A stretch of 64,000 nucleotides of DNA from Taxillus chinensis. Taxonomy: Eukaryota; Streptophyta; Magnoliopsida; Santalales; Loranthaceae. The first letter of the stretch is position 1, and each line of letters opens with the position of its first letter. The notes under the pieces were generated by a model, which did no database searches, was not told where the DNA came from, and saw only the letters and a list, made by a program, of their open reading frames with translations. Positions 1 through 64,000 of the stretch are shown here, one piece after another. Both the position numbers and the translations under genes were made by a program. Where the stretch lies: the NCBI GenBank assembly GCA_023512835.1, contig CM042089.1, positions 16,604,562 through 16,668,561 of the forward strand. Reading direction: 5' to 3'.

Positions 1-1020
1 ACAAAAAATGAACTTCAGTAGAGGAACAGTGGATTATAATTTATATATATTGAATTCAGATAGAGGTTAGCTGGCTACCATAGTCTATGTAGATGACATC
101 ATATTCAGAGGCACTCACTCAGGGCTATGTGAAGAATTTGCCATGAAAATGAGTGATGAATTTGAAATGTCTCTCATAGGTGAATTAACATACTTCTTGG
201 GCTTACAGATCAGGCAGACTGCTGAAGGAATCTTTATATCACAGCACAAGTATGCCAGAGAACTGTTACAGAAGTATGGGATGAATGATAGCAGGCCTGT
301 TGGAACACTAATGCCTACAGGCTGCAAATTACACAAAGATCAAGAAAGCAAGAGTGTAAATCAAAAAGAGTATCGAGGCATGATTGGAAGCCTCCTCTAC
401 ATTACAGCCTCTCGACCTGATCTCATGCAAGCTGTGGGCCAAGCAAGTGGATATCAAGTGGATCCGAAGGAGTCTCACTTGCTGGTAGTCAAGAGAATTC
501 TTAGATACCTAAATGGTACACTAGAAATGGGGTTACGGTATCCCTCTAAGGATTCTAATGAATTACAGGCTTACACCGATGCGGACCGGGCTGGAAACAT
601 AGATGACGGACGATCTACCAGGGTTGCAGCTTTTTATCCGGGGTTCAAAGTGTGTTGCATGGTTGAGCCGTAAACAAATAGTGTGGCTGCGGCACGGCCA
701 AAGCTGAATATGTGGCGGCACATGCCGCATGTACTCAAGTGGTATGGATGCATACTCAACTGTCAGACTTGGGAGTGAATGTGGCATTACCTATCAACAT
801 TTGGTGTGACAACCAGAGTGCAATCAGTATTAGCAGGAATCCTGTTCAGCATTCAAAGACCAAGTATATCGACTACCGATACCACTACATCAAAGAACAA
901 GTGGAAGAGGGAACTGTCCAATTGGTGTATGTTCCCACACAGGAACAAACTGCAGATATACTCACCAAACCTCTCTCCATTGAGCTGTTTGATAGACACC
1001 AAAGCAGGCTGTTTGTATAG
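1..1020 (+). pseudogene. Ty1/copia pol fragment: reverse transcriptase end and RNase H (SIRE-like)
   Basis: This is the 3' part of a copia polyprotein. The RT active-site motif YVDDII is encoded at 86-103, followed by GELTYFLGLQI and the conserved stretch YRGMIGSLLYITASRPD near 370-420, a wording typical of SIRE/Maximus-like copia elements. RNase H follows with WCDNQSAISI near 805 and the ending QTADILTKPL near 950-975, closing at a TAG at 1018-1020. A stop lies at 68-70 just before the RT motif, and the frame is lost near 660-712 between the two halves, so it cannot make a working protein. Everything upstream (gag, protease, integrase) is outside the window. Assignment to copia is secure; the sublineage is less so. 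Confidence 0.93.
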
Positions 1021-1197
1021 TTACCTCCTCACACGTAAGGCGTCTGTGGGGTTCCCCTCTCTTTCTTTGCAATTGGTTGGCAAAGGGGGAGATGAGAGTA
1101 CTGTGTCCATGGGGAGCACACAGTGGCAGAGTTTAGGGGGAATGATTCGAAAGGTTTGTGCATCCCGTATGTTGCCAACAATTCCAAAGGGGGAGAT
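1021..1197 (+). other. copia 3' spacer with polypurine tract
   Basis: Untranslated stretch between the pol stop and the 3' LTR. It holds two purine runs, AAAGGGGGAGATGAGAG near 1082 and CCAAAGGGGGAGAT at 1184-1197. The second directly abuts the TGTTGTTCCC start of the LTR and is therefore the likely plus-strand primer. No coding signal. Confidence 0.75.
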
Positions 1198-2690
1198 TGT
1201 TGTTCCCGCGAGGTTGAGTTGTCATTGTTGTCAACATGTTGCAGGAAACGGACTCCGCAAGCTTGAAGGTCTAGGTCGAAGATCTGTACTTGGTTGGATA
1301 ACTTCGTAGAGTGATCTCTTAGAGTGAGCTCGTAGAGAGAGTCTAACTATGTACATTCTGTACGTTCTGACTCGAAGGTTGTAGATTAGAAGACTCGAAG
1401 GTCGTAGATCAAAAGACTCGAAGGTTGAAGACTCGCAGGACGTAGACTGACAAACCATGAGGCTCGTAGCACCCTCAAAGGACCACAGCGTCGAAGCCTC
1501 GAAGGGACACAGGGTCGTAGGGTTATAGACTAAAGGTGCAGATAGTTTCAGAGCCGCGTTTCGCAGATTCGAAGCTAAGACTCGTTGAGTTGTAGCATGT
1601 AGAGTCATAGACTGAAGCTCGCAGGGTCGTAGGACCTGTTGCACAGACCCGGAAGCATCTACTAGCCAAGGCAGAATGCAGTTGTTCGACTCGAAGATTC
1701 GTAGAGCTTAAAGCTCGTAGCACTAATTCTGACCTAGCTTCGAAGCTAGAAAGCAGAAGTATTGGAAGATGAATGCCCTTGGTTCGAAGACTCAGACTCA
1801 AAGAATCGAAGAGGAAGACTCATAGACGCGTAGGAAGGCTACGAGGCAATATCTCCGAGGCTGTGGCTTGTGAAAGGAACGGAGCGCGCTACGAAGGAGT
1901 GAAACGCGTGGACGCTCACCGTTTCAATGAAGTCGTTACCCAGGCAGTGGTTTTAAGTACACTAAGTACTGCAAAACACGTGAACGTCATCCGAGAGGGG
2001 TGTAACTTGTTTCTACAGTGAAGATCACAGGCTAAAACATACTTAACCCTAGCTAGAGGGTTTCAGACTTTAGCTGGCCTATAAAAAGCAAGGAATGTGC
2101 TTGACGTAAAGGGTATGCCAAATAATATTCTTTGTGGAGTGAAGAAACGCATCTGCAGATATACAAGAGGCGACGCAGAGTAGTTCATACACAGAGAGAG
2201 AGAGAGGGGGAGATTGAAAGAAAGATAACAGTGAGTTCGTCTGTCTTTCTTCCTTATACATTTGGTGAACAGATCGTGAGTCCGGCAAAGCAGTGATTGA
2301 AGGTCGAGCATAACAAACGGTCAAGGGCACAGGAGCAGATTACGTAGACAGATTTTTAAAGGGCTAGACCCTACTGTACTACAAGATATATAGTGGATTG
2401 GACTTGGTGTAGGTACACCCTCACCACTGTGGAGTAGATCACATTGATCGAACCACGTATATTGTGTGTCTCTGTCTTTCTTTCCCATACATGCATGCTT
2501 GTGTGTGATTCTGCATGAGACACTAATACATCACCCAAACAAAGACCGCATTAGTGAAAGAACTCTCCCAAGTATCCTACTCATAAAACTTAAGGAAAAG
2601 TTTTATAGTATACAGATTCACCCCCTCTCTCGTATACAAACCCTTATTTAAAGATAACTGTGCTTGGAACCTAGAATATCAGATTCCTTT
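1198..2690 (+). repeat. 3' LTR of the copia element
   Basis: Starts with TGTTGTTCCC directly after the polypurine tract. A TATA box (TATAAAAA, 2080-2087) lies about 880 bp in, followed by a GA-rich transcribed leader near 2180-2220. The right boundary is approximate: no 5' LTR is in the window for comparison, and by about 2690 the sequence becomes alignable with chromovirus LTRs further on. No target duplication can be tested. Confidence 0.65.
1350..1830 (+). repeat. degenerate ~20 bp tandem motif inside copia U3
   Basis: The U3 part of the LTR is built from a degenerate unit of the type GACTCGAAGGTCGTAGA, recurring at irregular 18-30 bp spacing (for example near 1370, 1391, 1415, 1430, 1685, 1785). 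It gives rise to spurious minus-strand reading frames and explains their Ser/Leu/Arg-rich translations. Not coding. Confidence 0.6.
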
Positions 2691-3129
2691 GAGTGTGGTT
2701 TACTATTATTTTAACTACACTGCACTACACATATTTGCATGGAGTATATTGTGGAGTAGATGTTGGGTTGGTCCAGGTTGGCATAACCCCTACTGAGCTA
2801 TGGTTTGCTCACCCACCTATGATATCTTTCTTTGCAGGACCTAGCAGGCGTTAGGGGGATTACACCACTGTGGAAGCATGTGTGTTTGATTTACTGTTGT
2901 ATTTAGAAATTGTAATTGATGAGACTAGGACTCATATATTTACTTGAGATTAGTATGTTTATTTGAGACACCGTGTTTTGGGGCTGGTGACCCTATTTAT
3001 TATGAGACCCAGTTTTATTACATAGAGTGGTTATTATATGGTTGTGCAAGTCATGTGTGAAGTTGTAGCAGGTTTTGGAGCAGTACCCTTGAGGGAACCC
3101 TATTAGGTGACCATTCACCAACCCCTTGT
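2691..3129 (+). repeat. old chromovirus-like LTR fragment, left part
   Basis: Aligns by eye with the R/U5 half of the chromovirus LTR at 43260-43713: ACTGCACTACACATATTTGCATGG, the phrase CCCCTACTGAGCTATGG, then GCTCACCC and CAGGCGTTAGG.GGAT.ACACCA.GGTGGAAG occur in the same order. It is broken at 3129 by insertion of E1 and resumes at 16222, ending GGGGCGTGACA at 16292. Its own 5' half has been replaced by the copia remnant. Confidence 0.7.
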
Positions 3130-4654
3130 TGATAACGTGCATTTTATGCCGTTATTCTAGTGTTTATTTAGGATGTTTAAGAGCATGATTAGAGCCTTAT
3201 TGCTTCATATATCATATATATTTGCTCTAACCCCTAGGAAGATGCTATTGGCAAATACATGCGTTTTTAAGCTGTTTTGGCAGATTTTGGACCTCACTTT
3301 TGACATAGTAGATGGCCTCAAACAATTTGCGTGCAAGAACAAAAGTTGCTTGGAATGATGTCCTCTACCTGCCACAGAAATTTCAGAGCATTTGGAGCTG
3401 AACGTGAATTCACCCAATTCACGTGCAAGCCTATTTTTGCCTCTCAGGCCTCTACATGATGCAAGGAAGCTTGGGGTGAAGTTTGAGCTGATTTGGAGGT
3501 GCACGTGAATTCACCATATCACGTGCAAATTGGCGTGCAGAGATATTTTTGGACCGATCCAATCGTTTTTCCATGCCGATCATTTGTTCCTGGAAGGCCC
3601 AAGTCCAAATTGTGGATGGAAGATAGAGTTTTTAATGTTTCGAGTGTTACTTATCAAAACTACGCCGTTTTGATAAGTGGGCTAGGGTACACACCTCAAG
3701 GCCCATCCAAACTCTATAAATAAGAGCTCCACGCCCCTTGCTAGCCAAGCCTAACCCCCCTACACGTTTTTAGAGAGAGAGAGAGAGGCTCCACGACTTG
3801 GAGGTGCTCCTTGACCTAGGAGAGCAGCCGTCGCAGCAGCCGTCATGAGCCCGTCGCAGCTGCGTCGCGGATTTTGGAGCCTGGATTTGAAGCTTTGCTT
3901 GTGCGCGTGATCAAGAAGAAGATGTTGAGCTTTTCGCTTTGGTTTTGCTTGTAATCATGCGTGAGTAGTCTTATAATCTAGGGGAGCAATGTAGCCCCCT
4001 TGTTGCTTTGCCGTGTTTATGAATATTTGGGTTTGGATGATTGAGTTTTGCATGTTTTATGAATCTGTTCTTAATTCTATCTTTGGATGTACACCTTGAT
4101 ATTCTTAGCCCTAGTCTCAGGGCGGATTGAGATTCATAACTTATTTGTGATTGGTGTGATCATTATCCTTTTGCAAGTATGATTTATTGGCTTTGCATGT
4201 TTGTGTGTTTAGATGACCATTCTGGCATACAACTCTTAAAAGGACCTCAATGACCATTTGTTGTCCTTGGCTTATGTTTAGCATGTTTTCAATCAGACAA
4301 CCCTAATATCATGAACCAGTAGAGATAACATAGGGAGGTGAAATTGTGACCCTAGATGCTTTTAATCCTTGAATCTTAATCCTAAAATCAACTTACTTTC
4401 TTTGTTTATTCAGAAAACCAAATAAAAATTAGATCTTTAGTTTAAAAAAGAAAACTTTTTGCCAAGACATTTTATAGAACAAGAGTAATTGGGTGATTTG
4501 ATTTGAGAACTAGAGAACTAGGTTAATCCCTGTGGGTTCGACCCCTTTCTTGTTGCTTATTCTTTTAGTGCAAACTTAGGGAATTTATTATTTTGAAGAG
4601 AGATTTAACGACATTAGCTAGCTCTTTTAGAGAGGCTAAAAATCTTGTCTGTCA
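3130..4654 (+). repeat. E1 5' LTR
   Basis: 1525 bp, TGATAACG...CTGTCA. It matches the 3' LTR almost base for base, apart from small indels. A notable one lies in the GTCGCAGCC-rich leader: near 3830-3875 the copy number and order of the CGTCGCAGC unit differ from the 3' LTR (15405-15440). Small frames seen in it recur in every LTR of the family and are not genes. Confidence 0.95.
3357..3722 (+). promoter_or_regulatory. E1 U3 promoter block: CACGTG motifs, palindrome, TATA box
   Basis: Contains CACGTG-type motifs in paired inverted arrangement (near 3418, 3500, 3519), then a palindrome at 3652-3675 with arms TATCAAAAC and GTTTTGATA around TACGCC, then a TATA box TATAAATA at 3715-3722. CACGTG is the plant G-box core bound by bZIP/bHLH factors, which is established knowledge; use here is inference. 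The same layout recurs in the chromovirus LTRs of this window. Confidence 0.65.
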
Positions 4655-4657
4655 AAT

Positions 4658-4675
4658 TGGCGCCGTTGTCGGGGA
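4658..4675 (+). other. E1 primer binding site (tRNA-Asp type)
   Basis: TGGCGCCGTTGTCGGGGA, three bases after the LTR end. This is the tRNA-Asp primer site typical of Athila/Tat elements, with one difference (T for C) from the version in E2 and D. Confidence 0.93.
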
Positions 4676-4911
4676 TTCAACGGTTAACTAGTTTTTAAAA
4701 TCAACATTGAGTGAAATTGTTTGAATTCTGATCTTGGTGTTTTTATTTTGTCTTTTATTTTCTGTTATTTTGTGTTCTTTATTTGTTTATTTTTGCATTG
4801 TTCGGAGTCGCTTGGGTGTGTTCTTGTTGTTTTACGGGAACATACATCAAGGATTCCTAGTTGTGCATGCAAAGAGAGGAGGATATACAATTTACGCGGG
4901 AACCTGAAAGG

Positions 4912-6470
4912 TTGTTCGAGCTCGTCGTAGAGCGACTAGGGAAGCGGACGTGAGGCGGAAGAAGCACTACAGGGCTTGGAGCAATCCGTAGGCGATCCGA
5001 TGGCGGATCTCGGACCTGATGGTGGTGCACCGCAAGGAGGGGCCAATTACGATGGCCAATATCCAGGAAGAAGAGGGTAATAGGTTTATGCCCAGAACCT
5101 TCTTAGATTATGCGAGGCCGATGATGTCGGACCATTATTCGGGATTCGGCGGACAAGAGTCCAAGCGAATAGCTTCGAGTCGAAGCCGGCATTGATCAAC
5201 ATGGTGAGCAACAACGCGTTTGGAGGAACAGCCGTGGATGATCCACACCAGGATTTGATGAGGTTCTACCAGGTGTGTGACACCATCAAGATCAACAATG
5301 TGTCGGAGGAGGCCATAAAGCTAAGGCTTTTCCCTTTCTCTTTAAGGGATAGAGCTCTTGGCTGGTTCAACGATGCCAGCAGGTTCAATCAACACTTGGG
5401 AGGAGATGCGGACCAAGTTCATGTCAAAGTACTTCCCTCCTTCCAAGGTGATCCAGCTTCGAGGGAGAGATTAGCGAGGTTCGAGCAAGATGAGATGGAG
5501 ACTCTTCATGAAGCTTGGGAGCGTTTCAAAGACTTAGTGAGAAGATGCCCTGATCATGGAAGACCCCAGGTGGATTCAAATTGAATCTTTCTACACAGGT
5601 CTTCAGTCCCATTCACAAGACAAGGTGAATGCAATTCTGGAGGATGCTTGATGAACCTAGAGCCTGATGCAAGCAGCGAGCTATTGGAGAGGCTGTCATT
5701 AGCTGATTGGCGGTGGTCTAATGTGCGTACTTCAAAGCCAAGGGAGAAGATTGCTTCGATTGAAAATTCTTCCAATGATGTGCAAGCACAAATTCAAGCT
5801 TTAGTGAAAGGCATGGAAGTATTGGCTCTTAAAGTTGAAGGATCACAAGCTTTACCGGTAGTTGAGCAAGGCTGGAGTGGAGTGAAGAAGCAAATTATGT
5901 TGGAGGAAAGGGCTTGTACCGAAAACGGCAATTTTATCCTCAACAACAACAACTAGGGTACAACCAGAATCGGCGGCAATCTCAACCATTTCAGAGAACT
6001 CGGAACCGAGGGGAGATACCTCATTTCGGTACAAATATGTGCCCCCCGGGATGAAGCGAGAATCCGTATGCTACGGATAATTATTTGCACCCACCTCCAG
6101 GATTCGAGCGAAATGAACCTCGGCCTCAACAAGAAAGAGGAAGGGTATATCGAAATGTGGATGAGCCAACCAAAAGAGAGGATAATTTGGAGGAAAGGGT
6201 AGTCACACTAGAATCTTCAATTCAGAATATGGAGACTTCATTTAAGAGTATGGAGAAGTTACTTGTGAGCATGGCACTGAATGCTAATCAAAGGGTGTCC
6301 ACCAACACTTTTCCAAGTGACACCGAGGTGAACCCCAAGGAGAGTTGCAAGGCTATCACTCTAAGGAGCGGGAAGACACTGAATGAAGCCGAGGAGCCTA
6401 AGAAGAAGGCAAATCCGGAAGAACAGAGAAGTCCCTTGGAAGCTGATGACCAAGGAAAATCGAGATAAAG
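4912..6470 (+). pseudogene. gag: E1 gag (Athila type), broken
   Basis: Encodes the capsid precursor. Recognisable pieces are NNAFGG...DDPHQDLMRFYQVCDT (5207-5280), LRLFPFSLRDRALGWF (5320-5370), DEMETLHEAWERFKDLVRRCPDH (5490-5560), and a C-terminal part with MHPPPGFE (6085) and CKAITLRSGK (6345-6375). It is spread over at least four frames with stops at 5582, 5649 and 5954. The start is inferred from E2, where the frame opens further upstream. The capsid core is a good match to Athila gag; I see no zinc knuckle. Confidence 0.88.
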
Positions 6471-6503
6471 TTAAGAAAGAGTGCAAGAGAAGAAGGACAA
6501 GCA

Positions 6504-7216
6504 GTGAGTCAAGACAGAATAGCTGAAGAACAAAGCAAGAGCTCGGGCCTAGTATGCCATTTCCTCGAGAGGCCGAGGAACCAGAGGGTTGAAGAAGAGT
6601 ATGAGCGCTTCCTGAGTTTGTTCAAGAAGCTTGAGATTAACATTCCATTTGTGGAAGTTTTGGAGCAGATGCCTAGGTACATAAAATACATCAAAGATTT
6701 TGTGACAAAGAAGAGGAAATATGGGGATCATGAGACGGTGGCGATCACTAACGAGGTGAGCAGTTGTTGTTCAACGAGTTTGCCCATCAAGCATAAAGAT
6801 CCGGGCAGCTTTAATCTCCCTTGTGTGATTGGCAATGCACCGCGACAGCAGGCCCTATGTGATTTAGGGGCCAGCATCAATTTGATTTCCTTCGCTTTGT
6901 ATAAGCGGCTTGGGCTTAAGGGCATGAAGCCCACTTCCATATCATTGCGGTTGCGACCGGTCCACTGGAAGGCCTGAAGGAATTATTGAAGATGTGCTAG
7001 TCAAAGTGGGTTCCTTCATATTTCCAGCGGACTTTGTTGTTTTGGAGATGGAAGAAGATAGAGGAGTTCAGCTTACTCCTTGGAAGACCGTTTCTCGAAC
7101 GGGTTGTGCATTGATTGATGTTGCTCAAGGGCAGCTAACTCGAGAATTAATGAGGAGACCTTAGTCTTCCACATGGGGAAGGCTTTGCAAGGTCAAGAGG
7201 AGGAGGATTGCCTTTG
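6504..7216 (+). pseudogene. E1 aspartic protease
   Basis: Retropepsin region of pol. The catalytic triad context LCDLGASINLIS is encoded with DLGAS at 6861-6875. It is preceded by the conserved linker KKLEINIPFVEVLEQMPRY near 6630-6680, which is usual in Athila elements. A frameshift near 6940-6960 separates the active-site half from the flap and ALGRPFL-like half (near 7015-7110), which carries further small indels. It would process Gag-Pol in an intact element. Confidence 0.88.
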
Positions 7217-7218
7217 GG

Positions 7219-8374
7219 TTGAAGACCTTGAGGAATTGGTGGAAGATTACTTGGCGAGAAGAAATTACCACCACCAATGATGAAACCCTTCAGCTTATAG
7301 AAGCTCAACAAGATGAAGAGATGTACTTGACGGCCGAGAAAGATGACCAAACTACAAACTCTTTGGAGCAAGCCGAGGAGGAGAAAGAAGATGACATGCC
7401 TCCAGCTCCAGAACCGAAGGAGCTGCCTGGACACCTAAGGTATGAATTTCTAGACTCTACAAATCAATTCCCTGTTATTGTTGCTTCTAATTTGAATGAT
7501 GTGGAGTGTACTCAATTGTTAGAAGTCCTTAGGAAACACAAAAAGGCCCTAGGATGGAACATTGAAGACATTAGGGGTATTAGTCCAGGGATTTGCATGC
7601 ATAAGATTTTGATGAATGATGAATTTAAACCCATCTTGAAAGACAAAGAAGATTAAACCCAACCATGAAAGAAGTTGTTAGAAAAGAAATTTTAAAATGG
7701 AAAAATGCGGGTATAATATATGCTATTTCGATAGTGAGTGGGTGAGTCCATTGCATGTTGTGCCCAAGAAAGGGGGCATGACTGTGATTAAGAATGAGAA
7801 AAATGAATTGATCCCATCTCGCACCGTGACGGGATGGAGAGTGTGTGTTGACTATAGGAAGCTGAACAAGGCCACTAGGAAGGATCATTTTCCTCTTCCT
7901 TTCATTGACCAAATGTTGGATAGGTTAGCTGGCTATAGTCACTACTTGCTTTTTAGATGGCTATTCCGGGTATAATCAGATCATGGTTAAGCCCGAGGAC
8001 CAAGAAAAGACCACCTTCACGTGCCCTTTTGGCACATTTGCATTTAGGAGAATGCCATTTGGGCTTTGTAATGCCCCCGCCACCTTTCAAAGGTGTATGA
8101 TGGCTATTTTTCAGGGTTTGGTTGAGGAGATCATGGAAGTCTTCATGGATGACTTCTCGGTGTTTGGTTCCTCTTACCAACAGTGCTTGAGAAATCTAGA
8201 TGTGGTCTTAGAGAGATGTGAGGAGAAGGAACTAGTCCTAAATTGGGAGAAATGCCATTTCATGGTAACTGAGGGGATAGTTCTAGGGCACAAGGTGTCT
8301 GCACATGGTTTGGAGGTAGACAAGGCAAAAATCTCCACTATTGAGACTCGCCACCTCCAACCAATGAAAAAGGA
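7219..8374 (+). pseudogene. E1 reverse transcriptase
   Basis: Contains LPGHLRYEFLD (7425-7455), EWVSPLHVVPKKGGMTV (7738-7790), GWRVCVDYRKLNKATRKDHFPLPFIDQML (7832-7918), the fingers/palm stretch TFTCPFGTFAFRRMPFGLCNAPATFQR (8010-8095), and the catalytic FMDDFSVFG at about 8143-8170. Breaks: a frameshift near 7650-7690, another near 7725, and one with a stop near 7975. All RT blocks are in order, so this is a decayed but full-length domain. Confidence 0.93.
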
Positions 8375-8979
8375 GTGAGAAGTTTCCTTGGCCATGCTGG
8401 CTTTTATAGGAGATTCATTAAGGACTTCTCAAAAATTGCAAAACCCATGAGTAGGTTGTTAGAAAAAGACACAAGCTTTGAGTTTAATGCAGATTGCTTA
8501 GAAGCTTTCAACATCCTTAAGGGTAAGTTAGTCACTGCACCTGTTATAGTTACACCTGACTGGGCTCAACCTTTTGAGCTAATGTGTGATGCGAGTGATT
8601 ATGCTATGGGGGTAGTCTTAGGGCAAAGGCGAGAAAAGGTGTTTAGGGTCATTTACTATGCTAGTAAGACCTTAGATGATGCTCAACAGAACTATACCAC
8701 CACTGAGAAAGAGTTGCTAGCCGTGGTTTATGGTTGCAACAAGTTTAGACCCTACCTTTTGGGGTCTAAAGTCATTGTTTACACTGATCATGCTGCATTG
8801 AAATATTTGTTTGCGAAAAAAGAAGCTAAGCCACGCTTGATTAGGTGGGTTCTCCTCTTACAGGAATTTGACCTTGAAATTAGAGACACAAAGGGAGCCC
8901 TAAATTCTGTGGCTGATCACCTCTCCCGTGTGGAGAATGCACCTAAGTCTCTACCCATTGTAGATGACTTTCCTGATGA
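8375..8979 (+). pseudogene. E1 RNase H
   Basis: Open over its whole length, directly following [29 protein letters not shown] (connection), then [16 protein letters not shown] (first catalytic Asp), [21 protein letters not shown] (catalytic Glu) and [11 protein letters not shown] (Asp), ending [15 protein letters not shown]. It degrades the RNA strand during reverse transcription. The domain itself is intact, but it cannot be made as a polyprotein because of upstream breaks. Confidence 0.92.
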
Positions 8980-10287
8980 GAAGTTGTTTGAGGTGCATCA
9001 TCTTCCTTGGTTTGCTGATATAGCAAATTATTTAGCCACTGGGTTCATACCCAAGCAGTTAGACTACCACCAGAGAAAGAAATTGGTAGTGGACGCTAGG
9101 AAATACATTTGGGAAGACCCAATTCTTTATAGGAGGTGTCCAGACCAAATCATTAGAAAGTGTGTCCTTGAGGAGGAGGTCGATGACATAATACATCATT
9201 GTCATGCATCACATTATGGGGGCCACTTTGGGGTGTAGAGAACTGTGGCTAAGATCATGCAGTGTGGCTTTTATTGGCCTCACATGGTGAAAGACACCTA
9301 TGTCTACATCAAAAAGTGTGATAGATGTCAAAGGGTAGGTGGTTTGTCTAGGAAAAATGAGATGCCCTTAACTGGAATCCTTCCGGTTGAAATTTTTGAC
9401 ATTTGGGGCATTGACTTCATGGGGCCATTCCCCAATTCAGATGGGTACTCATACATTTTGCTTGCTGTGGATTATGTGTCTAAGTGGGTAGAAGCTATTC
9501 CTACTAGAGTGAATGATGCTAGGGTTGTGACTCACTTCCTTACTAGGAACATCTTTAGCCGTTTTGGGACACCAAGGGCTATAATCGATGATGAGGGTAG
9601 TCATTTCGCAATAAATTGTTTGATAAATTATTGAACAAGTATGGTGTCACTCATAGGAAGTCTTTAGCTTACCACCCACAAGCTAATGGACAAGCGAAGT
9701 GTCCAACAAGGGAGATTAAGGCCATTTTAGAGAAAACTGTTGGAGCCAATAGGAAAGATTGGTCTCAAAGGCTTGATGAAGCCTTATGGGCATATAGGAC
9801 AGCTTACAAAACTCCCATTGGGATGTCACCTTACCATATTCTATATGGTAAGGCATGTCACTTGCCTGTGGAACTAGAACACAAGGCTCATTGGGCCTTG
9901 AAGAAGTTAAATTTCAACCCACAAGAGATCAAGGAGCTTAGGATGACTCAATTAATTGAGTTAGATGAGCTTAGGTTGGATGCCTATGATAGTGCTAAAT
10001 TTTACAAAGAAAGAACTAAGAAATGGCATGATAGGCAACTCAACAATGAACCTTTAACCTTAGGGCAGAAAGTTCTTCTATTTAACACAAGGTTGAGGTT
10101 ATTTCCTGGCAAATTAAGGTCCAAGTGGATGGGACCTTTTGTGATAGTTGATAAGAAGCCATATGGGAGCTTTGAGCTCCAAGTCGTAGATGGCAAGAAA
10201 TTTTGGGTGAATGGCAATAGGTCAAACCATACTTTGATTCAACTCGAGAGGGAGATAGTTGATTCCCTCTCTTTCACCATTGCTTGA
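8980..10287 (+). pseudogene. E1 integrase
   Basis: Zinc-binding HHCC region: [13 protein letters not shown] (about 9195-9235), interrupted by a TAG at 9236, then CKKCDRC-like KKCDRCQRVGG (9310-9345). Catalytic core: GIDFMGPFP (9407), a DEGSHF stretch after the second Asp (9588), and the Glu helix HPQANGQAK...REIKAILEK (9670-9745). A frameshift near 9610 divides the core. C-terminal region [25 protein letters not shown] (about 10020-10090). No chromodomain, as expected for the Athila lineage. The frame closes at 10285-10287. Confidence 0.92.
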
Positions 10288-10498
10288 TCATAACTGCAAG
10301 TCTAGCTACAGACTTTAAATAAAGCGCTGGTTGGGAGGCAACCCAATGTTTATTGCTGTGTTTTATTTTATGTTATTTTCTCTTATTTGTTTTTTTCAAT
10401 AAATTTGTTTGCAAGCTAACCATTGTGCAGGAGACTTTGTTCCTTTCTTAGCTAGCTATCATATGGAGGCCCAAAAATGCAAAATACAGATTTTAGCC
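10288..10498 (+). other. E1 spacer after integrase
   Basis: Short non-coding spacer with the phrase GGTTGGGAGGCAACCCA near 10329, which commonly follows integrase in Athila elements. E2 has the same spacer followed by about 250 bp that E1 has lost. Nothing else is visible. Confidence 0.6.
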
Positions 10499-10830
10499 CT
10501 CATAGAAGCTTCCTACAATTCACGTGCAAAAGGAAGTATTGCTTGCCAGCTCAGTGGGGACCTACCACCAAAGTTTGGGACGATTCTGACCTGCACGCCA
10601 ATTCAGCCAATTCACGTGCGAGAGGGTATTTTGGTCGAACACTCGAAAAGTTAGGGGCACGTGTATCACGCCAATTGGAGCCTCTTTCCTTCGCACGCTA
10701 TATAAAGGGAGGCCATCTTCAAAGGCTTCCACACCAAAATCACTCCGGATCCGAGTATTATAGAAGCTCTGCCCTTTTGCTCTCTTGCTCTTCGCTTTTC
10801 CGCTCTTGTTCTTATTTTCTCATTCCAAAG
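10499..10830 (+). promoter_or_regulatory. internal promoter-like block before the accessory ORF (E1)
   Basis: Carries TTCACGTGC motifs near 10519 and 10611 and GGCACGTGTATCACGCC near 10658, then a TATA box TATATAAA at 10699-10706 and a pyrimidine-rich stretch (CTCTTGCTCTTCGC near 10780) leading to an ATG at 10831, 125 bp beyond the TATA box. It resembles the U3 block of the LTRs but lies inside the element. E2 preserves the same arrangement in mirror image. Activity as a promoter is inference. Confidence 0.6.
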
Positions 10831-13157
10831 ATGGTGCGCACAAGGAGGGCCGGCCAGGAGGAGGTGCACTCACCTAGTGCTGATAGCCAACCTGAGGAGG
10901 AGATACTCTTGGGGCATGCTCTTGACATGCAGGCTTTGGAGGCTTCGTAGCCGGGCCGGGCTAGAGAGGTGGTCGTTAAAATTCAAACTCGGGATTACAA
11001 AGGTTAGTATCCCGCACCCGGCTATTTCCTATTCTCGCCTTACAAGACTTCTATGAATCGTCTCTCTGGGGAGTGAGGATGAACCGATAGGGGTTGTGCA
11101 AGGGGTTTATGTCGGATAACCCCCGATATTATTAGAAATTGCTTTAACCTCCCTGAACCCAGTAGTAGTTTCCCTCGGCTAAGCCTAGGAGAATTTGGTA
11201 CTGCATGTAACTATGCTAGAAAATTTCAAAGTCGAAGGCGGTATACCAAGAATGGTTTTGTTGGAAAATTTAGATGCCTAGCTTACCTGGTAGGGAAATG
11301 CTTATTGATTCGGACAGTGGGCTAGATAGTGTGCCTAAGCCACACCTGGAGTTCATGTATAGCATTGATCATATGCTAAATGTGGATTGGGCCACTACCA
11401 TTTTTAAATGGTGGAAGAAAAACTCATCCAAGCGAGATAAATGGCAAGAATGTTGTGTGTGATATTTCAAAGCATGCCTGCTTTGCAATTTTCCTCCATG
11501 GAGAGCATTACTTTTCCTTCTCACTTGGGTGTTAAGAGTATTGCAAGCTGAAGGAGGTTTGGGGGGTCGATACCGCAGAGGTCATTGGGCAACCAATGTT
11601 CCTCCTCCATCACACCCCGCTAGGCACGGTGTTCATGTGGAGCGATCCACCTGGACTTTGCAAGGGAGACCTCTCCTCATTTGGATCAAAGGAAGCGGAC
11701 TCTATACGAGACTCACCGCCATGTACATGCGGTTCAATGTACACAAAGAAGACATTTTCAATTTCTTTCAAGGCATTAGTGGGCAGGTGGTGAGTGAAGT
11801 GGAGGTCATCAATTGGGCAATCACTAATGGGCACATCACTAATGCCCAATTTGAAGAATTAATGGCCCTCATCTCTCGGAGACCAACAAGCTACTTCACA
11901 ACCTAGAACCGAGCATGGGAGGCCCCAGATGTAGCCGCTCATGCATCACCTAGAGCATGGGAGGCCCCGAAGCTCCTCCTGCTGCATCTATCGAAGCTTG
12001 GAGGCAAGAAACACAGCAGCTCAGGGAGGCCAATGCCAGAACTCGGCGCGAGGTGGAAGCCCCGAGGAAGGACAACAAAGAAGTCAAAGGCCTCCTAGGC
12101 AAAATCTGGAAGGCTTTGAGCAAGAGGAAAGCATCAAAACGTTCTCCTATAGTGGAGATATCCGATGAAGAACCCTCTCCATCCCCCCGAAGATGCTTAT
12201 CCAGCCCCAGGCAGTCCACCTCAACCAGAACCTTCAGCTCGGCCATCTTACTATCAACCTCAAGAGGAGGCGAGCGCAGCGACGGGGTATTCACCCTTCC
12301 AGGCCTTTTACGGATCCTGCATATTCTCAGGCCCTGGTGCCTGCTATACTTCCAAGATCTTGGGGTGCATACATGCCTAATGAACCTGAAGATCTACTTG
12401 GCCCTCCCGTTCATTTAATCATTAATCCAGCTTTATCGTCCGAAGAGAGCCAAGCGGCATTTGAAGAATTCATCAATTCCACAGGTCATAGGGCTCGATT
12501 TATACGGGATAATGATATCTTCACTCCTTTTAGCTTGAAGAGGATCTCGAGAGAATGAATATCTCTATGCCGACGAGATAGACCTCTTCGCAGGACCATG
12601 CGGTATGTAGTGGAGGCCGAGCCTCATAATTACCCCTTAGCCGGGTACACTTCCATCATGCTGTGCGAGCTTTTCAATCAACCCTTGTCCGAAGAGGTGT
12701 GGCGCCAACGCATTAATGGAGAGAATGAAGGGCACCGCCCTTGGCATGGTATGCATGAGGTGCCGATTCCGGTGCACATTGACCGCCACTATGTACTTGT
12801 CCGTGTGAATCTGGATGTAGGCCATGCTTGTGCTATATGATCCAAGCCAAGGCGAAGGGTTTGCTAGACGGAAAAGACAGTTAGTGCATGGGTTCATCAA
12901 ACGCATGAAAGTAGCAATGATCAAAGAAGGCTTGTTGGCGGACAAGCTCCCTCTTATTCACTACAATGAAATGCAAATTCCCCAACAGCCTGACCAATTC
13001 AATTTGTGGGATCTTTGTTTGCTACTACATGATGGGTATTCTGCAAGGGAAGGAAAATTGGGAAGTGCGTGGCGAGACGTCGGGTGACTTTGTGGCTCAG
13101 GTGCGACGAATGGTGGCCAATGTCATCTACTATTACAGTGTGCCAAACCAGGGGTAA
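10831..13157 (+). pseudogene. E1 accessory ORF with C-terminal C48/Ulp1-like cysteine protease domain
   Basis: About 775 codons, decayed. The start MVRTRRAGQEEVHSP matches E2; GAG to TAG at 10948-10950 closes it early. The N-terminal third (to about 11850) holds LEFMYSIDHMLNVDWATTIFKWW and resembles the plant-transposon domain found in Athila env-position ORFs. A charged, probably coiled region (11990-12145) ends in SPIVEISDEEPSPS (SUMO-interaction-like, core 12149-12172). The C-terminal part matches C48 peptidases: HYVLVRVNLD with His at 12787-12789, YDPSQ with Asp at 12839-12841, a Gln-rich IPQQPDQF, then CGIFVCYYM with Cys at 13005-13007. A one-base insertion lies between His and Asp and another before Cys. 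C48 enzymes cleave SUMO-type conjugates. No membrane segment or signal peptide, so not a typical envelope protein. Confidence 0.75.
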
Positions 13158-14716
13158 CTGTTTTTCCTACTCCTTCTTTTATGCCATGCGGACATAGCAT
13201 ATTTTAAGTGTGGTGTATGGGGAGTGACTTGAGCCACTTGCTTGTCTTTTATGTTGTGATTGCATGTTTTATTTATAATTAAAAAAAAAAAAAAAACAAA
13301 CTATTTTTATTTGCATGATTGTTTGAGTTGTTTGATTGAATGATTTGTTTGTGGAGACATGGATATTAAGTATGCAATTTTGGCTTAAAATTTAATTTTT
13401 ATGCCACATTAGTATCATGTTGTGATAAGGGTGTTAAAGTAGTTAAAATGTGCTCTGAATTGGTTTAATCATGTCTTTATCTTTTGAATGATATCACCAT
13501 GTTTTTGGAGCTGAGTTTTGAATATTAGCTGAGCATGAAATGCTATGATAGACCTAAGTAACCTTTAAAGTTGAGTGAAAAAGAAATGAAAAATGAGAAC
13601 AGCTTCTTTTAGCCCTTGAGTGACATTTATGGGGTATGGGTAATAGTTTGATTTGCTACTCATCTTGCATTCAACATTGGTTATTTAATGGTAGGAGTCA
13701 AGTAAGCATGTGATTACTTATTAGTGCTCAGTGTTTGGTGTGTGGAGTTAGGATGCAAAACCTCTAAGTCATTGTGACTGTCTTTGCATTCTTTTCTTTA
13801 TTTGGAAAAGGCTGTGATATGGAATGTGAAAAAGCCATCACTTAATTGGGAAATGGGATGTGAGACATCAATGAATTATTTTGTCTCTCCTTATGTAGCA
13901 AAATGGCAAGGAGTTTGCATCAGAAAAATCAGTCTTATTTATGTGTTATGTGAGTAAAAAAAAAAAAGAGTGAATAATCCATCAAGGGAGAGCATAAAAT
14001 GCAACCTTGTAAGGTTATTACTTAAAAAAAAACAGAAAAAAAAAAAAAGAAGGATTCAAAATAAAAGCCTCAATGGCTTGATGTTTATGTGTGATTGTTT
14101 AGATTTGTAGCCACATTGGCTGAGTTTTTGTTTATTTGAGAATGTTGAGCTCAATTCTTTGGCTCATGGTCTTGTTTTATCAGTTAGTAGACTAGAGTGT
14201 GAGTTTATTGAGTTTAGAATAGAGTGTGAGTTCAAATAAAGTAGAATAGAGGGTGTGTTTTCTTTGATGAGCACAATAGGGAACTCTCATGATTGCTTGG
14301 CAAGTACTTAATCAATAGCTGATGGCGAGTGTAGAGATAGAGTTTTTCCATCCATTGTTCATTGATAGGTATTGGGCTTGAGAATTATTATATTTGAGTG
14401 AGGCTGCTTATCCTTGGTAAGAACTTAAAGGGAAACTAGGTGCTATTTTATCATGGATTGCTTGCTCATATCTGAAATTTAAGTGGTGATATTGCATGGT
14501 TGTTGGACTAGGGATATGGACATGAATGAACTAAGCTATGACTCATTTTGATGCTTAAATTCCCATTTCATCATGATAGAGTTGCATGCTTAGGAAACCA
14601 TGATTCTCCTTGATTGTTATTTTATTTTTCTTCCGTTTGATTGCGTGTTTATTTTATTTTTTGCATGCTTGTATGTTTTTGCTTGAGGACAAGCAATGGT
14701 TCAAGTGTGGTGTATT
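13158..14716 (+). other. E1 non-coding 3' tail and polypurine tract
   Basis: AT-rich, without coding frames. Near 13204 it holds TTTAAGTGTGGTGTATGGGG, which resembles the end of the tail, GGTTCAAGTGTGGTGTATT (14698-14716), the likely polypurine tract directly before the 3' LTR. Poly-A runs occur near 13281, 13957 and 14024-14048. The phrase TTGCTTGAGGACAAGCAATGG (split here across 14678-14699) is usual in this position in Athila/Tat elements. Confidence 0.65.
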
Positions 14717-16221
14717 TGATAACGTGCATTTTATGCCGTTATTCTAGTGTTTATTTAGGATGTTTAAGAGCATGATTAGAGCCTTATTGCTTCATATATC
14801 ATATATATTTGCTCTAACCCCTAGGAAGATGCTATTGGCAAATACATGCGTTTTTAAGCTGTTTTGGCAGATTTTGGACCTCACTTTTGACATAGTAGAT
14901 GGCCTCAAACAATTTGCGTGCAAGAACAAAAGTTGCTTGGAATGATGTCCTCTACCTGCCACAGAAATTTCAGAGCATTTGGAGCTGATTGTGAATTCAC
15001 CCAATTCACGTGCAAGCCTATTTTTGCCTCTCAGGCCTCTACATGATGCAAGGAAGCTTGGGGTGAAGTTTGAGCTGATTTGGAGGTGCACGTGAATTCA
15101 CCATATCACGTGCAAATTGGTGTGCAGAGATATTTTTGGACCGATCCAATCGTTTTTCCATGCTGATCATTTGTTCCTGAAGGCCCAAGTCCAAATTGTG
15201 GATGGAAGATAGAGTTTTTAATGTTTCGAGTGTTACTTATCAAAACTACGCCGTTTTGATAAGTGGGCTAGGGTACACACCTCAAGGCCCATCCAAACTC
15301 TATAAATAAGAGCTCCACGCCCCTTGCTAGCCAAGCCTAACCCCCCTACACGTTTTTAGAGAGAGAGAGGCTCCACGACTTGGAGGTGCTCCTTGACCTA
15401 GGAGAGCAGCCGTCGCAGCCGTCGCAGCAGCCGTCGCGGATTTTGGAGCCTGGATTTGAAGCTTTGCTGTGCGCGTGATCAAGAAGAAGATGTTGAGCTT
15501 TTCTGCTTTGGTTTTGCTTGTAATCATGCGTGAGTAGTCTTATAATCTAGGGGAGCAATGTAGCCCCCTTGTTGCTTTGCTGTGTTTATGAATATTTGGG
15601 TTTGGATGATTGAGTTTTGCATGTTTTATGAATCTGTTCTTAATTCTATCTTTGGATGTACACCTTGATATTCTTAGCCCTAGTCTGGGGCGGATTGAGA
15701 TTCATAACTTATTTGTGATTGGTGTGATCATTATCCTTTTGCAAGTATGATTTATTGGCTTTGCATGTTTGTGTGTTTAGATGACCATTCTGGCATACAA
15801 CTCTTAAAAGGACCTCAATGACCATTTGTTGTCCTTGGCTTATGTTTAGCATGTTTTCAATCGAACAACCCTAATATCATGAACCAAGAGAGATAACATA
15901 GGGAGGTGAAATTGTGACCCTAGATGCTTTTAATCCTTGAATCTTAATCCTAAAATCAACTTACTTTCTTTGTTTATTCAGAAAACCAAATAAAAATTAG
16001 ATCTTTAGTTTAAAAAAGAAAACTTTTTGCCAAGACCTTTTATAGAACAAGAGTAATTGGGTGATTTGATTTGAGAACTAGAGAACTAGGTTAATCCCTG
16101 TGGGTTCGACCCCTTTCTTGCTGCTATTCTTTTAGTGCAAACTTAGGGAATTTATTATTTTGAAGAGAGATTTAACGACATTAGCTAGCTCTTTTAGAGA
16201 GGCTAAAAATCTTGTCTGTCA
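14717..16221 (+). repeat. E1 3' LTR
   Basis: 1505 bp, TGATAACG...CTGTCA, followed by the target duplication CTTGT (16222-16226). It carries the same U3 block and a TATA box TATAAATA at 15301-15308. Few substitutions from the 5' LTR suggest a fairly young insertion; I did not count them over the full length. Confidence 0.95.
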
Positions 16222-16292
16222 CTTGTCCTCTTGGGTGCAAGGCATGGGTATCACTAACCGGTTCTCAGTGTTAGGAAATCCGGGGCGTGACA
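16222..16292 (+). repeat. old chromovirus-like LTR fragment, right part
   Basis: Continuation of 2691-3129 after E1 is removed. It reads ...AACCGGTTCTCAGTGTTAGGAAATCCGGGGCGTGACA, matching the chromovirus LTR 3' terminus (compare 43679-43713). Instead of a primer site, it is followed at once by a truncated LTR of the miniature-element array. Confidence 0.75.
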
Positions 16293-16322
16293 CGCTAGCA
16301 TCACGCTGTTTGGGGCGTGACA
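16293..16322 (-). repeat. array LTR 1, truncated (first 30 bp only)
   Basis: CGCTAGCATCACGCTGTTTGG then GGCGTGACA. Only the minus-strand start of the LTR remains, joined directly to the chromovirus LTR end. Confidence 0.75.
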
Positions 16323-16622
16323 TCCTCCCCCATATGATTTCATAATGCCCTGGTTCCATCAGCGAGTTCGGAGGAACCAAGATCGTACAGCGCACTTCTT
16401 TTGACTCGCGTAGTGCCGCTCTGTCCCATCCTTGGGTACTCCGGCCACCTTGGCTCGGCGGACAATGACTTAGTGGACGCGATGCGTGCAAGACCTTCGT
16501 CTGGTGAACCCCTATTTATTGGGGGCTCCCTCCAAACGTGGATAAGGGACCATGCATATCTCTTACGAGAGTGCTTCAGCGAGCTATCTGGGAAACGAGC
16601 CGCAATTGCTTTGATACCACAT

Positions 16623-17009
16623 TGTCATAAGGTTAGGGTTTTCACCCGTACGACACTCAGTCACCCTGGTGGATCCTACAAGTAAGCCATACCGATCGGG
16701 ACACACATAGACTGGTTTCGCCCTGCCTTGGGCTCATCAGAAGAATAGCTCCAGTTTCCGACCGGTTGTGTAGGAATGGCCAAGTCCTCTCTTCATCGTC
16801 AGGTCCGAGACTAGCAGCATACTCCCCGCACTTAACTGGATGGGTACGTTTGAACTCTGAAGGTGCTCCACATCCATCTCTCGCACGAACTGCCATGGAG
16901 CCTATCCAGTTCGCACCAGTAACACTTTTAGCCTTGCCACTTCGCAAGTAGCATACACTTGCACCACTTGGGAGACACCTGCTAGCACCACGCTGTTCGG
17001 GGCATGACA
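16623..17009 (-). repeat. array LTR 2
   Basis: 387 bp. Primer-site complement GCTTTGATACCA at 16608-16619 lies next to its minus-strand 3' end, and the purine tract complement TCCTCTCC follows at 17010. Internal segment 16323-16622 holds nothing coding. Confidence 0.85.
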
Positions 17010-17305
17010 TCCTCTCCTACTTGATTTCGCGACGCCCTCGTTGCGTTAGTGAGTTCGGAGGAACGCAGATCATTCGGTGCGCTCCTTTCGACTCCCGCAG
17101 TGCCATTCTGTCCCATACTCGGGTACTCCACCATGGATCGGCGGCCAAAGATTTGGAGGACGAGATGCGTGCAAGATCTTCATCTGGTCAACCCCCATTT
17201 GTTAAGGCTCCCTCCCAATGTGGAATCAGGGACAATGCATATCTCTCGTGAGAGTGCTTCGGTGAGCTTCGTTTGAAATGGGCCGCAACTGCTCTGATAC
17301 TACTT

Positions 17306-17691
17306 TGTCACGAGGTAAGGGTTTTCACCCATGCAGCACTTGGTCACCCTAGTGGATGCTCCGAGTAAGCCATACCGATCGGGGCACATATAGACATGTT
17401 TTGCCCTGCCTTGGGCTCATCAGGAAAACGACTCTAGTTCCCGACAAGTTTAGGTAGGGATGGCCAAGTCCCCTCTTCATCGTCAGGTCTGAGACTAGCT
17501 GCGTACTCCCCAGATTTAACTGGGTCAGTACGTCTGAACTCTGAAGGGGCCTTATTAATCTCTCGCATGAACAGTCATGGAACCTATCCCATCTGCACTA
17601 GCTATGCTTTCCACCTTGCCCCTCCACAAGTAGCACACACTTGCGCCACTTGGGAGACGCCCGCTAGCACCACGCTGTTCGGGGTGTGACA
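17306..17691 (-). repeat. array LTR 3
   Basis: 386 bp, bounded by TGTCACGAGG and GGGGTGTGACA. Primer-site complement GCTCTGATACTA at 17291-17302. Internal segment 17010-17305. Confidence 0.86.
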
Positions 17692-17988
17692 TCCTCCACC
17701 ACTTGATTTCGCAACGCCCTCGTTGTGTCAGCGAGTTCAGAGGAACCAAGATCGTTCGGCACGCTCCTTTTGACTCCCACAACGCCACTTTATCCCATCC
17801 TCGAGTACTCGGCCCTCGCTCGATGGACAACAACTTGATGGACGTGATGCGTGCAAAATCGTCATCTGGTCGACCCCCATCTGTTAGGGGCTCCCTCCCA
17901 ACTTAGGATCAGGGACTATGCATATCTCTCGCAAGAGTGCTTCAGCGAGCTTTTTGGGAAATAGGATGCAACCGCTCTGATACTACTT

Positions 17989-18597
17989 TGTCACCGGGTC
18001 AGGGTTTTCACCCATGTAGCATTCGGTCACCCAGGTGGATGCTCCGAGTAAGCCATTACGATCGGGGCACACGTAAACAGGTTTCGCCCTGCCTTGGGTT
18101 CATTAGGAGAACAGCTCCAGTTCCCGACCAGTTTGTGTAGGGATGGCAAAGTCCCCTCTTTATCGTTACATCCAAGACTAGCAACGTACTGCCCACATTT
18201 AACCAGGTCGGTACGTTTGAACTCCGAAGGGGCTCCATCGATCTCCCGCATGAACTGCCGTGGAGCCTTGTTGGACCTCGGCCAGGGCACTCACTATCAC
18301 AATATTGTCCGCTTTGGCACTCGCGCGCCCACCCATGAGCCGCAGCCCGCACGGATTTGTTTCTAACGGGCCGCGACCCGTTAAAACACGTTGTGACAAG
18401 GTGCACATGAGCCTCCTTATTAGGACGACCTCAATGTTCGCCCTAACCGATGTGGGATTGATCTATGGGACGTTAGAGACCCAACAAGCCTCTCCCGTCT
18501 GCAACAGCTACGCTTTCCGCCTTGCCCCACTTCCAAAGGGCGCACTTGAGCCACTTGGGAGATGCCCTCCAGCACGGTGTTGTTCTGGGGGGTGACA
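17989..18597 (-). repeat. array LTR 4, carrying a solo LTR
   Basis: 609 bp as it stands; 386 bp after removing the 218 bp insert at 18269-18486 and one 5 bp duplication. Primer-site complement GCTCTGATACTA at 17974-17985. Internal segment 17692-17988. Confidence 0.85.
18269..18486 (-). mobile_element. 218 bp solo LTR of a TRIM-type element
   Basis: TGTTGG...CCAACA ends, flanked by the 5 bp duplication AGCCT (18264-18268, 18487-18491) and absent from the other five array LTRs. Read on the minus strand it contains TCCCACATCGGTTAG and AAAGCGGACAATATTG, phrases I know from widespread plant TRIM-like LTRs; orientation is inferred from them. No internal domain or second LTR is present, so it is a solo LTR. 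Confidence 0.85.
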
Positions 18598-18853
18598 TCC
18601 TCCCCCACTTCATTTTGTAATGCCCTCATTGTTTCAACTCCCGTAACGCCACTCTATCCCATCCTCGGGTACTCCACCTTGGCTCAGCGGCCAATGATTT
18701 GGTGGACTCGATGCGTCCAAGACCTTTGTCTAGTCGACCCCCATCTATTAGGGGCTCCCTCCCAACATTGGATCAAGGGCCACGCATATCTCTTGCGAGA
18801 GTGCTTCGGCGAGCTTTTTGGGAAACGGGCCGTAACCTCTTTCATACCACTTT

Positions 18854-19239
18854 TGTCATGAGCTCAGGGTTTTCACCCGTGCACCACTCGTTGACCCTGG
18901 TGGATGCTCTGAGTAATCCATACGGATCGGGGCACACGTAGACTGGTTTCGCTCTGCCTTGGGCTCATAAGGAGAATGGCTCCAGTTCTCGACCAGTTTG
19001 TGTAGAGATGGCCAAGTCCCCTCTTCATCGTTAGGTCTAAGACTAGTGGTGTACTCTTTGCATTTAACCGGGTCGGTACGTCTAAACTCTGAAGGGGCTC
19101 CATCAATCTCCCACACAAACTACCGTGGAGCCTATCCCATCCGCACCAACTATGATTTTTGCCTTGCCCTTACGCAAGTAATGCACACCTATGCCACTTG
19201 GGAGATGCCCACTAGCACCACGCTGTTCCGGGTGTGACA
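18854..19239 (-). repeat. array LTR 5
   Basis: 386 bp. Its primer site (18838-18849) is the most degenerate of the set, and the adjoining internal segment 18598-18853 is about 40 bp shorter than the others. Confidence 0.82.
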
Positions 19240-19536
19240 TCCTCCCCCACTTGATTTCGCAACGCCCTCATTAAATCAGCAAGTTTGGAGGAACGAAGAT
19301 TGTTCGGCGTGCTCCTTTCGACTCCTGCGGCGCCACTCTATCCCATCCTCGAGTACTCTACCTTGCCTCGGCAGCGAACAACTTGGTGGACACGATGTGT
19401 GCAAGACCATCGTCTAGTCGACCCCCATCTATTAGGGGCTCCCTCCCAACTTGGGATCAAGGACTATGAATATCTCTCGCGAGAGTGCTTTGGCGTGCTT
19501 TTTAGGAAACGGGCCACAACCACTCTAATACCACTT

Positions 19537-20363
19537 TGTCACGGGGTTAGGGTTTTGATGAGACCGTAACGTGCGTCACGTGCACGTGTCGTGTTGCGCA
19601 AGACATCTACTACTACTAGAACTCTTCTTATATTCACTTTCCTTTTTAGTAGAAGTCTTTCCTTTTTATTTACTTTACTTTATTTAATTTGCATTAGTAT
19701 TTCCTTTTTATTACTTTCCTTTATTTAATTAGGGTATTTTGGTATTTTACTTTAGTTTCCTAATTGTATTAGGTTTCCAATTCCTAGTTACTAGCTTGCT
19801 TATAAATAGGCCTTGCATTCAGATGTAATAAATCATTCAAGAGTGTTTTTACCAATAATAAACTCTCATATTAGAGGTTTATTCTTATTTCAGCTTTTCC
19901 AGTTTAATACTTGAATCGCTTGGGCTAGGGTTTGGGTAAATTCTATTATCCATCTCTAGATTGTTGTTGGATCCTAATCAAGGTCCTCAACAAGGTTTTC
20001 ACCCGTGCGACACTTGGTCACCCCGTAGATGCTCCAAGTAAGCCATATCGATTGAGGCACACGTAGACGGGTTTCACCTGCCTTGGGCTCATCAGGAGAA
20101 TGGCTCCAATTCCCGACCAATTTGTATACGGATGACCAAGTCCCCTCTTCATCGTCAGGTCCGAGACTAGCGGTGTACTCCCCGCATTTAACCAGGTCGG
20201 TACATCCGAACTCCAAAGGAGCTCTATCGATCTCCCGCATGAACCGTCATGGAGCATATCCCATCCGCACCGGCTATACTTTCCGCCTTGCTCCTCCACA
20301 AGTAGCACGCATCTGCGCCACTTGGGAGACGCCCGCCACACCACACTATTCAGGGGCGTGACA
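19537..20363 (-). repeat. array LTR 6, carrying a 438 bp solo LTR
   Basis: 827 bp as it stands; about 384 bp after removing the insert at 19556-19993 and its duplication. It ends (minus-strand start) with GGGGCGTGACA at 20363. Primer-site complement at 19522-19533; internal segment 19240-19536. Confidence 0.85.
19556..19993 (+). mobile_element. 438 bp solo LTR, unrelated to the array
   Basis: Interrupts array LTR 6 within the phrase AGGGTTTTCACCC. Begins TGATGAGACCG, ends TCAACAA, and is flanked by GGTTT (19551-19555 and 19994-19998). It has a TATA-like CTTATAAATAGG near 19799 and AATAAA-type signals near 19828 and 19856, so it reads as an LTR on the plus strand. The 3' terminus is one base off a perfect CA, so the boundary is uncertain by a base or two. 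Family unknown. Confidence 0.72.
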
Positions 20364-21062
20364 TTAGGCTACCAAATAACCTAAGCATTCAAGGTTTTAT
20401 AATCAAATCATGCATGTCCAAGGAGATAATCAAGGATAAAGTGTCAGGAACATGTATTTGGAATGGTTCTTTGAGATCTATGAACTCCAATGGCCCCAAA
20501 TCACTATGGTTTGAAGTTCTCTCTCTCTCTCTCTTTCTCTCTTAAATGTATGAACGCAATAGCGTAAGGTGGAAGCTCTCTTTCTTTTCCTCCTATTTAT
20601 ATATATTGTCTTTTTTTATTTAATCATTAATTAATCAACCTCTAAAATAGTAATTGACCTCTTAGGGTTATGAACTCCAAATCGAGCTCAAATACAGTCA
20701 AAATGCTCAAAATGACAAGTACATCACTATCCAAATGTTTTCTAACCCAACTGATCGCTCAAGCATAATGTCAATTAAGAAACCCCCCAAAAGTCAACTA
20801 ATAAACCTTTTGGGCCCCCGACCAGGAATCGGGTCTAAGTACTTTCAAAATGCTCACATTAACGTACACAACATCGTCTAGATGTTTTCAGTCGCCTAGA
20901 ATTGCTATCTCTCAACACTACTCAAATATTGGTCTTTATGATTGCCCTCGCTTTTTTTTTTTCATTTTTTAGACCACACTCAAATGAAATCCCTAAAACA
21001 AAGTTTTGACCAAGGCCTTCATTACCTAATCTTTCCTCTAATTGCCTATGCAGACAATGACT
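20364..21062. other. non-coding stretch, unclassified
   Basis: AT-rich with a (CT)n run near 20519-20542 and a TATA-like CTATTTATATATATTG near 20593. It may be part of an old LTR in reverse orientation, but I cannot define ends or relatives. No coding frame. Confidence 0.4.
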
Positions 21063-23080
21063 TGTAATTCCCAATTTAGAGTTAACCGTGGATTGTTGTC
21101 GTTGTTGTCAACCAATTTATAATAAAGAATAACTATATCATGCACAAAAAAGAAATATAATGACTCATATTTTAATTAGATTTGTAAATAGCATGTAATT
21201 AGGATAAATAGACCATATTTGAGTTAAAGGACATTATTTTAGTGATATGGTAGAAAACACAGTTGTTTTTACTACACTTGAGGTTTATTTGGAGTCTAAT
21301 TTACCTAGGGGTATTATAGTAATATATAGTGGAAAATTGGAGGATTAATTAGTCAATTCAGATGTTATATGATTTAATATTATTAATATTAAAAGAAAAT
21401 TTGGGATTTAATTAACTAAGGGTTTTTTTGGTACTTCTCTTGGCTTAAAAGGGTTGCTTAGTGGATTAGAAAACCTAGTAAAAGAGATTACTTAATGAGC
21501 AAAAAATTAATATTATAATAGAATTAGGATGGGATTAGGACTCTGGAAGAAAGGGAGACCGTTTCTATAAATAAGGATGTCGTCCTCGAGTCTTCGTTGA
21601 TGATCCTTCATGTTTGAGAGAGAGAGAGAGAGAGAGATAGATAGATAGATAAAGCCATGACCATCCTAGTAGAAGAGGGAAAAGGACAAAGCTTGAAGAT
21701 TTAAGATGTTCGAGGGTGTTCCATCAGGTGTAGCCGGTTCCTACATGTTCGAGGTTGGTGGTTTTATCCTTCTACATCTTTATTAGAGTTTACCTTTATC
21801 AGGAATAGATTCAACTAGGGGTTGAATATAGAATGAACAAATTATGCATGTAACTGAGATAGGAGATCTAGACAATGGTGTTCGATTTTCAAATGTGATG
21901 ATGAGGACTGGGAATTGAGGGTTAGAGATTGTTTGGTTAAGCTTGAGCATACCTGGAGGTAAGGCATGTTATGATAGCATGTCCAAGGAGTCAAAGGTGA
22001 CTCGATGGGCGCCACGTGCACGACATGTGCACGTGGTGAGGAGTTCCATGTGCTGGGGTGTGCACGTGGCGGTGCACGGCACGTGCACGTGGTGAGGGGC
22101 GCCACATGCAGTGCCACGTGCAAGAGTGTTTTGCTAGTATGGCTCTTTTCGGGTATTTTGTATTGATTGTGATGTTGTAGGACCTCCTAATTTGATATAT
22201 TGGGCCTGTATGTTTATATAACGATGTTTATGGTGTGATAACTATGGACTTATAATGTTGATATTGTTGATGTGTGTTCTTGTTATATAGTGCACTGTAT
22301 TTGTTTTGATGAGGTCCGGTTAAGGACGGGTGGTCCAGGTAAAGGACAATGGTTGGGTAAAGGACAATGGTCCGGTATATGACAAAGGCCCGGTCAAAGG
22401 CAAAAGGATGTGATGGATCCGATCAAGGATATTGGTGTAGTAAAGTACAATAAGCGTGGTAAAGTACGAATATGAATTGTTCTATTATGTTTTATGAGGT
22501 GTTATGTGATAGTGTAATGTGTCGTGATATGAGCTATGCTATGATGATAATATGAGTTATAATGTGATATGATTTATAATATTAGGGTGTGACATAAGGT
22601 ATGAACGTTGTACTAGATAAGGTTAACCTCGGAGTGGGATGTGGATTGATAACCATCTACTGAACTTTTAAGCTCACACCTATGTCGTTAATCCTTTGGG
22701 AGGTGCTAAAGGATAGAGAAATTTTAGAAGATCAGCTGACCTTTCCTTTTATTGTGATTCCCTTTAGTTTATTGTAATGAACATGTGTTGTATTGGTTTG
22801 GTTTTGATTTCCTGAATATGGGTTTGTGGACCTTGTAAATAGATATTTAACGATGATGCGTGTATATAATGATTTGGTTTATTTTACCTATATTGTAATT
22901 GTTTGTAGACATTGGGATTGTACGGTTAAACTTCAATTGTGTAACCATCTTGGATGATTTGAGACAACACCCGCTTTGTAGTCTCTATTAGGTGCTAGTC
23001 GCCAATCCCTTGACCCTTCGAGTGTAGGTATGGGATAGTTACATGCCTAAATTATGGTCACTGAATTTGGGGACGTGACA
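21063..23080 (+). repeat. aged chromovirus-like LTR
   Basis: The right end is well supported: ...TTGGGGACGTGACA at 23080 followed by a decayed initiator-Met primer site. A TATA box CTATAAATAAGG lies near 21567 with a (GA)n leader from 21614, and the phrase AAGCTCACACCTATGTCG near 22670 resembles the splice-like phrase of the other chromovirus LTRs. The left end at TGTAATTCCC (21063) is a guess. No second LTR is visible. Confidence 0.5.
22008..22126 (+). repeat. cluster of CACGTG palindromes in the aged LTR
   Basis: At least five CACGTG cores within about 120 bp (for example GCCACGTGCACGACATGTGC at 22011, GTGCACGTGGTGAGG repeated, GCCACGTGCAAG at the end), in a degenerate ~45 bp repeat. They lie downstream of the TATA box, in the transcribed part. 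Function unknown. Confidence 0.65.
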
Positions 23081-23394
23081 AGTTGGTATCAAAACAGTTG
23101 TTCTAGATGGACCTAGGTTAGATAGGGTGGTAGATTGATACTTTGGTGCTTATGAAACATTGAGGGCGTCTAGCCAACGCAGTCCTTAGTCGTATACTTG
23201 GTTACCTTTCGGTCAGTTAAATCACCTTAGGATGCATTGGGTTGAGTGCATACATACCACCATGTTGCTTGTGCATTATAGGCACTAGATTTGATTGCGC
23301 ATGTTACTCTGATGATTGATAAATCCAATGATTACTTGCTAAATATTGTTTGAGATGATTTAGACTATTTGATGTTAACACACAACTTTTGTAG
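23081..23394 (+). other. leader of the aged element with decayed primer site
   Basis: TGGTATCAAAAC at 23084-23095 matches the initiator-Met primer site TGGTATCAGAGC with two changes. About 300 bp of leader follow, then chromovirus A cuts in at 23395. TGTAG (23390-23394) should be A's left target duplication. Confidence 0.6.
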
Positions 23395-25114
23395 TGTCAC
23401 GCCCCGGATTTCCGACTCGGGGAAACCGGTACGTGACTCCCCATTCACCCACACGGAGGTCAACAGGGTTGGATTACTGGATGCCACACAAGCAAGACTA
23501 ACAATTACAATAAATCAAACAAGCCACATCTTTATTTAATTTCAAACATCAAAGGTTCACAAACCAACCATGTTCCTTACTAGAATTCAATCCCTTAGTA
23601 CATTTCCCCCCTGGGGTTACATAAATTATAAAAGTACATTACTGAAGTGAACAATAAAATGAAGATGGTCTTCCACCTTGGTGTATCCACCTAATGCCTG
23701 TAAGTCCCTGGAAAACAAGCAAACACAGGAGGAGGGGTGAGCAACCACAACTCGGTAGGGATCATGTCTCCTCAACCCTTCCCATGCTCCTAGCGGCTAC
23801 ATGCATGTGCATAGGTGTAGTGACATGGCGATATTAAGAAAATAAAGCATTCCACACAAATGGGCGTAACCTCGGCCCCACCCACACCTGGCTAACAAAC
23901 CACATCTCAAGCAAGTAATTTAACCGCCTCTTCGGGCCATCGATTTAACCGCCTCTCAGGCAAAGTAATTTAACCGCCTCTTCGGGCCATTGGTTTTAAC
24001 CGCCTCTCAGGCAAAGTAATTTAACCGCCTCTTCAGGCCAGATACCACAATCATGCACACAACATACACCATGTTCACTCAAGCATAATACCAAACACTT
24101 GGTGTGCACCCGTTCACAAGTGCACAAACCCAGCCATTCAGGCAATAGAACAAACACCCAGCATGCATACATACACCAAATCACAAGTCCAGCCACACAG
24201 GCATATTATCAAACATGTACTAGGCATATACACACAACAATATTCACTCAGGCATTCCATCGAACATGTAACATGCACTGACCACCCAACAACAGAATCA
24301 CACCAAAATGCCATTGAAAGCCAACATCCATATAAGAGATCACACCTATATGGATATATATATATATATATATATATAATAGCAGGTATAGACCAAATTC
24401 TACCTAAGAACCCTAGGACAAAGAGGAATTAGCAAGAACAGAACCCCTACCTCAAGTAAAACGCAACAACATAGCAATATTCTGTTCCCACGCCGAACGC
24501 CGTCCACCCACGAGACACCGACCACCCACGCAAGACGCCCGGCAGCAACCAGGAGCTCTCCTTCCCTCTCTCTCTCTCTCTCTCTGCGACGGCTGCTGGA
24601 GCAACAAACCCTATACCTAAAACAGAGGGGCTTCTCCTCCTTATATAGACAACACAACATCAAAACGACGTAGTTTTGATTAAGTGAATCCCAGCATCAA
24701 AATAACATAGTTTTGATGGAACAAGCTATGACCTTCCCACATCCATACACACCAAAATATTCACTATTTGAACTTGGTCCTTTAGGAAGAAATCATCAGC
24801 AAAACAAAAGGAAGACAACCATGCAAAAAGATGCCTGCACGTGAAAAGCCCATCTCACGTGTATTCTCGCGTGCAGCTCCAAATGGCCTAGAATTTTTCC
24901 ACAAGCCTTAGAACAACATCAGGAAGGCTCCCATGCAAAAATATCACTGCACGTGAAAAGCCATTCTCACATGCACTCCTTATTGGGCTCAAACTTTGCC
25001 TCTTGCTTGCTCCTCAACATACAAGATGATTTAGCGAAAGTGTGTGGAAAGAAAAACCCCTTAAAACCCAACAATTTCCACTCAAAAGGCCACCCGCAAA
25101 CACGGGTCACTACA
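23395..25114 (-). repeat. A 3' LTR
   Basis: 1720 bp; on the minus strand TGTAGTGACCCGTG...GGCGTGACA. It is more diverged from B and C LTRs than those are from each other. Contains an (AT)n run at 24354-24380, a TATA box near 24640, and the palindrome with arms ATCAAAAC/GTTTTGAT near 24660-24682 plus a decayed second copy. Peptides with His/Thr-rich composition here are repeat artefacts. Confidence 0.9.
23913..24040 (-). repeat. 26 bp minisatellite in A LTR, five units
   Basis: Units contain the core AACCGCCTCTTCGGGCC or the shortened AACCGCCTCTCAGGC. The same minisatellite lies at the same place in the LTRs of B and C with other unit orders. Confidence 0.85.
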
Positions 25115-25385
25115 TCCTCTCCCCATTAAGACTTTTCGTCCTCGAAAAGAAACAAAATGCAAGGAAAACAAACACAAGCTACCCATTTGCCGCACGGCAA
25201 GCCACAACACCCAAATGGGTCATACACCGCACACAGCACACAATAGTACATAACAATGCCACATACACATGTCACAAATACCAATTTCATACTCACAAAT
25301 ATAAACACATGTCTACAAGGACAATACACACCAAATCATAAACAAGAAAACACGTTACTATCATTGTCAAACCCACCTCCCACCC
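25115..25385 (-). other. A 3' untranslated end with two purine-tract modules
   Basis: Next to the LTR lies the purine tract complement TCCTCTCCCCATTAAG (25115-25130), then the inverted pair TTTTCGTCCTCGAAAA (25134-25149). A second, similar module sits at 25386-25410 at the end of the coding frame. Same arrangement in B and C. Confidence 0.65.
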
Positions 25386-26291
25386 TTAAGATTGGTCATC
25401 CGCGAACAACTCTGGATGCTGCTCCCGCATCAAGGACTCACGCTCCCAAGTCTCCTCCTCAATGCCACGGTGCTACCATAGCACGCGAACCAAAGGAATA
25501 GCACAACCACGCAAAAGTTTCTCCCGCCGGTCGAGTATACAGATAGGGGCCTCAACAATGGACATGTCATCCTCAACATCCAATGTCCCCCAATCGATCA
25601 CATGGGTGGGGTCAGGGTGATACTTCCTCAATTGGGACACGTGAAACACGTTGTGCACTCGACTCAGCCGCGGTGGTAACGCTAACCGGTAGGCCACGGG
25701 CCCCACATGAGCCAGAATCTCAAAAGGACCAATAAACCGCGGAGATAGCTTGGAACCTCGCCCAAACCGTCGATGTCCACGACGTGGAGAAACATGAAGA
25801 AACAAATGATCACCAACAGAAAACTCCAAAGGTCGCCGCCGCTGATCCGCATAAGATTTCTGCCGACTCTGAGCTGATAACAAACGCTGACGAATCAACT
25901 TAACCTTCTCGGTAGCCTCTTGAACCATCTGTGGTCCCAAGAGAGCGGCCTCTCCTACCTCAGTCCAACACAACGGTGATCGGCACGGTCGGCCATACAA
26001 CGCCTCAAAAGGAGCCATCCCAATGGACGCCTGAAAACTGTTGTTGTAGGCAAACTCCACCAAAGGAAGGTGAGTTGCCCACGAACCCCCGAAATCTAAC
26101 ACACATGCCCGCAACTTGTCCTCCAAGGTTTGATTCGTCCTCTCCGTCTGGCCATTAGTCTCAGGGTGAAAGGCCATACTCAAGTTAAGTTTTGTTCCCA
26201 TAGCCTCCTGCAAGCCTTCCCAAAAATGGGAAGTGAACCTCGAGTCTCTGTCGGACACAATCGACAATGGCACCCCATGCAGTCGCACAAT
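25386..26291 (-). pseudogene. A integrase C-terminal half and chromodomain
   Basis: Continuous from the E2 junction: [22 protein letters not shown] (second catalytic Asp), [23 protein letters not shown] (catalytic Glu helix), the GPY/F-type region with [15 protein letters not shown], then the chromodomain with [25 protein letters not shown] replaces an expected Gln codon at about 25470-25472 inside the chromodomain, after which the same frame runs on with EETWERESLMREQHP to a TAA at 25386-25388. Chromodomains in this lineage are thought to guide integration to heterochromatin. Confidence 0.93.
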
Positions 26292-27791
26292 TGACAGACA
26301 GATTTTTAGCCTCTCTAAAAGAGCTAGCTAATGTCGTTAAATCTCTCTTCAAGATAATAAATTCCCTAAGTTTGCACTAAAAGAATAGCAGCAAGCAAGG
26401 GGTCGAACCCACAGGGATTAGCCTAGTTTTCTAGTTCTCAAATTAAAGCACCCAATTACTATTGTTCTATAAAATGTCTTGGCAAAAAGTTTTCTTTTTT
26501 AAACTAAAGATCTAATTTTTATTTGGTTTTCTGAATAAACAAAGAAAGTAAAGTGATTTTAAGATTAAGATTCAAGGATTAAAAGCATCTAGGGTCACAA
26601 TTTCACCTCCCTATGTTATCTCTACTGGTTCATGGTATTAGGGTTATCTGATTGAAAACATGCTAAACACAAGCCAAGGACAACAAATGGTCATTGAGGT
26701 CCTTTTAAGAGTTGTATGCCAGAATGGTCATCTAAACATACAAACATGCAAAGCCAATAAATCATACTTGCAAAAGGATAATGATCACACCAAATACAAA
26801 TAAGTTATGAATCTCAATCCGCCCTAGACTAGGGCTAAGAATACCAAGGTGTACATCCAAAGATAGAATTTAAGAACAGATTCATAAAACATGCAAAACT
26901 CATTCATCCAAACCTAATATTCATAAACATAGCAAAGCAACAAGGGGGCTACATTGCTCCCCTAGATTAAAGAACTACTCACGCATGATTACCAAGCAAA
27001 ACCATAGCAGAATAGCTAAACATCTTCTTCTAATCCACGCGCACAGCAAAGCTTCAAATCCAGGCTCCAAAATCCGCGACGGTCGCTGCGACGGTCGCTT
27101 CTCCTAGGTCAAGGACAGCCTCCCAAGACGTGGAGCCTCTCTCTCTCTCAAAAACGTGTAGGGGGTCTAGGGATAGGTTACATGGGGCGTGGAGGCTTTA
27201 TTTATAGAGTTTGGATGGGCTTTGAGGCGTGTACCCTAGCCCATTTATCAAAACGGCGTAGTTTTGATAAGTAACACTCGAAACTTTAAAATCTCTATCT
27301 TCCATCCACAATTTGGACTTGGGCCTTCAGGAACAAATGATCGGCATGGAAAAATGATAAGATCGGTCCAAAAATATCTCTCGCACGTCAATTTGCACGT
27401 GATATGGTGAATCCACGTGCACCTCCAAATCAGCTCAAACTTCTCCCCAAGCTTCCTTGCATCCTGTAGAGGCCTGAGAGGCAAAAATAGGCTTGCACAT
27501 GAAATGGGTGAATTCACGTGTAGCTCCAAATGCTCTGAAATTTCTGTGGTAGGTAGAGGACATCATTCTAAGAAACTTTTGTTCTTGCATGCCAATTGTT
27601 TGAGGCCATCTACTATGTCAAAAGTGAGCTCCAAAATCTGCCAAAACAGCTTAAAAACGCATGTATTTGCAAATAGCATCTTCCTAGGTGTTAGAGCAAA
27701 TATATATGATATATGAAGCAATAAAGCTCTAATCATGCTCTTAAACATCCTAAATAAATACTAGAATAACAGCATAAAATGCACGTTATCA
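26292..27791 (-). repeat. E2 3' LTR
   Basis: 1500 bp, minus-strand TGATAACG...CTGTCA. TATA box at 27199-27206 (reverse). The purine tract complement AATACACCACACTTGAACC follows at 27792. Confidence 0.95.
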
Positions 27792-29292
27792 AATACACCA
27801 CACTTGAACCATTGCTTGTCCTCAAGCAAAAACATACAAGCATGCAAAAATAAAATAAACACTCAGTCAAACGGGAAGAAAAATAAAATAACAGTCAAAG
27901 AGAATCATGGTTTCCTAAGCATGCAACTCTATCATGATAAAATGGGAATTTAAGCATCGAAATGAGTCATAACTTAGTTCATTCATGTCCATATCCCTAG
28001 TCCAACAACCATGCATTATCACCACTTAAATTTCAGATATAAGCAAGCAATCCATGATAAAATAACACCTAGTTTCCCTTTAAGTTCTTACCAAGGATAA
28101 GCAGCCTCACTCAAATATAATAATTCTCAAGCCCCAATACCTATCAATGAACAATGGATGGAAAACTCTATCTCTACACTCGCCATCAGCTATTGATTAA
28201 GTACTTGCCAAGCAATCATGAGAGTTCCCTATTGTGCTCATCAAAGAAAACACACTCTTTATTCTACTTTACTTGAACTCACACTCTAATCTAAACTCAA
28301 TAAACTCACACTCTATTCTAATAACTGATAAAACAAAACCATGAGCTAAAGAATTGAGCTCAACACTCTCAAAACAAAACACAATTCAGCCAATGTGGCT
28401 TCACAAATAAATAATCACACATAAACATCAAGCCAGTGTGGCTTTTATTCTGAATCTTTCTTTTTTTTTTCTGTTTTTTTAGTAATAACCTTACAAGGTT
28501 GCATTTTATGCTCTCCCTTGATGGATTATTCACTCTTTTTTTTACTCACATAACACATAAATAAGACTGATTTTTCTAATGCATACCCCTTTTCAAAATG
28601 TGATGGGCTTTTTCCACAATGTGCATCACAGCCTTTTCCAATAATATCACACAATAAAGAAAAGAATGCAAAGACAACTACAATGACTTAGAGGTCTTGC
28701 ATCCTAACTCCACACACCAAACACTGAGCACTAATAAGTAATCACATGCTTACTTGACTCCTGCCATTAAATAACCAATGTTGAATGCAAGAAGAGTAGC
28801 AAATCAAACTATTACCCATACCCTAAAATGGCACTCAAAGGCTAAAAGAAGTTGTTCTCATTTTTCATTTCTTTTCTTTTTCACTCAACTTTAAGGGTTA
28901 CTTAGGTCTATCATAGCATTTCATGCTCAGCTAATATTCAAAACTCAGCTCCAAAAACATGGTGATATCATTTATAAGATAAAGACATGATTAAACCAAT
29001 TCAGAGCACATTTTAACTACTTTAACACCCTTATCACAACATGATACTAATGTGGCATAAAAATTAAATTTTAAGCTAAAATTGCATACTTAATATCCAT
29101 GTCTCCACAAACAAATCATTCAAGCAAACAACTCAAACAATCATGCAACTAAAAACAGTTTTTTTTTTATTATTAAAATTAAACATGCAATCACAACATA
29201 AAAGACAAGCAAGTGGCTCAAGTCACTCCCCATACACCACACTTAAAATATGCTATGTCCTCATGGCATAAAATAGGGAGTAGGAAAAACAC
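27792..29292 (-). other. E2 non-coding 3' tail
   Basis: Counterpart of 13158-14716 in E1, likewise without frames. It contains the same internal purine-tract-like phrase, here CCATACACCACACTTAAAAT near 29230, about 1.45 kb from the true polypurine tract at the LTR. Confidence 0.7.
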
Positions 29293-31652
29293 TTACCCCT
29301 GGTTTGGCACACTGTAATAGTAGATGACATTGGCCACCATTCGTCGTACTGAGCCACAAAGTCAACCGACGTCTCGCCGCGCACTTCCCAAGTTTCCTTC
29401 CCTTACGAAATAGCCATCATGTAGTAGCAAACAAAGATCCCACAACTGAATTGGTCAGTCGCCGAGGGATTTCCATTTCGTTGAGGTGAATAAGAGGGAG
29501 CTTATCCTGCAACAATCCTTCTTTGATTATCGCCACTTTCATTCGTTTGATGAACCCATGCACTAACTGTCTTTTCCGTCTAGCAAACCCTTCGCCTTGG
29601 CTTGGATCATATAGCACGGCATGTCCTACATCCAGATTCAAACGGACAAGTACATAGTGGCGGTCAATATGCACCGGAATCAGCACCTCATGCATACCAT
29701 GCCAAGGGCGGTGCCCTTCATTCTCACCATTGATGTGATGGGGCCACACCTCTTCGGACAAAGGTTGATTGAAAAGCTCACACAGCATGATGGAAGTGTA
29801 CCGAGCTAAGGGGTAGTTATGAGGCTCAGCCTCTACTACATAGCGCATGGTCTCGAAAAGAGGTCTATCTCGTCGGCGTAGAGATATTCATTCTCGGAGA
29901 TCCTCTTTAAGCTAAAAGAGGTGAAGATATCATTATCCCGTATAAAGCGAGCCCTCTGAACCGTGGAATTGATGAACTCTTCAAATGCTGCTTGGCTCTC
30001 GTTAGATGATAAAGCTGGATTAATGATTAAATGGACAGGAGGGCCAAGTAGATCTTCAGGTTCAGCAGGCATGCATGCACCCCAAGAGACAGGAAATATA
30101 GCAGGCACCAGAGCTTGAGAATATGCAGGATCAGTAAAAGGCCGGGAAGGGTGAATACCCTTCGCCGGCTCTGTCTCCTCTTGAGGCCGGAAGGGTGAAT
30201 ACCCTGCCGCTGGGCTCTGCCTCCTCTTGGTGATAGTGGGATGGCCGAGTCGAAGATTTTGGTTGAGGTGGATCTGCCTGGGCTAGATAGGAATCTTCGG
30301 GGGATGGAGAGGGTTCTTCATCGGATATCTCCACTATAGGAGAACGTTTTGATGCTTTCCTCTTGCTCAAAGCCTTCCAGATTTTGCCTAGGAGGCCTTT
30401 AACTTCTTTGTTGTCCTTCCTCAGGGCTTCCACCTCGCTACTGGGTTCCTGGCATTTGCCTCCCTGAGCTCTTGTGTTTCTTGCCTCCAAGCTTTGGTAG
30501 ATGCGGCGGGAGGAGCTTCGGGGTTTCCCATGCTCTAGACGATGCATGAGCGGCTACATCCTGGGGCCTCCCATGCTCGGTTCTAGGTTGTGAAGTAGCT
30601 TGTTGGTCTCCCAGAGATGAGGGCCATTAATTCTTCAAATTGAGCACTTGGTGATGTGCCCATTAGTGATTGCCCAATTGATGACCTCCACTTCGCTCAC
30701 TACTTGCCCACTAATGCCTTGAAAGAAATTGAAAATATCTTCTTTGTGTACATTAAACCGCATGTACATGGCGGTGAGTCTCGTATAAAGTCCGCTTCCT
30801 TTGATCCACATGAGGAGAGGTCTCCCTTGCAAAGTCCGTGGATCGCTCCACATGAACACCGTGCCTAGCGGGTCTGGATGGAGGAGGAACATTGGTTGCC
30901 CAATGACCTCTGGTGCTGACCCCCCAAACCTCCTTCAGATGCAATACTCTTAACACCCAGTGAGAAGGAAAAGTAATGCTCTCCATGGAGGAAAAATGCA
31001 AAGCAAGCATGCTTTGAAATATTACACACAAAAGTCTGCCATTTATCTGCTTTGATGAGTTTTTCTTCCACCATTTAAAAATGGTAGTGGCCCAATCCAC
31101 ATTTAGCATATGATCAATGCTATACATGAACTCCAGGTGTGGCTTAGGCACACTATCTAGCCCACTGGTCTGAATCAATAAGCATTTCCCTACCAGGTAA
31201 GCTAGGCATCTAAATTTTCCACCAAAACCATTCTTGGTAAACTGCCTTCGACTTTGAAATTTTCTAGCATAGTTGCATGCAGTACCAAATTCTCCTAGGC
31301 TTAGCTGAGGGAAGCTATCACTGGGTTCAGGGAGGTTAAAGCAATATCTAATAATTTCAGGGGTAATTCTAACATAAACCCCTTGCACAACCCCTATCAG
31401 TTCATCCTCACTCCCAGAGACAGATGCATAGAATTCTTGTAGGGCAGAGTAGGAAATAGCTGGCTGGGCAGATACTAACCTTTGTAATCCCAGATTTTGA
31501 ATTTTAAGAGCCACCTCTCTAGCCCAGCCCGGCTCCGAAGCCTCCAAAGCCTGCATATCAAGAGCATGCCCCAAGAGTATCTCCTCTTCAGGTTGGCTAG
31601 CAGCACTAGGTGAGTGCACCTCCTCCTGGCCAGTCCTCCTTGTGCGCACCAT
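29293..31652 (-). pseudogene. E2 accessory ORF with C48/Ulp1-like domain
   Basis: About 786 codons. The first ~240 are open (MVRTRRTGQEEVHSP to VDWATTIFKWWKK), followed by a frameshift near 31050. The rest is readable in pieces: charged, probably coiled region with LRKDNKEVKGLLGKIWKAL (30400), SPIVEISDEEPSPS (30314-30337 core), linker PAEPEDLLGPPVHLIINPAL (30050), and the C48-like part 29417-29848 with IPVHIDRHYVLVRLNLDVGH and VLYDPSQ in one frame (catalytic His and Asp intact). One base is missing just before the Cys; in the next frame the DNA reads DQFSCGIFVCYYM. Further on a CAA to TAA change closes the frame. Damage sites differ from E1. No signal peptide or membrane helix. Confidence 0.78.
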
Positions 31653-32486
31653 CTTTGGAATGAGAAAATAAGAACAAAGAGCAGAAAACTGAAGAGCAAG
31701 AGAGCGAAAGAGCGAGTTTCTCCTAATACTCGGATCCGGAGTGATTTTGGTGTGGAAGCCTTTGAAGATGGCCTCCCTTTATATAGCGTGCAGAAGGAAA
31801 GATGCTCCAATTGGCGTGATACACGTGCCCCTAACTTTTCAGAGTGTTCTGACCAAAATAGCCCTTGCACGTGAATTGGCCGAATTGGCGTGCAGGTCAG
31901 AATCGTCCCAAACTTTGGTAAGCAATAGTCCCTTCTGCACGTGAATTGTTTGAAGCTTCTAGGAGGGATAAAATCAGTATTTTGCATTTTTGAGCCTCCA
32001 TATGATAGCTAGCAATTCGCGTGCAAGAGTAAACGTGATTCACATGGTCTTCATCTACCATTCCAGAAAGTTACAGCTCAAAAGGAGGTGCACGTGAATT
32101 GGGCAATTCACGTGCAAATTCACGTTCAGGCCCAAACTGGCCCAAATTTCTCCCATGAGTTGCTTATGCATTATGGACCATCTTTAAGTCTTGCACGTGA
32201 ATTGGTTGAGCCCATCTTCAAGCACTTTTGGGCTTCACTTGCTCCTTGCTCCTTGACTTTGACTTTAAAAATAATTCCACAAGTTCAGGACCCAAAAATT
32301 TGCTCATCCTGCAAATGGTTAGTTAAGAAAGAAGCAAAGTCTCCTGCACAATGGTTAGCTTGCAAACAAATTTATTGATTAAAACAAATAAAAGAAAATA
32401 ACATAAAATAAAACATAGCAATAAACATTGGGTTGCCTCCCAACCAACGCTTTATTTAAAGTCTGTAGCTAGACTTTCAATTATGA
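31653..32486 (-). promoter_or_regulatory. E2 internal promoter-like block and post-integrase spacer
   Basis: TATA box (complement TTTATATA, 31778-31785) 126 bp before the accessory ATG. Upstream on the minus strand are several CACGTG motifs (31827, 31868, 31939, 32089, 32108, 32193), including an inverted pair at 32089-32113. The part near the integrase holds the GGTTGCCTCCCAACC phrase at 32430. Longer than in E1, where about 250 bp are missing. No open frame. Confidence 0.62.
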
Positions 32487-33690
32487 TCAGGCAATGGTGA
32501 AAGAGAGGGAATCAACTATCTCCCTCTGAGTTGACCCAAAGTATGGTTTCAGTCTGTTGCCATTCACCCAAAATTTCTTGCCATCTATAGCTTGGAGCTC
32601 AAAGCTCCCATATGGCTTCTTATCAACTATCACAAAAGGTCTCATCCACTTGGACCTTAATTTTCCAGGAAATAACCTCAACCTTGTGTTAAATAGAAGA
32701 ACTTTCTGCCCTAAGGTTAAAGGTTCATTGTTGAGTTGCCTATCATGCCATTTCTTAGTTCTTTCTTTGTAAAATTTAGCACTATCATAGGCATCCAGCT
32801 TAAGCTCATCTAACTCAATTAATTGAGTCATCCTAAGCTCCTTGATCTCTTGTGGGTTAAAATTTAACTTCTTCAAGGCCCAATGAGCCTTGTGTTCTAG
32901 TTCCACAGGCAAGTGACATGCCTTACCATATAGAATACGGTAAGGTGACATTCCAATGGGAGTTTTGTAAGCTGTCCTATATGCCCATAAGGCTTCATCA
33001 AGCCTTTGAGACCAATCTTTCCTATTGGCTCCAACAGTTTTCTCTAAAATGGCCTTAATCTCCCTGTTGGACACTTCTGCTTGTCCATTAGCTTATGGGT
33101 GGTAAGCTAAAGACTTCCTATGAGTGACACCATACTTGTTTAATAATTTGTCAAACAATTTATTGCAAAAATGACTACCCTCATCACTGATTATAGCCCT
33201 TGGTGTCCCAAAACGGCTAAAGATGTTCATAGTAAGGAAGTCTGTCACAATCCTAGCATCATTCACTCTAGTAGGAATAGCTTCTACGCACTTAGACACA
33301 TAATCCACAGCAAGCAAAATGTATGAAAACCCATCAGAATTGGAGAATGGCCCCATGAAGTCAATGCCCCAAATGTCAAAAATTTCAACCTGGAAGGATT
33401 CCGGTTAAGGGCATCTCATTTTTCCTAGACAAACCACCTACCCTTTGACATCTATCACACTTTTTGATGTAGACATAGGTGTCTTTCACCATGTGAGGCC
33501 AATAAAAGCCACACTGCATGACTTGGTCAGGACACCTCCAAAGTGGCCCCCATAATGTGATGCATGACAATGATGTATTATGTCATCTACCTCCTCCTCA
33601 AGGACACACTTTCTAATGACTCGGTCAGGACACCTCCTATAAAGAATTGGGTCTTCCCAAATGAATTTCTTAGCATCCACTACCAATTTC
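32487..33690 (-). pseudogene. E2 integrase
   Basis: [14 protein letters not shown] and KKCDRCQRVGGLSRK give the zinc-binding region (33420-33600), with a small break near 33530 and another near 33400. The catalytic core [22 protein letters not shown] and the Glu-bearing helix follow down to 33060; a TAA replaces a codon in HPQANGQ-like sequence near 33092-33094. The C-terminal region [23 protein letters not shown] is intact to the stop at 32487-32489. Confidence 0.92.
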
Positions 33691-34426
33691 TTTCTCTTGG
33701 TGGTAGTTTAACCGCTTGGGTAGGAACCAGGTGGCTAAATAATTTGCTATGTCGGCAAACCAAGGAAGATGATGCACCTCAAACAACTTCTCATCAGGAA
33801 AGTCATCTACAATGGGTAGAGACTTAGGTGCATTCTCCACACGGGAGAGGTGATCAGCCACGAAATTTAGGGCTCCCTTTGTGTCTCTAATTTCATGGTC
33901 AAATTCTGTAAGAGGAGAACCCATCTAATCAAGCGTGGCTTAGCTTCTTTTTTAGCAAACAAATATTTCAATGCAGCATGATCGGTATAAACAATGACTT
34001 TAGACCCCAAAAGGTAGGGTCTAAACTTGTTGCGACCATAAACCACGGCTAGCAACTCTTTCTCGATGGTGGTATAGTTCTGTTGAGCATCATCTAAGGT
34101 CTTATTAGCATAGTAAATGACCCTAAACACCTTGTCTCGCCTTTGCCCTAAGACTACCCCCACAAGATAATCACTCGCATCACTCATTAGCTCAAAAGGC
34201 CGAGCCCAGTCAGGTGTGACTATAACAGTGCGATGACTAACTTACCCTTGAGGATGTTAAAAGCTTCTAAGCAATCTGCATTAAACTCAAAGCTTGTGTC
34301 TTTTTCTAACAACCTACTCATGGGTTTTGCAATTTTTGAGAAGTCCTTAATGAATCTCCTATAAAAGCCAACATGGCCAAGGAAACTTCTCACTCCTTTT
34401 TCATTGGTTGGAGGTGGCAGTCTCAA
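33691..34426 (-). pseudogene. E2 RNase H and connection
   Basis: [22 protein letters not shown] (connection), [39 protein letters not shown] and [17 protein letters not shown], ending near [10 protein letters not shown]. Frameshifts near 34200-34220 and near 33900. Confidence 0.9.
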
Positions 34427-36476
34427 TAGTGGAGATTTTTGCCTTGTCTACCTCCAAACCATGTGCGACACCTTGTGCCCTAGAACTATCCCCTCGGTTA
34501 CCATGAAATGGCATTTCTCCCAATTTAGGACTAGTTCCTTCTCCTCACATCTCTCTAAGACCACATCTAGATTTCTCAAGACCTTGTTGGTAGGAGGAAC
34601 CAAACACCGAGAAGTCATCCATGAAGACCTCCATGATCTCCTCAACCAAACCCTGAAAAATAGCCACCATACACCTTTGAAAGGTGGCAACGGCATTACA
34701 AAGCCCAAATGGCATTCTCCTAAATGCAAATGTGCCAAAAGGGCACGTGAAGGTGGTCTTTTCTTGGTCCTCAGGCTTAACCATGATCTAATTATACCCG
34801 AAATAGCCATCTAAAAAGCAAGAGTGACTATAGCCAGCTAACTTATCCAACATTTGGTCAATGAAAGGAAGAGAAAAATGATCCTTCCTAGTAGCCTTGT
34901 TCACCTTTCTATAGTCAACACACACTCTCCACCCCGTCACAGTGCGAGATGGGATCAATTCATTTTTCTCATTCTTAATCACGGTCATGCCCCCTTTCTT
35001 GGGCACAACATGCAATGGACTCACCCACTCACTATCAGAAATAGCATAAATTATCCCCGCATTTTTCCATTTTAAAATTTCTTTTCTAACAACTTCTTTC
35101 ATGGCAGGGTTTAATCTTCTTTGTCTTTCAGCAGTGGGTTTAAAATCATCATTCATCAAAATTTTATGCATGCAAATCCCTGGACTAATACCCCTAATGT
35201 CTTCGATGTTCCATCCTAGGGCCTTTTTGTGTTTCCTAAGGACTTCTAGCAATTGAGTACACTCCACATCATTCAAATTAGAAGCAACAATGACAGGGAA
35301 TTTATTTGTAGAGTCTAGAAATTCATACCTTAGGTGTCCAGGCAGCTCCTTCAGTTCGGGAGCTGGAGGCACGTCATCTTCTTTCTCCTCCTCAGCTTGC
35401 TCCAAAGAGTTTGTAGTTTGCTCATCTTCCTCAGCTGTCAAGTACATCTCTTCATCTCGTTGAGCTTCTAAGAGCTGAAGGGCTCCATTATTGGTGGTGG
35501 TAATTTCTTCTGCCAAGTAGTCTTCCACCAATTCCTCAAGGTCTTCAACCCAAAGGCAGTCCTCCTCCTCTTGACCTTGCAAAGCCTTCCCCATGTGGAA
35601 GACTAAAGTCTCCTCATTAATTCTCAGAGTTAGCTGCCCTTGAGCAACATCAATCAATGCACAACCCGTTCTGAGAAACGGTCTTCCAAGGAGTAGCTGA
35701 ACTCCTCTATCTTCTTCCATCTCCAAAACTACAAAGTCTGCTGGAAATATGAAGGAGCCCACTTTAATTAGCACATCTTCAATGATTCCTTCAGGTCTTC
35801 CAGTGGACCGGTCTGCGAACTGCAATGATATGGAAGTGGGCTTCATGCCCTTAAGCCCAAGCTGCTTGTACAAAGCAAAGGAAATCAAATTGATGCTGGC
35901 CCCTAAATCACATAGGGCCTGCTGCTGCGGTGCATTGCCAATCACACAAGGGAGATTAAAACTGCCCGGATCTTTATGCTTGATGGGCAAACTCGTTGAA
36001 CAACACCTGCTCACCTCGTTAGTGATCGCCACCGTCTCATGATCCCCATATTTCCTCTTCTTTGTCACAAAATCTTTGATGTATTTTCTGTACATAGGCA
36101 TCTGCTCCAAGATTTCCACAAATGGAATGTTAATTTCAAGCTTCTTGAACAAACTCAGGAAGCGCTCATACTCTTCCTCAACCCTCTGGTTCCTCAGCCT
36201 CTGAGGAAATGGCATAGTAGGCCTGAGCTCTTGCCTCTGTTCTTCAGCTTTTCTGTCTTGACTATGCTGCTTGTCCTTCTTTTCTTGCACTCTTTCTTCT
36301 TCTTTATCTGATTTTCCTTGGTCTTCAGCTTCCAAGGGTCTGCTTTGTTCTTCTGGAATTGGCCTTTTCTTAGGCTCTTCAGCTTCCTTCAATGCTTTCC
36401 CACTCCTTAGAGTGATAGCCTTGCAACTCTCCTTGGGGTTCACCTCGGTGTCACTTGGAAAAGTGTTGGTGGACAC
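34427..36476 (-). pseudogene. E2 protease and reverse transcriptase, nearly intact
   Basis: Open for 562 codons from 36476 to 34788: gag-pol linker with CKAITLRSGK, KKLEINIPFVEILEQMP, protease LCDLGASINLIS (DLGAS complement at 35895-35909) and LLLGRPFLRTG, then the RT start with EWVSPLHVVPKKGGM and GWRVCVDYRKVNKATRKDH. A TAG at 34788-34790 stands where E1 has a Gln codon (GYNQIM). The same frame then continues through PFGTFAFRRMPFGLCNA and the catalytic FMDDFSVFG (about 34605) to a frameshift near 34590. In this family gag and pol look to be one frame. Confidence 0.94.
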
Positions 36477-37840
36477 CTTTTGATTAGCATTCTGCCATAC
36501 TCACAAGTAACTTCTCCATATTCTTAATTGAAGACTCCATACCATCTACCCTTTCCTTCAGATCACTCACCTCTCTTCTAGCTGTCTCATCATCATGCTG
36601 ATATGTTCTTCTTTGCTGTTGAGGCTGAGGCTGCTGTTGCTCGAATCCAGGAGGTGGATGTAAGAAATTATCGAGTAGCATACGGATTTTGCTTCATCCC
36701 CGGAGGCACATATTTATACCGAGCTGATGTATCTCCCCCTCGGTTCCGATTCTTCCGATATCCCTGAGCTTGTTGTTGGTTCCGATTGTACCCTTGTCCT
36801 TGTTGGTGAGGATAATATTGCCGCTTCGGTATAAGCCTTTCCCTCCAATATAATTTGCATCTTCAGCTCCACTCCATCCTTGCTCGCCCATCGGTGAGGC
36901 GTGTTGTGATCCTTCAACTTTAAGAGCCAACACTTCCATGCTTTTCGCTAGGGCTTGAATCTCGTGCTTGCATATCATTGGAAGAATTATCAATCAAGCT
37001 ATCTTCTCCCTTGGCTTTGAAGTATGCACATTAGACCACCGCCAATCGGCTAATGACAGCCTCTCCAGGAGCTCTGCTTGCTACGTCAGGCTCTAGATTC
37101 ATCAAGCATCCTCCAAGAAATTGCATTCACCTTATCTTGTGAGTGAGACCGAAGACCTGTGTAGAAAGATTCAATTTGAATCCACCGGGGTCTTCCATGA
37201 TCAGGGCATTTACTCACTAAGTCTTTGAAACGCTCCCAAGCTTCATGAAGAGTCTCCATCTCATCTTGCCTGAATCGCTAATCTCCCCTCGAGCTGGATT
37301 ATCTTGGAAGGAGGGAAGTACTTTGACATGAACTTGGTCCGCATCTCCTCCCAAGTGTTGATTGAACCTGTTGGTAGATCGTTGAACCAGCCAAGAGCTC
37401 TATCCCTTAAAGAGAAAGGGAAAAGCCTTAGCTTTATTGCCTCCTCCGACACATTGTTGATCTTGATGGTGTCGCACACCTGGTAGAACCTCATCAAATG
37501 CTGGTGCGGATCATCCACGGCTGTTCCTCCAAACGCGTTGTTGCTCACCATGTTGATCAATGCCGACTTCACTCAAGCTATTTGCTTGGACTCTTGTCTG
37601 CCGAATCCCAGAATAATGGTCTGACATCATTGGCCTCGCATAATCTAAGAAGGTTCTGGGCATAAACCTATTACCCTCTTCTTCTGGATATTGGCCATTG
37701 TAATTGGCCCCTCCTTGTGGTGCACCACCATCAGGTCTGAGATCTGCCATCAAATCACCTACGGATTGCTCCAAGCCTTGTAATGCTTCGTCAGCCTCAC
37801 GTGCTGCTTCCCTAGCTGCTCTACGATGAGCTCTGAACAA
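36477..37840 (-). pseudogene. gag: E2 gag (Athila type)
   Basis: Starts MFRAHRRAAREAAREADEAL at 37840, with a coiled N-terminus. Capsid core NNAFGGTAVDDPHQHLMRFYQVCDTIKIN and LRLFPFSLRDRALGWFNDLP, MRTKFMSKYFPPSKI (37261-37572). C-terminal MLLDNFLHPPPGFE and a coil MESSIKNMEKLLVSMA (36484-36681). Several frameshifts (near 37511, 37261, 36990, 36690). Confidence 0.9.
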
Positions 37841-38072
37841 CCTTTCAGGTTCCCGAGTAAATTGTATATCCTCCTCTCTTTACATGCACAACTAGGAATC
37901 CTCAATGTATGTTCCTGTAAAACAACAAGAACACACCCAGCAGCTCCGAACAATGCAAAATAAACAAATAAAGCACACAAAATAATAGAAAACAAAAGAC
38001 AAAATAAACACCAAGATCAGAATTCAAACAATTTCACTCAATGTTGATTTTGAAAACTAGTTAACCGTTGAA

Positions 38073-38090
38073 TCCCCGGCAACGGCGCCA
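38073..38090 (-). other. E2 primer binding site (tRNA-Asp type)
   Basis: Reverse complement of TGGCGCCGTTGCCGGGGA, three bases from the 5' LTR. Exact Athila/Tat-type site. Confidence 0.95.
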
Positions 38091-38093
38091 ATT

Positions 38094-39594
38094 TGACAGA
38101 CAAGATTTTAGCCTCTCTAAAAGAGCTAGCTAATGTCGTTAAATCTCTCTTCAAGATAATAAATTCCCTAAGTTTGCATTAAAAGAATAGCAGCAAGCAA
38201 GGGGTCGAACTCACAGGGATTAGCCTAGTTTTCTAGTTCTCAAATCAAAGCACCCAATTACTATTGTTCTATAAAATGTCTTGGCAAAAAGTTTTCTTTT
38301 TTAAACTAAAGATCTAATTTTTATTTGATTTTCTGAATAAACAAAGAAAGTAAAGTGATTTTAAGATTAAGATTCAAGGATTAAAAGCATCTAGGGTCAC
38401 AATTTCAACTCCCTATGTTATCTCTACTGGTTCATGGTATTAGGGTTGTCTGATTGAAAACATGCTAAACACAAGCCAAGGACAACAAATGGTCATTGAG
38501 GTCCTTTTAAGAGTTGTATGCCAGAATGGTCATCTAAACACACAAACATGCAAAGCCAATAAATCATACTTGCAAAAGGATAATGATCACACCTAATACA
38601 AATAAGTTATGAATCTCAATCCGCCCTAGACTAGGGCTAAGAATACCAAGGTGTACATCCAAAGATAGAATTTAAGAACAGATTCATAAAACATGCAAAA
38701 CTCATTCATCCAAACCCAATATTCATAAACACAGCAAAGCAACAAGGGGGCTACATTGCTCCCCTAGATTAAAGAACTACTCACGCATGATTACCAAGCA
38801 AAACCATAGCAGAAAAGCTAAACATCTTCTTCTAATCCACGTGCACAAAGAAAGCTTCAAATCCAGGCTCCAAAATCCGCGACGGCCGGCTGCGACGGCT
38901 GCTCTCCTAGGTCAAGGACAGCCTCCAAGACGTGGAGCCTCTCTCTCTCTCTAAAAACGTGTAGGGGGTCTAGGGATAGGTTACATGGGGCGTGGAGGCT
39001 TTATTTATAGAGTTTGGATGGGCTTTGAGGCGTGTACCCTAGCCCATTTATCAAAACGGCGTAGTTTTGATAAGTAACACTCGAAACTTTAAAATCTCTA
39101 TCTTCCATCCACAATTTGGAGTTGGGCCTTCAAGAACAAATGATCAGCATGGAAAAACGATAAGATCGGTCCAAAAATATCTCTGCACGTCAATTTGCAC
39201 GTGATATGGTGAATTCACGTGCACCTCCAAATCAGCTCAAACTTCTCCCCAAGCTTCCTTGCATCCTGTAGAGGCCTGAGAGGCAAAAATAGGCTTGCAC
39301 GTGAAATGGGTGAATTCACGTGCAGCTCCAAATGCTCTGAAATTTCTGTGGTAGGTAGAGGACATCATTCTAAGAAACTTTTGTTCTTGCACGCTAATTG
39401 TTTGAGGCCATCTACTATGTCAAAAGTGAGCTCCAAAATCTGCCAAAACAGCTTAAAAACGCATGTATTTGCAAATAGCATCTTCCTAGGTGTTAGAGCA
39501 AATATATATGATATATGAAGCAATAAGGCTCTAATCATGCTGTTAAACATTCTAAATAAATACTAGAATAACAACATAAAATGCACGTTATCAA
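38094..39594 (-). repeat. E2 5' LTR
   Basis: 1501 bp; matches 26292-27791 with scattered single-base changes and small indels. Target duplication ACAAT follows at 39595. Confidence 0.95.
39002..39490 (-). promoter_or_regulatory. E2 U3 promoter block
   Basis: TATA box at 39002-39009 (complement TATTTATA), palindrome at 39049-39072 (arms TATCAAAAC/GTTTTGATA around GGCGTA), and a CACGTG-rich block 39180-39490. Its distal part (about 39280-39490) is nearly the same as U3 of chromovirus C (49545-49740). Confidence 0.65.
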
Positions 39595-40022
39595 CAATCT
39601 CGTTCACATACAGCTGACTTAAAACCCTGATGGAATCCCGCTCGTGGACCGCTAGAAAATGGGCTGACTTGGTGAGTCGATCCACAATCACCCAAATCAT
39701 ATCCTTCCTCCCAGTGGTGGGTGGAAGACCAGTCACAAAGTCCATCGCGATGTGGTCCCACTTCCACTCCACTATTGGCAACAACATGAAAATGCCGCGG
39801 CCGCCGATGCTCAGCTTTTACTTGTTGACAAGTGAGGCACCTCAAAACGAAAGTAGCGACGTCACGTTTCATCCCAGGCCACCAGAAATGCCTCCGAAGC
39901 GCATGGTACATCTTCGTGCCCCCCTGGATGCACAAAGAACTCCAGATTGATGAAACTCCCTCAACACCTCATCCCCGAGAGAAGAAGCTACTACCAAACG
40001 CCCTTGAATAGACAACTCATGC
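39595..40022 (-). pseudogene. A integrase N-terminal part
   Basis: Runs up to the E2 insertion. Shows GGTKMYHALRRHFWWPGMKRDVATFVLRCLTCQQVKAEH (zinc-binding region), WDHIAMDFVTGLPPT (first catalytic Asp) and VDRLTKSAHFLAV, ending LYVNEIV, which continues as RLHGVP at 26291. A frameshift near 39785 divides it. Confidence 0.9.
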
Positions 40023-40493
40023 TCAGGACCCTCCGCCGTCCTCCGATAGTTCGCCGGCCCTAAATACGGGCACGGAGAACGTCACACTTAATATCACCCA
40101 ACTGTCCCTCCCGGACTCGGCATACAACTCGGGTATAACCACCATAGGACCCAAAGATCGTCCTACCATCATCGACCCACAGTGCCGCAACCGTAACATG
40201 GCCAACTGCTCCATCAGCTTCCACTCCCTCACGACCACCTCAACCTTCCCTTTCCTGCTTAACGCGTCAGCCACAACATTACCCTTGCCTGGGGTATGGG
40301 CAAGGGTAAAGTCAAAGGTCTGCAGATACTCCACCCATCTCCTCTATCTCAGATTCAAGTCCCTCTGAGTAAAGACGTACTGAAGGCTCTTGTGATCCGA
40401 GAACACTACAAACTTCTCCCTCAAGAGGTAGTGCTGCCAACTCTTCAGGGCGAAGATGACAGCCGCCAACTCAAGGTCATGGGTAGGATAATT
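40023..40493 (-). pseudogene. A RNase H end and linker to integrase
   Basis: MEYLQTFDFTLAHTPGKGNVVADALSRK marks the end of RNase H (40250-40334). Upstream, [25 protein letters not shown] and DHKSL-like sequence (40340-40490) is readable in other frames. Confidence 0.85.
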
Positions 40494-41549
40494 CTACTCG
40501 TGAGGCTTCAACTGCCTCGATCCATAGGCTACCACACTGTGCTCCTGCATAAGCACACACCCCAAACTAACCCTGGACGCATCGCAAAATACCTCATACA
40601 GAATATCCTCCCTAGGCAACCTCAACACAGGTGCAGTGGTCAAACGGGTTTTGAGAGTCTCAAACGCCTGCTGGCACTTGTCTGTCCACTCAAACTTCAC
40701 TCCTTTCCTAGTCAATGCCGTCATAGGAGCCGCCAAACGGGAGAACCCCTCTACAAAATGACGATAGTACCCCGCCAAGCCAAGAAAGCCACGGATCTTA
40801 AAAACATTGGTTGGCCTCGCCCACGATGCCACAGCCTCAATCTTGGCTGGGTCCACCCTAACTCCCTCAGCTGACACCACATGGCCAAGAAAGTGAACCT
40901 CCTGCAGCCAAAACTCACACTTGCTAAACTTAGCAAACAGCTGCTGGTCCCTCCAGGTTTGCAACACTGTTGACAAATGCTCCACATGCTCCCTCTCGGT
41001 CTTGGAATACACCAAGATATCATCAATAAACACCACCACAAACGAATCCAAGTATGGAGCAAAGACCCGGTTCATCAAATGCATGAACACCGCTGGCGCA
41101 TTAGTGAGCCCGAAAGGCATCACTACCCACTCATAATGCCCATACCTGCACCGAAAAGCCGTCTTAGGGATGTCCTCCTCCCTAACCCTGAGCTGGTGAT
41201 ACCCCGACCGTAAATCTATCTTGGAAAACCACTGGGCCCCACTCAATTGGTCAAACAGGTCACCTATCTGAGGCAACGGATACTTGTTCTTCACATTCAC
41301 TGAATTCAGCTTCCTGTAGTCGATGCAGAGATGAAGCGTGCCATCTGCCTTCTTAGCAAAGAGCACCGGAGCACCCCAAGGTGAGGTACTCGGTCTGATA
41401 TACCCCTGGCCCACTAACTCCTCGATTTGCCTCTGAAGCTCCCTCAACTCGGCTGGCCCCATCCGATACGCTACTTGGGAAATCGGACCTGTCCCCGGCA
41501 CCAACTCAATGGTGAACTCCACATTCCTCTTAGGTGGCAAACTCCTCAA
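40494..41549 (-). pseudogene. A reverse transcriptase, intact frame
   Basis: 351 codons without a break: [22 protein letters not shown], the [19 protein letters not shown] block, [60 protein letters not shown], catalytic FIDDILVYS (about 41000-41030), [11 protein letters not shown], and into RNase H with [17 protein letters not shown] clear Tekay-type chromovirus RT. It ends at a stop before the rest of RNase H and lacks a start for separate expression. Confidence 0.94.
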
Positions 41550-41936
41550 CTCTTCAGGAAAAACATCCTAAAATTGGTCCACAACAGTGGGCCACACCCT
41601 CTTTTCCACCTTCCCTTCCTCGGCCAAAGGTCGGGCGCCAACCTGTGGGTAATGGCACCCCACTGGTCCAACACTAGCCCGGCTCGACTCGCCTCACGAT
41701 CCCACTCCCCTTGCAGGGTACAAGAGATTCCTGCGGGTGACACGAAGGATACACACCGCCGGTAACAGTCGATCTTGGCCTAGAAAGCCATAAGCCAATC
41801 CATACCCAAGATCAGGTCAAAAGTACGCAGAGGCATCACATGCAAATCGAAGCTCAGCTCCACATCACCCATGGTTAACACACAATCACGGCAAACGTAT
41901 CGCACCTCAATCATACCTCCCATCGGAGACTCTACA
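41550..41936 (-). pseudogene. A protease region, cut by B
   Basis: Readable as ESPMGGMIEVRYVCRDCVL, VELSFDLHVMPLRTFDLILGMDWLMAF, then AKIDCYRRCVSFVSPAGIS, with a stop replacing one codon near 41782. This is the region following the DTGAS active site, as in B at 45680-45900. B is inserted at 41937; CTACA (41932-41936) should be B's target duplication. Confidence 0.85.
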
Positions 41937-42009
41937 TGAAGGACCCGTACCTTGAGTTAGTCAGTTTTGCCTCCTGAGTAGAGTTTTTCTAGATTTTGAC
42001 CTAGTAAAT

Positions 42010-42444
42010 GGACTCCAATGAATTCACGTGCAAAAGGAAAGATGCTTAGAATGGTGTCCTCTATCTACCACAGAAGTTTCAGGCCAAATGGACATGTATG
42101 TGAGGTGCACGTGATATGGGTCCAATTCACGTGCAAGTGTGGTTGTCTTCTAAATGATGCAAGGAGGATAGGGGTGAAGTTTGAGAGCATTTGGAGTGCA
42201 TATGGAGTTGCACGTGAATTGGGGAATTCACGTGCAAATTGGCGTGCAGGCATATTTTTGCATGGTTCCCTTGGTTTTGACATTCTAAGGAACTTTCTCC
42301 AAAGGACCATGTTGAAATTCTGAGTATTTTGGCCTATAGGGGTGCGAAAAGGTGCTAACTTGTGTGATCAAAACTACGTCGTTTTGATGCTGGGATTCAC
42401 ATAATCAAAACTACGTCGTTTTGATGTTGTGTTGTCTATATAAG
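42010..42444 (+). promoter_or_regulatory. B U3 promoter block
   Basis: CACGTG motifs near 42024, 42107, 42128, 42211 and 42229 (the last two an inverted pair), then two copies of the palindrome with arms ATCAAAAC/GTTTTGAT around TACGTC (42358-42379 and 42402-42423), then TATATAAG at 42437-42444. The ACGT core of the palindrome is a typical bZIP target; role inferred. Confidence 0.65.
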
Positions 42445-43047
42445 GAGGAGAAGCCCTCTGTTTTAGGTTTAGGGTTCTCTTCAGCTGCTGCAGCCGTCGT
42501 AGAGAGAGAGAGCTAGAGAGAGAGAAGGAAGGGGAGTTGCCGGTTGCTGCCGGAGCATCTTGCGTGGGGAGGACGGCGTTTAGCGCGGGAGCAAGGAAGA
42601 TCTGTTTTAAGGTAGGGATTCTGTTCTTCCTAAGTCCTCCTCTGTCCTAGGGTCCTAGGGGCGAGAATATGAGTTATATCTGTTATATTATTTATATGTA
42701 AATTCATATAGGTGTGACCTCCTATATGAATGTTGGCCTTCAATGGCGATTTTGGTGTTTCGGTGTTTGTGTGATGCATGAAAAGTGTTTGATAAAATGC
42801 CTGTATGACATGCCTGCTACATGTTTGATGAAATGCCTGTGTGAACTTAGCTGTGTGTGTATGCCCATTATGTGTTTGGTATTATGTCCGGGTGACTGGA
42901 CTTGTGGTTTAGTGTATGTATGTATGCTGGATGTTTGCTCTATGGCCTAAATGGCTGGGTTGGTGCGCTTGTGAACGGGTGCACACCAAGTGTTTGGTTG
43001 TATGCTTGAGTGACCATGGTGTGTGGTGTGCTTGACTGTGGTATCTG

Positions 43048-43201
43048 GCCTGAAGAGGCGGTTAAACAACTTTGCCTGAGAGGCGGTTAAACCAGTGGCC
43101 TGAAGAGGCGGTTAAATCACTTGGCCTGAAGAGGCGGTTAAATCACTTGGCCTGAAGAGGCGGTTAAATCACTTGGCCTGAAGAGGCGGTTAAATCACTT
43201 G
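43048..43201 (+). repeat. 26 bp minisatellite in B LTR, six units
   Basis: Units with the core GCCTGAAGAGGCGGTTAAA; four of the six are nearly identical. The A and C LTRs have five each. Not a CRISPR array: units abut without variable spacers. Confidence 0.9.
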
Positions 43202-43716
43202 TGGATAAAGTGTTAGCCTGTGGCAGTGGAAGGTTGTAATTGATGTGGTTTTTATTATGTTTGTTGAAATTATTGTAACACAACACTGCACTTGTACACA
43301 TGGCATGTAGATGCTAGGAACATGGGATGGGTTGGGGAGACTTGATCCCTACTGAGCTGTGGTTGCTCACCCCTCCTACTATGTTTGCTTCTTTTCCAGG
43401 GACTTACAGGCGTTAGGTGGATACACCAAGGTGGAAGACCCTCTCCACTTTATTGTTCATTTCAGTAATGTACTTTTATGATTTATGTAACCCCAAGGAG
43501 GGGAATGTACTAAGGGATTGAACTGTAATCAGGGACTTGGTTGTTTTGTGAACCTTTGATGTTTTGGAATTAAATAAAGATGTGGCTTATTTGATTTATT
43601 GCAATTGTTAGACTTGCTTGTGTGGCATCCAGGAATCCAACCCCATTGCCCTCCGTGTGGGTGAATGGGGAGTCACGTACCGGTTTCCTCGGGTTGGAAA
43701 TCCGGGCGTGACAATA

Positions 43717-43728
43717 TGGTATCAGAGC
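43717..43728 (+). other. B primer binding site (initiator Met)
   Basis: TGGTATCAGAGC, three bases after the LTR end. Exact match to the usual initiator-Met site. Confidence 0.94.
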
Positions 43729-44121
43729 ATGGTCTAGTTGGCCTAGGGTAGTGGGCGGACTTGGTTATCTTGAGTCCTTTGGAGGAGCCTGGAGGGACAT
43801 GCCTGATCAATATGGTCCTCTTTGAGCCTCCAAGGTGTACTTAGGGTAGTCCAGTCTTGTGGTAGGATTTGCATGCATTGGCATTAGGGCACTAGTTGCA
43901 TTTGTTGTCATGTGTGAAGGATGTGCATAACATGATTATGTGTGAACTGTGCAACTCGAATATTCCAATGTGGACTGTCTTTGTGTGCAATATTGGTTGA
44001 TGCAATGGTTAAAATGTGTGTAATGCCATGTACGGCTTGACTTGATAATGAGGTAGAGGTAGTCAACTTGTTAGTAGTCAAACGCGTTCGACGTTTGTGC
44101 ATCTTACTTCATGTAGTAAGA
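43729..44121 (+). other. B leader
   Basis: Non-coding leader. Its first ~200 bp match C's leader (54430-54627 reversed); beyond that the two differ. Confidence 0.7.
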
Positions 44122-45275
44122 ATGCCACCGAGGAGAGTGACACGTGCGTCCGGGCGATGGCTGATGAGTCATCTGCCCATGAGGGTCCGGGTGCGGGACC
44201 ATCCGTTGGAGGGCATGCGTTATTACCGGCACGGCTACAAGAAGGCATCCGGGCGGAGGTACGAGAGCTACGGGAGGGACTCCGGCGGGACGTTCGGGAG
44301 GAGGTGTGCCGTGAGATGGCGGCACACGGCGGTGGTGCCACCACCACCACCGATGGGAGAGCCGCCTCGTGAGCGTAAGAGTTCGCTGGGTGGTGTACCG
44401 ACCCGTGCGGAGGATGACGTGGTGACACGGTTCCGAAAGGAACAACCTCCGTGATTTAAGGGGGGAGAAGATCCTGTGGTAGGCGAAGGGTGGTTGAGGC
44501 GGATTGAGCATGTTTTCTCCTTTCTCCTGCCCCTGGGAGGAGGATAAGGTGCGGCCGGCAATTCGGCGATGGAGGGGGGATGCTTTGGAGTGGTGGACGA
44601 GTGTAGCGGGGAGCCGTGCGGTGCAACTCATGTTTTGGGAGGAATTCTTGCAACTCTTCCATGATGAGTTCTTCCCGGAATCGGTGAGATGGCAGAAGAG
44701 GGAGGAATTTGGCAGCCTGAAGCAAGGATCAAAGACGGTGCCCGAGTATGAGCGGGAGTTCCGAAGCTTGAGTAGGTTTGCCCCCGAGACAGTGGCAAAG
44801 GAGGACCTGAAGGCCCACAAGTTCACTGTGGGTCTTAGGCCAGCCCTTAGGGAGAGGGTGGCGATTCTACGCTTGAGGACCTATCTTGAGGCCGTGGAGA
44901 CGGCCCGTATAGCCGAGAGAGAGCTGGATGGTGGGAGGCAGGCCCATCGGGGGCGCCCGGTTGCGAGTGGGCCTGATCGAGATGCGGGGTCCAAGAGGCT
45001 CAAGACGGAGGAGAGGGATAGCGAGTTCTTTTCGCGATCGGGGCCGGACATCTATGAACCCTGGGAGGTTCACCTTTGGCGGCGGAAGACAGGGTGGTCC
45101 ATCCGGGAGTCTACCGAGCGGATGCCACTGTCGTGGAGAGCAGGGTCACTTCAAAGGGGAGTGCCCCAAGAAGGACCGGCGATGCAACAACCGTGGACGA
45201 GAGGGTCATTTGCGCCGGGTTTGCAGGAGTGGCAACGGGGGAACAGGGGGGCACGACATCCAGCGTGAGGAGTGA
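44122..45275 (+). pseudogene. gag: B gag
   Basis: ATG at 44122 gives MPPRRVTRASGR, followed by a frameshift into a stretch with EVRELREGLRRDVREEV. The capsid core 44550-44950 is clear: RWRGDALEWWTSV, WEEFLQLFHDEFFPESVRWQKREEF, SKTVPEYEREFRSLSRFAPE, FTVGLRPALRERV. Two zinc knuckles near 45125-45225 in another frame (CHCRGEQGHFKGEC and CNNRGREGHLRRVC) have lost some metal ligands. Typical chromovirus Gag length and order, broken by at least three frameshifts. Confidence 0.9.
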
Positions 45276-46012
45276 TGCTAGCTTCCGTGCACCAGGTGAG
45301 AGACCAGCTCGTCGGTGGCAGGCCAGCCAGGCGGGATCTAGTCGGACCCGACCCCGGGGGAGGAGGCCGGAGCGGCGGCGGACCGAGGCTGGAGGCAACC
45401 TTAGCGGGAAGCGTCCAAGTGAGTGAGCCGACCGGTGGCACGGGCCAAGGAAGGGTGTTTGCGCCGGAGGCGACATACCAGGAGGAGGCCGAGCTACCGC
45501 CCCCACCAGCTGAGGGTGGAGCAGGACCATCGGTGGTTAGAGGTACCCTCTTGATCTCCCGTACATTAGCTTCGTTCTTTTCGATACGGGTGCATCATGT
45601 TCGTTTGTTCTTGAGCTTGTAATAGACGGCTTGGGGTTAGCCTGTGTGGAGGCCGCGAGGCCCCCTAGTTGTGGAGTCTCCAGGTGGGAGGCATGATTGA
45701 GGTACGGCGAGTGTGTCGTGGGCGTGTGTTAACCATAGGCGAGGTGGAGCCGAGTTTTGACTTGCATGTGATGCCTTTGAGGACGTTCGACCTGATCTTG
45801 GGTATGGATTGGCTTATGGCTTTCCAGGCCAAGATAGATTGTTATCGGCGGCGTGTGACCTTCGTGACACCTGCAGGGACTTCTTGCACCCTGCGGGGGG
45901 AGGGGACCGTGAGGCGAGTCGGGCCGGGCCAGGTGTTGGACCGGTGGGGTGCCATTACCCACAGGTTGGCAGCCCTAACCTTTGCCGAGGAGGGTAAGGT
46001 GGAAAAGAGGGT
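45276..46012 (+). pseudogene. B protease
   Basis: Active site FDTGASCSF with DTGAS at 45583-45597, then GGMIEVRRVCRGRVLTIGEVEPSFDLHVMPLRTFDLILGMDWLMAFQAKIDCYRRRV (about 45680-45860) in a single frame. A frameshift separates the two parts. Confidence 0.9.
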
Positions 46013-47093
46013 GTGGCCCGTGTTGTGGACCAATTTCAGGATGTTTTTCCTGAAGAGTTGAGGAGTTTGCCACCTAAGAGGAGTGTGGAGTTCACCATTG
46101 AGTTAGTGCCAGGGACGGGTCCGATTTCCCAAGTAGCGTATCGTATGGGACCAGCCGAGCGAGGGAGCTGCAGAGGCAAATCGAGGAGTTGGGGGACCAA
46201 GGGTATATCGGACCAAGTACCTCACCTTGGGGTGCCCCGGTGCTCTTTGCTAAGAAGGCTGATGGCACGCTTCGTCTCGCATCGACTACGGAAAGGCGAA
46301 TTCGGTGACCGTGAAGAACAAGTACCCGTTGCCTCGGATAGATGACCTGTTTGACCGGTTGAGTGGGGCCCAGTGGTTTTCCAAGATAGATTTACGGTCG
46401 GGGTATCACCAGCTCGGGGTTAGGGAGGAGGACATCCCTAAGACGGCTTTCGGTGCGGTATGGGCATTATGAGTGGGTAGTGATGCCTTTCGGGCTCACT
46501 AATGCGCCAGCAAGTGTTCATGCATTTGATGAACCAAGTCTTTGCCCCATACTTAGACTCGTTCGTGGTGGTGTTTATCGATGATATCTTGGTGTATTCC
46601 AAGACCAAGAGGGAGCATGTGGAGCACTTGGCAACAGTGTTGCAAACCTTGAGGGACCAGCAATTGTTTGCTAAGTTTAGCAAGTGTGAGTTTTGGCCAC
46701 AGGAGGTTCACTTTCTTGGCCATGTGGTGTCACTGAGGGAGTTAGGGTAGACCCAGCCAAGATTGAGGCCGTGACATTGTGGGCGAGGCCAACCAACGTT
46801 TTTGAGATCCGTAGTTTTCTTGGTTTGACGGGGTACTATCGTCGTTTTGTAGAGGGGTTCTCCCGTTTGGCGGCTCCTATGACGGCGTTGACTAGGAAAG
46901 GAGTGAAATTTGAGTGGACGGACAAGTGCCAGCAGGCGTTTGAGACTCTCAAAACCCGTTTGACCACTGCACCTGTGTTAAGGTTGCCTAGGGATGATAT
47001 TCCATATGAGGTATCTTGTGATGCGTCCAGGGTTGGTTTGGGGTGTGTGCTTATGCGGGAGCACGGTGTGGTAGCTTATGGGTCGAGGTAGGC
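46013..47093 (+). pseudogene. B reverse transcriptase
   Basis: [43 protein letters not shown] near 46383, catalytic FIDDILVYS at 46574-46600, [22 protein letters not shown], then [22 protein letters not shown] and [15 protein letters not shown]. At least four indels (near 46160, 46280, 46450, 46735). The same regions are intact in A. Confidence 0.92.
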
Positions 47094-47388
47094 GAAGCCT
47101 TATGAGCAGAATTATCCTACTCATGACCTTGAGTTAGCGGCTGTTATCTTCGCCCTGAAGAGTTGGCAGCACTACCTCTTGGGGGAAAAGTTTGTGGTGT
47201 TCTCGGATCACAAGAGCCTTCGATACATCTTTACTCGAAGGACTTGAATTTGAGGCAAAGGAGATGGGTGGAGTATTTGCGGACCTTTGACTTTACTCTT
47301 GCCTATACCCCGGGCAAGGGTAATGTTGTGGCGATGCGTTGAGCGAGAAAAGGGAAAAGCTGAGGTGGCCGTGAGAGAGTAGAAGCCG
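47094..47388 (+). pseudogene. B RNase H
   Basis: Follows SRQ-like sequence with [33 protein letters not shown] residues (47104-47190), FSDHKSL (47200) and TYTPGKGNVV (47300-47330). Broken by a stop at 47089-47091 and further indels near 47230 and 47335. Confidence 0.85.
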
Positions 47389-47993
47389 ATGGAGCGATTG
47401 GCGACGTTACTGTGCAGCTTTGTTGCTCATGATGGTGGGACGATCCCGAGTCCTTTGGTGGTTGTGCCTGAGTTGTACCAGCCGCGTCCGGGAGGGACAG
47501 TGGGTGACATTGAGTGTGAGGTTCTCCGTGCCCGTATTGAGGCCGGGGAGCTATCCCGGGGGACCGGACGAGAGGGTCCTGAGCATGAGTTGTCATTTCA
47601 GGGGCGGTTGGTCGTGGCTTCTTCCCTCAGGGATGAGGTGATGAGGGAGTTTCACCAGTCTAGAGTTGCTGTGCATCCAGGGGGTACGAAGATGTATCAT
47701 GCGCTTCGGGCACATTTTTGGTGGCCTGGGATGAAACGCGATGTGGCTGCCTTTGTTTCGCGGTGCCTCACGTGTCAGCAGGTGAAGGCCGAGCATCGGC
47801 GGCCGGCGGGCATGTTACGGCCCTTGCCCATAGCGGAGTGGAAGTGGGACCATATAGCGATGGATTTTGTGGTCGGTCTTCCACCCACCACTGGGAGGAA
47901 GGATATGATTTGGGTAATTGTGGATCGACTCACAAAGTCGGCCCATTTCCTGGCTGTTCGCGAGCGGGACTCTATTGGGACCTTGAGTCAGCT
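47389..47993 (+). pseudogene. B integrase, part 1 (to insertion of C)
   Basis: EFHQSRVAVHPGGTKMYHALRAHFWWPGMKRDVAAFVSRCLTCQQVKAEHRR is the zinc-binding region (H, H, C, C visible). WDHIAMDFVVGLPPTTGRKDMIWVIVDRLTKSAHFLAVRERD is the start of the catalytic core. Open until C cuts in after LSQL at 47993. Confidence 0.93.
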
Positions 47994-49885
47994 TGTCACG
48001 CCCCGGATTTCCAACCCGAGGAAACCGGTACGTGACTCCCCATTCACCCACACGGAGGGCAATGGGGTTGGATTACTAGATGCCTCACAAGCAAGTCTAA
48101 CAATTGCAATAAATCAAATAAGCCACATCTTTATTTAATTCCAAAACATCAAAGGTTCACAAAACAACCAAGTCCCTGATTACAGTTCAATCCCTTAGTA
48201 CATTCTCCTCCTTGGGGTTACATAAATCATAAAAGTACATTACTGAAATGAACAATAAAGTGGAGAGGGTCTTCCACCTTGGTGTATCCACCTAACGCCT
48301 GTAAGTCCCTGGAAAAGAAGCAAACACAGTAGGAGGGGTGAGCAACCACAGCTCAGTAGGGATCAAGTCTCCCCAACCCATCCCATGTTCCTAGCATCTA
48401 CATGCCATGTGTACAAGTGCAGTGTTGTGTTACAATAATTTCAACAAACATAATAAAAACCACATCAACAATTACAACCTTCCACTGCCACAGGCTAACA
48501 CTTTATCCACAAGTGATTTAACCGCCTCTTCAGGCCAAGTGATTTAACCGCCTCTTCAGGCCAAGTGATTTAACCGCCTCTTCAGGCCAAGTGATTTAAC
48601 CGCCTCTCAGGCAAAGTTGTTTAACCGCCTCTTCAGGCCAGATACCACAGTCAAGCACACCACACACAATGGTCACTCAAGCATACAACCAAACACTTGG
48701 TGTGCACCCATTCACAAGCGCACAAACCCAGCCATTCAGGCCATAGAGCAAACATCCAGCATACATACATACACTAAACCACAAGTCCAGTCACCCGGAC
48801 ATAATACCAAACACATAATGGGCATACACACACGGCTAAGTTCACACGGGCATTTCATCAAACATGTAGCGGGCATGTCATACAGGCATTTTATCAAACA
48901 CTTTTCATGCATCACACAAACACCAAAAACACCAAAATCGCCATTGAAGGCCAACATTCATATAGGAGGTCACACCTATATGAATTTACATATAAATAAT
49001 ATAACAGATATAACTCATATTGCCTTCTAGGACCCTAGGACGAGAGGAGGATTTAGGAAGAACAGAATCCCTACCTTAAAACAGATCTTCCTTGCTCCCG
49101 CTAAACGCCGTCCACCCACGAGACTCCGACCACCCACGCAAGACGCCCGGCAGCAACGAGGAGCTCTCCTTCCCACTCTCTCTCTCCCTGCGACGGCTGG
49201 TGGAGCAACAAACCCTAACCCTAAAACAGAGAGGCTTCTCCTCCTTATATAGACAACACAACATCAAAACGACGTAGTTTTGATTAAGTGAATCCCAGTA
49301 TCAAAACGACGTAGTTTTGATTACACAAGTTACAACCTTTCCGCATCCATACACACCAAAATACTCACTATTCCAACCTGGTCCTTTGGGAAAAGATGAT
49401 TAGAATAACAAAACTAAGGTCACCATGCAAAAATACACCTGCACGCCAATTTGCACGCCAATTCCCCAATTGGCGTGCGGCTCCAAATGCACTCAAACTT
49501 CACCACAAGTCTCCTTGCATCTTGTAGAGGCCTGAGGAGCAAAAATATGCTTGCACGTGAAATGGGTGAATTCACGTTCAGCTCCAAATGCTCTGAAATT
49601 TCTGTGGTAGATAGAGGACCTCATTTTAAGAAACTTTTGTTCTTGCACGCCAATTGTTTGAGGCCATCTACCCTATCAAAAGTGAGCTCCAAGATCAGCC
49701 AAAACAGCTTAAAACCGCCTGTATACGCATAGCATCTTCCTAGGGCATAAAGGTACGTTACCACTTGTCACATGCACCTCCCAAAAGTCCCCTCTTGGGC
49801 TCATCTCTTACCTCACACTTGTGCACCAACATCCAAGGTGTTTGTGGTTAACTTCTTACACATGGGTTACACACGGGTCATTACA
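47994..49885 (-). repeat. C 3' LTR
   Basis: 1892 bp; on the minus strand TGTAATGACCCGTG...GGCGTGACA. The first ~100 bp compared with the other LTR differ at two positions. U3 part 49440-49745 is shared with E1/E2; palindromes at 49263-49322; TATA complement TTATATA at 49245-49251. Confidence 0.95.
48511..48640 (-). repeat. 26 bp minisatellite in C 3' LTR, five units
   Basis: Core AACCGCCTCTTCAGGCC; unit order identical to the other LTR of C. Confidence 0.9.
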
Positions 49886-50320
49886 TCCTCTCCCCCTTAA
49901 AACTTTTCGTCCTCGAAAAGAAATGACGTACGAGGAAAACAAACACAAGCTACCCATTTGCCACCCGGCAAGCCACAACACCCAAATGGGTCATACACCG
50001 CGCACAAAGACATAACAAAGACATAACAAGGTACCACCATAATCCATAACCACATGCCTCACAATAATGCATATAACACATATCCGCATGTCGCAAATAC
50101 ACATCTCAAAACACATCACAATGAAGAACACATGTCTAAAAGACAAAACCAATACACCAAATCATACACAACTAATACAAGAAAACACATCACAAATCCT
50201 TGGCCAACAGCCACCAACAGCCCACCTCCCACTCTTAAGGTTGTTGGGTCCTCGAACAACGCTGGGTGTTGCTCACGCATCATGGACTCACATTCCATGT
50301 CTCCGCTGCAGGACGTGTCG
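49886..50320 (-). other. C remnant of chromovirus 3' end
   Basis: Next to the LTR: purine tract complement TCCTCTCCCCCTTAAAA and the inverted pair TTTTCGTCCTCGAAAA, as in A and B. At 50240-50310 the minus strand still encodes the end of the chromodomain (MMREQHPALFEDPTT), followed by the second purine-tract module. This shows C derives from an autonomous element like A or B. Confidence 0.8.
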
Positions 50321-53154
50321 GCCCCTAAAAGACAACACACCTTCCAAAATGCACATGCTGAGGCACATCGCCCACAACCATTCACATACCCGCGACCGAA
50401 GATATCACACCATAACACACATGAAGGCACGTACCCACAGACCCAATACAACACAGCATGATAGGGAAACACATATTCGAATCTCACAAACAACCATTGT
50501 TCTCCTCACCTAACACATGTCACAAGTATTCACATGTCACGACATTAGAGAAGACATATACGCCCGTTACCAACATGTTTAACAGTCACATAGGTCACGA
50601 GCAACTCACATCATAAACACCACCACAAGGAACAACTCACAAACAAAACACTACTACACGTTTAACTTTCCACGGCCCATTCACCAACATCATACAACTC
50701 ATCCGCAGGGAGTGTCCTCACAACCTTCCCACCGTTGGACTTTTCGTCCCCGAAAAGAGAAATCAAGTAGTAAACTTCACGAGAAGATCAAAGCAACATA
50801 TAACACCCAGGAGCACAACCAAAACTAGAGCTTGGCCAATTAGCGTGCTAACAACAACTCATGTGAGCAAGTCTGACAACAGTGAGGTCGAGAAACCTCC
50901 CACAGAGTCGCTAGGACCCCGACAACCGAACAAGGCCAACACCATAAGCCTATGCATGAAGTATCCATTCGCTAGAATTCATATGATTAAACGAGAAGTC
51001 ACGACATCGACATAGCAGGGTACTCGGCGTTAGACGCCTACTCGTGTCACAATAGGACCAACACTCCACAATGTAAAATACCTAATAATGACACCACTGA
51101 GATTTGATGTCAACGGACACCAACAATTTACAACGCAGCCACACTCCATATGTAGACCTTACCCTGACAGCAAACACAAAGAGGTCACAAGGAAACACAA
51201 ACAATCAAGAGAAAAGCATTATGCAAACCACAATCACAAGTCCCACACAGGGATATCACCACAAGAAGACTTGCATCACAACTGAAACCGCCTCACTCTA
51301 TAGCGATACACGCAATAACGAACCCAACCAATGTCAAAGGGAACTCAAGATGACTTACAATCCAGGACACAACTACGACAGGATGAAGTTTGCTCTCCAC
51401 CAGCCGGTCACGATCAACAAGACGCCCAACGGAGTCCAAGGAGTAACTCAAAACAACAAATGCGGTACCATACACAACCACAACGAAGACCAAAATCCAC
51501 CATCCGGCTATCACCTGTCACCGACCGTGAGGATCGACTAAAAGAAGTCCGTGAACCAGAACACTACACTATAACGCCTCTCGGACACTTCGTGCTAGCA
51601 TCCTTGATCACGGTTAAATAGGTATCCACTAAGGTCCCACAACTGCATACTAACCGAGGCGTACACTACGGCCCAAGTGTTAACGCCTTTCCGAGTCGGC
51701 AACCACCAAACGCAATGAAGTGGAACTTATCCTCCGACATCGGTGAAGTATAACTAACACGCCTCTCTCTCTCGACCAGGAAAAATCCTCCCACCGGCAA
51801 CAAGACAATTGATCCCTCCGTGTCGCCATTCACAAGTCACCAGGAAGTTCTTTGCCTCTATGACATACTCCACCTCATGGCCTACCAACTCCCCTATACC
51901 AACCATCGCGTTCCATCTCGATACACCAACAAAAGTCTCAAATACACCAACACCTTGATGGCATGAACCATCTCACTTACCGTGTGATACTACACATGAA
52001 AGGTTTTCGAGGAGAACAGAATATAGATCATCCGCTACCACCACCGCTCCAAAACATACACCCTTGTGATATCCGCCCGACATAAATCTCTCCCCAGGGA
52101 GTAGCACTAATACCCCTTTTAAGCAAAAACTGCCGACTGACTCATAAATAACACTAATACCCTTTTCTTAGCTTATCAACACTTTAAGATTAAACATCAC
52201 ACCAGATAAGGAATAATATGCATAACATCACATCTAACACTTTTCTTCATCCCCACACCACAGTTAATATGCCACTACACCACGCCTCATCCTCCTCTAC
52301 ACATATGTGTCACAACACCCACACATAGCAACTCGCTTATATGCCTTTACCGCAGATGCAACACATACAACAACACAATACCACATTTTTCAAAGACACA
52401 AGCAATGAAACACAAAACACCTGACAAGTAGAACACACCAGCCTTACACCTTTTCTCCTCCTCTAAGCCTACTTCCCACAAGATACAAATCAAAGGAATG
52501 GCCTTACCATGCCAAAGTACACCCTCCGCCCCTAGAGAAAGATAGCCCGAACAAGGCCTGCCAAATCTCACTTGCTTACCTCTTTTTACCAACTTGATGC
52601 ACTGGGCATAACCCTCAAAACCCACTCATAGCCGCTAGTTCAATTCTAGAACACCGCATATTTCATACATGCACAAACTGGTTTCACAACATATCTGTTT
52701 TACATTACTCGGTGTTTTCGACACACCATAAGCACGACACATGGCTACTGCTTGGCCATCTGAGAACCCATAACACCTATATAATCACTCATCAAGAACT
52801 AGCAATGACCACCCTAGCCAACAAGTCAACACCTCATGGACCCAAGGAGCAGCTATACTAGCTGTGTTTTCCTCCTTCAACCACAACACTTGGAAAGGTA
52901 ACCGTAGGAATATCCCTTTCATGTAGTATTCCAACACATACCTCTATCCGCATAAAAAACACATTTCTATTACTCAAGGTTGCCAAGGAGGGGTCACACA
53001 ACAACCCACAAGCCATCACCTCACACCTCAAGCTCTACTAGCTAGCCAGTCTGAATTTCCTCCCACTAGAAAAAAAAGGTTGCCTACAAGATTTGGTTAC
53101 TTTGATTATCCACAGGTGCCAAAATTAAATATCACTCACTTATAAAATCAACAC

Positions 53155-53192
<38 letters not shown>

Positions 53193-53267
53193 TAGTTACG
53201 CATTATCCTTCCAAATGTTATAAATATATATCTCCTAATAGGTCACCCCCCACATCCATTCGAAATG
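50321..53267. other. C unrecognised internal segment
   Basis: About 2.9 kb with no conserved retroelement domain and no long frame on either strand. A further copy of the inverted pair (CTTTTCGTCCCCGAAAAG) lies near 50741. The segment is A/C-rich on the plus strand. An (AT)n run is at 53157-53188. Origin unknown; it takes the place of pol. Confidence 0.5.
53157..53188. repeat. (AT)n microsatellite
   Basis: Sixteen AT units. Confidence 0.97.
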
Positions 53268-53825
53268 CTAACTCAAACGGGACACGATAGGGTCCACCCA
53301 GCCCTCACATAAACTAGTACGAGATTCAACCGACAACCTACCAAAAAGGGGCACGATACCACCAGGTGAATTTCTGTCTTGCTCTTCCACTGGCCTCACT
53401 AGGTAGTCCTCCTGCCTCCAAATCGGGACTCGGCGTTGAGCTTTACCCCTAGCTCGCTGAGCCAGTCCCCTAGCATCACTCCCGGCCTTACTAAAACAGA
53501 CTGTACGAAGACGTCCTGCTTTTCCACAGAGGTAACACCGGTACTGCTCCTTGGCACACTCTCTGTTCCAGTGCCCCGGTTGTCCATAACAAGCGCAATC
53601 TTTTGAGAAACAGGACTCAAACGGGAGTATGAGGGCTGACAGCTCTCGGCGTACCTCGCTCCTGATCAATTGTCGAATCGTATCCCTCACCTCTGGAATA
53701 AGCGAGCTCAAGACGCCAACCTCTGCCGTGATTAGTCTATCACCTTCAGCCTGTAGCTCTCTCACTTGCCCAACCTGGGTCGCGGCCTCCTCAATAATCG
53801 CACGGCTTATAGTTTCCAAAAACAT
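53268..53825 (-). pseudogene. C shortened gag-like frame with zinc knuckles
   Basis: 186 codons starting MFLETISRAIIEEAATQVG. The N-terminal helix LIPEVRDTIRQLIRSEVRREL corresponds to the charged region at the start of B's gag. It then goes directly to two CCHC knuckles: CACYGQPGHWNREC complete, and CYLCGKAGRLRTVC with Arg for the His. The capsid core present in B is missing. It may be an internally deleted Gag, or a chance-preserved remnant; the frame is open and the start plausible. Confidence 0.68.
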
Positions 53826-54638
53826 TGGTTAAGCGAAAAGGTAATGCTCCAGATTAACACTAAATGATCTCAACAATTGCGAGACCACTACCAACTAAGT
53901 AGCTTAAGCTATAACACGCATTATTACCACACAAATTTACAAATTTACCAAACAAATTTCACAGACTATACAAATTTACACTCCATCGCATTGCTCATAA
54001 CCTTGTTTATTGCACACCATGCCAAACAAATCACATGCTCAATCAGTCACAGAACACCAACATTATTACATATTTTAATGTATTTATTTATTTATTTATT
54101 TCTTGATTAGTATTATTTTGTTAACAATTCACATTTCACATGCTTCACGTTCACAAGCACTCAGTTTCAATACCACAAATTCTTTTCCATGTCTTCATGC
54201 TCGAACCATCACAAAATTTCAGAGTGGCACAATTGACACTTTATCACGTTCAAACCATTTCTCCATGCAATTACACACACCGCACACATTTCGGTTCTCA
54301 TTAAACCACATTGCACAAACAAGAATTCCACAAGCACACAAACTCAAGTTGTCACAAAATCGAGTTAATCGAGTTGCCTGATTAAAACATGTTCTTCATA
54401 TTTTCTCTCACATGCTTTATCTCGGTTACCCACACAATCACACAAAGACAACAAATGCAACTAGTGCCCTAATGCCAATGCATGCAAATCCTATCACAAG
54501 ACTGGACTACCCTAAGCACACCTTGGAGGCTCAAAGAGGACCATGTTGATCAGGCATGTCCCTCCAGGCTCCTCCAAAGGACTCAAGATAACCAAGTCCG
54601 CCCACTACCCTAGGCCAACTAGACCATGCTCGATACCA
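53826..54638 (-). other. C leader and primer binding site
   Basis: Primer-site complement GCTCGATACCA at 54628-54638, i.e. TGGTATCGAGC, lacking one base of the usual TGGTATCAGAGC. The next ~200 bp match B's leader; the rest (53826-54430) is AT-rich with TTTA/ATTT repeats near 54080 and without frames. Confidence 0.8.
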
Positions 54639-55158
54639 TATTGTCACGCCCCGGATTTCCAACCCGAGGAAACCGGTGCGTGACTCCCCATTCACCCACA
54701 CGGAGGGCAATGGGGTTGGATTACTGGATGCCTCACAAGCAAGTCTAACAATTGCAATAAATCAAATAAGCCACATCTTTATTTAATTCCAAAACATCAA
54801 AGGTTCACAAAACAACCAAGTCCCTGATTACAGTTCAATCCCTTAGTACATTCTCCTCCTTGGGGTTACATAAATCATAAAAGTACATTACTGAAATGAA
54901 CAATAAAGTGGAGAGGGTCTTCCACCTTGGTGTATCCACCTAACGCCTGTAAGTCCCTGGAAAAGAAGCAAACACAGTAGGAGGGGTGAGCAACCACAGC
55001 TCAGTAGGGATCAAGTCTCCCCAACCCATCCCATGTTCCTAGCATCTACATGCCATGTGTACAAGTGCAGTGTTGTGTTACAATAATTTCAACAAACATA
55101 ATAAAAACCACATCAACAATTACAACCTTCCACTGCCACAGGCTAACACTTTATCCAC

Positions 55159-55288
55159 AAGTGATTTAACCGCCTCTTCAGGCCAAGTGATTTAACCGCC
55201 TCTTCAGGCCAAGTGATTTAACCGCCTCTTCAGGCCAAGTGATTTAACCGCCTCTCAGGCAAAGTTGTTTAACCGCCTCTTCAGGCCA
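55159..55288 (-). repeat. 26 bp minisatellite in C 5' LTR, five units
   Basis: Same unit order as in the 3' LTR of C. Confidence 0.9.
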
Positions 55289-55895
55289 GATACCACAGTC
55301 AAGCACACCACACACAATGGTCACTCAAGCATACAACCAAACACTTGGTGTGCACCCGTTCACAAGCGCACAAACCCAGCCATTCAGGCCATAGAGCAAA
55401 CATCCAAGATACATACATACACTAAACCACAAGTCCAGCCACCCGGACATAATACCAAACACATAATGGGCATACACACACAGCTAAGTTCACACAGGCA
55501 TTTCATCAAACATGTAGCAGGCATGTCATACAGGCATTTTATCAAACACTTTTCATGCATCACACAAACACCAGAAACACCAAAATCGCCATTGAAGGCC
55601 AACATTCATATAGGAGGTCACACCTATATGAATTTACATATAAATAATATAACAGATATAACTCATATTCTGCCCTAGGACCCTAGGACGAGAGGAGGAT
55701 TTAGGAAGAACCGAATCCCTACCTTAAAACAGATCTTCCTTGCTCCCGCGCTAAACGCCGTCCACCCACGAGACTCCGACCACCCACGCAAGACGCCCAG
55801 GCGGCAACGAGGAGCTCTCCTTCCCACTCTCTCTCTCCCTGCGACGGCCGGTGGAGCAACAAACCCTAACCCTAAAACAGAGAGGCTTCTCCTCC

Positions 55896-56395
55896 TTATA
55901 TAGACAACACAACATCAAAACGACGTAGTTTTGATTAAGTGAATCCCGGATCAAAACGACGTAGTTTTGATTACACAAGTTACAACCTTTCCGCATCCAT
56001 ACACACCAAAATACTCACTATTCCAACCTGGTCCTTTGGGAAAAGATGATTAGAATAACAAAACTAAGGTCACCATGCAAAAATACACCTGCACGCCAAT
56101 TTGCACGCCAATTCCCCAATTGGCGTGCAGCTCCAAATGCACTCAAACTTCGCCACAAGTCTCCTTGCATCTTGTAGAGGCCTGAGGAGCAAAAATATGC
56201 TTGCACGTGAAATGGGTGAATTCACGTTCAGCTCCAAATGCTCTGAAATTTCTGTGGTAGATAGAGGACCTCATTTTAAGAAACTTTTGTTCTTGCACGC
56301 CAATTGTTTGAGGCCATCTACCCTATCAAAAGTGAGCTCCAAGATCAGCCAAAACACTTAAAACCGCCTGTATACGCATAAGATCTTCCTAGGGC
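55896..56395 (-). promoter_or_regulatory. C U3 promoter block
   Basis: TATA complement TTATATA at 55896-55902, two palindromes with arms ATCAAAAC/GTTTTGAT around GACGTA (55914-55935 and 55950-55971), and the CACG-rich block 56090-56395. In C several CACGTG sites have become CACGCC (inverted pair CACGCCAATT/AATTGGCGTG near 56104-56128). Confidence 0.65.
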
Positions 56396-56539
56396 ATAAA
56401 GGTACGTTACCACTTGTCACATGCACCTCCCAAAAGTCCCCTCTTGGGCTCATCTCTTACCTCACACTTGTGCACCAACATCCAAGGTGTTTGTGGTTAA
56501 CTTCTTACACATGGGTTACACACGGGTCATTACACAGCT

Positions 56540-57460
56540 GTACATGAACGAGATTGTGAGACTGCATGGCGTACCCTCATCGGTTGTCTCAGACCGGGAT
56601 CCGAGGTTCACTTCTCGTTTCTGGGCAGGTTTGCAGGAGGCTATAGGGACCAAGCTTCACCTGAGTACAGCCTTTCACCCTGAGACCGACGGTCGGGACC
56701 GAGCGGACGAATCGGACCATGGAGGACATGTTGAGGGCTTGTGTGCTAGATTTTGGGGGTTCGTGGGCAACTCACCTTCCTTTGGTGGAGTTTGCCTACA
56801 ACAACGATTATCGGGCATCCATTGGGATGGCTCCTTTTGAGGCGTTGTATGGACGGCCGTGTCGATCCCCTTTGTGTTGGACCGAGGTGGGGGAGACGGC
56901 TCTCTTGGGACCGCAGTTGGTTCAAGAGGCTACCGAGAAGGTCAAGTTGATTCGTCGGCGTTTGTTGTCCGCTCGAGTCGGCGAAAATCTTATGCGGATC
57001 GGCGACGACGACCTTTGGAGTTTTTTGTTGGTGATCATGTGTTCCTTCGTGTCTCTCCACGTCGTGGACATCGACGGTTTGGGCGAGGTTCCAAGCTATC
57101 TCCGCGGTTTATTGGTCCTTTTGAGATTCTGGATCGTGTAGGGCTGTGGCCTACCGGTTAGCGTTACCACCGCGGGCGAGTCGAGTTCACAACGTGTTTC
57201 ACGTGTCCCGATTGCGGAAGTATCACCCTGACCCCACTCATGTGATTGATTGGGGGAAGTTGGACATTGAGGATGACATGTCCGTCATTGAGGCCCCTAT
57301 CCGTATCCTAGATCGGCGAGAGAAGCTATTGCATGGTCGTGCTATTCCTTTGGTTCGCGTGCTGTGGCAACACCGTGGTATTGAGGAGGAGACATGGGAA
57401 CGTGAGTCCGTGATGCGTGAGCAACACCCGACTTGTTCGAGGACGAACAATCTTAAGCGT
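56540..57460 (+). pseudogene. B integrase, part 2, and chromodomain
   Basis: Resumes [28 protein letters not shown] (second catalytic Asp), then [15 protein letters not shown] where the Glu helix has a frameshift, [24 protein letters not shown], the C-terminal [15 protein letters not shown], and from 57146 a chromodomain with [35 protein letters not shown]. Frameshifts near 56700, 56990, 57145 and 57430. Confidence 0.92.
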
Positions 57461-57814
57461 GGGAGGTGGTGTTGTTGCCAAGGGATAGTGATGTGTTTTC
57501 TTGTGAGGGATAGTGATGTGTTTTCTTGTGATGTGTTTTCTTGTATTAGTTGATGTATTTGTATTGTCTTTTAAAGACATGTGCTTAATTGTGATGTGCT
57601 TTGCTTTGAGATGTGTATTCGTGCCATGCGGACATGTGTTATGTGCATTATTGTGGTTATGGATTATGGTGGTACTGTTATGTGCTGTTGTGCGGTGTGT
57701 GGTGTATGACCCATTTGGGTGTTGTGGCTCGCCGTGTGGCAAATGGGTAGCTTGTGTTTGTTTTCCTTGTATGTCATTTCTTTTCGAGGACGAAAAGTCT
57801 TAAGGGGGAGAGGA
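57461..57814 (+). other. B 3' untranslated end with polypurine tract
   Basis: Begins after a first module TTCGAGGACGAACAATCTTAAG (57437-57458) and ends with a second, TTTTCGAGGACGAAAAGTC then TTAAGGGGGAGAGGA (57781-57814), the functional purine tract before the LTR. In between is T/G-rich sequence with the repeated phrase GATAGTGATGTGTTTTCTTG (57485-57530). Confidence 0.7.
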
Positions 57815-58519
57815 TGTAAGGACCCGTACCTTGAGTTAGTCAGTTTTGCCTCCTGAGTAGAGTTTTTCTAGATTTTGACCTAGTAAATGGACTCCAATGA
57901 ATTCACGTGCAAAAGGAAAGATGCTTAGAATGGTGTCCTCTATCTACCACAAGGTTTCAGGCCAAATGGACATGTATGTGAGGTGCACGTGATATGGGTC
58001 CAATTCACGTGCAAGTGTGGTTGTCTTCTAAATGATGCAAGGAGGATAGGGGTGAAGTTTGAGAGCATTTGGAGTGCATATGGAGTTGCACGTGAATTGG
58101 GGAATTCACGTGCAAATTGGCGTGCAGGCATATTTTTGCATGGTTCCCTTGGTTTTGACATTCTAAGGAACTTTCTCCAAAGGACCATGTTGAAATTCTG
58201 AGTATTTTGGCCTATAGGGGTGCGAAAAGGTGCTAACTTGTGTGATCAAAACTACGTCGTTTTGATGCTGGGATTCACATAATCAAAACTACGTCGTTTT
58301 GATGTTGTGTTGTCTATATAAGGAGGAGAAGCCCTCTGTTTTAGGTTTAGGGTTCTCTTCAGCTGCTGCGCACCGTCGTAGAGAGAGAGAGAGCTAGAGA
58401 GAGAGAAGGAAGGGGAGTTGCCGGTTGCTGCCGGAGCATCTTGCATGGGGAGGACGGCGTTTAGCGCGGGAGCAAGGAAGATCTGTTTTAAGGTAGGGAT
58501 TCTGTTCTTCCTAAGTCCT
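57815..58519 (+). repeat. B 3' LTR, first 705 bp
   Basis: TGTAAGGACCCG to CTAAGTCCT, where D is inserted. Matches 41937-42637 with very few differences (for example ACAGAAGTTT versus ACAAGGTTT near 57950). Confidence 0.94.
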
Positions 58520-59895
58520 TGATGAGAACATTTTATATATATATTTTCCCCTTCTTTTATCTATTTTTATAGCAAATTCTAATATAATTAGATGTCATTT
58601 GTATAAATATATGTTGTTTTTCCCTTTTTGTATGTTTTGGTGTGTATTGGTGTGATTTTATAGGTTTGCATCAGTTTTGGTCCAAACAGAGTTGAAAAAG
58701 GGCGAAACGGGCATCAAATAATGTTGGACAGCTAAAAGGATTTTTACACAGGCCATGGCGACGCAGTGCCTGACCATGGCAGGCGTCTTTCACTGTTCAC
58801 GTCGAAGTTCTCTCCGTGGCCACAAAATTAATGGCCGCCGACCTTCATAAACATTTCGGATCTCATCGCCGTGGCCACGGATTTTAGTGGCCATGGCCTT
58901 TGACGGTTTCTTATTAATTTCTAGTTAATATTCTACCATTTTTGGCAACGCGTTTTGCATTAAAAAGACCTGTGCAATCCGTGGTTTGAAAAAAAAAACT
59001 GAGGAAATACTATCAAAAAAACGTCTTAAGGAAAGGAGGAGGAAAAAATATGGGGAGACATTGAAAAGAGGGCCAATTTCTTGGAGATCAAAGGAGAGAC
59101 ATTGGTAATTCGCGTGCGACGATCCTTTGCCCCTTAATTTGTAAGGAATTTTCTCTTTAATTTGTATGACATTCTCAGCCATGTGTGGCTAATTTTCTTG
59201 TCTAGGGATTGGGAGTAGCCCAATCCCAATTGATTATTCTTTGCAATGATAATGTGATTGGAAAATTATTCTCTCTAATTCTTTATCTCCTTCCTGGCAT
59301 GAAATTATTATTGTGATTCGTTTGAATAAACAAATTGCATTCCTCAAATAATTAATTGAAGAATCGAAAGATGAAAATTAATTATTAGATCCCCCGAATG
59401 AGAATTGGGCTTAGTGTGTCACGAAAGTAGGCCACCATCCTAATGGGAAAATTGATTATCACATGAATTTTAATGGGTTTGATTTTATTACAGTGTACCA
59501 CGAAAGTAGGACGTTGTTAAAATCAAATACGTCGTTATTCTTACGAAAGTAGTTGACGATTGCAAACGGATAAATCACCCTTAAGAATAAAGAGAGAATT
59601 AATTCAATTATTTTAAAATGCAGGAATAGGAAATTGGGGATCGGTGAAACCATAAATCCCTAGGCGTTTATCCCATTTGATTTCTCCCCAATTTAAAACC
59701 AAAATTGTTTTAATTTAATTTAATTCATTTGCATTGTTTTTAATCACTCAAATTTTTAATCAATTGCTTAGACAATTAGCGCGTAAGAATTTTAGGGATT
59801 CCTAACCCTTGTCCCTGTGGGATCGACCCGCAATCATTGGCTACACTACATTGACGCCGTTGCTTTGCGGTAAAGCGGTAGAAATACTGCTATCA
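58520..59895 (+). repeat. D 5' LTR
   Basis: 1376 bp, TGATGAGAAC...GCTATCA. Near 58755-58910 it holds repeated and inverted GGCCATGG/CCGTGGCCACGG-type phrases. The CTTACGAAAGTAG-like phrase recurs near 59420, 59500 and 59538. No shared U3 block with E1/E2. Confidence 0.88.
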
Positions 59896-59898
59896 AAT

Positions 59899-59916
59899 TG
59901 GCGCCGTTGCCGGGGA
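59899..59916 (+). other. D primer binding site (tRNA-Asp type)
   Basis: TGGCGCCGTTGCCGGGGA, identical to E2's site. Confidence 0.95.
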
Positions 59917-60233
59917 TGATGGCTTTGTTTAGGAAACTTAAGATTCAAACCATTAGCAAATTGGACTAGGCACGTTTGCTTGTTTGTTTCTTTATTTGTT
60001 TATTCATTTTTTTTATTTATTTAATTTGATTGTTTAGATTTATTTATTTATTTATTTATTTATTTATTTTTTTCAGGAGAATATCTTATTTTATTTTATT
60101 TTATTTTCATATAGGATTTTTTTTGTTTGTTCTTGATTGTTTTTATTATTTTATATATTTGTTTTATTTGTTCTTCAAATTGTTCGGTATTGTGCTTGGG
60201 TTTTGTTTGCTTTTGATCTGTGCAGAATAGTTG
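59917..60233 (+). other. D leader, T-rich
   Basis: TTTA/TTTAT repeats (60019-60070) and long T runs. A short hydrophobic frame here is a by-product of the T-richness. Confidence 0.7.
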
Positions 60234-61750
60234 ATGACCCGTTCGGGGGACGATAATCTAGTTGCCTACGATTCTGAAATCGAACGAACTCTAAGAAGGC
60301 TGAGGCAAACACGTAGGGAAGAACCCGTCGAATCCATTCCTGTCCTTTTGGAATCCGCCTTCCTCGAAGAAGCCCTGAATACTTCACCATTACAAATTTC
60401 CACGTCTCCCCCAAGACCAGGAAGAATGGCTGATGATCGGGCAGTGAAGGATTATTCTAGACCCACAGCAGCAGGCATGGCTACTGGGATAACAAGACCC
60501 GCGATTGCTGCCAATAATTTCGAATTGAAACCAGCAATGATTTCCTTGGTGAGCCAGTCCCAGTTCGTCGGTTCATCAATAGAGGATCCCCAAATGCATC
60601 TCCGGGACTTCATCGATAAATGCGCTACCTTTCAATATAATGGAGTGACCGAGGATGCGAAATTGATGCGGCTTTTTCCTTTTTCGTTAGCTGGAAGGGC
60701 GAAGGTTTGGCTCCATGCTCGCCGCCTACTATTACCACATGGGATCGGCTTTTGCAGGCCTTTCTCGCCAAATATTATCCGCCAGGGGAAGACTGTGGGA
60801 ATCGGAATCACTCGACAATGTTTTTTCAGCCAGAAGATGAGCCATTACATGATGCTTGGGAACGCTTCAAGGACCTATTGATAACGTGTCCCCACCACGG
60901 TGCCTGGAGAAATGGCTCTTAATTCAATCCTTTTATCAAGGATTGAATTATTCACGAGAGGAATGGTGGATGCGGCGGCAAATGGGGCGTTAGTGGAAAA
61001 ACCCGTTGACGAAGCATGGGATTTGATTGATAAAATAGCCTTGAATACACAGAGCGGTGGTCTAGTGTGCGAGCCTTACCCAAAAGTGGAGTTACGGAAC
61101 CTAAAAAGCATGAGGTTAACTCTCTAGACCTCTTGGTGCCCGGGTAGAAACTCTTACAAAGAAGATTGATCAGATGGGCAACACTGCATTGGAACAGGTT
61201 TTAGCCTGTGGCATTTGTGGTGTCTTGACCATGCAACGAAGCTTGTTACATTATTGAGGCATCTCCAAAGGAGACGATGCAAGATCCTGGCACAAATCCA
61301 AACCAAGAAAAATCAGAATTTTTATAATCCTAACCTGGAGGAACCATCCAAACCTCTCCTACCGAAGCCAAAATGTGCTAAATCCTACCCAAACAAAGAT
61401 CTCGTCCACCTGGTTTCGGCCAACAATCATATCAACGAGTCCAATTTCCGGCCATCAAACCCACAACGATCCGGGCGATCATCACAACAAGAACCAAATC
61501 TTCATCCCAGTTATCCAAACCTGGAGAGCCTTGTGGCTACTTTTGTTGCCGCGCAAGTGACACAAAACCAAGTCATAATAGATCATTTAAACAAGTCAAC
61601 ACATCTATTGAGACATTGGCCACGCAGAATAAGTTGATCGAGAATCAAGTGGCTCAATTGGCTCAACAAGTGAACAAATTGACAACCACTTCTTCCAATG
61701 ATATGCCGGGACAGCCACTTAACCCCAAGAACATTGCAATTCCATTACCT
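60234..61750 (+). pseudogene. gag: D gag (Athila type)
   Basis: ATG at 60234 gives MTRSGDDNLVAYDSEIERTLRRL. Capsid core FVGSSIEDPQMHLRDFIDKCATFQYNGVTEDAKLMRLFPFSLAGRAKVWL is open to a frameshift near 60710, then LQAFLAKYYPPGED and EPLHDAWERFKDLLITCPHHG in another frame, and a C-terminal part with MALNSILLSRIELFTRGMVDAAANGAL and later NSVTLRNG-like sequence near 61745. Four or more frameshifts. Confidence 0.88.
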
Positions 61751-62813
61751 TGAGGAATGGAAAACAGGTTGAGGGTCCCGCAAGTGCTACAGGAAGAGAA
61801 GAAGGGGATCAACCCACCGAACCACCACAACCAGCAGCTTTCTAGGGACGTTAGCGAGAAGCGAAGAGAGGCTGAACCGACTCCTACTTCATCTTCCTAT
61901 CAGCCCCCCAGTCCCGTTTCCTCAACGGTTGGTGAATATAAAGCAGGATCAACGGTTCAAGAGGTTTCTAGAGATGCTAAATCAACTCTATCTAAACATC
62001 CCTTTCCTCGAAGCCTTGGAGAATATGCCCTCATATACTAAATTCTTTAAGGAAGTTATTTCTGGAAAAAGGAAATATGGGGAGCATGAGATTTTGACCC
62101 TAACCGAGGCATGCAGCGCGCAGGCTTATGAATCCATCCCCTCAAAAGCTTAAAGATCCGGGCTGCTTTTCTATCCCATGTATGGTGGGTGAGCAGCGCT
62201 TAGTAAGGCTTTATGCGATTTAGGGGCCAGCGTCGGTTTAATGCCACTTTCGGTTTATGAGCAGCTTGGCCTGGGAAAGCTTGCTCCCACTTCGGTTACT
62301 CTGCAGCTGGCCGATCGTTCGGTAAAGTACCCAGTTGGTATAGTGGAGGATGTTCCACTACGAGTCGGAAAGTTTTATATACCCACAGATTTCGTGATCT
62401 TAGAGATGGAGGAAGATGCTCGGATTCCTTTAATCCTGGGTAGACCCTTCCTTGCCACAGCCGGGGTCGTTATCGACTGTAAAAAGGGTGAACTCACCTT
62501 AAATATCGGTGGTGAGAAAATTGAGTTCAACCTTTCCGAAGCTTTGAGGAAACCAGACTTAAAGGAGGAGTGTTACCACCTGGACCTTTTGGAAAATCTA
62601 TTGGAGGAAGCACGAATTGCACCACACTTTGAGGACCCATTGCTAGAGTGCTTGGTTCTAGACGGGAGTCCTAACTCTGCCAATGGAGCGAAGCGAGAGG
62701 TGGCCAAAGAGCTTGATGTCAATCCCCCGTTACCACGGCGAAAAATTCATATCCAGGCATTCCAGGACAAACCCTTGGAAATGGCGGCCCGGCAGAGGCA
62801 AGGACTTAGAACT
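61751..62813 (+). pseudogene. D protease
   Basis: Linker QLYLNIPFLEALENMPSYTKFFKEVISGKRKYGEHE (61979-62090), active site with DLGAS at 62217-62231, then LADRSVKYPVGIVEDVPLRVGKFYIPTDFVILEMEED and ILGRPFLATAGVVIDCKKGELTLNI in one open frame. Small frameshifts near 62150-62200. Confidence 0.9.
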
Positions 62814-64000
62814 TAAGCCACTCCCATCACACTTGAGGTATGAATTTCTTGGTGCTGAAAATTCATGTCCTGTAATTGTGAGTAACTATTTGACTTTGCA
62901 TGAAAATGAGAAATTATTATCTGTGCTTAAACAACACCATAAAATCATAGGCTATTCCATTGATGATTTAAAGGGAATTAGTCCTGGCTTTTGCATGCAC
63001 AGAATACATTTACAGGATGATGTCAAGACCTCTAGGGAACCTCAAAGGAGGTTGAACCCTAAAATGAAAGAGGTAGTGGAGAAAGAAATATTAAAATTAC
63101 TCGCTGCCGGTGTCATCTACCCAATATCTGATAGTGAGTGGGTCAGTCCCGTTCAAGTCGTACCCAAAAAGGGTGGGATGACAGTTGTGCAAAATGACAA
63201 AGGTGAGTCCATCTCCACTAGGACTGTCACGGGATGGCGCATGTGTATAGACTATAGAAAATTAAATAATGCCACCCGTAAAGACCATTTTCCACTACCT
63301 TTTATTGACCAGATGCTTGAGAGGCTAGCTATGCATACTCATTTCGTTTTCTGGATGGTTATTCTGGATTCTTCCAAATTCCTATTCATCCCGATGACCA
63401 ACAGAAAACAACATTCACCTGCCCTCACGGCACTTATACATATAGGCGCATGCCCTTTGGGTTATGCAATGCACCGGCTACTTTTCGGCGGTGTATGATG
63501 GCCATATTTTCGGGATTCACTGAGCGCATTATGGAAGTCTTCATGGATGACTTCTCTGTATATGGTGATTCTTTTGATAATTGTCTGCACAACCTTTCTC
63601 TTGTTTTGCAAAGATGTGAACAGTACATTTGGTTCTCAACTGGGAAAAGTGTCATTTTATGGTACGCGAAGGCATAGTACTTGGACACCTTATTTCAGAG
63701 AATGGTATACGGGTCGACAAGGCCAAGGTTGATATTATTGAGAAATTGCAGCCTCCCAAGTCGGTATCCGGCATCCGTAGTTTCTTGGGACATGCGGGCT
63801 TTTATCGACGATTCATTCACAATTTTTCACGCATAGCCCGACCACTTACGACCCTTTTGGCCAAGGATACGATTTCAATTTTGATGAAGCGTGCGTGGAA
63901 TCCTTTGAGAAGCTCAAGAAGGCACTTGTTTCAGCCCCCTATTCTCCAGCCCCCAGATTGGGAAATTCCATTTGAAGTCATGTGTGACGCTAGCGACTAC
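62814..64000 (+). pseudogene. D reverse transcriptase, to window edge
   Basis: [98 protein letters not shown] in one frame to about 63340. After a frameshift, MPFGLCNAPATFRRCMMAIFSGF and catalytic FMDDFSVYG (63540-63566). Another shift near 63620, then [22 protein letters not shown] (63780) and the first RNase H residues MCDASDY at the very end. Confidence 0.93.

What the first reader, a model, noticed from the sequence alone, without database searches (positions are those of the whole stretch)
10831..13157. Athila-type retrotransposon family carries a C48 (Ulp1/SUMO-protease-like) domain in the env position
Seen: after integrase, E1 and E2 (29293-31652, minus) share an ORF of about 780 codons whose C-terminal third shows, in order and at sensible spacing, HYVLVRxNLD (His), VLYDPSQ (Asp), a Gln-rich IPQQPDQF and CGIFVCYYM (Cys). 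Known: this is the His-Asp-Gln-Cys layout of C48 peptidases such as Ulp1/SENP. C48 domains are known as cargo of some plant DNA transposons (for example certain MULEs); I am not aware of them as a regular part of Athila elements. Inference: the element may have used de-SUMOylation to counter host silencing or to help nuclear steps. E1 has an extra base before the Cys and E2 a missing one, so the damage is independent and the ancestral frame was open.
Basis: partly seen in the sequence, partly recalled or inferred. Interest (0 to 1): 0.86.

Follow-up and report, generated by a model that had tools for sequence, protein, structure and literature searches.

The report
SUMO-protease-like gene in plant retrotransposons
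In this plant-like genome an abundant family of virus-like jumping elements carries, in the place where a retrovirus keeps its envelope gene, a gene that ends in a SUMO-protease-like domain, and a related gene sits in a second, only distantly related class of jumping elements, which suggests a shared tool for handling the host's protein tags rather than an envelope.

Summary
Both window elements are LTR/gypsy elements of Athila-type layout with a damaged sense ORF between integrase and 3' LTR. The window pieces alone miss Pfam's C48 cut-off (11.5 versus 20.7 bits); 6 of 7 open ORFs of the same family elsewhere in the genome pass it (31.3-43.1 bits). A ten-sequence profile matches SENP1 at 1.9e-11 with His, Asp, Gln, Cys aligned. 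The domain is regular: 36-base probes hit integrase 1,048, the ORF's N-domain 704 and C48 743 times. C48 dN/dS is 0.40 or less in 21 of 24 pairs. Most likely it is a nuclear SUMO-type protease that counters silencing or aids nuclear steps, compare Ulp1-bearing Vandal MULEs; activity, substrate and role are inferred. One genome only; no earlier report was seen in ten open-access searches.

The parts
3130..4654 (+). E1 5' LTR (TGATAACG...TGTCA); 5-base target-site duplication CTTGT at 3125-3129 and 16222-16226
   Evidence: read from the sequence
4658..4677 (+). E1 primer-binding site, tRNA-Asp type (type recalled)
10831..13157 (+). E1 env-position ORF, broken: N-domain, linker and C48 parts spread over three frames
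12119..12142 (+). E1 basic, NLS-like stretch SKRKASKR (label recalled)
   Evidence: piece 11954-12415; copies
12149..12172 (+). E1 SIM-like motif IVEISDEE (label recalled)
   Evidence: copies
12559..12837 (+). E1 C48 piece with the catalytic His (HYVLV)
12821..13084 (+). E1 C48 piece with the catalytic Asp (LYDPSQ) and IPQQPDQF
12921..13154 (+). E1 C48 piece with the catalytic Cys (CGIFVC) and the C-terminus
14717..16221 (+). E1 3' LTR
26292..27791 (-). E2 3' LTR; target-site duplication ATTGT at 26287-26291 and 39594-39598
29293..31652 (-).
29406..29501 (-). E2 C48 piece with the catalytic Cys (SCGIFVCYYMM)
29420..29887 (-). E2 C48 piece with the catalytic His and Asp
   Evidence: PF02902 11.5 bits, below its cut-off of 20.7
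30314..30337 (-). E2 SIM-like motif IVEISDEE, preceded by SKRKASKR (labels recalled)
30756..31760 (-). E2 stop-to-stop piece with the N-domain, Transposase_32-like
   Evidence: PF20167 E 2.1e-6, 28.2 bits, below its cut-off of 45
32490..33404 (-). E2 integrase: core domain 33096-33404, further part 32490-33092
   Evidence: rve 7.9e-16 for 33096-33404; for 32490-33092
33870..34241 (-). E2 RNase H
   Evidence: RT_RNaseH 1.1e-34
34791..36500 (-). E2 aspartic protease and start of reverse transcriptase
   Evidence: Asp_protease_2 E 1.6e-4, 22.8 bits, just below its cut-off of 24.3; RT by alignment to L067
37264..37572 (-). E2 gag
   Evidence: Retrotrans_gag 1.8e-9
38071..38090 (-). E2 primer-binding site, tRNA-Asp type (type recalled)
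38094..39593 (-). E2 5' LTR

Best explanation
The env-position ORF of this gypsy family encodes a two-domain, probably nuclear protein: an N-terminal Transposase_32-like domain, a linker with a basic stretch and a SIM-like acidic motif, and a C-terminal cysteine protease of the Ulp1/SENP (C48) type with His, Asp, Gln and Cys in place. I think it is made from an element transcript, enters the nucleus, is brought to chromatin or to the pre-integration complex by the N-domain, and removes SUMO (or another ubiquitin-like tag) from host silencing factors or from element proteins, so that copies are less silenced or integrate better. Shown by computation: the domain, the conserved catalytic residues, low dN/dS, regular presence, and a related gene in a second gypsy family and in a copia family. 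Inferred: translation, nuclear entry, protease activity, SUMO as the tag, target and benefit. E1 and E2 themselves are broken copies.
For: C48 over Pfam's cut-off in 6 of 7 open family-1 ORFs, in L061, L062 and L065 (3 of 3 scanned from families 2 and 3) and in the relative L005. Profile hits: SENP1 1.9e-11, then SENP5, SENP2, SENP7, Ulp1. Columns of His, Asp, Gln and Cys invariant in 10 of 10 aligned sequences: four of family 1, L061, L005, four of family 3. In the 23 of 49 copies without a frame change in the domain: His 23, Asp 23, Gln 22, Cys 22. dN/dS of C48: 0.13-0.56 in 15 family-1 pairs; 0.13-0.55 in the 9 of 10 family-3 pairs with a finite dS. Integrase, N-domain and C48 probe counts 1,048, 704, 743, reversed-pattern controls 0. 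N-domain homology across superfamilies. SIM-like motif in 6 of 6 family-1 ORFs; a looser basic-hydrophobic-acidic run in 3 of 4 family-3 ORFs. Precedent: Vandal MULEs whose anti-silencing VANC gene carries Ulp1 (PMC13317346, passages).
Against: No activity or expression data. Pfam and PDB matches cover only the catalytic half (PF02902 positions 86-190 of 217 in L041); the part upstream is too diverged to confirm and no fold was predicted. Proteases that cut other tags (Dub2, Dub1, SENP8) also match the profile, more weakly. The SIM pattern was written after seeing the sequences; its strict form occurs in 1% of shuffles of L041 and is absent in L065 and L061, and even the loose form is absent in L061 and L062. 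26 of 49 family-1 copies examined have a frame change in the C48 part, though many were ranked by a query that favours this. The N-domain is below Pfam's Transposase_32 cut-off in every ORF that matches it, and L065 of family 3 has no Pfam match to it at E <= 1. Family-1 and family-3 C48 alone align weakly (hhalign 87%, E 4e-6). All comes from one genome; the protein database gave no relative.
Confidence: 0.55

Rival explanations
1. The C48 domain is an active protease, but it processes element proteins or acts on a tag other than SUMO (ubiquitin, NEDD8), as bacterial Dub1/Dub2 do; silencing is not involved.
For: The ten-sequence profile also matches Dub2 (5.1e-4), Dub1 (0.006-0.008) and SENP8 (0.05). 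A six-sequence profile (family 1, L061, L005) faintly matches chains named only 'Protease' (4piq, E 0.38), by recall adenovirus protease.
Against: The best matches are the SUMO proteases SENP1, 5, 2 and 7. E2 has its own aspartic protease. A SIM-like motif lies in the linker of family 1 and, in loose form, of family 3.
Confidence: 0.25
2. The gypsy and copia families took up C48 separately, from different ULP-bearing elements or genes; only the N-domain is shared by descent.
For: The C48 tree does not resolve the families. Family-3 C48 aligns better with that of L003, another kind of repeat (97.9%), than with family 2 (95.3%) or family 1 (87.0%).
Against: The same order of two domains at the same place in both superfamilies, with the N-domain strongly homologous, makes one two-domain ancestor simpler. 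L003 shows no Transposase_32 match, but neither does L065, so that point is weak.
Confidence: 0.3
3. The domain is an inert passenger, captured once and copied along with the element.
For: Many copies are broken in this ORF, the window's two included; plant elements often capture gene pieces (PMC13317346, passages).
Against: Low dN/dS and kept catalytic residues, C48 as common as the N-domain, and presence in three diverged families of two superfamilies.
Confidence: 0.08
4. It is a true envelope or movement protein.
For: Position, and the name env-like in the literature (PMC7264820, part 1 of 3 and passages).
Against: A C48 enzyme domain with conserved catalytic residues and a basic, NLS-like stretch. 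Transmembrane segments were not tested here.
Confidence: 0.03

Closest known systems
Athila-type plant gypsy elements with a 3' sense env-like ORF
   Same: Gypsy pol order, tRNA-Asp-type primer site (type recalled), sense ORF between integrase and 3' LTR. A partial Transposase_32 match and a predicted nuclear signal are reported for the 487-residue ORF of sunflower Athila 14 (PMC11728184, passages).
   Different: A C48 domain at the C-terminus; that paper's text has no occurrence of Ulp1, SUMO or protease.
Sirevirus (SIRE) copia elements with an env-like ORF
   Same: Family 3 here: copia reverse transcriptase, tRNA-iMet-type primer site, C-run beside it, ORF between pol and 3' LTR. A 3' sense ORF is reported in 74% of SIRE elements (PMC6317226, passages).
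   Different: These ORFs are described as very variable (PMC6317226, PMC2829016, passages), and extra ORFs in general as acquired independently (PMC6317226); here the N-domain matches that of gypsy elements.
Vandal MULEs with KIU (VANC with Ulp1)
   Same: A mobile-element protein with Ulp1, linked to hypomethylation of its own family; the role of Ulp1 there is unknown (PMC13317346, passages).
   Different: DNA transposons; another partner domain.
Ginger1 DNA transposons
   Same: Integrase closest to Athila/Tat integrases, plus a Ulp1 or OTU protease (PMC2836005, passages).
   Different: The protease is part of the transposase, in animal DNA transposons.
NeSL and Utopia non-LTR retrotransposons of nematodes
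   Same: A retrotransposon with a Ulp1-like cysteine protease (PMC4640811, passages).
   Different: N-terminal, in a non-LTR element.
CACTA transposons with Peptidase_C48 in ORF2
   Same: Plant element with C48 (PMC8978399, passages).
   Different: DNA transposons; C48 in some types only.

Membership tests
Peptidase family C48 (Ulp1/SENP) | Significant match to the family profile | tested here: met
   Not met by the broken window pieces alone (11.5 versus 20.7 bits); met by 6 of 7 open family-1 ORFs and by L061, L062, L065, L005
Peptidase family C48 (Ulp1/SENP) | His, Asp, Gln, Cys in order, aligned with SENP1 | tested here: met
   counts. That the second Gln of IPQQ is the catalytic one is recalled
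Peptidase family C48 (Ulp1/SENP) | Complete C48 fold | not tested
Peptidase family C48 (Ulp1/SENP) | Cleaves SUMO or another ubiquitin-like protein | not testable with these tools
   needs an enzyme assay
Athila lineage of Ty3/gypsy | Gypsy domain order: protease, RT, RNase H, integrase | tested here: met
   E2; the protease match is just below Pfam's cut-off
Athila lineage of Ty3/gypsy | Sense ORF between integrase and 3' LTR with an ATHILA ORF-1 or Transposase_32 domain | tested here: inconclusive
   ORF present; PF20167 E 2.1e-6 in E2 but below Pfam's cut-off
Athila lineage of Ty3/gypsy | tRNA-Asp primer-binding site | tested here: met
   sequence read; the tRNA identity is recalled
Athila lineage of Ty3/gypsy | RT tree places it within Athila, apart from Tat | not tested
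   no reference set on hand
Sirevirus (for family 3, L065) | Ty1/copia reverse transcriptase between matching LTRs that also enclose the ORF | tested here: met
   RVT_2 2.9e-58; LTR stretches of 710 bases, 95.9% identical; 3.0 kb between L068 and L073 not read
Sirevirus (for family 3, L065) | tRNA-iMet primer site and C-rich signal near the end of the 5' LTR | tested here: met
   tRNA type recalled; the C-rich signal as described in PMC2829016 (passages)
Sirevirus (for family 3, L065) | Multiple PPTs and repeated LTR motifs; RT tree | not tested
   -
Retroviral-type envelope | Signal peptide, transmembrane segment, surface glycoprotein | not tested
   -

The most novel reading that the evidence does not exclude
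The env-like genes of plant LTR retrotransposons of both superfamilies (Athila gypsy and Sirevirus copia) descend, at least in part, from one two-domain gene, a Transposase_32-like domain plus a ubiquitin-like protease, passed between the superfamilies; plant 'env' is then mainly a nuclear counter-silencing or integration enzyme and not an envelope.
Probability: 0.35. Interest if true: 0.87.

Novelty: new variant of a known kind. Interest (0 to 1): 0.72.

Why it matters
What the env-like genes of plant retrotransposons do is an open question (PMC7264820 and PMC2829016, passages). A protease with named catalytic residues turns it into a direct test: purify the domain, mutate the Cys, ask which tag it cuts. 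If gypsy and copia elements share the gene, an accessory gene moved between superfamilies and was kept by selection in both, and LTR retrotransposons would stand beside MULEs, CACTA, Ginger1 and NeSL as bearers of SUMO-type proteases.

Tried and rejected
Tried without result: homologues in the large protein database with the E2 piece (8 candidates), L041 residues 560-813 (359 candidates) and L061 whole (7,991 candidates scored), none at E <= 0.001; the collection may hold few plants. PDB search with the E2 piece: nothing up to E 10. C48 tree of 11 rows: the families are not resolved, long branches.

Rejected: that E1 and E2 share one ancestral lesion before the Cys (the lesions differ). Undecided: whether the many indels at the Gln codon among copies show a hotspot. 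The copies were ranked by a query that reads on in E2's shifted frame, so copies broken at that spot rank high. Counts of the catalytic Gln over all 49 (29 Gln, 15 gap, 4 Arg, 1 stop) are therefore biased; the 23 copies without a frame change are the fairer set, but many of them were fetched for long frames.

Limits: 150 copies scored of 3,394 candidates and 150 of 4,308, which the tool calls lower bounds. One search examined 49 sequences: E1, E2 and L010-L058 without L045 and L052 (duplicates); L009 is E2. dN/dS used 6 family-1 and 5 family-3 ORFs chosen for open frames, which hides stops but not amino-acid changes; dS is saturated (1.2-2.2) in pairs with L062; the ends of some family-1 frames differ, which raises dN. 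Copia pol upstream of the family-3 ORF was seen in 3 of 4 places examined (L065 by Pfam, L059 and L066 by reading and DNA alignment to L065); not in the 2.5 kb above L062; L060, L063, L064 were not examined. Literature: open-licence papers only, ten searches; I saw 25 of 86 and 25 of 143 listed papers, and most listed papers were not opened. Steinbauerova 2011 and Wright and Voytas 2002 were not read, nor Additional file 4 of PMC6317226, which lists domains of such ORFs and might contain C48 (its main text has no Ulp1, pfam02902 or peptidase).

Full report
What was claimed and whether it is there. The window lies in a 521-Mb genome in 264 contigs, at least nine of them 48-60 Mb; I take it to be a plant from its elements. 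E1 (3130-16221, +) and E2 (26292-39593, -) are LTR elements, 91-93% alike in the two long aligned stretches, each with a 5-base target duplication (CTTGT, ATTGT) and a primer site reading tggcgccgttg(t/c)cggggatt, tRNA-Asp type by recall. LTR pairs are 97.6% and 97.4% identical; counting substitutions only, divergence is 0.0087 (E1) and 0.0224 (E2). With recalled rates of 0.7-1.3e-8 per site per year that is roughly 0.3-0.6 and 0.9-1.6 million years. E2 gives gag, aspartic protease (just below cut-off), RNase H and integrase core by Pfam in gypsy order, then the ORF in question.

Is it C48? Fed as unaltered pieces, the window gives only a sub-threshold match. The genome holds many relatives: 150 scored of 3,394 candidates. 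Of seven open ORFs scanned, six pass Pfam's cut-off for Peptidase_C48 at 31.3-43.1 bits; in the seventh, L045 (the same place as L032), the frame changes at the Gln before the Cys. Four of the seven also match Transposase_32 at the N-terminus, below its cut-off. L041 alone against PDB aligns with SENP1 through H, D, IPQQ and CG (E 0.02); a ten-sequence profile reaches 1.9e-11 for SENP1, with SENP5, SENP2, SENP7 and Ulp1 behind. The match covers only the catalytic half.

Is it a regular part, under selection? Probes of 36 bases with up to 3 mismatches hit 1,048 integrase, 704 N-domain and 743 C48 places (both strands added); the same patterns read backwards hit none. On contig C1, 9 of the 28 listed exact integrase places have a listed exact C48 place 3.31-3.37 kb downstream on the same strand (lists; exact matches only, so a lower bound). 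In 49 copies including E1 and E2, the His codon is kept in 49, Asp in 49, Cys in 45; in the 23 without a frame change in the domain, His 23, Asp 23, Gln 22, Cys 22. His and Asp lie inside the query that ranked most of these copies, so Cys is the fairer test. Pairwise dN/dS of the C48 part is 0.13-0.56 in family 1 (15 pairs) and 0.13-0.55 in family 3 (9 pairs; a tenth had no finite dS); 21 of these 24 are 0.40 or less. The part upstream of C48 gives 0.28-0.60 in family 1, and in family 3 0.19-0.36 except 1.47 (interval 0.73-2.87) in the most recent pair, L065-L066. Synonymous change is saturated in pairs with L062.

Beyond the family. A Pfam C48 search of the whole genome scored 150 of 4,308 candidates. 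Eight further places with long frames were fetched. One, L061, is a second gypsy family, with RT, RNase H and integrase upstream (L067) and 58% identity to E2 over 193 residues of integrase. The other seven (L059, L060, L062-L066) share a third kind of ORF. Upstream of L065 lies a Ty1/copia reverse transcriptase (RVT_2, 2.9e-58); L059 and L066 show copia-type RNase H at the same place by reading and by DNA alignment to L065; L062 does not in 2.5 kb; the other three were not examined. For L065, matching LTR stretches (95.9% over 710 bases) enclose a gag-like frame, copia pol and the ORF (3.0 kb between the fetched stretches was not read), with tggtatcagagc and a run of C beside the 5' LTR, as described for Sireviruses (PMC2829016, passages).

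The ORFs of the three families share both halves. N-domains of families 1 and 2 against family 3: hhalign probability 99.6%, E 2.6e-24, score 166 over 221 columns, against at most 18.5 in 40 column shuffles. By Pfam alone, L061 matches Transposase_32 at 7.1e-8 (below cut-off) and L065 does not. C48: families 1 and 2 98.7%, 2 and 3 95.3%, 1 and 3 87.0%; the catalytic columns are invariant in 10 of 10. L003, a different C48-bearing repeat, aligns with families 1, 2 and 3 at 97.9-98.5%, so common descent of the C48 half apart from other elements is not proven; the C48 tree is unresolved.

How it may work. The linker of family 1 has SKRKASKR (last residue changed in two) followed by PIVEISDEE in 6 of 6 ORFs; family 3 has GRKRAHRTTVISDSDDDDD or nearly so in 3 of 4. 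By recall these resemble a nuclear signal and a SUMO-interacting motif with acidic tail. The search pattern was written after seeing the sequences; its strict form arises in 1% of shuffles of L041 and is not met in L065 or L061, so it is a lead only. A protein that binds SUMO, cuts SUMO and sits in the nucleus would fit removal of SUMO from silencing factors or from the integration complex. The nearest analogue in print is the Vandal VANC system, where Ulp1-bearing versions bring about hypomethylation of their own family although the role of Ulp1 is unknown (PMC13317346, passages).

What is known. Ten searches of the open library combined Athila, Sirevirus/SIRE1, retrotransposon or env-like terms with Ulp1, C48, SUMO or protease terms (env-like terms only). 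Among the papers listed I saw no report of C48 in a plant LTR env-position ORF; two lists were cut at 25 of 86 and 25 of 143, and most papers were seen as listings only. Ulp1 is known in MULEs, CACTA, Ginger1 and nematode non-LTR elements (passages of PMC13317346, PMC8978399, PMC2836005, PMC4640811). The large survey found extra ORFs very heterogeneous, 21.4% of them with any known domain, and read this as independent acquisition (PMC6317226, passages); the profile result here argues that some are distant relatives that pairwise search misses.

Verdict. The finding is wider than stated: a C48-bearing env-position gene with a common N-domain in two gypsy families and one copia family of one genome. 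Function is inferred.

Noticed in passing
L059, L060, L062-L066, L068-L070, L073: A Ty1/copia, Sirevirus-like family in the same genome carries a C48-bearing env-position ORF whose N-domain is homologous to that of the gypsy family.
   Followed up: yes
window 29406-29510 (E2) and the matching stretch of other copies: Different small indels recur at the Gln codon just before the Cys, some shared by several copies; probably in part an effect of how the copies were ranked, not settled.
   Followed up: partly
window 16289-20364: Repeats of several hundred bases (spacing often 683), about 73-83% alike, just beyond the 3' end of E1.
   Followed up: no
window 47993-56534: Another LTR-like pair (47993-49885 and 54641-56534, divergence 0.012) that shares a stretch of 320-370 bases, 81-86% alike, with the LTRs of E1 and E2.
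   Followed up: no
window 60000-64000: Part of another gypsy element; protease and RT 46-64% identical to E2 at the protein level.
   Followed up: no
L001 (contig C191): The best C48 match of the genome search is a 1,092-codon open frame on a small contig, with a protein make-up unlike the other hits; may be a foreign contig.
   Followed up: no
L002, L003, L004, L006, L008: Another C48-bearing repeat family, no Transposase_32 match in the one member scanned (L003); element type not determined.
   Followed up: no
L005: A diverged relative of the family-1 C48 domain (40% identity to L041) elsewhere in the genome; element type not determined.
   Followed up: partly
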